In this document: positions 1 to 64,000 of the stretch, piece after piece | How positions within the stretch are numbered: position 1 is the first letter of the stretch | Layout of the letters: the number at the start of each line of letters is the position of its first letter | Assembly: GCA_030062745.1 (NCBI GenBank) | Contig: CP099840.1 | Span: forward strand, 33,855,101 to 33,919,100 | Source of the DNA: Capitulum mitella | Lineage: Eukaryota > Arthropoda > Thecostraca > Pollicipedomorpha > Pollicipedidae | Reading direction: 5' to 3' | Length of the DNA: 64,000 bases | Notes under the pieces: model-generated | What the model was told of the DNA's origin: nothing | Database searches by the model: none | Seen by the model: the letters and a program-made list of their open reading frames with translations, nothing else | Position numbers and translations under genes: made by a program

Positions 1-667
1 GTTACCAATCTACACAATTGGCAAAGCTTTATATTCGAGAGCCTGCTGATTTCCAAAATATGCATTTTTTTGAATTTTTGGGGTTTTTTTGGCATTACTT
101 ACGTCTGTGCAAGTCAGTTCTGCCATTGTCGACCCACTCTGAATAATTCACCGCTGATTTTAACGGTGGTACATTTTGGCTCACAACAGTTCTTCGTGAC
201 CTGACCTCGGGCCAATGGCTGGAAGTCATTGATACTTTGCCCGTTGACGGTAACTAGATGTCTGCTTCACTCAGCGCCGAAAATGTTATGAAAAATTCCG
301 CCAATTTCCAAAAAATCGACAGCATGTCTTAAAAATGGGCTTGACCTTAGGTCAATGACCCAGAAAATTCCAAAAAAATCTGACTTGGCGTATTTGTTGC
401 ATTTATCAAGATCACTAGCCCCTGAAAGTATTATTGTGATATCTTGTTTTCCGAAAAAGTTAGAGGACGCTAAACTTTTTGGGCATAGGCCCGTTTAACC
501 TGATGTAAGTCAGACACTTGACTTGACCTCAGGTCAAAACTTTGACACAAGGCGTAAAAATGATCAAGCAAAAGGTACACAAAGTTTCGTGGATCTGCAT
601 TTGCTCGTTCTCTTGCAATCCCAGAAAAACCTCAGGGGGACGGTCAACTCCCCCAGTCGGGGGCGGG
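1..667 (+). mobile_element. piggyBac-like MITE, family A, right portion (cut by window edge)
   Basis: This non-coding stretch matches the element at 46780-47968 in the same orientation. Both share the opening text around a 'tctacacaa' motif, runs of AGGTCA/TGACCT, and a closing CAGTCGGGGGCGGG. Here the closing terminus is followed directly by TTAA at 668-671, the target site typical of piggyBac-type transposition. The left end lies outside the window. No transposase is encoded. The family assignment rests on the TTAA flank and the C-rich inverted termini seen in the full copy. Confidence 0.6.
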
Positions 668-1583
668 TTAATACATGCATTGTGAGCTTGAAAACTATGA
701 TGCGTCAGGCCTTGCCGCCGGAAGACTATGCCGGCTGAATATTTGGCCAAAGGGCCGAATAAGCAACCAAAAAGTTGATGCCCTTAGCCGTAATAGTCGC
801 CCCTGAATTTTACAGTTTTCCTGCAGCTGTCTACTACTCTTCCGTGCAAAGTTTCTTTATCAGGCACGGCTGCATTTTAAAGAGATATCTCTTTTCATCA
901 TTAATAGTCTCCCATATTCCCTCCGAACGCACAACAGTAGAGGCGCCCTTTTTGTACAGTGCACTCAAAGCACTTTAAAAACGACTGGCAGTTTTTTTCG
1001 GAAGCTCAAAAAGCTCAAAGCGTGCATCTTTCCTACGACACGGTACATGGTGTCTACTGCCTCTAGTCTATGTGATCCAGGTGACCAGGACCCACAAGAC
1101 TTGTGCTAGCGTGATCTATTGTGGGTTTGGTTTGGCTACTAAAATCCCGCGTTTTGAGTGTAGCCACGCAGGGTGCTGTCATTGTTACTGTTACTCAGTG
1201 TGTCTGCATCGCATGTTCCGCACTCTAGAGGGCAGAGATTCCTGATATCCTCCTGTGAATAGACCTAAACGCTTTCTGAGCTGACAGGATATTACGGAAG
1301 CCGTGGGAGTACCGTGAACAGTTCAACAAATCAGTGTAACTCCGTCTCTTCAAGGCGATTTCATAGTCACTTGCCCTTCTTATCTTCTTTGAACAGCACG
1401 TTTGAATCTCGCGCTCTTTTTGTCATGTAGAAACCTGGTGAGATGCATCATATGTATATTTAACATTCAAATTTCATAACGTTATGCAAACGATTTGCAA
1501 TGGTACACTCCAAGCGGCCCAAACACAGCCTGAGTGTACCAAATCAAAGCGACGAATAACAAGGTGGGGCTGGGCAGTCCGCC
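668..1583. other. Non-coding stretch, nothing recognised
   Basis: Only short open frames without splice context or recognisable domains. No RNA gene or tandem repeat stands out. Confidence 0.5.
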
Positions 1584-1677
1584 CTAGAGCACCTTGGTCT
1601 GCGGACGCAGCGTCCAGAGCGCCAGGCCCACCACGCCCGTCCAGAACGACGTGGCCAGGGAGGTGCTCCCGAGAGGC
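1584..1677 (-). CDS. Candidate last exon of an unidentified gene, hydrophobic C-terminus
   Basis: On the minus strand a plausible acceptor (TCGACAG) at 1678-1679 precedes a GC-rich open segment that ends with TAG at 1584-1586. One carried-over base plus 31 codons gives PLGSTSLATSFW... followed by a hydrophobic, Trp-rich stretch (TGVVGLALW) and a short basic tail TLRPQTKVL. This would suit a C-terminal membrane segment. I could not identify upstream exons. The support is codon composition like the confirmed exons plus one splice site, so it may be chance. Confidence 0.25.
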
Positions 1678-2273
1678 CTGTCGAGGAGACGAACTCACTG
1701 TTAAAGCGGAGCGATCCGGTGTAAAAATACCGACGGCGCCGCACGGCCTGTCGGTCCAGAAATGCAGCTACGCCGCACCTCACTGCCGATCGATTCACCT
1801 CTAAACTGGTTCGCAGCAAAACAGGCAGGAACATTCGTTGAGAGATGTCGCTAACCTTATGTGTTTCTGTAAAACAAAAATGCGCGATAATGCTATTCTT
1901 CACTGCCAAAACGGGTTCACCACATGCATAGTACATCGCAGCATACACTTCATTACTTACTTGGAATAAAACGGAGTGTTGCTGTATTTTGGCTTCAGGG
2001 TTGGCTTCTTGATACGAATAGATTTCTGTGAAAGGTGCATAGTTGCATTAGGACTTTTTTCAGTGATCCCCTTTCAACGGCAATACGAAATGGCCAGTAT
2101 AAACAACGTAATGCACAATGGCTGTCTTACCGGGTCAGCAAAGAAATGTTTACATTACATGTAAGTGCGCAATGGTACTGGCTAAATGCCACAGTCTAAG
2201 GCATTTAGCATATGTAACCATACAAGTTTGCGTTTAATGTCGGGAACGGTGTGTCGATCTTAATTAATGATGC

Positions 2274-4674
2274 TTAATTGAATAGTTCTCTGACCGTGAC
2301 TTCCTCAGGAGTTGCTGTGAACGGCGCCAAAATCCCTGCAGTCGGGGCCTTCCATGCCGCGGCAGGGTGACGATCCGTTCGGAGTTCCTCAGAACGACTG
2401 CTGTCACTCGTTCCTGTGTTCAGATGTCGTCCCTCGGAACGCCTGCTGTCAGCTCGCCTTGTGTCCATACGCCGTTCCTCGGAACGCCAGCTGTCAGCTC
2501 GCCTTGTGTCCATACGCCGTTCCTCAGAACGCCTGCTGTCAGCTCGCCTTGTGTCCAGACGGCGTTCCTCGGAACGTTCCTCGGAACGCCGGCTATCAGC
2601 TCGCCTCGCCTCGGAGCGCCTGTTGTCAGTTAGCCCTGTAGCCAGGCGTCGTTCCTCGGAACGTCTGCTGTCAGCTCGCCTTGTGTCCAGACGCCGTTCT
2701 TCGGAATGTCTGCTGTCAGCTCGTCTTGTGTCCATATACCGTTCCTCGGAGCGCCTGCTGTCAGCACGCCTTGCAATCAGACGCCGTTCCTCGGAACGCC
2801 TGCTCTTCGATTGCCTTGCATTAAGATGCCGTTTCTCGGAACGTTTACCGTCAGCTCGCCTCGTGCCCAGGCGCCGTTCCTCAGAACGCTTGTAGTCAGC
2901 TCGCCTTGTGTCCAGACGCCGTTCTTCAGAACGCCTGCTATCAGCTCGCCTTGTGTCCATACGCCGTTCCTCAGAACGTCTGCTGTAAGCTCGCCTTGTG
3001 TCCATACGCCGTTCCTCGGAACGCCTGCCGTCAGCTCGCCTTGTGTCCATACGCCGTTCCTCAGAACGTCTGCTGTCAGCCCGCCTTGTGTCCATACGCC
3101 GTTCCTCGGAACGCCTGCCGTCAGCTCGCCTTGTGTCCATACGCCGTTCCTCGGAACGCCTGCCGTCAGCTCGCCTTGTGTCCATACGCCGTTCCTCAGA
3201 ACGCCTGCTATCAGCTCGCCTTGTGTCCATACGCCGTTCCTCAGAACGTCTGCTGTCAGCTCGCCTTGTGTCCAGACGCCTTTCCTCGGAACGCCTGTCG
3301 TCAGCTCGCCTTGTGTCCATACGCCGTTCCTCGGAACGCCTGCCGTCAGCTCGCCTTGTGTCCATACGCCGTTCCTCGGAACGCCTGCCGTCAGCTCGCC
3401 TTGTGTCCATACGCCGTTCCTCGGAACGCCTGCTATCAGCTCGCCTTGTGTCCATACGCCGTTCCTCGGAACGCCTGCCGTCAGCTCGCCTTGTGTCCAT
3501 ACGCCGTTCCTCAGAACGCCTGTCGTCAGCTCGCCTTGTGTCCAGACGCCTTTCCTCGGAACGCCTGTCGTCAGCTCGCCTTGTGTCCATACGCCGTTCC
3601 TCGGAACGCCTGCCGTCAGCTCGCCTTGTGTCCATACGCCGTTCCTCGGAACGCCTGCCGTCAGCTCGCCTTGTGTCCATACGCCGTTCCTCGGAACGCC
3701 TGCTATCAGCTCGCCTTGTGTCCATACGCCGTTCCTCGGAACGCCTGCTGTCAGCTCGCCTTGTGTCCATACGCCGTTCCTCGGAACGCCTGTCGTCAGC
3801 TCGCCTTGTGTCCATACGCCGTTCCTCGGAACGTCTGCTGTCAGCTCGCCTTGTGTCCATACGCCGTTCCTCGGAACGCCTGTCGTCAGCTCGCCTTGTG
3901 TCCATACGCCGTTCTTCGGAACGTCTGTTGTCAGCTCGCCTTGTGTCCATACGCCGTTCCTCAGAACGCCTGCCGTCAGCTCGCCTTGTGTCCAGACGCC
4001 GTTCTTCGGAACGCCTGCTGTCAGCTCGCCTTGCGTCCATACGCCGTTCCTCGGAACGCCTGCCGTCAGCTCGCCTTGCGTCCATACGCCGTTCCTCGGA
4101 ACGTCTGCTGTCAGCTCGCCTTGTGTCCATACGCCGTTCCTCGGAACGCCTGCCGTCAGCTCGCCTTGTGTCCATACGCCGTTCCTCGGAACGCCTGCTA
4201 TCAGCTCGCCTTGCGTCCATACGCCGTTCCTCGGAACGTCTGCTGTCAGTTCGCCTTGTTTCAAGACGCCTTTCGTCGGAACGCCTGTTGTCAGTTCGTC
4301 TTACATCCAGACGCCGTTCCTCGGAACGTCTGTTGTCAGTTCGTGTCATATCCAGTCGGCGTTCCTCGGAACGTCTGTTATTGACGTGGCCTGGCTTGTG
4401 GTTCCTGCTTGTGGCCGTAGACTGTTGAATATCTTCCTTGTTAACCAAAACATGATTCGTCTGTTCCATGGTTTTCATGTTTGTTTCTTGAATGCCATTA
4501 TTGCTTCCTTCTGAAGAAAAGGGTTTTGATTCGTATTGTTTTTGGACTTCGATACAAGACAGAACATTTTCCACCTGGTCGATATCTTGGCAACTTTCGT
4601 GGCAGGCTGTGATGTCCACGACCCAGAGAGTCGTGGCACCAAGTAGCCATAGCAGTCTGGCTTTGGCAAACATC
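2274..4674 (-). CDS. Putative secreted protein made of about 44 tandem 15-residue RRSEERR repeats
   Basis: I do not recognise this gene. An acceptor (TTTCATTTCAG) at 4675-4676 lies one base before an ATG at 4671-4673, so an untranslated exon is probably upstream. The resulting protein is 799 residues. It opens with a signal-like stretch (MFAKARLLWLLGATTLWVV), then about 75 non-repeated residues with three cysteines. From about residue 98 it becomes roughly 44 copies of RRSEERRMDTRRAD[S/G/D/N]. Central copies are nearly identical, outer copies diverge, and the end is unique (about 30 residues, Pro/Ala/Thr-rich). Each copy carries six Arg against four acidic residues. Copy-length changes stay in multiples of three, and many differences are synonymous (TCC/TCT, AGG/AGA), which favours a real protein. 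The 45-bp unit lacks stops in several frames, so long open frames on both strands here are by-products. The function is unknown; a matrix or ionic-assembly role would be a guess. Confidence 0.7.
2390..4385. repeat. 45-bp coding minisatellite array
   Basis: About 44 tandem copies of a 45-bp unit; on the plus strand a typical core is CGCCGTTCCTCGGAACG. The middle is highly homogenised and the flanks are degenerate. One copy is shortened to 30 bp and one lengthened to 57 bp, both frame-preserving. The array encodes the 15-residue repeats of the minus-strand gene. Confidence 0.95.
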
Positions 4675-4802
4675 CTGAAATGAAACAACGCGTGCTCATT
4701 GCTGCCATCTGAAAGCATTCCGAGATAGTTTACAGCCTAAACATGGGCAACGACAGGCGGCCGTTCACATAGGCATCAAAAAAATCCTCCAAACACACCG
4801 GA

Positions 4803-5335
<533 letters not shown>

Positions 5336-8300
5336 GCCAACATATGGAAATCTCGATCTTAAGGAAACCAGCGTGACATGTACAACAGGACGGATTCTGT
5401 TGTCGTCTCCCGATCTGTCCAACCGATCGCAAAGAAACTTTGTGGAAAGCTAGCCTGTACCGTGAACATTCATGCCATGAAGCATGGGTGAACTAGAACA
5501 GGTCAATCGAGGTCAACCAAGTTTACGTATGATGCAGGACTGAGAAATGCCGGACTGCTTTAGGATATTTAGTGAAGACTCTAAGAGCAGTATCGTCGCA
5601 CATGCCCCAACTTTATTTTGCCGGGTCAGGTCAAACAAGGTCGTCTAAGGTCATTTGGTAAAGACGCAACCTTCACTTTTCTCCGGATATGGCCAAAGTA
5701 CCCCAATAAATTTCGCGGGATATAGTCTGTTCACTTCAGTCAACCTCTGGTGACTTCGCCTTGTTTGATGAGTTCACGAGGTAACCAACTTGACCTTGGT
5801 TACCTGCATTCGGTGTATGTTTTTTTTCTACTGGCTAATAGCCCACAACAGCTTGCTTGATTTTGATAGCATGCAGTATTTTAAAAGCTTGGCATACATT
5901 GACCTCGGCTGGCCCGACCGAGGTCGCCCACGTTTTTAGGCATCCAGTTTCACTGTACAGGCTAGTTTACGGACGTAGGCGCATCCAGAAAAAGTGTGTA
6001 TGTGGAGGGAGGGGCAAAGGCCTTTTTCTCACGGGGCTATATTAAATTTCCCCAACAGTGGAGCATGGCTCCCTTCACGTTCCTACGCCCATGGGCTAGG
6101 TTCCCACAGACTTTGACTGCAATCGGTCAGAACAAGACGAAAGAAAGCTAGAGAGCGTGGGATTTATTTCTTTATTTTGTTTGACCTCCTTTGACACAAC
6201 ACATGTCTTTTGTTTTTTGTGGTATGTACGTTCATCCTACAGGCTACCTCTCCGTAAAATTTCGTCGCCATCGGTCCCTTTGACCACGAAACAAAGGGCA
6301 AAAGGGGAGACGAAGCCAGGTCCGGTACAGAGCCAGGTCCAGTACACAGCCAGATCCGGCAGAGCAAGGTCTAGAGCACAGAACTAACCGTAGCACGGCC
6401 CCAGCAGGAACAGGCACGTACCTGGCGGGTCGCCGGAAGCGTGTTGGGGCCCGGACGGGCGCAAGCAGTAGCACGGGTCTGTCTCGGACGGCTGTGGACC
6501 TGTCGCAGACGTGGACGCTGCCTCCCAGCGCTCCTCTGAGACGGCTGCCGAGCGCGGGCCGTTTTGTACCCGGCCGCTCGTGCTTCTGCGTCCCGGGTGA
6601 CGTCGCTGATGACGCAGACAGGCGGCACCGCCTACTCGCCGGGACCTGCTCCGGCTGATAACACTGAGTGGCGGGCCGCTGAAGCATTGTCTGCCACAGA
6701 AATTGCCCAGCAGTTTATGGGCATGATCGAGTTGTTGATGCTTCTGGGCTTTTCTTAGCCACGGGGGCACAGTAGAGTCAGTGGCCTTGCAGCAGTTTCT
6801 CCACCGGAATGCTACGCGTTAGTGTCTCGTATTTGTTTGTGTACATGTTCACTCCGCACTAGCTCATTTCTTAGTGGCTCTGACCTTGTTCTATTTCTTA
6901 GGGAGCAGGCATACCTATTTCATAAAGCTTGAGTCAAAATTTTACTAGCCGGTCCCAGGCTACGATGTTGGGATGCTTCCGTGGCGGCAGAATTAGAAAA
7001 CCACAAACGTCCTCGGTCGGCTCCTACCCAGGAGATGGCAGCAACTGGAAAGTTTTCGCCTTGTCGCGGGATGACCGCTGTACAGTCCAGCGCCCGCGGC
7101 AATGGGAACGCTGGCGAGATCCGCCTTAAAATAGATTCTTCGGTCCGGGGGCGTTAGAGGGCACGACCTCGCGTCATGTCCCCAGAGCAAGCAGTCCTCT
7201 GGTTCACCGGGCCCGAGGAATCGGAATAGTCCTCGCATATGCTCAAGGGATGCCTGACACCAAACGTGTGGTCAATAGTGTCCCGCAAGGGTAACGAAAA
7301 AACGAAACCTTTGCCGTGCACATAGCCGTGTACCGTGTACACACACGGTGTGTACTTGTGTGTGCGTGTGTAAATGTGTGACTTCATGCCACTGAAGCGA
7401 AAAGCCTAGTGGGACATCAAAAATATTTTAAAAAAAAACTATAAACGTGACTGGGGAATTATGTTTCATTCATCCGTCGGTCCGCCACACTGGTTGCCAC
7501 TGTCAAATAGTTAGGCTACGAACTATTTGGCATACTGTGACATTTTCGCAGGCTACTGGGTGCGCGCTAATGCACTTTAGTGGCGTCCCAGACCTCTGCG
7601 GTGCCCTTGCGAGTTATGAGCACAGTGGTAAAACGAAGGGGACAGCAAGCATAACGGTTGTTCAGAAACGACCACTCGTCCAGGCTGTTCAGAAATTTGA
7701 GCACGGCTTGGTCGTTTGCTGAAAACTTCGCGAATACTTTCAAACTACTTTACCCGTGTTTCGATGCAAGGAGGCTGGGAGATTGCCAGTCACATTGTCT
7801 CTACAAAAGGAGGCTCCTAACAGAGCACCTACTTCCACGACCATCAGTCTGCAGGACGCTGCGCGAAAACGTGCGTAGACTCGTGTAGAGAGCCTCGCCG
7901 AGCGAGGCAGCGAATTAAGAGAGGCTTGTGCCTTTACTCAGCAGTTTCGTCGGAACAAACGGCGTCTGAAAATTTACGGCATCGTTCATCTGAATGACCT
8001 GACAAAATACAAAATCTTCTTTGTCAGCTCCCGGGCTTCCGGCACGATTCTGGAAACGAACAACCGTTTTCATGCTACGAGAAACTGGGTTTTACGCACC
8101 GAAGATATCTGTTAATATCGGACTGACAAAGGAGATGAATTCAGAAAGTGGTTCAGTGCTGAAACGTTGAATCGAATACTAATAGATATCTTTGACGTAC
8201 AAAACACAGCTTTCCCTGGCACACAGAAAGCATTGTTTGTTTCTGTCAGTACCGTTCAAATAGCAGTGCATATTAACATGTCAGAATGCCCTCATCGGGC

Positions 8301-9060
8301 CGGGAGAACTCCAGTTGATGTGCTGCTACAAAGGATGCGTCCAGCTGAAGCCTGTTCTGTCAGGTGTGAAGGTCTGCAGGGCTCTATGTTCATGAATGAC
8401 AAATCACAAATAGATATAAATTACGCCGATATGCTTTGAAATAGTCTAGGACCCCACCTATTTTCTGCGATGCTCGTTTATTGAATGCGCCCACAATAGT
8501 ATAAGACATGCAAACAAAAATTACGCAAAAGAAACTCATGACATTTTTGACTCGCCGGCAGCCAGGGTAAGACTGTACATTAGTACATTAAGTACAGTAA
8601 AGCTGTACATTAGTACACTTAGTCATGGATGCTTGTATGTTTGATGTTCAAAGACATCCGCTGTCGGCATAAAAAAGGCGGCTTTTATTCCCAATCCCAA
8701 TTAGCAATCTGCCAGATTTGATTAGGTGTTGAATATCCTCGAGACATCTTCGAGTTTTTCAGCTGGAACATGATGTAGAAAAGGATGAAACCGTCAGTTA
8801 TTGTGATTCCGATTCTGTTCTTTGTCTTTCTGGCTCAGCATAGGGAGACAGCGAGTGCTGACCGTGACTTGTTTATGGAAAACAAATCATGTGGGAAAAT
8901 TTGTTTTTCTTTTTGTAATCGGACTGCCTTTAAGCCAAAGGCAATTGCCACGCAAATAAATGGGTAAAAATAGCATCTTGTCAAGCCATTTCGGCTATAT
9001 GTTAATCAGACTCGAGGGTTAGTAGAATTATGCCGGTATTTATACAGGCAATGTCTAGAA
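5336..9060. other. Gene-poor region with AGGTCA-rich repeat debris
   Basis: No convincing exon chain. Around 5490-5800 there is repeat-derived text rich in AGGTCA/TGACCT. On the minus strand, a GC-rich segment at about 6423-6690 ends in a good donor (CGCCAG then GTACGT at 6422/6421) and could be an exon, but all three frames are open and none gives a recognisable domain. The rest shows nothing recognisable. Confidence 0.4.
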
Positions 9061-9077
9061 ATTACATTCCCCCTCCG

Positions 9078-9142
9078 TTTTTCTCTCCCCCTTCTCTCTC
9101 CCTCTCTCTCTCTCTGTCTCTCCGTCTCTCTCTCTCCCTCAT
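9078..9142. repeat. CT-rich microsatellite
   Basis: Imperfect (CT)n/(TCTC)n run on the plus strand. Confidence 0.85.
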
Positions 9143-9639
9143 AGAGAGTTTCTTAGTCAAGGCGGAAACAGCATGTTCTTTTCCTTCATCAAACCCCAAC
9201 ATCGTCATGGCTGACTTGACACCCAGGTTCCAGTCTCAAAGTTTTCCCAAATACAAAGTTTCAACTACGGTATGTCCAAACTTACTAGGACAAGCGACGC
9301 GGTCCCTTCGCAACATAACTGTTCTTCTGATGTCCCTTCTCAGAAATGTCCAATACAGAAGAGGTCTTCTGGAACCACCTTTCAATAAACCTATCATGAT
9401 CGCTCGTCGGTAAACCTACTGTGATCGCTTGTGAGCCACCGCAAGCAGTCCTAATGTGGCCCCAAGTCCGCGCCGTCCTGCTGCGTTTGTGTGTTTGTCG
9501 GCGCAATGAGCGGGACTTGCTGTGACCTGCTGTGATCGTAGGCCAGCAATCTTGCCTTGCTTGCCTGGTGACGTGCTGAGCTGACGCTGAGCAGCGTCAG
9601 TGAAAGCACTTTCACTATACGTCAGCTGTCATGTGATGT

Positions 9640-10040
9640 TTGCTGTGTTTTCTGACGTTTTGAGCTGGTGCTGCTATGTTTGGGACTGCTATGTGGCAGA
9701 ACTGCTACGTCCATCAGCAGTCCTGCTGTGTTTGCCGTGTTGTCTGCCGTAGCGGGAGGCACTGGTCGTGGCCGTTCATCAGCTTTCCTGTCGTGCTTGC
9801 CCGTTTTGTTTTTGACGTGGTGAGCTGGCGCTACAGTGACCGTCCGTCAGCAGTGTTGCCATATTTACCACGTTTTCTGACGTCTTGACGTGGTGAGCGG
9901 GTTTGTCGTGTTTTCTGACACGGCGACGCGGTGGGCGGGTTTGCTGCGTTTTCTGACGTGATGACGCAGTGAGCTGGTTTGTCGTGCTTTCTGACGCGGT
10001 GACGCGGTAGGCGGGTTTACCGTATTTTCTGACGTGGTGA
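9640..10040. repeat. Degenerate tandem repeat, about 39-bp unit, with TGACG cores
   Basis: From about 9868 to 10040 five copies follow one another at roughly 39-bp spacing, each with TTTTCTGACG, then GTGACGCGGTGAG-like and GCGGGTTTG-like text. More diverged copies reach back to about 9640. TGACG half-sites recur once or twice per unit. Confidence 0.7.
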
Positions 10041-10277
10041 CGCGCTGAGTGGGCCCGGTTATCGTCGGCGACCAGCCGCCGCCTGTCGGCCATCAATAGC
10101 GGTCTGTATCGGCGACGGCCGCTGGCAGAGGATGCCGGTGCTGCAGCGCAGACGGCCGCGGCGCTGGGCCGTGTTATCTCCGGCCGGCAGCTGACGAGGC
10201 GGCCGGCCGCCGCCCGGCGCTTCTCCGACGTCGTGAGGCGCATCGAGGCGCGGCTAACCATGCGCGGCGATGAATAA
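10041..10277 (+). CDS. Candidate C-terminal exon of an unidentified gene
   Basis: A GC-rich open segment on the plus strand ends in TAA at 10275-10277 and has the strong G/C third-position bias of the confirmed exons here. It reads ...SRRLSAINSGLYRRRPLAED and ends in RIEARLTMRGDE. It is open from just after a TGA at 10038-10040. A possible but weak acceptor is the AG at 10074-10075. I do not recognise the sequence and found no partner exons. The opposite strand is also open here, so coding status is uncertain. Confidence 0.25.
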   Translation, partial: RAEWARLSSATSRRLSAINSGLYRRRPLAEDAGAAAQTAAALGRVISGRQLTRRPAAARRFSDVVRRIEARLTMRGDE

Positions 10278-10724
10278 CCGCCGGAGGCGGATCTGCTGCA
10301 AGAGGAATTTCGACATCTTCCAGTGGGTGGAGAGACGGTACGGGCGGTAATGAAGCGCACGCCATCAGTCTGCTGTCTGGTGCTTCGCAGAGACTGCGTC
10401 ATATGGAGCGAGTCTTCCATCCTATCTACAGTCAGTCGTATCAACATGTCACATAGCCTCACAGTCAGCCAGCAGAGGAGGCAAAACGCACGTCCCCACA
10501 GCACTGACGCCTACTCCGAGCGGAGCACCCGGAACCCTTTTGTTTTTCATTTTTAGATTCGGTGTTTTTTGCATGCGCTGTTAAAAAACGTTGATCGTAA
10601 CCTTGCCAAAGGCGAATCCACGACGGATGCTTAGGAAACATGCTCGGCCCATTGTAAATTTGGAGGCTGCAGTCTTGACGTTACAAATTCGACGTCATAT
10701 GAGAATGTTATTATATGTTCCGTC

Positions 10725-12215
10725 TAAGGGCCCTCTGGCAGTTACAAGAGGCCTTTTAGCAATTTCATGGCTCCTGTGCAGTGGCATGGACCCTCTGAAC
10801 GTCTCAGGTGGTCCCCATGACTGCATCAGGGATCTTCCTCTGTTACATGGGGTGTATCTGGCAGTCTTAGGGCCCCTCTAGCCGTAACAGGGGCCTTTGT
10901 TGGCGGTTCAGAGGCCTCACTGGCAACCTCAGGGGGACTTTGCCCGTGTCAGGAGACCGACACTCTTGGGGGCCTTCTGGCCGTCCAGGGTCCCCATACC
11001 GTCATTGGGTCCTCTTATCGTCTTTGCCTCGCAGGGGGCCCTCCGACCTTTTTGATGCTCTCAGGGGCCATTTGCCGTGTAGCGGCCCATTTTGCCGTCT
11101 CAAGAACCACCTGACTTTCCTGGGGCCCACTGGCAACATCAAGAACCCCCCAGGTTTCAAAAAGGCCAGTGTAGCCCATTTGGGGTCCCTCTCGAGATTG
11201 AGAAGGTTACCGATGAATTCCCGTTCAGGGGCTCTCTGTGGCTGGCCAGGGTCTCCCTATGCCGTGCTAGGCACCCTCTTAAGCTCTTGCTGTCTCTGGG
11301 GCCTCTCTGGCACTTTTAGCGGTCTCATGAACTCTTTACCACAATGGGGCCCCTCTTGCGGTCCCTGGGGCCCTTGGAGCCTTAGGGGCCCTGCTATCTG
11401 TCTAAGGAGCCAACTTACCGTCTCAGGGTCTCATTAGCCCTCCCGTAGACCCCCTGACAGCATTCGGAGCCTTCAGCGTTTCATACAGGCCCGTGAAACC
11501 TATTCGGGACTCCTACGACATTCTAGGGGCCCTTCTGCCGCCCCAGGGACTCAGTCCTCATCTTGGTCGTCTCAGGGCCCTGTGATGGTCTTAGGAGCCC
11601 TTTGGGAGTTTCAGGGGCCCTCTGCGAGTCTCAGAGGTCATCTAACCCTTCCGGAGCCCCCCCCCCCCCTCTAACTGAAAGAGAGCCCGTCAGGTCCTTG
11701 CGGAGACCCTGTGAAGCCCATACGGGGCCCCTTCGGGCCTCTTTTGAGACTGAAAGGGGTCCCTTCTCAGGCCTCGGGGGTCAATCGCCCCCATCGCTCC
11801 CCCTGGATCCGCGCCTGGCCCTCGTAATGAGTGGGGCCCCATGTGGTTAAAATCACTGTCGGCTTGATAAGGGGCCCCGCTGGAGTGTAAAGGGGTCTCG
11901 TACTTGCATGCAAAAACGTTCCTGCCGACCTGGCGGGTGCCCCTTACATGTCGGCAAGGGCATCTTTACAGGCAAGGAGGGACCCCTGAATGAACGTTCA
12001 GGGGTCCCTGCTAGCCTGTGGGGAGGACACTGCCTGTCAATAGAGGGCTCTCAATCCGCCTATAAAGGGCCCCTGTCGGCCTCTGGAAGCAGGGGCAGGA
12101 GCCTTCTTACCGACCAAAAGGAGGTCCCTCCACAGGCTGACAGAGGCCCTTTATGTGCCGACAGGGGCCCTCCCCAGACAAGCAATGAACTCCCTTACAA
12201 GCAAGCATTGACCCC
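10725..12215. repeat. Degenerate GGGGCCC minisatellite, about 28-30 bp unit (locus 1)
   Basis: Roughly fifty loosely conserved units of the type TCTCAGGGGCCCTCTGGC-GT follow one another. The unit drifts towards the locus-2 form near 11.9-12.2 kb (GCCGACAGGGGCCC). The GGGGCCCC core is self-complementary. No conserved reading frame. Confidence 0.7.
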
Positions 12216-12469
12216 TAAACGCTCATTCAGACCATGGACCTCTCTTCAGAGCACACAAAGCCCTTCTGTATATTCGGAATACGTTGTTTTAGGTCCGTAC
12301 GCCTTTTGTAATGCTAAACAATTTTGTTTTAATTGTCTGTATCGGACAGTGTAAGGCGCCATGCGGGCGCCTGACACTGTCCAAAGAACTGGGACCTTCG
12401 ACCCCACGGGACCCGCTAAGACGCCAGGGGGACCTGCTTTGCCTCCAAGGGGGGCCATGGCCTCCTTGG

Positions 12470-12505
12470 CCCCCCCCCCCCTTTGACTGCGCCACTGACT
12501 TTTGG
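12470..12505 (-). mobile_element. Short fragment of a dispersed GGCGYAGCCAGG-type repeat
   Basis: On the minus strand GTGGCGCAGTC is followed by a long G run, the same layout as at 33430-33490, 48897-49048, 54949-54995 and 63850-63905. Family name unknown. Confidence 0.35.
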
Positions 12506-12519
12506 TTAAATGGTCTATG

Positions 12520-14618
12520 AAACGTTCCGACGTTCGCCACCGTGAAAGAAAATTGCGCCCTTCATGGCATTCTGATCACCAAATACAGATCAGTTTTGTA
12601 GGTTTTCATTGTTTTCGTTTTTCGGGCTAAACGCAAAGAAAATAAGCGTGAAGACTAAATTTATCGCCTGCAGCTCCCAGCACGTGAATTCCATGACTTC
12701 GAGCGATTTTCTATTTAACTAGAGTAATCTTACATGATTTGACAGGACTTACGGTCAGGGTTATTCGCAGCCCTCTTGTATGTTTTCCTGTAGTTCTTGT
12801 TCTTGGCAATGGAATCTTTAGGGTGGTCCTCAAATGCTGTTTTGGACCATCTGGCCTCATTTAAAAAATGGCCACTGCAAGATTTCGCCCATTTTGATCG
12901 GCATTTACCACTGTCACGTGGAGGCCAAATGTCGTTCGCTGGACGCTGCAGTCTCCCGTGCTGTCTGCCGGATGCTATGTATGTATGATGTATGGGCGGC
13001 CGGCCGCTAGCACCAAGGTCCAGGCACACGTTGGCTCAGGTTGCCATATAAAGCCGTCGGGGTCCTTGTTGCTGGGTTTGGGGGCATTATTTGGCATGGA
13101 CTAGCACTCAAGGAGCGCGATCTTGACTATTTCACGGATTGGCCAGAAGTCCAGGAAAACAGTACCTGAAACACTGGGACTGTGTTTGTGGACTGTCAGC
13201 CAAGTTGTGACATGGTCAAGATCACGCTCCTCGAGTGTGTGTCCCTTCCTAGAGTCCCCAGTAAATGCCAAATAATAGTCCAAAACCCTGCAACTTGGAT
13301 GATGACGGCTTCACGTGGGAACTCGAGCCCAAACGTGCAGGCACGCCTCGTGCTAGCTGCCGTCCACCCGTACACCAGCACGGGGGATTGCAACGCCCGC
13401 AAACAACGTTCAACTTCCATGTAACAGCGGTAAACGACGATCGCAGTGGGACAAATTTTGTTCAAGGCATGCTTTCAACAAGCCCAACAAAAACATCGAA
13501 AGGCACGTGTGACAAACTTCAAAACGCCGTTTGAGGACCGCCCTAATCGACTTGTTATCGCAACATGAAACTGAGGGTACGAGCTCGTCATCAGCTGACC
13601 TCAAATGAGTTTGAAACACTTAAATATAGCTGGCTGAGTTGTGCGGTGCGAGCAGCCGGACTATTACGGTGTTACCCGAGACCAGCAAATGCTTTACACG
13701 GTTGAATGACGCTGGTTTACCTGTTCTCAGCTCAGTCTCACAATGCCATGCGGTACAGATGTGACCCGACCTGATTTCAACTCATGTTATCTTGTACATC
13801 CGTAGGTTACTTTTTATGAAAACTGTACATTGTATATCCAAGATTTTTAATTTGGTCGTCATGAATCTGGGCAGACCCAGTTTTATGTGAGACCGAGACG
13901 CTTCCATGAAGCTGTCGACGGCGTTAAAAACGGCATTCAGAATTGCATGGCCAGTGTATTGGAACGATGATATAATGTTGGTCAGGAGTTGCAACACAAC
14001 TTTTTATGAGATTTCAATTTGGTTGAACTACTTCCACGGGAATAATGTTCGAAATGAACAGTTTTTGCAGCCAAAGGTTGAATGATGCAGTTTGCACGCT
14101 ATAAAAGCAATACACAATACATGAAACAATACAGAAATCATGTATGCTAATTCACCGTGTGTATGTGAGAAGAGCATGAGCATGCGGAGTTTTTCCTAGT
14201 TATTATTTCACACAAAGGCTGAATGATGTAGTCGAGACATTACCAAACGCATGAATGCCAAATGTATGAGACAGTACAGGAAGCCATGCGACGTAATTCA
14301 CCGGATGTATGCGAGAGGCACATGTACGCGTACAATTTTCGTTGGTCTTTACGCACACTTTCAAAAGCAGATAATGTCCGTAATAACAGGATGGTACCGA
14401 GTGTTCAGTAGACAGAAATCATCAGTACTCAGATCACGGCAACTTAAACGTTCATAGCACGGCCTTCTCTAAGCACAAACAGCAGCTGTAACACGCTGGG
14501 CGCAGTGTTCAGCAATTCGCGGAAAAGACTTTTCGCAATGTCAGCTGTCGTCCTCTGAACGCCTACTGACGCCAGTTCTGCTGTGGCCTGGACGATGTCC
14601 GACTCCTCGAGAGGTGTT
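12520..14618. other. Downstream flank of the thrombospondin gene, nothing else recognised
   Basis: This covers the 3' side of the thrombospondin transcript. I see no clear poly(A) signal close to the stop codon and no other exon with matching splice phases. Short open frames here lack domains. Confidence 0.5.
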
Positions 14619-16080
14619 CTACACCACCGGCTTGGTCGGCAGCGGGCCGCCGGCGGTGGCCGGACCGGTCCAGTCGACGTCGACCCGCGCCTGCTGCTCC
14701 GGCGTCAGGCTGTTGTAGATCGACTCCGGCACCAGGTCTGCCAGCGCCGAACCGCCCCCGCCGCCGCTCAAACGTCCGTCGAAAACGAACACGAAACGAC
14801 GCGGGCCAGGAAAAAACACTGAGTCACCCAGAATGTGCGCCTAAGTCAGACCCTGCCAAGAAAGCAAACTTGAAATTCACATGCGTTGCTTGTTTCTGAA
14901 TAACGGACGGAACCGCTGGACTTCTTGTGATACATCTAACAAAGTCTGTAGGCTATGGAGACCACGTATGCTATCTTCAAGGGTCCGTGATTGGGAGTAA
15001 AGGCTGCACAATACATACCGTTGCACCTGTATACCAGATCGGACCAAATGATCATCTCCTGGGAGAAGCTGAATACTCCTATTCGTCCTCCCTTGAGAGT
15101 CCCGTCGAAGATATTCCCAGAGTCGGCAACTAGGTTCTCTCCCTGAAATCAAAATCGCGGGAATCACGATGCGGTGATTTCAGCTAAGACATACCCAAGA
15201 AAGAGAAGGCAACAAGCGTTCAAGCATAATGCAGAGCTGCTTAATTCAACTCGTTCTTTTAACATGAGCACTGAAAGAGGGTCTTTCTGTGCCCCCCCCC
15301 CCACCTGTTTTTCTTGAAAATCTCAAGAACGGATCGGAGTTAATTGCTGCTACTTTGTGAACTACCTGACAGTTGAATAACTCGTCGATTGACGTAAAAA
15401 AATGAAAATCGGCCGGAATTTTTTAAAGTTTCAAGCATTTGAAGATCAAGCAAAAATAACGAAAATAACGGTTGTCGCTGACAAAGGGAACTTTGTGAAA
15501 GGACTAGCGTTCTGAATGGAATTACCGTTTGAACACCGTCAGGCGACGTCATTTGGGCATAAGTAATGGATGTACCAAGACCTAAAGCAGGGTCAGTAAG
15601 GGTCAAGGTCATCAAAAGTCAAGGTCAACCAGCTTGTGACCTGATCCAGATTTGCTTTGCAACATGTCAGTTTGTATGTAATACACATTCAAAGACTCTA
15701 ATCCTAATAAAACACGCGTGCGCACACTGATACGCTTCCATATACCAGGGTCAGTTAAGGTCGAGGCCATCAAAGATCAAGGTCAAATATCTCGTGACCT
15801 GATCCAGATTTGCTTTGCGACACGTCGATTTGTATGAAATGTGCATTCAAAGACCCTAATAAAAATGTGTGAGCGCATATTTATAAATGCCAGGGTCATT
15901 TCAGGTGAAGGTCATCAAATGCCAAAGCTAGCTATTTTATGACCTGCTCCAGATTTGCTTTGCAATATGTCGATTTGTATGAATTGCATTGCATGCATTC
16001 AAAGATTCTACTAAAAACATGTCTGGCACATTGGTACTCATATTTATATACATATGCACATATACATACGTACATAAATT

Positions 16081-16151
<71 letters not shown>

Positions 16152-19100
16152 AATTTCTACCTTTTATAATGCTCAAACCGTGTAACTGCGTTCATTAAAA
16201 CGAAACAACTTTTAGAGCGGACAGTTGACATAAAACTTACTTGAGGTAAAAAAACTCGTCCAAGGTCAATGACCTCGCTTCACTTCTTTTGACCTTGCAG
16301 AGTTAGTAAACGCTAGACGTGATCAAATGTACCGATGTTGTCTACCTTCACTGAAAACACGCCAAAAGACGCATGTAGCGCGCTTATTTACACTCAAGGT
16401 AACCCGTGTTGCTCGAAATCTGATCTGCAAAGAAAAATGACGCCATAGGTCAATGACCTAACATGACCTCTACCTGAAATCCTCCGTCAAGACGCCAGAT
16501 GAATGGAAATTGTCGTATTCCACGTTTTAACGCTCAAACAAATATCCTCTTCCTGTTTCGTTCGAAAAGTCGTACGGCATGGTCTGTACGGGCCGAGAAA
16601 GTGTTCAAAGATGACCTTTTTCGACCCCATTTTACCTCAAAGATATTGATCTAGGGTCATGAAAATTGCGCACAATGTAAATCGTTATGACCCCACCCTG
16701 TCCATAAAATTCCTTGTCTCTAGCTTTTTCCGTTTCCGAGATCGGAGGGGGACACTTTTATGCCCCCCCCCCTTTCCAGTGCGCGTTAGCTCGAAACCCC
16801 TTTCCACTGTGCAGGTTAACAGGCCGCGCATCAATTTCTTACGATTAAGACGCGATTAACTAGTCAAACAACAACTGGCCAAAATGAAATTAACATACGA
16901 CGGCTGAAAAAGTTAGGACATAACGCTGCATACGCTTTAGTTCTATTACCATCGCAATGGAATATATAACAGAGATTTAAGCGGAGCTTACTAGCCTCGT
17001 TAACTTTGCTATCGCAGAGACTTGCAAACCCGACAGTGAGTGGAATATTTCACCATCATCCAGTTACCGGAGGCATTTTCTCCTCGCTGCCTGTCTAGAG
17101 AAGCAATGATCCAGTTTTCGTAATTCAAACAGCGATCGATAGTACATCATCATAGGCTCCAGAGACCCATCTATTGACCTCGAGGCCTGAACGATGACGC
17201 CACAGGTCGGATCAAGGCCGCAGAATCGACGCTAATCTGACGACCGGTTCGCAGCCACGTTTACAGGACATGCATGGCCGGAACTGGCAATATGTAGCAT
17301 CAAGTGAGCTTACTTTGCCACATCAAATGATATTCTTGCAAAACGTGGCCTGAGCTCAACATAGCTTACGAAGATAAATGGGATCACGGCTTCATCTTTG
17401 ACCTTCTGAATAATCGCGCGCGGAACTAAACAAATCGTGTTGTTCTCCGTCTCAGTCCCGTAAACTGCATTTAGAAACTGCATCCATGATTCACGTTATG
17501 ACGCCATATATGACCTAACCTATGATGGCCTGGTCAAAATTGTTTTGCCTTGGTTTCTTTAGCAAGATTCCGTACGTACGTCTTTTGGTGCAACCATGTT
17601 TATTTGTCTCCTCATTCTGCAAAATTATTATTTACTCTCGATAGTCCTGTGGAAGGAAAATGCGAATGTCCTATCGTCCACCTTGGACCCATCCTCGATA
17701 CTGCCACGCTTCATTACTTTGTTTTAGCTCCATGACACAAAGTACAACTAATTTAACCACTGCAGTTAACGTGCATGATTACTTTCTACGTCGCGGCCAT
17801 ATTTTGGACAGCCGGTGCATTCGCTGCGTGCACAGCGACACCGAGCATCAGGAAAAGCCACCATGCTGGATCGCATGCGGGAGTCCCATCTCTCCCTTGG
17901 TAAACGTGCGAGGCCGTATTCCTGACCTCGTATATCTTGAGCCGGATCAGGTCGATCTCGGGCCTGTGGATCAGCAGCCAGCGGTAGGCGGTCTTCTGGC
18001 GCCAGCCGACGTTCCGTGGGTCGATCCACAGCAGCTTGACCTGACAAACACCGCGTCCGCCCTCAGCACGAAAGACGGCCAGCCGCCACGGTTACCGTGG
18101 CGCCACGGTAACCGTGGCGGCTGTCATTGTATACCAGGAGAGAAAGGTTTTGAGGAGGTCGGAAAGGGGAAGGGATGCCCAGAATCCATCCAATATCCAC
18201 AGGCAGGTCTGTCGCCATTGGTATACTTGACTTCTAATCCTTCGTATAACTGACGGATGAGGATAGTTATACACCTTCTAATGACTTGTAACGTAGCTCC
18301 CAAATGCCGAATATAACTACGGTTTAAGAAGTGAAATATATCGCTTAAAAATCAGATGACAGCGTAAAAAGGCAAGGCTGATGTGCCTTAAACAAACAGT
18401 TGTATTAAAGGTCGTCCAAATTTCGTATAAAAGCAGTTTTATGTATATCTTGGTATAGTTTCAGCTCTGTAAGGGTCGTCGTAAGGTGCGTTGAGAGGGG
18501 CTCATTTTTTATGGCAAGAAGTGGTCGTTTCTTATCACGGGTTCAAAGGCAGGGATGGGCAAGCCAGTGTTGCGTGTGAAAATCTCCCTTGGGATTGCAT
18601 GAGACTCATTTCTTAAAAGACCAAGTCGGTTCACAGTGCGGCGATCAGCCAGGAATGCCCATTTACCACAATTCCAGCCGGAGCTCCATTTTCAGCCGCA
18701 CAGCGCCGGCAGCGAGGGATGCAATGGCGGCCGCGGGACACACAGCAGCGCACACCGGCTGCCCGCCCGCACCTGGTTGGCCGTGTCGCCGGTGTGCCAG
18801 AGGGAGTTCCTCATCATGACGCCCGGCCCGGTCTCCGACTTGACGGCCTTCAGCTGGATGCCCGGCTCGGCCACGGCGCGGAACGGCGCCGACTGCCAGT
18901 ACGTCTGCGCGCTCTTCTTCCACATGACCGTGTAGAAGCGACCGTTGTCCTGGTAGCTGGGGACGGCGCCGGCCGGCGTCAGACGCCAGCTCTTCCGGCG
19001 TGGCGAGACATGCTCGGGCCGAGGCGAGGTCTTCCGCAGAGTGAGCCATGCAAGCACCTCAGCTTCGGGGGAATGGCAAGTGAGCGCTGCTCACGAACAA

Positions 19101-19837
19101 AGTGCACTGCGAGATAACTAGAGGCAGTGTTCAGCCGTTCATGATGTCTGGAGATTGTGGCGTCGCGACGAATGGCATATTTCCTCTTGTGAAGTGTGAA
19201 GTTTGATATCTATTTTCATTCTAAAATAAATGTTCGTTTTAGTTGCATACACTCGCCATCATGAATGTATTCAGGGAGACGTTTCCTACCTGAAGACGAA
19301 GCCCACGTAGTCGTCGTCAATCTCCGTGTCTACGAAGAACGTGCCTTCAAAGTCCAGCCCGCTGAATCGATGATACCCTGTGCGTAATGAATGTGGATGA
19401 AAGCAAACTTGCAAAAACAGAAATTGGGCAAAATAAGGATGTTCTAGTGATGAACGGCTCACGACTTCACGACACGTTTTTTCGCATCAGTGTTCCACGA
19501 AGTAGATCCTTATTGGTCACACTCAGTAAGACAATGAAGGGAAAATGTGTCACTGTGAGCGTATACTGCACGCAGTTCAATGCGTTTTTTTTTTCGTGGA
19601 CCATCTGATTCCGCAGCGGTGTTACGTGTCACGTGCGGTCTGGTGCCCGTGACGAGAGCGACTGGCTCTTTTCTGCTCGTTGGTACAGTCCATGGTGGAA
19701 GACTCCGACACTTACCGACCGCCAGGCCCGGGTCGCTGTTCATTGTCTGCACAATCTCGGCGCCCTGGTTGTAGATGGCCCAGTTCGGGTCGATCTGAGA
19801 GTCTCCGTACGGGTCCAAGACCACGGTCTGGTATGTT
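14619..19837 (-). CDS. Thrombospondin exons 15-20: L-lectin-like C-terminal domain
   Basis: Exons 19716-19837, 19290-19377, 18773-18956, 17927-18040, 15019-15142 and 14619-14737 give the well conserved thrombospondin C-terminal domain. Landmarks are [76 protein letters not shown] and [18 protein letters not shown] short tail ends TKPVV at a TAG (14619-14621). Exon 20 joins through G+AC (Asp1005). The last two introns carry a 2.8-kb repeat-rich block and a small 0.3-kb gap. Confidence 0.93.
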
Positions 19838-22342
19838 CTGCAAGGCGCAAGATCAGATCACATGGCCCGGGCAGTGGAGAGGGAATTAAAAACGGCGCCA
19901 GGTTCAGACGTGTAAGACATCGAAACAATTCCTGCAAGCCTGTGAACAAGCAAGGTTCAGTTCTTTGCATAATGTTTATGAAAGACGTAACATGTTAACT
20001 GCATTCACGCACAATGCGATTGGGTGCAGTGACGATTCGAAAATAGCCAAAATGCGCAGACGTGACCAATTTTGCTTCAACGATTCGCTCTGCAGATCAC
20101 GAGTTCAAAACAGACCAGACCGCGTGCCCACCTGAAGTCGGTGGCGTAGATGCGCGAGTTGTTGGGACAGTTGTCCAGCTGGTTGGGCACCCTGTCGCCG
20201 TCGTCGTCGTCCTGGCAGGCGTCGCCGCGGCCGTCGCCGTCGGCGTCCTCCTGGTCGGCGTTGGCGACCAGCGGGCAGTTGTCGGCCGCGTCCGGCACGC
20301 CGTCGTCGTCGTCGTCGTCGTCGCAGGCGTCGCCGCGGCCGTCGCCGTCCGTGTCCAGCTGGTCGGCGTTGGCCGTGTCCGGACAGTTGTCAGAGTCCGT
20401 CTGGAAGCCGTCGCTGCAGGGAAAACGATGTGAGAAGCAGGGCGTTGGACTCCTGGAACTCTGCAGCACGGAAACCTGACTATCATCAGCAACGAAAGCC
20501 CGTGCTTGTATTTTGAATCTTCGAGAACACTACCGCCAGTTACGATGTTGATGATGATGATGATTATTATTATTACTAATATGGCGATCATGATGACGCC
20601 AATGGTCTTCACGATAATAATAACATTAGTCATCATCATTGTCATGAGTAAGGCTATGATTGATTATGATGATGGCGATTACTGTCTTTTTGCATAAGCG
20701 TCTCATTTGGGCTCGACGTGTCTTGATTTGTTCGGGGTTTCCAGGCGTCATGACCCGGCGCATTAGGTCCTGACCTGTCCGGGTCGTCGTCCGTGTCGCA
20801 GGCATCTCCCACCAGGTCCATGTCCTTGTCGTCCTGAAGCGGGTTGGGCGTGCCGGGGCAGTTATCGCAGAGGTCGCCGAGGCCGTCGCCATCTGAGTCG
20901 GCCTGGTCCTGGTTCGCCACCAGGGGGCAGTTGTCCCGCTCGTTCGGGATGGCTGTGAACGGCACGCGGCGCCGTGCCAGGGCTCGGCCGGGAAGCCACA
21001 CGAATGCATCAGGTCTCTACCCGCCAGAGTCTCCCCTCGGTGAGAGTCGCGCGCAAAGCTTGAACTACGGATACGTAACGGCCATGTATACGACCTCCTT
21101 CACGCGCACGCATGCGCTCTGCGCACTTTTGAACCTTTCCCCTGGTGAATGTCGTCAACAAAAATTGTCCTACGAGAATGTGACGGCCATAGATATGATC
21201 TCCTTCCAGTGCACATATGAGTTCATGTACACCGCAGACCCACACCGGGGGGGGCGACGTGACCACGACCCCCGTTTTTCGACTTCCAGCGTAAGCCCTG
21301 CAGCGCTGCGCGAAACAAATCAACCAAAAATCTGCACGAGCGAATCTGGGACATCCGCCACACGACCAGTCACGCTTCACACGCAAGCGCCGGGCGCGGA
21401 GGGCGCCACCGCTCACTGTCGTCGTCCTTGTCCGGATCGCAGGCGTCGCCCACGCCGTCCTCGTCGGTGTCCTCCTGGTTGGTGTTGGCCACGGTGGGAC
21501 AGTTGTCGCAGACGTCCCCGCGCCGGTCCGCGCCCTCCGGCTCCGAGTCGCGCTGGTCCGCGTTCTTCGTCTGCGGACAGTTGTCCTGGGGGCACGCGGT
21601 GACCGTGACGTACGTGACGGTCGTATGTGGCGTTGCGGTGACCGTAACGCACGGCTGAGGGCGGTGTCCTGGGAACACACGGCGCGTTAAAACGTGTAGC
21701 CGAGGACAGTGTCCTGCAACGGTGTCGTGGAAAAACAACACTGCTTCAAAGCGTACACGCCGATAAAAATAGTGTCCTGAAAACTCGCAGTGCCAGCTCA
21801 GCCTCATTACAGTCCCGTGTGCAGTGCCTTGTTCATGGGACACACGTCATACATCATATACACGTTACACATTCTTTGCACTACAGGCGAGCAGAAAGCA
21901 GGTCAAGCTCTGCTCAGTTCCGTCCAGTCCATTAGGCGCAGAACGGCTAGGCCTTCGGGGCAGGAACTGCGTGACCGTCAGGTCAGGTGACCCGGACGCA
22001 GTACTGACCGGTCCGTTGGGCACGCCGTCGTTGTCGGCGTCCTCGTCGCAGGCGTCGCCCATGCCGTCCCCGTCCGTGTCGTCCTGACCGGAGTTGGGCG
22101 TCTGCACGCAGTTGTCCTGCCGAACACGGCCGAGCCGCAGCCGGGACTCAGCGGACTGCCGCCGGACCTCCGGCGTCACACGGGACACGACACGCACGAA
22201 CACGATAAAGCCGGAACAGCTGATGCTTGAAATGTTGGAAATGTTACAGTGTTTCATGGCTTACATATTTTACGTATTATGCCCAAAAGCTGAGACGTTT
22301 TAAAGAAAGACTTGTGCGCAGCATGAATAAAGTGAGCTGGTG

Positions 22343-22402
<60 letters not shown>

Positions 22403-22403
22403 C

Positions 22404-22451
<48 letters not shown>

Positions 22452-22546
22452 GTTTCATGGATTACATATTTTACGTATTACGCCCAAAGCTGAGACGTTT
22501 TAAAGAAATATTTGTGCGCAGCATGCATAAACTGAGCCCAGTGAAT

Positions 22547-22596
<50 letters not shown>

Positions 22597-25292
22597 AAGA
22601 TTGCAACTCCCTCATTTATTTATTTGTTATATTTGACTGTGTTAAGTTTATGTTCATGCACAGAGATGCACGTGTGTGCATTACACTGAAAGCAGATAGT
22701 ACCTACAGAGGATCGCATCACCAGAACGGGCCGGTACTCCAGGACAGTACCTTCCTGCACATTCTGTCCGTGCAGTTGAGCTCGACGTCCGGGAACCGGT
22801 CCAGGTCGGTGTCCGGGCCGCAGAGTTGGCCGTCGCCCGCCCAGCCGATCTTGCACTGCACCGAGCGCAGACAGACACACGTACATACGGACAGGTCAGC
22901 GGGAGCGGCGGGGCAAATCGCACCAGACACGCTCAGACTGCGTGGTACAGTTGAAGAATGTTCGCGAAAGTCGAGGTTGCTGCATGTCTGTTCGCTTGTC
23001 AGTGTTTTGCAACATCGCCCATTTTAAAGGTCATGGCTGCTTTCATTTTTCCGCACCTTTGACAAGGTAAAGCCTTAGTGTGTATGTGAAAGACATTGGC
23101 CCCTTTCCACACGCCTAAACGGCGAGAAGTGAAACACATCGACGGATGTTCCAGAAACGAGGACCATGACCGTGGCCGACCGCCGCGCGCCGGCTGTGCC
23201 GGCTGTGCCGCCTGTGCCACTCACCGTACACATGTAGTGGCGCGATCCGTACGGCCTGTGACAGTCGGCGTGGCCGTCACACTGCGTGCCGTCTGGACAG
23301 AGGCCGGGCCGCTCCCGGCAGCCCGTCTCCTGGTCGCCGACGAACCCCTCAATGCAGGCGCCGCACCGGTACGAGCCCACCGTGTTCTCGCACTCCGAGT
23401 TGGCCACGCAGACGCCCTCGTCGCACTCGTTGATGTCGTAGCAACGCTGCGGGTTCTGGCGCGCGAACGCCACCCCCGAGCCCTAGCGGCGGAGGGGGCT
23501 GGTTGGCTGAGGGAGAGCTCGTGATCAGACGTGACAGGGGAGTGACGTCGGGCAAGAGTCAAGCTTGGGTATGGCAGCGAACCAACTGACACAAGACACT
23601 TCAGGAACACAGGTGCAGTTTACTGGGATGGAAACATGTAGATGAAACGTAGTCCTAATCTGTGCGTAGCACACAGAGAGTTTCTGTCTCGAAATATAAA
23701 ACAGAGAACAAAGGCCACAGACAAAACAGGCAAAATTTCGGAGGCACCTATCCGCACACTCAGCCCGGCACTAGCACCGCTCCTCACTACACTCGGAACG
23801 GTACCTGCCCCGCACATGCCAGCCCATGTACCGTTGCTCAGCACCCTCGGCACGGTACCTGCACGCGGCTGCCGCCGGTGAAGCCGGGCGGGCAGGGGCC
23901 GCACCGGTACCCGCCGGCCAGGTTCTGGCAGGCGGCGCGCGGGTCGCACGGTCGCGCCAGCTCGCACTCGTCCTCGTCCTCGCACTGCTGCCCGTTGCCC
24001 TGGTAGCCGGGCGGGCAGCGGCCGCACCGGTAGAACGGAGCGCCCGGGATGTCCCGGCACTCCACGCCTGGGGGCAGGGGCGCGGGACGACTGGAGGGTG
24101 CAGGCTATCTCACAGGACTGTCGGACCGCTGCGCTTACGGCGTCGCCGCTGCTGGACTGGCATGGTAGCGATGTCATCGCTCTTGGAGTGACGCGGTAGC
24201 GAATTCAGTCATTACAGTACTGAATGACTGAGGCAGTACATACAATGCAGGAACCTGACGAACGTTGAGGCTGAGATGACAAGTGCTTTCCATGCAGCAG
24301 GGTCCTCAGTTTGACATTGGCGACGCCGACTTTTTTTGTTATTTTTGCCGTATGCATTGGAGAATGGCTGTTTTACCTGGGAAACAAGGCCTTGATGCGC
24401 ACCCGCTGACTGGAGTGCATGTCCGTCCGTCCCCTGTCATACCCGGAGGGCACGGACCGCACCTGGCGCCCTCTGCCGTGTCTCGACACTCGACGCCTGG
24501 CGGACGGAAATGGAATTACAAACTGCTCCGCGACGCTCGGGTACGGTATTCGCATAACCACTCCTAAACCTACGCTGTGTTCGAAATTATTCCAGCGTTG
24601 CTTGAAAGAGACCTACCCAGGTACACTAAATCCTTATATCCTTGCATTATCAAGGTTCAGAGACTTCCTGACGTTTTCTATAAACGCTGAACGATATAAG
24701 TAATTTTACTGCTTTTCGTCACTTACAGTGCTTAATTTAACGTGCTTGCTCTCCTGACAACACAAATTTGCCGTTGAAACTGACGTAGTAAAGGTACGCA
24801 AAGTGGTTTCAGTGTTCTCTGCTGGAGGTCGGCAAAGGCTTTCACCGCGTTGTCTCGTTATTTCCCGTCCCGCATCGCAATTTACGCTGTTTCCCAGTGC
24901 CAATGCGTCAACCAAACGTCTCTCCTTCAGCCTCCATGGTCCTGGACCGATCACTTCTGTCCAAAAGAGCTCTTATCACACTAAATCCGGTCGGGGGATG
25001 AGTTTCTGACTTCTCTGGCTGCTCGGCGACGGCCCACCTCTGAAGCAGGTGTCGGCCCGACAGACGGTGCGGCGCCGGCAGCGGCGACCGTCGCCGACGA
25101 AGCCCTCCGGGCAGGGACCGCAGCGAGTGCGGCCCGCCTCCTCCTCGCAGCGCACGCCCGGGTAGCACGGGTGTGTGTCGCACGTCTCCTGTGGCGGCGC
25201 TGTCCCACAGCACACGCTCGGGTCAGGCGAGGCGGCGTGTGAGAGGCGCAGGTCTCCTGTAGCGGTGCTGTCCAACAACGCATAGACAGACA

Positions 25293-25345
<53 letters not shown>

Positions 25346-28300
25346 CAGTCAGGACGGAGTGTGGGAGATAGATTTCCCGAGGCGGTCCTTTCCAGCAGCA
25401 CGGAGACCTGTCACCCGAATGGAAACAGACAATTTTATATTAGATTTGGCGTAGTCCAGACCTTCGGCCGCCGCGTTACATGAGGAGATCGTGGCGCGTT
25501 TGGGTACCTTATGACGGACTGACCTGGTCGGCGGGCGTCACATCGCTCGATTGTCCGTCACACTGGCCTGTGACACCGCTCGATAGTCCGTCCGACTGAC
25601 CTGCGACACCGCTCGACCGTCCGTCAGACTGACCTGTGACACCGCTCGACCGTGCGTCAGACTGACCTGGTCGGCAGGCGTCACACCGCTCGATCGCCTG
25701 TCGGATTCGCACCGTCTCGGCCTGCTGCTGCTCCAGCGCCGTGCGCAGGTCCTTAATGGCGCCCGTCAGTTCCGACATGGCGCCGGCCAGCGAAGAGTCG
25801 GCGCCGCCGAAATCGTTCACCGGCTTCTCGCCTGCGTGGAACGACACGGGCGCGCGCGTCACAGACACCGGCGCGCGACGCGTGAGCGTCCGTTAGAGAA
25901 CTGTCATAACGGGCACGGATTTTAAGAGTTCCTTTAGGAGATCCTGTAGGAGTTCCGGTAGAAATTGCGATGAAGTTATCGCAACGGGTTGGTGAGTTGT
26001 TGCAACGGTTGTTGCACTCAACGTGGGTAGGTGAGATCGACATGGCTGCAGTTCCATTTCGCCCTTCGAAGACGGAACATGTTAGAGGCAACACCAGGGG
26101 CTCTGATCGGGGCCAGTTGCTACCGCTAAAGATAAAAGGAGTCTTCATCAGCACGAGTGCTGAAGAGTGTCACGAGTAATGTATTTGGAGGGAAAGACAT
26201 CCGATCGATAGTGGGAACGACCGTCAATGAGGCAACACTGACCAAGGATCAAGCGAGCGAAGGATCAACAACAAGCGAAGGATCTGCAAATTTCCAGTTG
26301 CCAACTGCTCTGGTCGGACGCTGCGGCGTGAGTGTGCTTGAAATACCGCCAGCACCTGCCGGCAGGACTCACCCTCCTGGTGACCCTGCGCCGACTGCAG
26401 TTCAAAGTTGCGAGTCTGGCCGGAGCAGCCGTGCTTGTGGAGGATGCTGGCCAGCGACGAATGGGCCAGCACGCTGATCTGGAGACGGCGACCGGCCGCC
26501 TGTTGATAACGTCCAGCCTAATCAGAGGTCACGGACACAGCCGCCTGTCGTCAACGTTTGGCCGAGTAGCTCACGGACAGCGCGCCCGAGGCAACGTTAC
26601 GTGTAAGTTCCATACATAGGGGGCAGCCCTAGCTTAGGCTGGAAAACGGATGCCCGTCTTACCCACCCCACCCGCCTGTTATGATATGATATGCAAGTCA
26701 TTAATCCGCCACCGATGGACAAGCATCTGGTTTGTCGGTGTTTTAGTTGTTTGCTTGTTTTCTTTCCTAGGGTCGATATTACTAGTTCTGCTTGCAGTTA
26801 TCTTGCTGGTGCATCTGTAGTCATAAACAAATTTGCAATGCTGATTAATATAACTGATAGCACCGTGTCTGTAACCAAAACATCTAATGGCGTTGCTTCA
26901 TGAGATCAACCCGAAACGTTCATCGCCAGTCTAAGACACACCAACGGCGGACTGAGCTGCAGTTAAATCCGCTGATGACAAATTCGCGGGAGCCTTGGTG
27001 AAAGTGTGTTATAGGTGAACCCCGTCATAGTCGAAGCCACAATACAAATACATTTATATTGAAATTAAACGATGTGGATTATCAGACGATATAAGCAAAG
27101 TGAAGAACATTGACAAGAATTTTCTTGTGATGATGTCCTCGCTCACAAGAATCGTTGACAACGTTGAGGTCATAGTCTTGAAATCTCCAACAATTTTGCT
27201 TTTCTTGGCCGCAGGACTTGTTTTCCCAGCTACCCGCAAATATAGACCTCTTGCCTTACCTCGTGAGTTGTTCGATGTAGTCTTCGTGGAACGAGAAAAC
27301 CCTCAGAAAATACCTGGGTGCGTTCACCCCGTGCCGCCCCCGCCGCCCGCCTGCTCGTCGTATCCTTGTCGCGCCCACGCGTGCTGCTCTGGCTGCCGAC
27401 CGAACTGCCGACGCGCCGATCTAGTGATTTAAAATCACACCGGCGGTTGAAAAATTGTCCACCGCTCCTGTTTCTTTGCGATAACATCCGTGGCGATGGA
27501 GCTGGGCAAGGAGATTTTTTTGCAGCTGCTGAATTTCCATGTTTTGTTTGCCATTTTCAGTTTTAAAATTTTTCAGCAACTGTTGTCACTGCAGCCCTGG
27601 CAGTCGAGAGGCCGGTCGCACTGCCGATGTTTTGTCGGCGGCGGACGACCGCACGCGTGTCGGGCCGAAGGCAAGGTATTATTTTGCGTATGGAGTAGGT
27701 TCTGCCGGACAGCCAACTGCAAAACATTGTGGGAGTCAGCCTACGCGATGCATTTTCAGTCCAAAGGTACAGGCTGCTTGTGTTATGTCAATCGAGTTCA
27801 ACCGAAGTCATGAATAACGGAATGCAGTATTCTGTAAAGGGACCACATGGGAAATGGTGGGGACCTTGACCAAATATAATGGCAGTTACCACACCGCACG
27901 ACAGAGTTAGGTCAGGCCACCTGAGGTATCTTAGGTCAACAAGTGTAAATTAAAAATTAAAAAATTGTCTCTGAATACAACCGGATGATCTCAATTCCGT
28001 TTTGTGAGGATGTATTTTGTTGACATCAGATGACCTCGGATGACCTAAGTAGGTCACCTAAAGTACAGCTATACAAGGATATCCTACCTTTTAACAAACC
28101 AACAGACTGCGTTATGATTGATTTCGACGAAATGCAACCTTTGCAAATGATAACATAGGGTGGTCTCGTTTGGCCTGGCCTAGGTTAACCTCGCTTGGCG
28201 GAATGTAGGGTCATGGTATAGTCTAAGACTTCACAAAGTTTTTTAGTTTTGGTTCAGCATCGGTTCTGTAGTTTTGGAGGAAGAAGGGGCGCTATTAACT

Positions 28301-31300
28301 CGACACCTGAATCGTTTAACCTTAATTTACGAGACCTATCCTTCATTTACAGAGGAATATGAGACCACTATACAGATTTCCTCCCCACAAAATATTGTTG
28401 CAATCGGGGGCATGGATCAGAAGATAGGGACAAAACATCCCCCAGCCCAACAGTGCGCGTTATTTTGAGGTTCACCGGTACGCCTGCTGAAGGCGAATTT
28501 TCGCATGCCAAAAGTGGACGTGCCCTCATCAAAAAGATACCACCTTTGGTTCGCTTATCAGACAAGTACCTGCATCATTGATGAGGGAGCCTCCGGATTT
28601 AACGATTACAAGCAGTAAATACGAGCGTATTGAATAAATCCTGCCCTGCTTCATGCTGTCTAGAAGATCAGAAGTTTTCAGCTTGACCAAAAATTGACCT
28701 TAATTTTCCCAAACTGGAAGTTATGTCATAAATGGAGCTTTGTTACAGTCGAATGAGTTATATCTGACTTTTTACGCTGAATTTCGAGGGATCAGAAAAA
28801 TTACTTCGTTATGGTCGAACTTCGTCATAAGCTGTGTGCATCTGGAAGAAACCATGAAGTTTGTTGCCTGCCTCTGTGGCCTGTATGGAGGGGATTCTTT
28901 GACTTCTTTCGCCCGAGGCGTGCTGGCAAATTGAGAGTACTTTCTGCCGGAGCAAACCGAGATTTGTTCTTGCAAACGCACAGACTGCAGTAGATAAAGC
29001 TAGCAATATTCCGCATGGGACGAAATTTATTTTCACCCCGGACGAGGTGGCATCATGGTCCCAGTTTACTTAAAACAGCGCCAGAATAGCTGGTAGGTGC
29101 CGTCAGCAGTGACGGCATGCCGACCGCACCCTGCCAAGGTCGGGCTCCCTCGAATGTCGCGTCTGCTCTGATGCGTGCTGACGCGCCTGACGGATGACGT
29201 CAGCGGCCGTCACAGCTGGCCCGACCTGCGCAGAAGGTCGGCGCGCCGGCCACGGCCGCTGACCTTGGCGGCGGTGGCGCCCACCCGGAGCAGGAGTCAG
29301 CGTTTGGCCAAAAAAAAAAACGCCCAGTGGGATGTGCCGTGTGCAGGGTGAACGACGCCCAACTAATGGGGTTCGGTAGCCATGTGCGGAACTGCACAAC
29401 TGTCTGTTGTCAGCTGTGAGTGGGCCACTTTATCCCCACCCACACAGGCGACACAATCCCATTATCAAAGCAGACGGCTGAGGTCCAGCACAAGTGGTCG
29501 CGATACTTCGACCACAATTGGAGTCAACGCACGTCTAGATCACACGTGCGGTGGTGCCCGCCCACAGAAGGACTTTGTTTGTTTTAGAAGGCGGGCTCGT
29601 GGCCAGAAATCCACAACAACCACTGCGTTTTTGCGGCCCACCTATGAAATGTGACAAACGATATGCGATTCAAGTCCAGACCTCAACAATTTTCCTCCAC
29701 GCAGCCGTTCCGACTTTGCGACTTCGTCCACGAGCACCTCGTACCGCCGGCGTTCTCTTGTCCCGTTGCCCGGGCTCCCATGTTTTTGCGAACAGTTCTG
29801 TCACTTGGCTGCATTTATTATCAACGTTTTTTTTAGCACTTTTTATGCTGTAAGGCTTACCTCTGCATTGGTAAAATGTGCGCTACTCAAGCGAAGCTTG
29901 TGCGTTCTACAGTCGCCGAATGGCGATATTGCTGTATAACTAAATCCGTGCTTACCTCAACAGCACCGTAAAGCAGCCATCCAAGCGACATTTCAGCTTC
30001 TGTCATTGAAAACGAATCTCCCGGAAGCGGGAGTTTGCCAGATGTCAGACTGTCCAGACGGGAGGCCTTTTCACGGTATGTCCTGCTGATGACGGCACCG
30101 CCGGCAAACCGGGTACTTAACTGCCTCCGCTCAGGAAGCCGAAGCCGCCGGTAAACAGTACCGGGAACGTTTGCAGATGAAGCGGGGACAGGCGGGGCTA
30201 GGAGGGTCACGTGACTTCAGCGACGACCGCCGGCCCGTCGTCGCGGTGAGTCGCGTCCATCTGGGCTGCAGGGGCGCGACGGCCGCGCGCGGGGACGGCA
30301 CCCGTTCTGGGATCGCCAGAGAACCAACACGAAACAGCGGCTGTGTCATGTGACCGACAGCGGTCTAACGGAAGGGACTGTTAGTCTGACGTCTGTTGAT
30401 GTGGTACGAGCAGGCTGGTGGACCTGAGAGTCCGAGACCTGAGAGGAGAGACCTGAGAGTCTCTCCTCCTGAGAAAGAGAGAGAGAGAGAGCCTGAGAGA
30501 GACATATAATGTCTAACCCCGCATTACTGAGCTGCTCGTATTTCTCTGCTTGCCATCGCTAACTGCGCGTGCAACTGGCGTGGTCCGAGCAAGGCGGCGT
30601 GTCCGATTACCTCGATGTCGATCCCATCCACACAGCTCCCGCGAGAACACAGCCACCTGCGTCCCAGCGCCCCTGCTTCAGACCCACCGGCCGTCCGCCA
30701 CCCTCCCCGTGCTTCCTGGCGCGAGAGAGGGGGGGGGGCGGCGGCGCCACCCACCACGGCGACGGACGAGGCGCCGGGCTCCCGCAGCATGTCCTTCAGC
30801 GAGAGCGGCGTGTGCACGGCCCCCAGGTCGCTGCAGTCGACGTACAGGCGGACGCGCGCCGCCGGCCGCTTCTGGCGCACGTGCAGCACCAGCGACTCGA
30901 CGATGGCGTCGGGCCGGAGGGTGCGCACCGTCCACCACTGGCGCCGGCGGCGGCCGTGCTCGGTCGTCTGCAGCAGCACTGTCGAGGGGCCGGCCCTGGT
31001 AAGGCGCGTGCGGCCAGGAGACGCCGCCCGCGCGGCCAGAGCGGTCAGACAAGTGCCACCGACGTCAGCCAGCACCTTCACGGGCCCGGCAAGGTATCGG
31101 CCCAGCATCGGTTAGATGGTACCGGTACCGGCCCAGTCCGGCGATGTCAAGCGGACTGTAGCGGCAAGGGCCAAACTGCACGGGCTGCGTCGCACGGCGC
31201 CAATTCGCGTGCATTCAGTCATATCGACTGGGCCCTGCCGAGCCCCAGCAATGCCGAGATCAACTCAAGCGGAATCAACACCAGCCGCGTCAAACAGCCG

Positions 31301-34300
31301 ACCGTCATCTGCCCCCGAGGGATTTTCTTTTCTAAACTAGTCAGGTGCCTGTGTCACCATCCTCCGCTGCTCGAGGCATCTTTTCATTCTGACTCAAGTT
31401 CGAACGTTACGAACGTCGTCAGCGAAATGCTGCTCGACTCGGTCAGTATGTTTTTCAAATACCATTGTAGCTCATGAGCCGTTCGCCTATGAGCACCACC
31501 GCTCCGAACTACAGCCAGCTTACCTTTCTGCGCCGTCCTGTCCAGAGCAAAGGTCATTTTGTGCTGGCTGCCGGTGACGGTGACGTCCATCAGGGTCTGA
31601 GGCCGACTGCGGCGAGTACGCCGCGGTCGGATGTCCCTGAACACCAGGAAGAACTCGTCCTTCGTGGCTACGCTCTGAAGGTCTTTGGAGAGTTCTGAAA
31701 AGAACGGAACGCAGCCTTAAGACTAGGCTAAACCATTCGTGCGTGTTTTTATTTGGACCTTCGAGACTCTTATCCAACAGGTAACATTCTCCCTGGTTTC
31801 AAACGTCACGTGTGAAACCAGGGTTTCGCAAGTCTTCACATTTTTTTCACACTTTCACACGTCTTTCACACGGGCTGCACAGAGCAAGGTAACGGGAAGG
31901 TGAGTGAAAATACGCCTGAGCTCCCCTCGGCTCTCACGCTGTATTTGTTAAACGTCACCGCGAGTAGTCAAATGAGATGAGCCATCAACACGTCATTACA
32001 TCCGTCTGAGTTTACTCAACACATCAACGGCTCCGCAATTGTCATGACGCCGTTTATCGCCTCTGTGACAGCAGCACTGTCGGTCGGCAGAAGAGGTGCA
32101 CCCAGCGAGGGGGCTTAGGGGGCTGGAGCCCTTCCCTTAGCACGGAGGAGCCTCCTAACGGCCCAGGCTCGGGGCCCCTCCGTTTATAGCGAGGAGGAAT
32201 CGCCCTACTCCTCCGCTTTGGTCCACTCAGAATTAAATCACCCTTATTAGAGACCCTCTCTATCAAGGGGCTACTTGCTACCTAAGGTTGGTCTGTCAGC
32301 TAAGTGGCCCGCTGGCATGTGAAGGAGATACTTTCTGGACTGCAAAGGGGGCCCTGCCGGCTTGCAGAGGACCCCTGCCGTCCTGCAAAGTGCCCGCCTA
32401 CGGCGATGTAGAAGGGCCCCTGCAGACATGTTAAGGGTCCTCTGCTAGCCTGCAAGCGGGACCTGTGTCGCCCTGAAGATGGCCTTCTGCGGCTCTGAAG
32501 AGAAGCACTGGAAAGAGGATTCATGCCAGTTTGTAAAAGGTTCCCTGCTGGCCCACAGAGGGGCCCCTGCTGGCCTGTAATGAGCCCACCTACGGACCTG
32601 CAGATTGGTCCCTGCGGGCCTGTGAAGAACCCCTGCAGGCCTGTAAATGGTGACTGGTTAACCTATAAAGGGGCAGTGCTAGCATGTAAAGGGCACTCCT
32701 ACGGGCCTTTAGATGGCCTCCTGCTGGCCTCTAAAGAGGGCCCCCTGTCGCCGGCTCTACAGTCATACAGGATGTCCCGTAAGCATGCAAGGTGCAACCT
32801 GCTGGCCCGTAAAGGGGCCCCCTTGACCTGTAAAGGGACCGGCCTGTAAAGGGGCCCCTACGGGCCTATACACGTGGCCCTGTAAATAGCCCCGAAGCTG
32901 GCCAATAAAGAGGCACCTGTCTGTCAAAAAACCTGGCGGCTAGCGGCCAATAAAGGGTATAATGGAGCCACGTAAAGTGGTCTCCACCTGTCAGTATCGG
33001 GTACCTGTCATCCTCGAGGCGCTTCAGCTTGTCTGTAAACAGCGCGGGTCCATTTATAAGTTATCGTGTTTTCTCTGCAGCAAATGGGACCTTGCCGACT
33101 TGCGAAGAGGTTCCACTGCTGACTTACAAGTGATCCGTGCTGAGCTATGAAGAAGGCCTTGTAAACAAGCGGACTTGTTGTAAACAAGCGCCAAGCTCTT
33201 TTAGAGACCCTTATAAGCGATAACACCTCATGCTGTATGGCATGCTATAGCAGACTAAATGTGTTCTCCAGCAATGCTTTTGACCGCGAACGATTTTGAT
33301 TCGATTTTCCACTTCTGTGGACGCATTTTTGCCGTTGCGTCCTTCCTGTGTATATATGCATGTTGCGGCAACATGCACTGCATGCATGTTCAGCAGCATT
33401 GCTGCCAAGCAAGAATACTCCTTGAAGTCGGAGGCCCCGGCCAAAGGCCTAGCCCCCTCCCCCACCCCTTGACAAAATCTTGGCTACGTCACTGTTTGGC
33501 AGTGTTTTGGGACAGACGTGTTGTTTCACATGGGCGCGCAGTCTGGTGAGGCCGGTTCCAGTGAGTGCAAACTGTAGTGACAAGTCCAAGAGGCCGTGAA
33601 CAGCAAGGCCAGCGCAGCGCGGTGCACTGGTCCTCATAAGCGCTCGCCCACCGTGCTCCGTCGGCCTATCACGTGACGTTTGCTGTTGTCTTGCCGTCGT
33701 GACTCATGCATAGAAAACAGAGCTCATGAAATGAATACAGCATTGCATGCTGTATTCTTCTGCAGTGTCAGTCGTTCATTGTGTGCTCCGTTGTAAGGCA
33801 AAGTATTTCGGACCGAATATTTCGGTTTGTGACTTCAGTTTAGTGCCATCTACTCGCCACTGTAAATATGCATCGTCCCAAATATAATAAATCAGTTCCT
33901 TGCGTTCGGCCTGGAACCATTACACTCAACCTGGCAGCTACTTTGGCATTTTTCCACTTTGCGCTTATTAGGAGGAGGGCGTCACTCGTCTCAATGGACC
34001 GTTTTAGACCACAAATACATTCAATAGAAGGAAATAGGCTGCTCTCCAGAAAACGACCCAGAGCATGTCACATATGTAAACCTTAGATTACACCACAAAG
34101 CCTTTAGATGGGTATCACAGCTGGTTTTATGACGTGCATACGACTAGACTCCACATTGGAAACAGTAACATAAATTTGGCATATAATGACCTTGTGATTA
34201 CTCATGTGTGATGCGTATTGACCATTCAAGGCACTACAGAGCATACTGCGCACTCCATCGACTACGTCGCAATACAATAATATAATGAACACGGTTCATA

Positions 34301-37300
34301 CTCGAAAGAAGCGGATTCAAACAATATCACTGTGTATGGCGTCGTTTCGGCATGACCTTAGATTGCCTTAGCGATTTGCTTTTAACCAAAATGTGCAGAG
34401 TCAAAGCACCGAGAAGGATTAAAAATTTGGCAGCGTTCTCCGTTTGGGTGCGAAGTTATACGGCGGAGAAAAAAAGTGAGAGCATCTTACGCCCCCACAT
34501 GAGCAAGTCGCAGGTTAAGATTATCCGCCAATGACTAGGGACTTTTGATGGACGCGCCCCTGACGCATTTCTTAGACATCTCTCAAGCAAATAAACGCAG
34601 CATCTTGAAACTTCCCGCACCTTTTCTTATATCCATCTTGCACATACTTAGAAAATGTGGTAACTGACCTGAGGCTAGATCATCCTAGATCAAAAAAGTA
34701 TTTTTGACTTCCCGAGCTCAATCAGAAAGCATTTCAGAAAATGAGCCGAACGAGCCGATTTTTCAAATACCCAGATAGATTAAAGAATTTGCTGGCCGCA
34801 TGTGCGTACAAAATGAATGCAACTTATACAACAGGGTCTTGCAACAGTGCAACATTTTTCATAGTCTGACTTCTGGCGGTTTTTTGCAGGTTTCGACTCA
34901 GCGAGTTAACTGGTAACGTCAGTCTGAAACTCTGGGTCACCAGTGTTGGGATATTGGCATTTGTAATGTAATGTCACATGTGCGATATTGACTCGTAGAG
35001 ACATCCAGAGGAGCCAAATGGAGATCATTCGCGTGGTCGTTATACTTCGAATTTGCAACTACAAAACGTTGCAACATTACATGTGCATAGTAAATGGGGT
35101 CATTTAATGGCTTTCGTTGCGCCCAAAACTCTTTGAAAAAGTTTGTTTTCATAAGCTCCTTGTCAAATGCACCAGGAAACATGTACTGCATGGTCTATAA
35201 TCCCAGACGTCAAATTTGACCTGCCCCGCGACCTTGAATTATGATGGCCTTAGGTTAGGTGTCATTCAGAATCACTGAGATCAAGCTGCCATAGACTTAC
35301 TGACATGAAAACTTCAGTCTCGATCTGTTTTTTTTTCATTGCGATTAGGCATTTCTGGAGAAAAGAGTCACCTTTGGATACTTGACTTGACCTGTGACGT
35401 CAACAGTGACCCGAATGTAGAAAAATGCATATGTCACAGAACTGCGTGAGTCGGTGCTATCGACTGCGGTTTTAGTCAGTTGAATCGGACCATTGGTACT
35501 TGAGACAGACGGGCGGCTCATTTAATGCCGGATTTAAAAAAAAAAAACATTAAGAAGAAAAAATAAACCGTTTGCGTGGCTTTGCACGTAAAACATGGAA
35601 ATGGTCGTCTGTGCTTCAGTCTCCAAACTTCAAACCATGTATTTCTTCTGCTCGACGTGAGGAGATCAAGTCAGCAATTCCATATCGTCCAGACGGCATC
35701 GTCACCCATTAACCAGTTCTCGAGCGCGACAAAGTGGCTCACGTCTCTGGGCCCGGTGCCAGGGGCTGCAGCTGCAGCACTGTTCCGAGACGGCCGTGTC
35801 GGTAAGGAGACGTGATTGGGCAGACGAAAGGGCGAGGTCAGACCCAGAGGACAATCCTGTTCGCTTTAAACGATCCGTCCGAATGGCGCGCCGCTTCAGC
35901 GCCGTCGGCTCGCTCCAGAAAGAAAAATCGATCGGTCATAAGGGACTGAACTTACCGAGCTTAGGGCCGACTGAACTTAGAACATACCGACTGAACTTAG
36001 GGCCACTGCCCTGCTACCACGCTATTCACGCTATCCACCACTTCCAGTTACTTTACGGTCCATCTGAGGCCACTAAAAATTGCGAGGTAGTGAGAGACTT
36101 CCACTGGTAATTATGATCTAAGTCGACTTTGAGACAGGCGAAAAACCAGATGCAAGTAACACCGCCGGTGACGTACATTTTTCATTAAGATTAAGTACTG
36201 TGAAACACTTGAAACATTTGCAGGCGACGATGGACCGCGTGTGGTCTGTCACCGCATGCGTAGTCCTGATACAGCCGTAGCAGGACTGCTTATCCATGAC
36301 GTGCTCTCGAGGAAGTGGTCGTGGCTCCGTGATCTCCACCGTATTAATTTCAGTTATCCAGAGCGTTCGTAAAAAGGTTTCAAAGTTCGCTATGTACAAC
36401 CTCAGGGTCATGAGGCTGTCATTGCAGGACAGCGACTGAAAAGCCTCAGATTAGGGCCTTTTTCCATTCAGCTGCTGTCTGCATCGTTGTGCGCTTGTCG
36501 GCCCCCAGCAAAATTTTGGCCTGCTGTTAGAGATCGTTGTTGGCTCCCGGTATGTTGCTTTAATTTCTCCGTTGGGAGATCGTCGTGCTCCTTTCAGTTC
36601 AAACAAAAACGTGCTTGGTACCAGCAGTCATTCTGAGCTCGCGTTCAAGTTTTAGCTCTAACGTTAACACTATTTTCTATTACATCTGCATCTTTCGTCG
36701 TCTGCCATATTAAGTAAGTAACTGAGTAATTGAGTAACCACATACATTCGACTTTGGAGACCTAGGCGCAGGGATTTTCAGTGGCAATCGCTGCTCATTA
36801 CATCTTGATGGGCAAGACCTCTACAATGGCTGATCAATTCCGTAGCCGAAGTGGTGACAGCAATTTTCCGACATCACATCACTTGTATGGTAAGTACCAT
36901 TTAATGGCAACCATCTTGACAGATATTGCCCAATGGTGGCTGTTTATAGCGGTTTGGTAAGGAGCGTCGTCATATCAATAGCCTACATCACATTGAAGGC
37001 CAGTATGGTTATTACCAACAAATCATGTCAAAGGATTAATCACCCAGGACAGCAGTTATCTACGAATACTGCATGAACTTATTGCGGTACATACTTCTGT
37101 GTTAGTGTTTAATTTCAGTATTTGAAGAATAATTCAGAACAAGAGGTGGCACTCTGCATTTCTTAAGGGCAGTATTGGAACTGAAGGCCTGTGTAAACTG
37201 GGTGAAACAAAGTCTCACAAAAGGCACTGAACAGCTGCAAAGAGAGCCAAACTGAACAACAAATGATTCCTCAGTAAGTGTCACTGGCGAAAGGCGACGC

Positions 37301-38474
37301 CAACGACAACTACGCGATTTAAATATCGCGATTACACCGTTTCGCGCACGTTTTCTTCTAATATGCTTACGTAAGTAGAAACTGAACCCAAATTTTTGAA
37401 ACAAATCATGCAATGGTTCATGTAACATCGTCATGTCTGGTGGACTGGGATACCGTTAGGGTTAAGACATATGTAATGGTAAAATAAACTGAGCACATTT
37501 GTGCCCATGAAAAACTTGCAGAAGAGCAGCTGGCTCGTTAACAGTAAAATATGTTGTAAATGTACCAGACCACTGTGATGACGTATCACACACAATCCAC
37601 TACACTATTAAATGTTTATTCGTTCCAGACTTGCCGGCCTACCATTTCAGAGATGTGTGCGGTTTAAGTCAAAATGATTATTGGACCATGCTGCGTATGG
37701 AAACAAAACGGAATTCTTCGACTTTCAGCTAAATTAGAAAAAATGGCGCCATCCTGCAAGAGTTGGGACGTTCCAAGGCGGTCCACCCGCCTAACTCAAA
37801 GTCAAAGATATGCGTCACACAGAATGAACTTGAGAGAATGGTACCATTCGACCCTGCATCGCATTTCATGAGCGAATGACGGGGATTTCGTGAGTCTGGA
37901 AAACGAAAAAGATAGCCCTCACACTGTAAGAACTTCACTTTTCAGGGACATAGGGCGGGGGCTACATCATAGTATCAGGCGGCAGAAAAGGGAGGTTTCG
38001 TGTCGACTCAAAAGAAGCTACCATTTTATATCACAAAAAATCTGCAAACAAACCAGTGTGCGGTGTACGGCCCACAACACATCGTATGGAACGGATTAAA
38101 TGCCGCAACACAGTGGAATAACCGCTGGTTATGCATTGAGCTTCTAGGGTTACGAGACGGGGTCGAGATTGAAAACACCAGAGGAGCAAAGACAAGACAA
38201 AGTTCCAATGCACTCAACAGTTTGCGCCAGAATATGCATGCGTCATTCTATATGTGTAAGAATATCCACCCTGGTGTGTGGTTAATAAGGCGATAGCGTA
38301 AATACGATGAGTCGTGTAAAAAGGAAAGAGAAAAAAGATCAAACGGGATCTATACCGTTCAGCTCATGGCGGAAGACCAGTAGCCACACCTTTATTGAAG
38401 TCTATTCTGTTGCCGGAGGCCTGCGGGCTGGCGCCGATCAGCACCAGGAGCAGCCACAGAGGCCGGACCGACAT
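14619..38474 (-). CDS. Thrombospondin / cartilage oligomeric matrix protein-like, complete in 20 coding exons
   Basis: Secreted calcium-binding matrix glycoprotein, predicted pentamer. Exons in transcript order: 38390-38474, 31524-31694, 30755-30978, 26373-26517, 25667-25831, 25038-25199, 24377-24496, 23859-24067, 23225-23482, 22751-22855, 22009-22116, 21417-21585, 20775-20952, 20132-20413, 19716-19837, 19290-19377, 18773-18956, 17927-18040, 15019-15142, 14619-14737. All junctions are GT/AG and in phase, giving 1043 residues, near the size of other arthropod thrombospondins. Domains: signal peptide about 1-22; laminin-G-like about 30-190; coiled coil about 223-257; six EGF-like modules about 264-530; type 3 repeats about 530-795; L-lectin-like C-terminus to 1043. 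Three RGD motifs sit in the type 3 region. There are no type 1 or VWC modules, as in the COMP/TSP-3/4/5 class. Least certain are the exon 3 donor (30755), the exon 4 acceptor (26517; 26478 also keeps frame) and the exon 6 acceptor. Confidence 0.94.
15590..16025. repeat. Three tandem copies of a roughly 145-155 bp unit with TCAAGGTCA motifs
   Basis: Each copy runs from a 'gggtca..aaggtca' block through GTGACCTGATCCAGATTTGC to a 'cattcaaaga' block. The third copy is the most diverged. TCAAGGTCA occurs at 15603-15611, 15619-15627 and 15777-15785. It lies in a thrombospondin intron. Confidence 0.8.
16084..16149. repeat. (TA)n(TG)n microsatellite
   Basis: A pure TA run passes directly into a pure TG run, in a thrombospondin intron next to the 150-bp tandem repeat. 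Confidence 0.95.
18080..18123. repeat. Perfect 44-bp palindrome
   Basis: The two 22-bp halves are exact reverse complements with no spacer (left half starts CAGCCGCCACGG, right half ends CCGTGGCGGCTG). Each half also contains a near-palindrome CCACGGTTACCGTGG. It lies 40-83 nt upstream of the exon 18 acceptor of the thrombospondin gene (intron ends at 18041), in the branch-point zone. Confidence 0.95.
20132..22116 (-). CDS. Thrombospondin exons 11-14: type 3 calcium-binding repeats
   Basis: Exons 22009-22116, 21417-21585, 20775-20952 and 20132-20413 encode successive DNCP...NxDQ-D-D-DG-GDACD repeats that wrap calcium. RGD occurs at residues 606-608, 726-728 and 762-764, and two of these sit in the conserved DGRGDAC context used for integrin contact in other thrombospondins. 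Residues 731-737 are seven consecutive Asp encoded by a pure GAC run, a slippage-prone trinucleotide inside an essential domain. Confidence 0.92.
22236..22593. repeat. Duplicated about 105-bp segment, each copy followed by long (TA)n arrays
   Basis: The text from 'gtgtttcatgg' through 'acgttttaaagaaa' to 'gcgcagcatg' appears at about 22250-22345 and again at about 22451-22545 with few differences. TA arrays fill 22347-22450 and 22549-22593. It lies in the thrombospondin intron between exons 10 and 11. Confidence 0.9.
22751..25199 (-). CDS. Thrombospondin exons 6-10: six EGF-like modules
   Basis: Five exons (25038-25199, 24377-24496, 23859-24067, 23225-23482, 22751-22855) encode six cysteine-rich modules. 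Most carry the thrombospondin signature RCGPCP-GF-GDG--C. Module 4 has DECE and module 5 has DINECDEG, the calcium-binding EGF start; the others lack it. Vertebrate COMP has four such modules, so this protein is longer here. Exon 10 ends in the C-terminal half of module 6 plus DTDLDRFPD, the entry into the type 3 repeats. Confidence 0.9.
25294..25341. repeat. (CA)n microsatellite
   Basis: A pure CA run in the thrombospondin intron between exons 5 and 6. Confidence 0.95.
25510..25680 (-). repeat. 33-bp minisatellite copying the exon 5 splice donor
   Basis: Units of 33 bp on the minus strand encode GQSD-RSSGVT if read through. CAG|GTCAGT donors occur after 25667, 25634 and 25601 (33 apart); the copy at 25568 has GGCCAGT instead. 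A further copy of the exon end plus donor (GCCGACCAG|GTCAGT) lies at 25524. The first three donors share codon phase; the last does not. Confidence 0.85.
25667..26517 (-). CDS. Thrombospondin exons 4-5: laminin-G end and pentamer coiled coil
   Basis: Exon 4 (26373-26517) completes the N-domain ([18 protein letters not shown]). Exon 5 (25667-25831) holds an unbroken 3-4 hydrophobic spacing: L223, M227, L230, I234, L237, L241, Q244, T248, I251, I255. It ends in C258-D-A-C261, matching the CDAC that covalently locks the COMP pentamer. Q244 lines up with the core glutamine of the COMP channel. This supports homopentamer formation. The downstream donor CCAG|GTCAGT lies within a minisatellite that copies it. 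Confidence 0.9.
30755..31694 (-). CDS. Thrombospondin exons 2-3: N-terminal laminin-G-like domain
   Basis: Exon 2 (31524-31694) has a strong acceptor (GTTCTTTTCAG) and encodes strands including FFLVFRDIR and [18 protein letters not shown]. Exon 3 (30755-30978) encodes ESLVLHVRQ and [13 protein letters not shown], the usual thrombospondin-N 'xLYVDC' strand. The acceptor at CTCGACAG (exon start 30978) was preferred over CTTACCAG 11 bases upstream because only the former keeps phase. The exon 3 donor in a GTGGTGGGT context is ambiguous by a few bases. Confidence 0.8.
32100..33150. repeat. Degenerate GGGGCCC minisatellite, about 30-bp unit (locus 2)
   Basis: Units of the type CTGGCCTGTAAAGGGGCCC repeat through the block with much drift. 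The core and spacing resemble the array at 10.7-12.2 kb, suggesting one family. Confidence 0.7.
33430..33490 (-). mobile_element. Fragment of the dispersed GGCGYAGCCAGG-type repeat
   Basis: On the minus strand GTGACGTAGCCAAGATTTTG is followed by G-rich text, the same layout as the other fragments in this window. Confidence 0.4.
38390..38474 (-). CDS. Thrombospondin exon 1: start codon and signal peptide
   Basis: The ATG is at 38472-38474. The exon encodes 28 residues beginning [20 protein letters not shown], a classic secretion signal with likely cleavage near ASG. It ends with one extra base at a donor AAAG|GTGTGG. That base joins the first two bases of exon 2 to make Glu29. The intron that follows is 6.7 kb. 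A 5' untranslated exon could exist upstream, inside or beyond the minisatellite at 38.57-39.11 kb. Confidence 0.85.
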
Positions 38475-38569
38475 GCTGTCGCCTGGCGGTGGACGGTGCT
38501 GGAGCCGGCTCCTCCCGCTGCGGCCGAGGCTACACTGCAGCCCGGCCGGCGGCACGGCGCCTTCCCCGA

Positions 38570-39115
38570 CCGGGGCAGGCGAGGGCGGCGTCTGATCATG
38601 GGACACCACCGCCCCAGAGCCTGAACAGGGTACACCACCGCCCCTCCTCCCCCTCTCTCCCAGGCCGGGGCAGGCGAGGACGGCGTCTGATCATGGGACA
38701 CCACCGCCCCAGAGCCTGAACAGGGTACACCACCGCCCCTCCTCTCCTCCCCTCCCCGACCGGGGCAGGCGAGGGCGGCGTCTGAACAGGGAACGCCACC
38801 GCCCCCAGGGTCTCGACAGGGCACACCACCTTCCCCAGAGTCTGGACAGGGCACACCACTGCCCCCTTCCCGCCACTGCCCCCCCCCCCACCGGAGCAGG
38901 CGAGGGCGGCGTTGAAACAGGGAATACCATCACCCCCAGAGCCTGAGCAGGGTATACCACCGCTTTCCCCACCCCTCCCCGACCGGGGCAGACCAGGACG
39001 GCATCTGAACAGGGCACATCACCGCCCCTAGGGTCTGAACAAAGCACAGTACCGCCCCCAGGGTCTGAACACGGTACACCACCCCCTCCCAGGGCCTGAA
39101 CAGGGGACACCATCG
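38570..39115. repeat. Minisatellite at the 5' flank of the thrombospondin gene
   Basis: Two alternating modules repeat: GACCGGGGCAGGCGAGG-like and CTGAACAGGG-ACACCACCGCC-like, with sub-units near 30 bp and higher-order units of about 120 bp. The array starts about 95 bp upstream of the thrombospondin ATG, so it overlaps the likely promoter or 5' leader. Confidence 0.85.
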
Positions 39116-39119
39116 TTGC

Positions 39120-40601
39120 AGCACCGGGGTAGACAGGCAGACAGACAAAGAAGGAAGGAAAGAAAGACAGACAGAAAGAGGGGGACAAACGGGGCCAGAG
39201 AGTAGCGTCGTCCCGGGAGCGACTTATAAGGAGTACCTCTGCTGTTCTCGTTGTTCACACGACAGAGGACAGCACTGTCCCCTGACCGATTCGTGAAGAC
39301 GTTATGCTGAATAGCGAACAGCCGAACTAAAACGAGGACTTCCGAATTAAACGAGGACAGAACATTCCGATCACAAAAGACGTCTGGTTGGAAAGGAAAT
39401 GCAGACCCTTAAATCTAGCTATAAGAGCATGGAGAAACGTTGATCCTCCAAGGCTTTTATAACCATCAAGACAAGGAGGGTCTGGATTTAAGTCGAGCAG
39501 AGTCAAGGTTGTGTGGAGCGCTGACATAGGCTGTTCAGGCGGCGACAAACGGAGGCAGCATTGAGAGCAGTCACCTTTTGGCACAAAGTAAAGCGAAAGG
39601 GAACATAAAGTGAGAAAAGGCATTCAAGTATTGATTTTTTAAGATGTGTAATTTTTGATGACAACGTTTTGGATGAAATCCATTTCATTCGTCTGTTTTC
39701 TCGTTTGTATGTTCTATTTTTGTCAGAGAACAGAAATGAGCAAGACAGGAGTTTTCCTGCGTGTTCCTCGAGGTAAAAGCATTTTTGATTTAATGTTTCG
39801 GTCTTGCTGCCGTAGTGAATAAATGACCGCTATGACCTTCAGGAAACCCGTACCGAATTGTGCTAGCCCAAATTAAATGAAATATTATAATGCTATAGAC
39901 GAGTACATCAAGCACTGCAAGAAACGCTACCCTGTGTCCTTTACGCTGGGCATACGGAACCATATTTCACCATGCAACACGACTTTGTGGCCAATGTATG
40001 TATGATACAGTGTGCAGATGAATAGTCAAAATGCATTTTTGTGGAAAGCTTTTTGCTGAATACAGCTAAGCAAGTGCTTTTCAAGCGAATGTCTTTTATC
40101 GCCAATGCAGTTTACAAATTGAAGAACGCGAACGGTACAATGACGGCTGTTTTTCTTGCTGAAATTCCAAATCCCGGAATGGATTCAAACAACACAAAAA
40201 GTCCAATGTTATTTTGTCGACAGCCAGTCAGCCGAATGTCCCAGCAGACGTCTCACTAACGCCTGACGAGCAAAAACATTTGAATCAAGACATAGACGCT
40301 TGATTCCGGGACGCTGTGCGTTCTAACTCACAAAAAGTGAACAACCGACATTGGCTGGAGACAGTCCTACCGATACATAAGAAAGTCGTTCTTCTTTTCT
40401 CTTCTAACGGTTGTAGGAATCTTTACTCTGTGCTGCCATCTGAGACGTCTGATTGTGCTGCCATCTGAGACGTCTGATTCTGCTGTCATCTGAGCTCTCA
40501 TTTTATCTAGGCCAGCTAGTCCTGGCACTCAGGAGGGAGGTTACTGCTGACGGATTCAGACCATACGCGAACAGAGGGCCAACCTCTTCATCCGCACAAC
40601 T
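39120..40601. other. Intergenic, nothing recognised apart from a small repeat
   Basis: Only a 25-bp unit (TGCTGCCATCTGAGACGTCT...) repeated about 2.6 times at 40431-40498 stands out. No exon or RNA gene seen. Confidence 0.5.
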
Positions 40602-40605
40602 TTAA

Positions 40606-41815
40606 CCCTATTCCCGGCAGGGGGGACGGAATCCGCCCCCCCTCGGGTTTTTTGCTTGCCAATTCCAGGCTTTTTGACGCAGCTTCACGAAACTTAGTCA
40701 CTTTTCCTAGCTATTCCTTCTACGCGCCGTGACAAAATTTCAAAATTCCAATTTGCTCAGGGGCGGAGCCAGGCAACGTTTTTGGGAGGCATCTCAGGTC
40801 ATTTTTGGCCATGTTGAGGGTAAAAGGAAAATGTCTGCCAAAAACAGAGTTTTTAAGATAGAACTTACTTCTTTATATGAATATATAGCTAAATAGTTGG
40901 GCAATGTGCATATGTAATTTTGTTTATCTGAGGTCACTTTACAAGGTCAGGTCAAGGTCAAAAGTAAAAATTTGTTTTTTTCGCAATAATTTCGGCGCCG
41001 TTTTTTCAAATGCCAAACCCGGAATATATATGACGTAGAACGATGCTCTCTACTTGTGTACCAAGTTTCAGCTTGATATCAGGTCAGGTCACGGAGCTAT
41101 GACCTAAAATGTCAGTGCACGTACCCTATATCGCAAAAGCCAAAAAATGAATTTTTTGGAATAGAGTGAATTTGATCGATTAAAAACGTTTACAGATAAT
41201 ATTGAATGCACACGACATCATTCCAGGTGACCCCAAGGTCACTGGAGGTCATTTAAGGTCAAAGGTCACAAGTTGATCTGAGAAACGTGTGACCATGACA
41301 GTTGCCCCTTTTTTATGTCCCTGGCACCGCCTATGCTAACATTATACAAACATTGTAATGCGATTTGTACTTCTTTAGCATAACATGACTAGCAGAAGCT
41401 AAAAAAGTGTTTTGGCCTCTTTTGTTCATTCCGTTATTGGAAAACTAATCCCCCTATTTTTGAAACCCTGTGAACGCCCATGAATTTTCTCAAAATTTTA
41501 AATTTGCATACCCATGGTAAAAGCCCTATCCATAATCTCTCGATTGATGCCAGTTTCATCGAAATCGGTCCATAAACAACGGAATTATAAGAAGTCAAAA
41601 AGCACCCCCCCATTTTGACATTGTTGCCCCCCTGTATCCACAAATTTCAAAATTTTGAAAATTTCTTTTTATCAAAATGTAGTTCACGTCACGGCAAATC
41701 GATTGCCGTTTGTTGCGATGAAATCGGATAAGTAGTTCTCGAGATCTCAGGGGGGGGCCGAATCCGCCCCCCCTGCCGGGAATCGGCCATACCGTCTAGC
41801 CCTCCGGGAATAGGG
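40606..41815. mobile_element. Complete piggyBac-like MITE, family B (1210 bp)
   Basis: The left end CCCTATTCCCGG and right end CCGGGAATAGGG are inverted repeats. They are flanked exactly by TTAA at 40602-40605 and 41816-41819, the piggyBac target duplication. A subterminal block (ATTCCCGGCAGGGGGG then CGGAATCCGCCCC) also occurs inverted at the other end, displaced about 30 bp inwards. The interior is non-coding, with several AGGTCA motifs. No transposase; presumably mobilised in trans. Confidence 0.8.
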
Positions 41816-42343
41816 TTAAACCTACTTCCGAATGCTGACACCCACCCCCTCGGAAGTCGGCCGATATGTTCTTCTATTTTTGCAAATTAGTATATATGTG
41901 ATGTTATATGTTCAGAACTGACTCCGTACAACTGACGGAAAACGGTAACCCAAAAGACGTTTCAGCGCTGGATTTCCCAGCGAAAGGGAGGCCATGACCC
42001 CGATGGCCTCTGGATCCGCCAGTGGGAAGGGCGCAGTGATTATAACTCACAACCAATACGCCAAATGGAAACGACTAGTACAAAGAAAAGGTTGTGCAAC
42101 TAAAATTTATTGCACATCGCGATAAATGTTGATAGCATTGTCTCAACAAATAAATAGCGATACGGTGCATAGTTTTCCCACCGCGCCGAACTTTTTCCCA
42201 CAGCGTCATAGAAGTATACTCTGCAGCCTTGTGCAAGGCGTCGTATGATCAACGACGTGTTGTGCACGCGTTTGTCAAACAGTCACCGAAGGTCTGTGGT
42301 CAAAACAAAGTCGCCAACTAAATAAAGTCTCTAGCGTAATGAT

Positions 42344-42349
42344 TTTATT
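42344..42349 (-). terminator. Possible poly(A) signal of the GH31 gene
   Basis: AATAAA on the minus strand, about 370 nt past the stop codon. It is a short motif in AT-rich DNA, so weak. Confidence 0.3.
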
Positions 42350-42714
42350 ATAATGATAATGATAAAATAGCGTCTGATTGCCGAGCGTAACATTCTGTGA
42401 AACATTGCGTTATATTGTGGGAAACGTGGCACATTGTGGGGAACTATTCCTGTCAGCCTGCAGATCGTCAAAGTTCTCAGCAAGGTTGCCAAATAAGATA
42501 TTTAAAAGAACGAAAGATAGCATTAATAACGTGAGTATCGTGCATTCAAACTGTCATTGGAATAAGATATGATAATTTTGCAATTTCGATGTTTTCCTGA
42601 CACGGGCAGGGTACGCTAAACTGTAAGGAAGACGGCAATACCCGGTGCCAGACAAAGGAACAACACAAACAGCACCATCGCTGTCGTGCGCAGCACCGAC
42701 ATCCGAAGCTGCAG

Positions 42715-43137
42715 CTACCACCAGACGATTTCGGCCGTCTGATACTGACACCAGTCGAGCACCAGGCCCTGGATCAGCAGCGACGGCGGCTTCATGCTCT
42801 GGCTGACCGTCAGAAACTCGTGGACCTGCGTCCCCCCGTGATCCGTCAGCACGGCAGTCATGTTCGACACCTCCTTCATGATGCCGAACACCTTGAGCTG
42901 GTCCAGCACGGACGTGTAGCCGTTCGAGTGGTAGAAGTCACAGAATCTGCCGTCGAGGTTGGAGGTGATGGTGATGTTCGTGTTGCGGACGGAGAGGTCC
43001 ACCGTCTGCGGCTCGATGGTGTCGTTGCCAGGCAGGTAGACCGAGCCGGAGGCCGTGTAGTCGCCCTCACAGGAGAGCGCGATCGTCACCGAGTAGTTGC
43101 CGATTGTGCGCTGCTCCTCCATCGTTTGTCCAGGTTG
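42715..43137 (-). CDS. GH31 gene exon 4: C-terminal beta domain
   Basis: The acceptor TTTTGTCACAG joins in phase 0 to give VIFNQQPGQTM, the place where active members carry the conserved strand ending near 'QQP'. The exon continues with ASGSVYLPGND, matching the usual ASGxLYxDDG turn, and ends EIVWW at a TAG (42715-42717). There is no second membrane span. Confidence 0.87.
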   Translation of the reverse strand, partial: QPGQTMEEQRTIGNYSVTIALSCEGDYTASGSVYLPGNDTIEPQTVDLSVRNTNITITSNLDGRFCDFYHSNGYTSVLDQLKVFGIMKEVSNMTAVLTDHGGTQVHEFLTVSQSMKPPSLLIQGLVLDWCQYQTAEIVWW

Positions 43138-46100
43138 CTGTGACAAAACGCGTCATCGTCAGCTGGTTTCGGCTAATCTGTGCTGCACACGACAGATAAT
43201 GTTGATACTTGTATCGCAAAGGCCTCAGATATGGCGTTGTCGTATCGTTCGCATCGGTGTATGGGCTTCTCGTCACCATAGCTTATACTAGTATCGTTCA
43301 CAGCATCAAAAGGAGGACAGTGCTCTGTACCCTCAATATCGTACATATCGACCATTTCAAAATCTTGAACAACGCATGTGTCAGTTTCCCCTGTCTTTTT
43401 GTTTTGTTAAGTTTACTGATGCATGTCGACCTGCCAAACAATTCCTTGACATAACGTTTTTTTCCTGTTCCACCCAAACGTACTGAAAATATGAGCATGC
43501 TGATGATTATTTTTTCCCCCTAAATAACAATCCAAGTGAACAAAAATAATGCCCCAGTGGCTCATGTCATTCGAACCCTGAAGCAGTACACATCCCCGAA
43601 TCCTCTCAGCCACCGTTCGGCTCTCGTGCAGTGTACCTGGTTGAAGATGACTGTGCCGGAGCGCTGGTAGATCAGGGTCTGCTGCGACGGCACCGGCAGC
43701 GTTACCCAGCCCGGTCCGGACTCCACCTTGGGTCGGTACCCCTGGAAGTACTCGTACCAGCACAGGCCGGGCAGGTACAGCCGCACCTCCAGCTGCTTCT
43801 CCTCCAGCGCCGGCGCCACCATGAGCGCAGGCCCCAGCAGCAGCTGCTCGTCGATGGCCCAGGTGACGTTGTCCTCGGCGAACTCGTACCAGAGCGGGCG
43901 CAGCGGCGGCGCGCCAGTGCGGGCCGCCTCCGCCAGCAGCGAGAAGTGGTACGGCGCGAACACGTACCGCTGCCGGATCTGCAGCATCGTCTGGATCAGG
44001 GACGCCTCGCTCAGGTGCGGCGGGTTGCGCGGCGCGTGGCCGGCCTCGTAGAAGCTGACCGCCAGCGGCAGGTAGGGCACCAGCTGGTACCAGAGCAGGC
44101 AGAGCGCCTCGAACCGGTCGACGTCCTCGGCCGAGATGTGCGTCGAGTTGCGCGAGCCGCAGACCGGGTAGCCGCTCTGCGGCACGCCGTACAGCCCCAG
44201 CTCGAGCGCCTGCACCAGCGCCAGCTTCAGGCTGGTCCAGTCGGCCGTGAGGCCGGCCGCCAGCTGGCCGCCGTGGGCGCCGCTGCCCGGACCTGTGGCC
44301 GTGCTGGTCAGCAGGAGGCCGGGCCGGCCGGTGCCGGCCGCCGCCCGCACCGCCGCCGTCTGCGCTCGCCCGTAGACGTTGTGCAGCGCCAGGTGGTCCG
44401 CGGCACCCTGCCGCGCCGACATGCAGACGGTGCCGTTCGAGAGCGTGCCAGACTCGCCGACGTTGGGCACGAACGGCAGCGCGTCGGCTTCGCAGTCGTC
44501 CGGCGCGTCGTTGGCCGGCGCGTTCCGCATCAGGAAGACGCCGTCGACGCCGTAGTCGTCGAAGAGCTTGTCGTAGAGCGGCTTCAGCCAGGTGAGGGTG
44601 TCGGGGTTGGCGTAGTCGACGTACGAGACGTTCCAGGTGCGGTTGCCTGCGGCGTCGTGCAGCTCACCGTAGAAGTTGTCCGTGTCGTTGGCGTTGCGCA
44701 GCAGAAGGTCGGCCTCGTCGGCCTGCCGGTACGGCTCGTACAGCTCGGGCTGCGGCTCGCCGAGCGGCTGCCGGTGCAGCGGCAGCTGCGGCCAGCTGAC
44801 GGTCGTCAGCCGGCGGCCGAGCTGTCGCAGCTTCTCGCCGCCGTCCCGGAACGCCTGTTCCATCTCCTCGCCGGGCTCCACGCCGAACGGCAGCAGCGCG
44901 TCGGCGTCGACGCAGTCCGACTCGAACGGCACGGTGCGGTTCAGCATCGTCTCCAGCACGTCGGTGAAGCTGGCGGCGTCGTCCTGGCGGCACATGTGGA
45001 AGCCGAGCGACCAGAGCGGCGGCATGCGCGGCCGGCCCACCAGCCGGGTGTACTGTTCTGAGACGAGCGCCGGCGTCGGCCCGGCGAACACGTGCAGCCG
45101 CAGGCGGCCGGCCAGCAGACGCAGCGTCACGGTCGGCCCGGGCAGCAGCTGCGCCTCCAGCGGCGCCAGCGTCTCCACGTACACGCCGTGCGCGGCGCCG
45201 TCCGGCTCCAGGCCCACGTAGAACGGGTGGAAGCCCTCCGAGAAGAGGACCGGCCGCGAGAAGAGCGCCGTGCGCAGCGGGCTGTCGAACTGGCGCTGCA
45301 GGCTCGGGTGGAACGCCTGGCCCAGCCCGAACACGGCCGTCGACGCCGGCACCAGCGTCAGCTCGGTGAAGAGCTCGCTGACGATCGTCGCGCCGAGCCG
45401 CGTGTCGAGCAGCCGCCGGCCGCTGCTGTTGCGCGCCACCACCGCGTAGAAGTCCCAGTCGTCGCCGATGTTGGACGTCACCGTCAGCTCACCGTCGACG
45501 GTGACGATCTGCGACTCTGCGACGGTCGTCGGCTCGCCCAGCTCCAGCACGGCGTGGTCCTGCTCCGGGCACCAGGCGCGCGCGTGCAGCCGAGGCCGCT
45601 GCGGCGTGCCGTACGGCGTGCGGGCGTCGCGGCCGGCCGCCTCGTCCGCGTACGAGTACGCCCTGAGATCGGCCAGCACGTCCGAGTCGTTCTTCCCGGC
45701 CGAGTCGATCTTGAACGTGTAGGAGGCGGGCAGCGAGTGGAAACAGCTGGCCGGCGCGTCTGCAGCGTTGCCCTGGTCGTACCAGCAGCAGCCGGCCATG
45801 GCGCACTGCCTGTCCGTCACGTTCGCCTGCCCCACCAGGCACGGGAACCTGTCACAGAGCCGTCAGTCACATTCCACACGGCACAACAGGCGCGGAAACC
45901 TGCCACACCGAGCCGTCACATTTCACAAAGGGCTGTCACGTTCAGGTGGACCGACGAGGTTACCGGAGCTTGCCGCCGCGGTACGTCAGATTGCAGGTGG
46001 CTCTGCAGTGCAGTGGGATCTGTCACGGGAAGCCGTCATATTTGCAGGGCCCGACCAGAGCACGAGGACCCCTCACCGTGAGACGTCAAATTCAATCGGC

Positions 46101-49100
46101 CGGGCATGCGATCCTGTCACAGGGAGCTGTCCACAGTCGTAGCCAAAGGAAGGCGAAGAGCACGCCCCCCAGGCCCATATTATCTTGTGAAAACCATTGC
46201 ATGTCGTCTTTCCGGCAGGGGTTTTCGTATGATATCACTTCACATTTGTCTCCGCTCTCCCCCTCCTTTCAAGAAAATTCTGGCTGCCCCCTGAAGCTGT
46301 CTCTTTCAGGCAGTCCACCAGGTCATGGGAACCTGCTACACCCAGACGGTTATTATGCTCCATTTTATTTTTTACGGTCACTTCAGGTGTTATGTTACCC
46401 ATCAGGAAGCCTTCCAGTCAGAGGTTAATGTCCTGGGCGCATCTACACAGTAAACTATGATGTGTTTATTCGTACCGGGAGCAACTGTACATAGGATTTT
46501 GTCACCATATTTGCTTTATATTGGTTTCGTAATGTTGCGGAATTTTCGTCTCAGTTTCAGCCGTGGTCGTTTGATAATTTGCATCTATATAACGGTGACT
46601 TCAGCCCTCCAAGAATCTATGATGGCCAAAAGAATCTATAATATCCAAAGAATCTATAATATTATATAGATATTATAATATAATATAATCCAAAGAATCT
46701 ATAATATCCAAACTACTTTTGGGTATCGTAGCACAGCAACGGGTGTAGTGTGTTAGAAAACTGATAATGATAATAATAACCCGCGCCCGACTGTGGGTCG
46801 CCGCCATGCGTGCTCGACTGGGGGAGGGTTGACCGTCCCCCATTAACACTCGAACGGTTGGTCGTACGATAAAAATAAGCACACCACTGGAAAGCTCATG
46901 ACGAGTAGAACTCGAAACTGGCCTCATGTCTAATCTTGGATAATATATAAACCATTTACGCCCTATATATGTTTTCTCATAGCCGATTGCATGAGACCGA
47001 GAAATGGCCTGAATCTCAAGGGCTGTGACTAACAAAGTCCAGATGAAGGCCGCAGCGGACCGGTAAAAGTCCGCAGATGCCGATACACGCCTAATTTCTC
47101 TGATTTCTTTCATATGTACACGGAAATGCTGGGTTAAAGACACGGTGATTTTCTCAACGCCGCAAGGCGGGCGCCGCTCGACGAATGCGGTATGAAATTA
47201 ACGGGAACTGATTTCGGCGTTCTTGCGTTTTCGCGAAATATGCCATTCTAAGTGTTGTCTCTTGGTCCTAGTGGGTCTTGGGATGATTCCCCATTCTTTA
47301 ATTTTGGAGAAACCCAGTGGTTATCAATCTACACAACTGATGGAGTTTTATTGGCGAAAGTCTGTTTGATCCCAAAAGAAGCAATTTTTTAAATTTTTTG
47401 AACTTTCTGGTATTAGTCGCAACTGTGAGGGCCATTTCTGTCAGTTTCAATCCGATCTGAGTCATTCATCGCCGATTTTGATGGCAGTGCATTTTGACTC
47501 ATAACAGTTATTCGTGACCTCACCTCAGGTCAGTGGCTGGAGGTCATTGAAACTTTGTCCATTGACGGAAACTGGACGTCTGTATCTCCAAACACTTAAA
47601 TTGTTTTAAAGAATTCCGCCAATTTTCGAGGAGAAAACGACAACTCATGTTGAAAACGGGTTTGACCTTGGGTCAATAACACGGACATTTCTGGAAAGTC
47701 CGAGATAGCGAATTTGTTGCATTCATCAAAATCTTTAACCCTGTGAAGAGCTTTAGTTTGATATCACGTTTTGTAAAAAAGATGCAGGGCACTAAACTTT
47801 TTTGGACCCATGTCCCGTTTGACCTGACCTAGGTCAGACACTTTACTTGACCTGAGGTGAAAAACTGGATACAAGGTATTTCGTGGCGCTATGTTTGTTC
47901 GTTCTGCCGCAATCTCGGAAAAACCTGGGGGAGGGGCGGTCAACCGCCACCCCCCAGTCGGGGGCGGGATAACTATAAATATCAAAGTGACTTGAACGAC
48001 CCACCAGTTCAGCAGCTTTTCTATAAAAACAGTCCGCAGTCCGGTATATGGGGCCTTGGTCCGCATTATCAAAGCGTGAATGCATTATGAGCCATAACTG
48101 TGAATTCCACCTGGTCCTTACCGTAAAAAGCGCTGGCATAGCCGAGAGGCCGATAAGCGATTAAGCAGGTATTCAGAGATTCGGCCGTCTTTAGCAACCG
48201 CTCCATTCTCCCGATGTCCGATCCAGCACCATTGTTTACGTCGCATTGTTATAGACTTCTGCCGACAGTTAGCCTTGAGTTCCCCTCTCCCGGTACCGCT
48301 GGGAGCCCGGGCGAGCGCCCGTCGCCTTGAACTGCCCTTAGTCGCCGGAACGATCATCGCCGTTAAGTGACGTCACGCCCGCCTGGGACGGGCGGTGAGT
48401 CAGAATCTCCGTTCGTCCATTTCCCTAATCCCACGCTCGGAACTCGCTCGCTCGGATCGAATAACTAAGGATCCATAAGCAGTCCACACTCAGCAAGCGG
48501 CCAACAGGCACCGCAGATTTCAGTCTTATGTTGTTCTGGAAAGGTACATGGACCGATGTTTTTTGTTTTTTACATGGACCGATGTTTTTTGACCGATGTG
48601 TGTAGGTTTAAAATATCTCTTCTCTGTCACTACATAGCAAGTGTCATGTCGACATTACTGGAGTAACTTCAGATTTTGCCTCGTCCGTGGTCTTTTCATA
48701 TTCATATCGAAGCATTCGAAACGCGTTTTTAAATGCAGTGCGGATAGGCATATCGGGTGTGCATAAAGTCCTGGCGGTTCCCACCGTCTTCATGGTTGCA
48801 ATTATATAACACGTAATATGTAAACGATTTTCCGCGTAAACTTAAATTATATTTTGTATGCTGATGATGCTGCATTTTTTAGAGTAATAATGTTCATAGG
48901 CGCGGGAGCCATGGGGCCAGGGGGCTTCAGCCCCCCCCCCTCAACTTTTTGAAAATTTTACATTGACCTTACGGACGTTGACTAGAAAGATTTGACCCAA
49001 AACGCTTCTCCCCCCAACCCAACTGAAGGAGGAGTTCCTGTGCCCCTGATAATGTTCAACATATGCAAATCGTCATTGATGATGAGCTTCCGAAAATTTG

Positions 49101-52100
49101 CAAATGCTTGCACACTAATAAACCTTCATTAAACAAAAGAAAAAATATCGCCAACTTTATAGTAATTCACAGAAAAACATAACATGAAATGTGGTACTGT
49201 GTGGAAGTAATATAAGGTTTGTTCACAAAACCAAATATTTAGGAAAGTACATAGATCGCATATTGTCCTGGAATTACCATATTAGTCATATGTGCGATAT
49301 TGTAAGTAAAAAGATAGGAATTCTCTAAAGCTCCAGATTTTTCCTCGACCAAAATTCAGTGTTTTTTCTGCACAGTGCATTTATATTACATATTTGAATT
49401 TCTGCTGTCTAATTTGGGACTAATACATTTGCCACATGTTTAAATAAAGTTGAGCTTCTTCAAAAAAGTGCAGTCAGAATCATCACTGGACATTATAGAC
49501 TGTCGCCATCTGAGCCATTATTCAAAAACCTTAATTTTCTTAGTCAAGGATTTGTTTGAACAGTTAGCCATTTCTCTTATGCACAGAACAATCAAAGGAA
49601 CTCTACCACTAGATATTAACCTATCCTTCACTCTAGCAAACCATTCTCGTAGAACTTCCAGACTCACTTGTCATCTGACTGAACCATTTACCTCAAAACT
49701 ATATAGAAACCGCACTGTTACATGGATTGCCCTTCGTCTTTGGAATTCAATTATAACGTCCAAATACCCTTTCATAAACAAAGTTCCTACTTCAACATAT
49801 AGCATAAAACACGAAGTAAAACAGTTCATCGTTGGTATCCATAAAAAACAAATGATGTACAATACCACACATCATATAGAATTTCTTCATTTCCATTTCT
49901 TATCTAGCTCCTAGTAGAAACGTTATGACATATGTGACGGACATCGCGCTTCATGACCACTCCTGTTTTGTTTATTGCACTTTGTAAAGACGCCAACCGG
50001 TGCAATGGATTCCACTACATATACCGATTTATCATGTCTCATTATCACCCCCAGTTAGCTGCTGGCTCTATGACCTCACCCGGCAACAGGCATTGAGCTT
50101 AGCCGGGTGTTGTCATGCGAGCCCTGCAATGTGCAACAGCTCGCTTTCGGCCAGGATGTGACCATGAATTTACCCTAATTCTTAGTTTACACTGATACGG
50201 GGAAGGTGCAATGGCCATCCAAATGCTGATTTTAACACTGGATACTTTACTTTTTCATCTGTGGCAGCTTCATTGACATAGCAGTGCCTGTAACACCTAA
50301 TGTGGCATTTTCTCCCGATCTGCATTTTTTCCTTTCCTAGCAGGGAGTGCCGCGACTCGCTAATTTTTAAGTTTTCGCATTAAAATGGTGTTAATGTATG
50401 GTGCTTTGCATCGCGGCAGTTCGTGGGTGAAAGCACTCGTGGTCATCCGTTCATGGGTGACGTTAAAAAAAAATAATAAAAATCCTGGCGATCCGCCTGA
50501 TGGCCTGACTGGGATTGCCTGATGAACTGGGTCCCGGCGACCAAGTTCCGGAGGTTGCGGACAGTTTGAGGCCGGCCAGACCTGAGGTCCTCTTCCAGAT
50601 TCTCTTCAGACCGCAGCTTGGCCTTGATTCGTTGGACGGTCCTCGCTCCCACGCCAATGTCCGTCGCCACTTGTGCATCCGTCTTCCCTGGTCCGGCCGA
50701 TCCCCGTAGGTAGTCAGCGACACGTTGTCCTTTCACTTGCTTTTGCATTACTGGACATGGAACTGAGGGGCTGCAGGCCTCTATTTAGCGTGGCAGGATC
50801 AGCAGGGTCAAGCCTCCGGCCCTTGGCAGCTTGCCAACCCATCAGTCTACGTAAACTCGATGAACATGAACCCGCCAGAACTTAATGCGCACCCTGTACA
50901 CGGTGAAGGCAAACAGCCAGAGACGAGGGAGTCCGTGAGCCGATACGACGGAGCGCCTCAGAAGCAGCCGATGGTCGGAACCCGAGGCCAGATCGTCTCT
51001 CAGTATGAACACATCTAATATGAACACATCTCAGTGTGGCCCGCTGCAGCCAGAGCCAGGCTGCTCCCCCTGCAGCACGTTGGGCAAGACTGCATTCAGA
51101 ATCGCTGTCAATTTGATGCGACTACCCGACACGACAGTGTGGGGTAATCTGGGGTAATTTTGTGCCCTGAGCCCGATCTCGCTGTCTGTTTTGGCACACA
51201 GTGTGCCAGTAGCTCGGAAGGGGCAAATTCCTCAATTTACCTTGGTCGGCAAATTTGTGTACGGGCGGATGCCGGTTCCGGAACTGCTAAACGTGGTTAT
51301 GAACAGGATATTGCTAAACTTAAGACGGCCAGGTGAAATACAGAAGGGACCACTAGTATTGCTGTAGTTGCAATGATGAGCACACAAATTACACATGGCC
51401 TAAGTAAGAGCAATTTTTGCCCCAAATGTAGGATTTTCTGTTTCACCGTTTTACTGCTTTACGGCAATGGGTATGCATAAACGACGGATGATTGGCAACA
51501 AATCGGTCCCGAATAGTAGTCCACATGTGAAAAGGTCCTTCAGATAGATCAATGACGTTTCCAAGGTTAAAGAGGTCACGGATGTATAAGTTGACCTATA
51601 GGTTGTCATACTAATTTTGGCATTGAATGTGATAAAGGACTATTTTAGGACCACTTGACCCAAATGGGTTGTTTTTAACTCTGGAAAATCGAGTTACGGT
51701 TCTTAAGCATAAGGTATGAACTGGCCTAAAAGGTCAACGGTTGACCTGACGGAATCGAGCTGGATACCGTCGGATTTCTTGGGCACACAGATATTGATTG
51801 CTTTTTGACCCGCGGCCCTAACTCAATTAGAGGCCAAATGGTGAGGGGATGACTACTACAACCCCCCCCCCCCACTCCCGTTATCGGTGCGCGTGAAAAT
51901 TCCTCTCGCCCGGCGAGGGTTAAGCTACGGACCTATGTTAAGGAATTCAGCAATCAGCTGTCGTCTCGATAACACCTCCATGCTGTTTAATGTCCTCAAA
52001 AAGTTTCCTACTCCACGTGATGCCGAGCGGCCAGTCTCATACCTCTACACGTGACTGCGAACTGACGAGACAAAGGACGAGAGGCGCTGAAGAGCATCAG

Positions 52101-55100
52101 AGGCACAGATGCTCCCTTTGTCACCCGACCTGGACGTGTCATATCGGTCTCTTTCTCGCTCTCCGTTAATCTGACATCTACCACCGCAGCGCGGCAGCAG
52201 CTGGCGGTCCGCGTTGCGGTCAGCTGGTACCGCACGACTCCCGCACATGACCGCTGAAACCGGAATTATGGATTTTATGCCAAAATGCGCAGCTTTGCCC
52301 TTGGGATCCATTATCTAAAGACATTGGGGAGTCGATATGTAAAAACATTAGGTGAGACTAGGTGGAACTCGCTGTATAACTCGACACTTCCCTCGGGTAG
52401 CTATTTTATAAATGTTCATCTCGCCCTCCTCACTGAACTGTGAAAAACAGGTCCGAAATTTCCCGTTCCATTTTTACCAGTGGTTGTTACCACAGGCAGC
52501 TGAGCCAAGCAAACCCATGCAATGGCTATTTTTATTGTAGAATAACCGAATCCGGACTAACAGCTTAACGAACGTGGCTCATTGACGGCGCGGCTCGCGT
52601 CGTCGTGCCGGACAGCGGCGCGTCGCGGTGATGCGCTGGCTGCGGTCGGCGAGCGGGGCATCCGTGCCGCAGGAGGCCAGGAGCTTGTGGGTGGGACCGA
52701 GCTGATAACCAGCCGCACCCCACCACGCCGAGAGGAAACCGGACGTGACGAAACGCGTATGCCTGGGTGATGACTGCAGTGTTCTTTCATAAAGTGATGC
52801 GGAAATCGGCAGAATGAGCAGGAAGTGCATTGCATTTTATTTTTTTTAATTTCTTGACAGCTTTGGTAGCGTGCAGTTCTAGTGAAAAAGCTCGATCTAA
52901 GGCAGTTCCAATATTCCGGTGTTCTTGGCGGTCGTCACATATATGACATTGTTGTAAACGAAGTTTCCTCAAATGGGGTTTACAAACCCATCCGGTGAAG
53001 GTGGATCTGAAATCACATAATGGCAGCCGAGGCCCAAACGAAAAGAGTTAGGAGTTAAAAGTGCACCTGCTCGAAGGATTATACCGTCGGTCTAGCAGAT
53101 TACCTCGCCGAGCATGTGGTCTACGTTCTCACGAGAGCTTCTCAGTTGAGAAAAAACACAGCCAGCAGGACAAGACTGATGATGAAATGGGCGATACACG
53201 TTTCGGGTGCATTTTCTTGTGCCATGACCTCGGCTACGCTGTGCAGTTTCTCCCACAAGTCCGTTTTTTAATCAGTCCCAACTCAAATTAATAAAAACCG
53301 TCCTGCATTGGATACTTCATTTCATGTTTAAAAGTAACAGCACGAGTCACAGGTCAGGAGACGTTACAGAAGGAACAGCACATATGATCAGGAGGTCATG
53401 ACTCCATACTTTTTGAAAGGACGTTTTAAGGACGAATAACACAACCATGTCAGTTAGTCGATCTCGTCTAGCCCCTGCAGCGGTAAGAACATCGTAACCC
53501 TGTCTGTAATGTCTTCGACGGTTTCGTAAGGACAAAATGCAGTTGATGGTAAAATGATCTCATTATTGAAATTGAATGTAGTCGTTAAAAAGGGGTGTTT
53601 TTCACATCATGCATTTGACATGCGATAGGAAATGACATGGAACAATGCATTTCAGTGACAGTCATTACATTTTCGAAGGCTCGAACGAGGTAGGCGTTAA
53701 TAGTGAAACTGAAAAGTTGCAGCGCAGTTGTAACCGCTATTCACGGGGTTTGCACTGGTTCTCAAAATTAACATTGACATCGAGATTGTGTCGTGCTGAG
53801 GTGATTTCCATGCTCGTTGCCTGATGGTGATCGATCCTGAACAAAGTGCCAGAAGTCACCTCATTGCTCGTGGTATTTTAAAGCGGGTAACTACCTGCAA
53901 ACGGTCTAAGAGCCTTGCGGTTGACGAATGACGAACTAAAGGAACCCACTGCTGACCGAACGAGGTGCCGATAAAGGCTTGCGGTTAAGACATGTCTTGG
54001 GAATGGTCAGCATCATCAGCGTCATCAGCAACAACGACATAAAGGAGGGATCCAGATCTAACTCATCGCACCTTGGAATGGGTTGAACAGGACGCGCTGT
54101 AACAACTGGCGGAATTTCGCATGATGCAATCCGCACGGACCTGTGGCCACTTACGATGAACACCACTGCGGCACCCTCACCTGTACTGTGGCCCAATCAT
54201 GCAGCTGCCCCGGGTGTAAATGGGCAACTCCACGTCCAGCGGGTAAAAGTAGAGGAACCACATAGGAATCAGCAGGCCTATGCCGATGCACGCCACTCCC
54301 AGGTACAAGAACCGCGCCGACTTGTTGGTGAGGACGTCCAACGTTTTGTCTGCAACAGAACCGAGAGTGTGAACGAACCACATCCGTCCGCTGGCAGTTC
54401 AGGTACTTTCCGCAAACATTACCGACGACTCCCAGTCGTTTTGCTGTTGACGGTAAGGTACGTTGAGTTCGTATTTGTTCTTAATTTAAATCAGGATTCT
54501 CGAGCAAACAGACGTGTGTCCAGGACGCTGCGGCCAGCGATCCCATTTTTTCTAAATGGGGTAGTTTTTCCAAGCTCGCTGTAGGGTTCAAATTTAACAC
54601 ACCACGCGCACCGACTATTCACATCCAGCGAGGCCATCCTGGATACAGCGGCCATGCCTTTACGCAACAACGATCATCGCTCACAGTTCACAGTCGACCC
54701 ATGGCTCTAAGCCAGGACCGACCCACGGCTTTAGCCAGGAGTCTGTTCATTTATTTTCTGTCCTTGAAATGTCAGTGACCTGCTTTTCTGAGAAAATGCA
54801 GCGATTTTCAGTCATTTACAGGAGTCGCAAATTTGTCACACAATCAAAATACGATATGGCAAATTTCCGCAAAATGCACAAATCCCTTTTGACGTGCTGA
54901 GATCTATAGCACTCCATGAGTTTACTACCTACTGTTGGTGTTGACCACCAGGGGCGCAGCCAGGATTCTCTTAAGCGACGGGGAGGGGGGGGCTCAGTGT
55001 GAACTGAAATCACACGAAAACCGCCTGCTGTAAAGGCGTTGTGCGATGGTTTTCACAAAAATGCGGGCTGCACCAGTGTTGACCACTGACCTTTCAGGCC

Positions 55101-55157
55101 CCTTTCCTGTTCGTCCACAAGTGCTTCATTGTCATCCCCGGAACCTTTCTTCGCCAT
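42715..55157 (-). CDS. Membrane-anchored glycosyl hydrolase family 31 homologue, probable pseudoenzyme (4 exons)
   Basis: Exons in transcript order: 55091-55157, 54181-54349, 43637-45848, 42715-43137. All GT/AG and phase-matched, 956 residues, normal for sucrase-isomaltase/acid alpha-glucosidase relatives. Order: acidic cytosolic tail (1-35), transmembrane segment (about 36-58), trefoil module with Cys 72, 82, 94, 99, 100, 114, then the GH31 N-domain, barrel and C-terminal beta domains. Family landmarks kept: PPLWSLGFHMCR (355-366) and LHNVYGR. Active-site landmarks lost: the nucleophile box reads DGVFLMRNAPAN, with Met519 and Ala522 where active members have Asp and Glu; the acid/base box has Gly611 for Asp; the DICG box reads YPVCG. 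It therefore probably does not cleave alpha-glucosides; a binding, scaffold or receptor role is inferred. The start ATG has a GTCGCCATGG context. Confidence 0.92.
43637..45848 (-). CDS. GH31 gene exon 3: trefoil remainder and GH31 core
   Basis: This single 2212-base exon, very GC-rich, carries the rest of the trefoil (CAMAGCCWYDQ), the N-terminal beta domain and the whole catalytic-type barrel. It ends at TTCAACCAG|GTACAC. Many N-glycosylation sequons (for example NVT, NSS, NRT, NGT) fit an extracellular position. The exon reads without stops or frameshifts, so loss of active-site residues is not explained by general decay. Confidence 0.93.
46780..47968. mobile_element. Complete piggyBac-like MITE, family A (1189 bp)
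   Basis: The inverted ends are CCCGCGCCCGACTG at the left and CAGTCGGGGGCGGG at the right, flanked by ATAA on both sides (46776-46779 and 47969-47972), a variant of the TTAA site. The right 650 bp match positions 1-667. It is non-coding and lies in the GH31 intron between exons 2 and 3. Confidence 0.75.
48545..48605. repeat. Short tandem duplication (about 26 bp)
   Basis: ACATGGACCGATGTTTTTTG occurs twice, followed by a third partial GACCGATGTG. Confidence 0.7.
48750..49965 (+). pseudogene. Decayed non-LTR retrotransposon reverse transcriptase (CR1/Jockey-like)
   Basis: Out-of-frame pieces of a LINE reverse transcriptase appear in order. There is a degenerate G-x-x-x-V-L-x-x-P block near 48758, YVNDFP near 48813, then the catalytic YADDAAFF at 48857-48880. 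After a nested insertion come TKYLGKYIDRILSWNYH (about 49230-49290) and the thumb/C-terminal part from about 49450, including LAISLMHRTIKGTLP and RTVTWIALRLWNS. Frameshifts and stops separate the pieces, so it is inactive. Assignment to a specific clade is uncertain. Confidence 0.7.
48897..49048. mobile_element. 152-bp non-autonomous insertion nested in the LINE
   Basis: The 10-bp direct repeat ATAATGTTCA flanks it exactly (48887-48896 and 49049-49058). It opens TAGGCGCGGGAGCCATGGGG, contains C- and G-runs, and ends GTGCCCCTG. It interrupts the reverse transcriptase right after the YADD box, so it is younger than the LINE. It resembles the GGCGYAGCCAGG fragments elsewhere here. Confidence 0.75.
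50443..50748 (-). pseudogene. Mariner/Tc1-type transposase N-terminal fragment
   Basis: About 101 open codons start MQKQVKGQRVADYL. They contain a helix-turn-helix (DAQVATDIGVGARTVQRIKA) followed by an RSGRPQTVR linker, the typical DNA-binding half of mariner-like transposases. Past NLVA the frame slips: the NPSQAIRRIAR text expected next lies in another frame. The catalytic half is missing. It lies in the GH31 intron. Confidence 0.65.
51840..51935. mobile_element. Possible right end of another TTAA-type element
   Basis: A C-run is followed by TCTCGCCCGGCGAGGG and then TTAA, with AGGTCA-rich text upstream from about 51560. This is the same architecture as the MITE right ends at 667 and 41815. 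I could not find the left end. Confidence 0.35.
52579..52762 (-). CDS. Candidate last exon of an unidentified gene, inside the GH31 intron
   Basis: After an acceptor-like TCATCACCCAG on the minus strand, a GC-rich open segment reads FVTSGFLSAWWGAAGYQLG, then THKLLASCGTDAPLADRS, and ends RREPRRQ at a TGA (52579-52581). Third-position GC is high, as in confirmed exons. No partner exon or known domain was found, so it could be chance or a repeat. Confidence 0.22.
54181..55157 (-). CDS. GH31 gene exons 1-2: cytosolic tail, membrane anchor and start of the trefoil
   Basis: Exon 1 (55091-55157) encodes MAKKGSGDDNEALVDEQERG and LK plus one base, ending at AAAG|GTCAGT. Exon 2 (54181-54349) starts after TTCTGTTGCAG. 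It supplies FLYLGVACIGIGLLIPMWFL as the membrane span and the first trefoil Cys (SCMIGPQYR). Its last two bases AG join G of exon 3 to make Arg79 just before FPC. The protein has no cleavable signal peptide, so type II topology with the hydrolase-like part outside is expected, as in sucrase-isomaltase. Confidence 0.87.
54949..55000 (+). mobile_element. Fragment of the dispersed GGCGYAGCCAGG-type repeat
   Basis: AGGGGCGCAGCCAGGATTCT is followed by a G run (GGGGAGGGGGGGGC), within the GH31 intron between exons 1 and 2. Confidence 0.45.
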
Positions 55158-58100
55158 GGCGACAGGTCTCCTCGGCAGGCCGGAGCCTCCGACCTCGCAG
55201 ACCTGCGGGGTGCGGCGGTCGCTCTCCTGTCTGTCCTGCTCGACTTCGGCAGCGCGCGCCGCCACGCTATCGTCCCCCTGGTGACGTCACTGATCCGATA
55301 CGGTGATCCTGTCCGCGTCAGATAGCCGGCGGACGACGCTGTTTGTCGCGTCGTGCGTTTTCCGACCGTGGGATGCGTCGCGGGCGCCAGGCAACAAACT
55401 CATCGCCGTCAGAACTCTGGACGATTTACGGGGGTCGGTCGGTTTGCCGTCGCGCTCTGCACCTCCACCGGCCGGGGTCGAGGGCCGATATCAGGCCCAG
55501 ATCCGCTGCGCTGCAACATCGAGTGGCCGTTACCTTGACAACTCCCCCGTAACTCTGTACCGCTCGGCCTCACTGACCGCGCCACTTTCCCCGACTGGTT
55601 CTCGGGGCCTCCTCGCTCGCCAGGCGCAGCTCATCTTCATCTGAGCTGACGTTTTCTTCTCGCATGACGGGGTCTGAGTGTGAATCTTGGCGCGACCGTG
55701 ATAATCGTGCGGTCTCCACTAAGCCTTTCGCTAACACCGCCCGGGAGACGTTGTTATACTGTACGATAATTTCTTTTTTAAGTGTCGTGTGGCGTTGAAA
55801 GGAATGATATGGACCAAGGTATGACAGCTGGATACTATTGCCCTCATGATTGCAATTACGGGGTGCCTTACACTGTGTGTAGCCCAGGTCAAACTGATGG
55901 TCGATCCTCACGACCACACGAGAGGTTCAACGAACGAGATAATATCCTCGCAAAGAGGCGGAAATGGTTTGCCCAGTGAAATGGTACGTGGTTCGAGCGG
56001 TCAACAGCAATGGCGACAACCGCAAAAACGCCCGGCAAGCCTTTAACAGGATTGTGAATGTATGTGAGTTATCGAGTTCTCGGAAAGCCCACTGGATGAT
56101 GGTGAACGGCATTCTTGGAGGTCTTCTTGGTAGTTGATGGCCTGCATGCCGTACAGTGTGGCTTGTGGCTCTTAGAAGAGCTGGGAATTACCGGACGTTT
56201 TGGCCATGGGCCCTCTTCAGTATATGCGCCACCGAGAAAATGAAACCTTTGGGTGGAGTGACTACCGGCTATGTCAGTGTTCATACTTTAAGAGTCGACA
56301 CTGTCATGGTTTAATTAACAGACATATCGGGAAAGGTATCATCGGCAAACATCAAGAGAAAAACTATCCGATTGTTTTTCTGACTACGACTGTCCGATTG
56401 TAAAGTCCGGTACCAGAAAGCATAGTTCACCGGCCAAAATTATAAGAAACTACTAAGATGACAGCGGAAACTAAAACGAGTGAGGTACTCATCTTTCCTG
56501 TGACTCGAGACTTCACTATCTGCCATCAAGGGGTCAAATTGGGCATGATTTGAAACAGAAAAATGGGCTCTCGTTTTTGTGTTGTCGGTATGTCTTTATA
56601 AGGATTTACAGGAGATGGGAGGACATCAAGGTCTTAGGACTCGCCCAGGGTTCAGGCAAAAATCCTCAAGTTCTGGAAGGATTTGGTAGGACATTGGCAA
56701 CTAACTTCATTTTTGTCCATCAAACGATTTGTTGATTAAATATTATTCGCATTTATTTTTCGGCCTTGTAAATAAGCGATAGTAATACCATGAGATTTTT
56801 AAACCATTTGTTTCCTCCTCCCATGATGATAGTCCTTCGATAATATGACGAAGGACCAGCCAACACAAGAGAACAAATGCACTTTTGTATCTTCTCTCTC
56901 TCTCTCTCGCTCACATGCACATAAACACACACAAACACACATAGCTTATAGCCTTTTTTCTTTCAGCAGTAGACTGTTTTATAAAGACAGAGCTGGTATA
57001 TAAAACACAGTGTAAATGAGGAACGTTTTCTTTGGTTTTTCGCATTGTGTTCGAAATTATATTTCACTTCTATTTTCTTTAGCATTTATCTTCTTTTGAA
57101 TTAAACTCAGTCCATACTGATGCACATTACTCCACGCCATCCAGGAGGTGTTACTAACTCGCTAGTTGTTTTGCACGAAATGCAATGGGCCAGGGGCGTA
57201 ACTTTGTATACCTTTGGTATGGAGCCGCTCATACCAAAGAAAATTATTGGTATGGTACTCCGTAACAATGTTTTAACCCATCCATATGTTTCCTTCTTTT
57301 ATAAAACCAAGTTCTGTAAATGCGTTACCAACGTCACATGTTAAGGTCCGACGAATCTCTTTTCCGTACCAGAATTTGGCCCTATTTTTCATCCATGCTA
57401 TACTCACATCTCTCGTTAACATTGGTGGTGGGAGTAGATATACAAAAAATAACAGTGATCATTGGTTCTACGGTGGTTCAACCCGAAGTGGTTCTTGAAG
57501 TAGGGTAGAAACCATACTATGTTACGTCACTGTGTCATCTGGGCATCGTTAAAGAAGACATGCTGAGCCATCTCAAAAAATTAATCGCCCAAAAACTGTT
57601 TGGATTTTACATTTTGCTTGACCAGTCATGTATGGCTGCAAATGCGGCTGGATGCGGTATGAATCCAAATGCTGCTCCAGCCTATTGTCTCAGCACGATG
57701 CCGACTTCAGCTATGCTGCCTAGGATCTGCATGCTTCGAAACATTTTCACTGCCACGTGGTCGCTAAAGCACTTCCACATGGCAACTGCCGACTGCCATG
57801 TGGTCATTGGTGGCCACTGGAATGCACGTGTCTCATTCTTGTTAACATCCGACCGTCGCAACTTTGGCGGCTTAATCACATATGACTGTCGTGTCCGAAT
57901 GGTTAGCAGCCATTGCTCAGTGTAATTTTTTGCAGCGTAATTCCTATTCCGGTGTTGTTTGCCAGTCAGTGCGGAGATATCCTGGTGTCGTGGAACATTC
58001 CAGGGAACGTTCAGCGGATTAATGGGAAAGGAAATCAGCGCGTTACTGGTTTACGTGACCGCAAGTCCGCAAGCCTGCGGATGTGTGCGTTGATCTGTCG

Positions 58101-58261
58101 TCATCCAGCAATCACCGCTCGACAGCTCCGTGCGCCCGGTCGCCCGTTCGGCTTCCGCCGTGATGCAAGCACTCGTCGTGATGACGAGGTTCAGCACGAC
58201 CGCGCACCCACTGCGATGCAGCGGCTCGGTGAGTTAGGCACCGGTCGTGTTCCGCCACTCA
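55158..58261. other. Intergenic between the GH31 and cuticle genes
   Basis: The first 500 bp are GC- and CpG-rich and probably hold the divergent 5' flank of the GH31 gene; no TATA box is evident. A CT/CA microsatellite lies near 56890-56940. The remainder has short open frames (for example 57560-57925, plus) without recognisable domains. Confidence 0.5.
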
Positions 58262-58445
58262 GTCAGCCGACCCCGTGATCGTGACGCGCCCGATACATCA
58301 GCCGGTTCCGCGATCGTGATTCGCGCATGTCGTCAACCGGCCCCGTGATCGTGACCCGCCCGTGACGTCAGCCGGCCCGGTGGTCGTGACCGCCCGTGAC
58401 GTCAGCCGGCCCCGTGATCGTGACCGCCCGCGACGTCAGCCGGCC
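58262..58445. repeat. 34-bp tandem array with CRE-like TGACGTCA sites
   Basis: Units of the form TGACGTCAGCCGG followed by CCCCGTGATCGTGACC repeat about five times. Exact TGACGTCA palindromes sit at 58363-58370 and 58397-58404, and CGACGTCA at 58431-58438, precisely 34 bp apart. Copies further left are degenerate. The array ends about 235 bp upstream of the cuticle gene TATA box. Confidence 0.85.
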
Positions 58446-58680
58446 GGAGGTCGTGGTCCTGCTGCGTGGCCGGGCGGGCGCCGGCGGCGGCCGCCGTCAG
58501 CGCGGTGCCAGCCGCCGAGGCCGGCCCATCACCGGCGCACCGGACGGCGCGGCACGGCCCGTGACCGGTCCGGCTGGCTCGGCGACGCCGCTCTCGGGTC
58601 AGAGGAAGGTCGGGTGAAAGGCGCCTCTGCCTCCGCACGGCAGCCCCCCCCCCCGCTGCCGCCGGCCTCCGATGCTCCGC

Positions 58681-58687
58681 TATATAA
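58681..58687 (+). promoter_or_regulatory. TATA box of the cuticle protein gene
   Basis: TATATAA lies 68 bp before the first codon of the gene's first coding exon, placing a start site near 58712. It is a normal spacing for a short 5' leader. Confidence 0.75.
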
Positions 58688-58754
58688 CGGCCGGCGGACT
58701 GAGCGGCGCTGCTCAAACCGACGCCGCACAGACGCCGCCTCGCCCGCCCTCGTC

Positions 58755-61700
58755 ATGAAGCTGGTACGTACCAGGCACCTCCGACCGAGCCGCGCTGGCG
58801 TCGGTGTCACCTGAACTCAGATTGTGTGGAAAGGGTCTTGCGCCTTTCGTTCTAACGTGATCCATGTCTTTTTGGAAATAATGAATTGAACTGAGTTTTG
58901 TCCGATCTGTCGTATAGCCACTTACATTTACTGAGCACATCTTCTCCGAAACCCGGGTTGCAAAAGCCCATGGGGTTTTTGCACCATGTTTTTTCACGCT
59001 GCTAGTCGCATGAACGCTGATTTCGCGCAGTCGCAAGTCGCACGCTGATTTCGCAAGAAGACAAAAAGCAGCGGCCGTGGACGCAAGATCAAATCATTTT
59101 AAATGACCTGTCTTGGGCGGTGTATTGCGTTATCCACCGCTGTTATATGCAAACTCATTTCGATTACTTTTAGCTATTGGCTGGAGAACGCACGAATTTA
59201 AAGGGGGGGCAAGCTATTTGTAAGTCATTTTTTTATAGTCAATGCCGCAAGATTAACATTAAATTCTGGTGTTCAACGGGAGGGGGGACGCAGCAGCCAT
59301 CACCACAACACCGACCATACTTTTCCACATAGAGACATGCAAATCAATTTGATTTTACTGCATTGTGGAATGGCTTCAGTGTACTAATAGGCCTACAACA
59401 TCTGCTAATGGAACAGATTTTCACGCCCCAAAAAAGGGGCACGGTAGAAAAATGGCCGCGCAGTGGTAGCTACTTATACGTTCTGCTCATTTCTAAGATG
59501 CGAAAGCCAAAGCCATATAAAACTAGAGATTTAGATCAGACAGACAGGCGAATTTATCCATGGATGCCCATCATACTAAACGAAGCCTCCCCCAGATCAA
59601 CCCATTTAGCTGGACCCAAATTGGAGGCTTCTAAATATGCAGTCAGTCATCCTAAGCACGCAGGGGAACCGTATAAGAGTCCTAAATATGGGAACCAGGC
59701 AAGACATAATGATATGTTCATAGAAATATGAGAGGCAACATCATGAACCAAACGGACGAATTAGCCGTTTATACAACAATTTATGTTAGAAAGTAAATGG
59801 GTTTGTTCATTTCACTACAGTAAGAGAAACCCCGCCCGAATTTGCTAACATTATACAGAAATATTTCTCTTCATTGTGCCTGATTTGGTGTGACTGTCAG
59901 CCACGTTTAAAACTTTGCTTTATTATTTGGTAAATGCGTACTTTTTCACTTTCAAGAATTATCATCCACGGCTCAGTAAAACAGACGTGATAAAATGAAG
60001 GCCTACGACCACTTATGGACATGTTTTCCATTTCCACTAATGCGGTCTGATTCACGATGTTTTATAGGGATCCGCGCAGAGACGAGTGTTGTGTGAAAAT
60101 CATGCCAGCAATATTCCTCATGCACTTTGGATGCCGCGAAAACCTATCTTACCACGAGTGATATATTTCACGCAGAGCATTTTCGACAATGACCTGTTCC
60201 ACCTGCGTGCAAACTTTGCGGGAAAAAGGTGTGCAGCTGACTCTGAACAGGAAGCACCGTGTTCTGTTCGCGGTTGAAATCGAAAGGAAACTGGTTTCTA
60301 AATCCGCCAGAGTTTTCGTTACGACAGGTCCTGTCCTCTGGTGGTGCTTGTTTGCACGTTTGCAGTGTAATGGAAGAGCTTGGTCTTACACTGAATCACT
60401 CCTGTCAGAGTAACTTCTTTCGGTATCTCGGAAGGATCAAACTTCCATTGCCGGACCGCACCGTAAATGGTGACATCATTTCATTGTCGTTGGCTCCGCA
60501 AGGCTCTCGACCTCGAGTAAGGCCGTTGGTGCTGCAGGTCACTAACGTTAGTTATGCGTGGAATAAATGGTCCTTGTGTTTGAATGTAGGACTGGATGCA
60601 CTAGTTTCCTTAGGCTCTTGACATTTCTCTAGTGCTGACCTCCACCGGTCGCATTGGGTTCATTGGATGTCTCCTTGCTTCTTGTCTGTAAGGACTTGCC
60701 GAACACCTTGCGGACCGTTCAGTGAGCATTCATCACCGGAGTGTTTCCGCTTGTTGCAGGTTGTTCTGCTTTGCCTCGTGGCCTGCGCGGCAGCCCGACC
60801 CCAGGAGAACCCCAACAGAGTCCGGGACCGGGAGGCCCAGATCATCTCCTACAAGAACCAGATGAAGGCCGACGGAGGCAACGAGAACTCGTGAGTTCTC
60901 GGCCGGAGCTGGGGAGCTGCCGGCAGGCCGCGGCCTGGTAGGACGGGACGTAGATCGCAGGCGTCTGGCGAACCAAGATTTGGAGCTCTTGTCCGGTCTC
61001 TGTGAAGCATTCAGGAAGCAGAATAGTATTGAAGTGCTACTGATGAACGGTATCGCACCTGTTTCTTCAACCGTGGTGATAAAGTCACAGTTGTCAACAA
61101 CTGTGAAAGCATTTCAGCTAGTTAGATCCCATATGGTGCCGCTTTCAGCCTCACCTGCTCTGCAATAATTCCATTCTAGTGAGGTACACAACAGCAGTGC
61201 TGCCTAGCATAATAGTTTATGACCGGTTATTCATGCCTTACTTGACCAAATTTTTGCTGAGATGTTTGGTGACGATTCGTTGCGTGTGAACGCGTTCCAA
61301 GTGTCCTTGTGTTGGACTAATTTCGGACCGTTGCTTGAAAGCAGTCTGCTCTCAGAAACTCAGCCTAATAGATACGAAGTCAAAAATACACCGCATTTGG
61401 TCCTCTCTCACACCGCGTTGTTTCGCACTCCTCTGAAATACCACGCTGACGATGAACACGACCGCGCAGGTTCGAGGCGGACAACGGCATCGCGCGCGAC
61501 GAGACGATCGACCTGAAGGAAGTGCAGGTGGTCAACGAGAACGGCGACCTCGAGACGCGCCTCGTGCCCTTCTTCACCGGCGTGTTCAGGTGAGCTAAGA
61601 GAGCGCAGCCTTGTCCCGTCTCTTGGGGAGCATGGAAGTCTTGCCCTCTTGGCTGGCAATGCCCGTGAAAGCAGGACATCGTTTAGCATTGACGCTCTTC

Positions 61701-61990
61701 TCCGTCCCGCTGATCGCTGTTACCAAACTGCAGAAGAGTTATCGTTGCAAGCACCAAGTCAGAAGGCATTCACGTTTCCAAAGTATTACACGCGTAGGCC
61801 GTAATCAGCGAAGCGAATTTATTACCGGCGTATGACTGGGCGCGGCAGTTCATCTGACCCGACCTCGCTCCGCTCTAGGTTCCCCCTGGACGACGGCACG
61901 TTCGTGGAGCGGCGGTACTACACCGACGAGACCGGACTGCACATCGAGGCCGACGACCTGCCCGTGGCGCCGGTCGCCCCCGTGCCGTGA
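58755..61990 (+). CDS. RR-1-like chitin-binding cuticle protein (4 exons)
   Basis: Exons 58755-58763, 60760-60890, 61470-61589 and 61879-61990, all GT/AG and in phase, give 123 residues. Exon 1 encodes only MKL and splices into the rest of the signal peptide (VVLLCLVACAAA, cleavage before RPQ), an arrangement common in arthropod cuticle genes. The mature part has SYKNQMKADGG, then an RR-type motif across the exon 3/4 junction: GVFRFPLDDGTFVERRYYTDETG-HIEADDLP. The usual spacing of G-x-F, DG, Y, D-x-x-G and LP is kept, although the common AD and HLP are TD and DLP. Expected role: binding chitin in flexible cuticle, secreted by epidermis. A TATA box and a poly(A) signal frame the gene. The precise member of the family is not resolved. 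Confidence 0.92.
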
Positions 61991-62108
61991 AATCGCAGCC
62001 CCTGACGTCTCCGCCAGCCTCGCCATCTGGGAGAGCCGCTCCGCGCCCAGAGCTTCATCCCCTCACCCTTGCCCCTCTTCATCGTTTGTTATGTCCTCTT
62101 CATCAGGA

Positions 62109-62114
62109 AATAAA
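62109..62114 (+). terminator. Poly(A) signal of the cuticle gene
   Basis: AATAAA 119 nt after the stop codon, in a suitable position for a short 3' untranslated region. Confidence 0.75.
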
Positions 62115-62129
62115 CGGTGCACGTTTGAC

Positions 62130-64000
62130 TACGTTTTTCAACTGCGGTATGCGCACGACGGAAAGAGGGCGGTTTCGGACATCGCGTGGTCAAGGCTGCC
62201 TGTGGCCCCTGTTGTGCTTGAATGTAGTTGCATCGTCATCGCTGTTCGTGGGAATGGTCAGAGCGTCCGCACCGAAAAGTGTTTGAAGACGGCAGATCCA
62301 TCCCACGCTGTCTGCGGTGAAGGTTTCTCAGCAAAAGTTATCTCGAGGGACGAACACGGCACACCGTCCACTCGCCGAAACCGAGGGCACGGTGGCCGAC
62401 CTTCCAAGGGCCGGCAACTCGGCCGACGTGACTGGCGGCTTATCTCGGGTACCTGCGCCCGGGTCTGCACGAACGGGAGACGGCGCGGACGTAGCATGCA
62501 CGTCAGGCCCTCTGGACCCTTCTTGTCAAGCGGACGGTGCAGAGACTACTCATGAGGTACGTGGCACACCTACGGCTTTCGCAAGCTTGGTGCGTGGATC
62601 CGGCGAGCTGCATAAGAAACTAGTAACCGCGAGAATGCCGGAGTCGCACATTGTGGTCTGGTGAAAGGGAAGGACCTTTCGAATGCATCACTCGGATATC
62701 CGTCTTTTAGCGTATTTCCCCCGCTATTGCACTACATCTGAACAAATAATTATTGCACGAAAAACGGAAATAAGTCGGAACACCAGTTACGGATATGAGG
62801 GAACCTGATAAACCTGCATCAGTTGGTGTGACTTCTAAATATCGGGGTTTTAAATACCAGTCGATGTAATGTACTTAAAAACATATTTTGTCGTGTCCAA
62901 ACAGCAGGATAGGATTCACCAAACGTCAGTGCTATACGTGCAGAATACCCAACAGCCAACGTTCTACAGTCATTTCACTGGCCTTGACGATTTCGAGCAC
63001 TAACGTCTGCAAGTTCTGATGGAACTGCTGATTAGCAATGACGTTTGTATGCCGTATGCACTGCAGGATAGGTCCCATCAAAACCGGCACAACCTGACAT
63101 ATGTGCAGAATCGGAACTTAAGCAAACTAAACACCGCTGAACATATTTTTGCAGTCTCTTGATTTTATCGGACGAAGTAAGCCTGCTCCTTGGAACCAGG
63201 AGAACGTGATTTCTTACCACAATGTCCTAACAGAGTACAGCGCGGGAGATGAACCACTCGTTGACACAGCGCTAATTTCTGGAATGCTCTCCCTCGCTGG
63301 TTCGAGCCGGAATGCAGTCTCAAAGTTGAGCGATGAGTCTCTTGAACATTTAAGCTTCACCGACTCGCCTGGTTGCGCTCAACGCACTGCGTCGTGGCAT
63401 TGGCAGGATCATCTTGAAGACTCAGTAACCAGTGGACTGTTTCGGTATCCAAATTTGTCATGAACTGTACCATGAAGTCCCAGTCGTTTTGTATAATAAA
63501 TTAAGGCTTTGGCCACATGGTGAACAGCTTAGTTGAAACGGTTCAAGCAAATGAACATGGTAACAGATAACGAGTTGTATTGGTACGAGTGGCAGGAACA
63601 TGAATAGGTTTAGAGCTTCACAGCGTGTGTGTTTGTGGTTTTAAGGCGCGTGGACTAGTTACTACGTCATACAGCGCCTGTAACAACTTCAGACCCATGG
63701 CTTGACACCGAGACCATATTTTGCGTTAATTTACTGGTATGATTTGAACGTCAGCTGGGCCGAGTCCTTATCTTCAAAAAAACTGTTTACCGTTTGCATC
63801 GAACAAACAAACATGCTCAAATTAGTAATGACAAAAATATCACGCCTGGGACATGGGCGTAGCCAGGATCTCACCAAGGAGGAGGTTATAACGAACCTAA
63901 CCCCATTAAAAACTGAAAATCCTCGGATTCCAGCCATTTAAGCTTTAGATTTAAATAAGAAAAAACAATTAATTGAAACTTTGAACTTCAACTGAACTTT
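62130..64000. other. Intergenic, nothing recognised except a repeat fragment
   Basis: Short open frames only, without splice context. At about 63850-63905 (plus) GGGCGTAGCCAGGATCTCAC is another fragment of the dispersed GGCGYAGCCAGG-type repeat. Confidence 0.45.

Follow-up and report, generated by a model that had tools for sequence, protein, structure and literature searches.

A complete trefoil-bearing GH31 protein with a predicted membrane anchor, no catalytic aspartates, and a largely replaced sugar pocket

The GH31 gene described here lies in a 64-kb stretch of DNA, which was analysed as a whole and is referred to below as the window. It has four exons on the minus strand (55157-42715), separated by three GT-AG introns:

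Exon 1, 55091..55157, minus strand: begins with ATG at 55157 and encodes the larger part of a short N-terminal tail (aa 1-22), with the donor GT after 55091.
Exon 2, 54181..54349, minus strand: the remaining tail, the transmembrane segment, and Cys72 (the first trefoil cysteine), with an AG acceptor and a GT donor.
Exon 3, 43637..45848, minus strand: aa 79-816, holding the remaining trefoil, the N-terminal beta domain, the GH31 barrel, and the GH31 C-terminal domain, with the Pfam and PDB matches.
Exon 4, 42715..43137, minus strand: aa 817-956, the distal C-terminal region and the stop TAG, preceded by a GT-AG intron.

The spliced coding sequence (CDS) is 2871 nucleotides in length and encodes 956 amino acids with no internal stops. 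A first-pass annotation had described a stop-free 956-residue GH31 model, and this holds, as the spliced frame reads through and its GH31 domains pass the Pfam cut-offs. The CDS has a third-position GC of 0.936; in the introns, GC over all positions is 0.44-0.49. Neither Rfam at gathering scores nor ARAGORN gave a match within the 64-kb window. The gene is of animal type and encodes a complete, probably membrane-anchored GH31 protein. Its domains are as follows:

Predicted transmembrane segment, 54243..54311, minus strand: about aa 36-58, from hydropathy only.
Trefoil (P-type) domain, aa 72-116, minus strand: its exon-3 part spans 45737..45848, and its start lies near 54203 in exon 2; the full model scores 21.2 bits against PF00088.
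GH31 TIM-barrel domain, 43940..45031, minus strand: aa 352-715; PF01055, 1.2e-30 in the full model.
GH31 C-terminal domain, 43646..43915, minus strand: aa 724-813; PF21365, 5.9e-21 in the full model.

The exon-3 frame by itself hits both PF01055 (7.6e-31) and PF21365 (6.7e-21), so its GH31 match is not due to chance. Both the barrel and the C-terminal domain score above the curated cut-offs, which places the protein in GH31 by fold and sequence. The trefoil rises from 16.7 bits in exon 3 to 21.2 bits with exons 1 and 2 spliced on, barely passing the cut-off of 21. The NCBIfam matches are far under their cut-offs, the best being MalA with 134.8 bits against 800. In the PDB, the full protein matches maltase-glucoamylase (MGAM) at 7.4e-130, GAA at 1.3e-66, and sucrase-isomaltase (SI) at 2.5e-55. 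MGAM gives the best sequence matches, and the GAA and MGAM alignments span residues 71-80 to 849-911. Exon 4 alone has no PDB match at E<=1; the full-protein matches to MGAM reach into it, to aa 909-911. MGAM and SI are anchored in the membrane by the N-terminus, as is predicted here. They are active and have two tandem catalytic units (the MGAM structure 9kz6 was matched in two stretches), whereas the present protein has a single, dead unit.

The strongest hydrophobic segment in a 19-residue Kyte-Doolittle window peaks at 2.14 (aa 37-55) and is preceded by a short tail. Hydropathy and homology together suggest a type II topology, and 14 of the 15 N-X-S/T sequons lie beyond the transmembrane segment. 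The six cysteines of a trefoil of the GAA/MGAM/SI type, located before the beta domain, are present at positions 72, 82, 94, 99, 100, and 114; taken alone, the trefoil aligns only weakly with that of GAA (11.3 bits, i-Evalue 1.4). Barrel cysteines 531, 554, 642, and 662 align with GAA C533, C558, C647, and C658 and are also cysteines in MGAM-Nt. We take the trefoil and barrel cysteines to be paired in disulfides. The ectodomain is thus probably folded, disulfide-braced, and N-glycosylated, and would face the extracellular or endo-lysosomal space. A structure model of the protein is weak (mean pLDDT 54.6, pTM 0.60), and its TM-score of 0.65 to GAA in part reflects its input alignment, which included active-type GH31 sequences. 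The trefoil, the N-terminal beta domain, the barrel, and the C-terminal domain are shared with human GAA, as are the aligned cysteines. GAA, however, works as an enzyme in the lysosome, and its D518, its D616, and most of its pocket are absent from the present protein.

Three positions in the barrel account for the loss of the catalytic boxes:

Met519 (codon ATG), 44528..44530, minus strand: occupies the position of the catalytic nucleophile (GAA D518); from alignment and residue map.
Gly611, 44252..44254, minus strand: stands where GAA has its catalytic acid/base, D616; from alignments and residue map.
Pro640, 44165..44167, minus strand: found where the DICG/DVCG box has its Asp (D645 in GAA); here the box reads GYPVCG; from alignment and residue map.

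The nucleophile box reads DGVFLMRNAPAN, starting at D514, and contains Met519 and Ala522. The Asp nucleophile that active GH31 enzymes carry in the WIDMNE box is absent, its place being taken by Met519. The acid/base column holds Gly611 in two alignments, one by phmmer with GAA and one by MAFFT with six prokaryotic GH31 sequences, all six of which have Asp. The closest acidic side chain belongs to Asp615, four residues downstream, in a column that is variable in the MAFFT alignment. Met519, Ala522, Gly611, and a DICG box without Asp had all been reported from the letters of the sequence, and the alignment with GAA agrees on each. No alignment was obtained that placed Asp at the catalytic positions; D518 of GAA falls on Met519, and D616 falls on Gly611. 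We know of no GH31 chemistry that proceeds without the nucleophile Asp.

The loss is wider than first described and, judging from aligned residues, takes in nearly the whole -1 sugar pocket. Eleven GAA residues contact bound 1-deoxynojirimycin, an iminosugar, according to the list in the available part of PMC5653652. One of the 11 is identical here (D404, present as D393), two are conservatively replaced (I441 by V, and W516 by F), and eight are radically changed. The pocket replacements include those of R600, H674, W376, W613, M519, and F649. Residues D443, E521, D645, and R672 were added as what we take to be the second shell. Six prokaryotic GH31 loci were drawn from a GH31 box-pattern scan of genome contigs, and all six frames were aligned. 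Of the columns invariant among the six, the protein keeps 1 of 10 in the pocket and 40 of 70 elsewhere (one-sided Fisher p=0.006). When the ten columns that the search pattern predetermines are left out, the counts are 1 of 7 against 36 of 64 (p=0.04), and comparison with human GAA and porcine MGAM gives 1 of 10 against 64 of 142 (p=0.028). In these two fairer tests, the bias of losses towards the pocket is modest. Since both catalytic aspartates and nearly the whole -1 pocket are replaced, the residues indicate a protein that would be unable to cleave alpha-glucosides as GH31 enzymes do.

GAA binds sugar at two sites, one of them in the trefoil (PMC5653652, available part). The trefoil-site residues are also replaced: D91 by Pro81, P125 by Ala112, and W126 by Ser113. 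Given an active-type ancestor, several of the substitutions take two or three base changes within a single codon (Asp to ATG, Asp to TGG, and Trp to CAC), which disfavours a recent loss.

These observations bear on whether the gene is simply broken. A sequencing error or pseudogene was rejected as the main reading on the basis of the stop-free spliced frame and a simulation of decay on the CDS (500 runs per level). At 10%, 20%, and 30% divergence, none of the 500 runs stayed stop-free, with means of 8.4, 15.3, and 22.0 stops, respectively. Stop counts alone do not speak against decay that began recently, because some runs remained stop-free at low divergence, namely 17.4% at 2% and 2.0% at 5%. 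The multi-base codon changes in the pocket take longer than that, and splice sites, third-position GC, cysteines, and domain junctions are all intact, which leaves early decay or an assembly artefact very improbable. It is just as improbable that the protein is an enzyme of altered chemistry or substrate whose remodelled pocket works through other residues. GH31 activities extend beyond alpha-glucosidase (PMC8063059, available part), migrated catalytic residues are possible in some pseudoenzymes (PMC10211241, available part), D393 is kept, and D615 stands four residues past the lost acid/base. Against this, the nucleophile, acid/base, and D645 positions hold Met, Gly, and Pro, and D615 occupies a variable column.

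A lectin-like glycan receptor, which would still bind sugar in the old pocket or the trefoil after losing hydrolysis, is rather improbable. Binders that lose catalysis alone usually retain their sugar contacts, and here replacements have struck the two sugar sites known from GAA, which lowers this reading. In its favour, the sugar-contacting D404 is kept as D393, and GAA has a second sugar site in its trefoil (PMC5653652). It is unlikely, too, that the protein is a prozyme-like partner of an active GH31 maltase or glucosidase, governing how that enzyme folds, is transported, or works. Regulation of an active enzyme by a dead paralogue has precedent (PMC5201418, available part), and the full domain set is what a like-with-like interface would require. 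No second GH31 gene was found within the 64-kb window, however. The linked active paralogue that the first-pass annotation had proposed to look for did not appear there: tblastn and six-frame phmmer returned only the gene's own exons, apart from two tblastn hits with E-values of 3.3 and 7.7.

The gene therefore probably encodes a non-enzymatic surface protein, as the active site is replaced and the remainder looks intact. It is best read as a pseudoenzyme of GH31: a type II membrane glycoprotein that belongs with the trefoil-bearing proteins GAA, maltase-glucoamylase, and sucrase-isomaltase and most likely acts by protein binding. It would bind a protein partner and not a glucoside, as a cell-surface or endosomal scaffold, an adhesion partner, or a trafficking subunit. 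No partner-binding feature was found in the protein, so the scaffold role rests on exclusion, together with analogy to other dead hydrolases. It had been proposed earlier that selection kept the fold for a non-hydrolytic purpose. The intact frame, codon bias, kept structural cysteines, and losses biased to sugar contacts support that proposal. Gene structure, domain order, and the residues lost and kept are direct observations; topology, lack of activity, and selection for the fold are inferred, the last from codon bias and the pattern of loss in one sequence.

A comparison with 4F2hc had also been drawn. 4F2hc (SLC3A2) and rBAT (SLC3A1) are type II membrane proteins with a glucosidase-like ectodomain, which in 4F2hc lacks catalytic residues, and both are joined to an SLC7 light chain by a neck disulfide between the transmembrane segment and the ectodomain (PMC8537225, available part). 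Their ectodomain belongs to GH13, whereas the present protein is GH31 by Pfam and PDB. The comparison stands for topology, with one N-terminal transmembrane segment (by hydropathy only) and a large sequon-bearing ectodomain, and for the general idea of a glucosidase fold without activity. It does not extend to the neck, where no free cysteine is present: Cys43 is inside the transmembrane segment, and the first cysteine after it, Cys72, already belongs to the trefoil. A covalent heavy chain of the 4F2hc type is made less probable by the missing neck cysteine.

The catalytically empty 'lysosomal alpha-glucosidases' of Diptera are a closer comparison than 4F2hc. Such trefoil-GH31 proteins have been published, with no function given in the available text, for sandflies and mosquitoes (PMC8063059). 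The dipteran LysAglu clade, comprising LlLysAglu1 of Lutzomyia longipalpis and mosquito proteins, consists of GH31 proteins named after GAA that have lost the catalytic residues. Its mosquito members carry trefoil and NtCtMGAM domains, and LlLysAglu1 is termed a membrane protein. Loss of both catalytic residues, a trefoil, and GAA/MGAM-type domains recur here, the clade being taken as that paper describes it. In LlLysAglu1, the sequence of which is truncated, both Asp are replaced by Gln, whereas Met and Gly are found here. NET37/MYORG-type GH31s are likewise membrane proteins and include a dipteran clade IV without catalytic residues. MYORG differs in matching the present protein only weakly (7qqh, 1.2e-08), and the sandfly NET37 proteins are described with one transmembrane segment and a GH31_NET37 domain, the trefoil being unmentioned in the available text (PMC8063059).

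Among the available parts of PMC8063059, PMC12869072, PMC12786133, PMC5653652, PMC8537225, PMC3981738, and PMC12027728, an empty trefoil-type GH31 is described in PMC8063059 alone. The main text of the FlyBase enzyme survey (PMC12869072) does not contain 'glucosidase', 'tobi', or 'GH31', and the available text on Diabrotica (PMC3981738) and Rhynchophorus (PMC12027728) makes no mention of lost GH31 catalytic residues. A search of a literature collection with few subscription journals found no description of a non-enzymatic job for a catalytically dead trefoil-GH31. A scan of viral contigs for close relatives of the exon-3 protein gave 20 pattern-matching stretches, none of which was confirmed.

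The authors of the dipteran study read their protein as having lost its activity (PMC8063059, available part). For the present gene, a kept function is argued instead because it is intact, strongly codon-biased, and stripped of both sugar sites. If this is true, a trefoil-GH31 can lose both catalysis and its sugar sites and still retain its fold, which points to a non-enzymatic job. It would also caution against labelling genes of this kind as alpha-glucosidases. A broader, tentative possibility is that trefoil-GH31 pseudoenzymes form an old class that extends beyond Diptera, in which a maltase fold came to serve as a protein-binding subunit anchored in the membrane. This class may be an independent GH31 counterpart of the GH13-derived transporter heavy chains and of other dead-hydrolase receptors.

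The GH31-family gene is composed of four exons on the minus strand, separated by three GT-AG introns:

55157-55091, minus strand, exon 1
54349-54181, minus strand, exon 2
45848-43637, minus strand, exon 3
43137-42715, minus strand, exon 4

It encodes 956 residues with no internal stops, the model already proposed in the first-pass annotation. Third-position GC is 0.936 for the coding sequence and 0.963 for exon 3, against a total GC of 0.44-0.49 in the introns, a contrast that strongly indicates coding sequence. On exon 3 alone the trefoil reaches 16.7 bits (Pfam cut-off 21), and it rises to 21.2 bits, barely over the cut-off, when exons 1-2 are spliced to exon 3. The full protein matches human lysosomal acid alpha-glucosidase (GAA) from residue 71-72 to 849-850 and maltase-glucoamylase (MGAM) from residue 78-80 to 849-911; homology therefore crosses the exon 2/3 (residue 79) and exon 3/4 (residue 816) junctions. 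Exon 4 by itself gave no PDB match at E<=1. Intron 2 contains a minus-strand frame at 50446-50784. No Pfam match was found for this frame, which may resemble the N-terminus of a mariner-like transposase.

Also present in the window is a thrombospondin/COMP-like gene:

~18695-23482, minus strand, thrombospondin/COMP-like gene with TSP_C, TSP_3 and calcium-binding EGF domains
18695-19090, minus strand, TSP_C
20080-20529, minus strand, TSP_3 repeats
23078-23482, minus strand, calcium-binding EGF

An 820-residue open frame lies at 2277-4736 on the minus strand (Met at 4673). Its start, MFAKARLLWLLGATTLWVV..., resembles a signal peptide and is followed by about 40 tandem 15-residue units of the type RRSEERRMDTRRADS, encoded by a 45-bp repeat (TRF 2384-4377, 44.4 copies). 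No Pfam match was found at E<=0.01. Single-base codon differences among 37 units comprise 1214 synonymous and 1070 non-synonymous pairs, a hint of constraint from counts that do not control for gene conversion or relatedness. At 38563-39112 lie complex tandem repeats whose periods range from 30 to 223 bases.

The most hydrophobic segment of the GH31 protein (approximately residues 36-58) follows a short N-terminal tail. Of the 15 N-X-S/T sequons, 14 are C-terminal to this segment, an arrangement that fits a type II glycoprotein; this topology is predicted from hydropathy and homology. The trefoil stretch is weak alone (11.3 bits, i-Evalue 1.4), and its six cysteines line up with those of the GAA trefoil. 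The GAA trefoil sugar site is described as D91, P125 and W126 in the structure paper (PMC5653652); the aligned residues are Pro81, Ala112 and Ser113.

Alignment with GAA places Met519 at the nucleophile D518, Gly611 at the acid/base D616, Pro640 at D645 of the DVCG box and Ala522 at E521. The Gly611 column is Asp in all six prokaryotic GH31s of a MAFFT alignment, where Asp615, four residues further on, falls in a variable column. The earlier claims that both catalytic acids are lost and that the DICG/DVCG box has no Asp are thus borne out. The structure paper lists eleven GAA residues touching 1-deoxynojirimycin (PMC5653652). Only D404 is identical (D393); the others are replaced (I441 by Val, W516 by Phe, R600 by Thr, H674 by Phe, W376 by Gln, M519 by Arg, W613 by Leu, F649 by Ser, D518 by Met, D616 by Gly), in a map drawn from alignments with about 22-32% identity. 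At the tip of insert I, His476 takes the place of W481.

Barrel identity is 104/326 aligned columns with GAA and 90/331 with porcine MGAM-Nt. Where these two agree, the protein retains 1/10 residues in the -1 sugar pocket and 64/142 elsewhere (one-sided Fisher p=0.028). Columns invariant in six prokaryotic GH31s (found with a box pattern and all included) gave 1/10 and 40/70 (p=0.006). Adding five second-shell residues, of which four were hand-picked, gave 1/15 (p=0.0003). Because the search pattern fixed the nucleophile box, 10 of the 85 invariant columns are so by construction; their removal leaves 1/7 against 36/64 (p=0.04), or 1/11 with the second shell (p=0.004). The bias of loss towards the pocket is therefore present but modest on pocket residues alone.

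For exon 3 (737 residues) AlphaFold2 gave a model with mean pLDDT 54.6 and pTM 0.60, in which pLDDT falls below 50 over model residues 1-162; its top Foldseek match is GAA (E 2.7e-35; TM-score 0.65, normalised by query length), followed by MGAM and sucrase-isomaltase. Since its seven-row alignment included active-type GH31 sequences, the model weakly suggests a retained fold and does not address the pocket.

The simplest reading of these residues is a protein whose ectodomain would be anchored in the membrane and would serve as a protein-binding surface, since both catalytic acids, nearly all sugar contacts and the GAA-type trefoil sugar site are gone and the folding cysteines are kept. Foremost among the rivals, in approximate order of weight, is a regulatory partner of an active GH31 paralogue, against which stands a search of the 64-kb window that found no further GH31 gene. 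A glycan receptor follows, then an enzyme with changed activity. Decay of the gene ranks last. Random changes were simulated on the coding sequence (500 runs per level), giving on average 1.7, 4.3, 8.4, 15.3 and 22.0 stops at 2, 5, 10, 20 and 30% divergence; the share of stop-free runs fell from 17.4% at 2% to 2.0% at 5%, and from 10% upward every run acquired a stop. Prolonged neutral drift is unlikely, though these counts may be compatible with decay that set in very recently. Had the ancestor carried active-enzyme residues, several of the substitutions (Asp to ATG, Asp to TGG, Trp to CAC, Asp to CCG) would each have required two or three nucleotide changes in the same codon.

The first-pass annotation likened the protein to 4F2hc. 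4F2hc and rBAT are described as type II proteins whose ectodomain belongs to the alpha-amylase family (GH13) and which are linked to an SLC7 light chain by a disulfide in the neck (PMC8537225). The likeness holds for the predicted topology, but neither the GH13 ectodomain nor the neck disulfide has a counterpart here. A closer precedent is in print. According to that report, a truncated sandfly 'lysosomal alpha-glucosidase' sequence has Gln at both catalytic Asp positions and clusters with other dipteran proteins lacking catalytic residues, the mosquito members carry trefoil and NtCtMGAM domains, activity loss is called plausible, and Drosophila has none (PMC8063059); a second source states that a single direct GAA orthologue is absent from Drosophila (PMC12786133). 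The Capitulum mitella gene would therefore either add a member to a kind already published for Diptera or represent an independent case of it.
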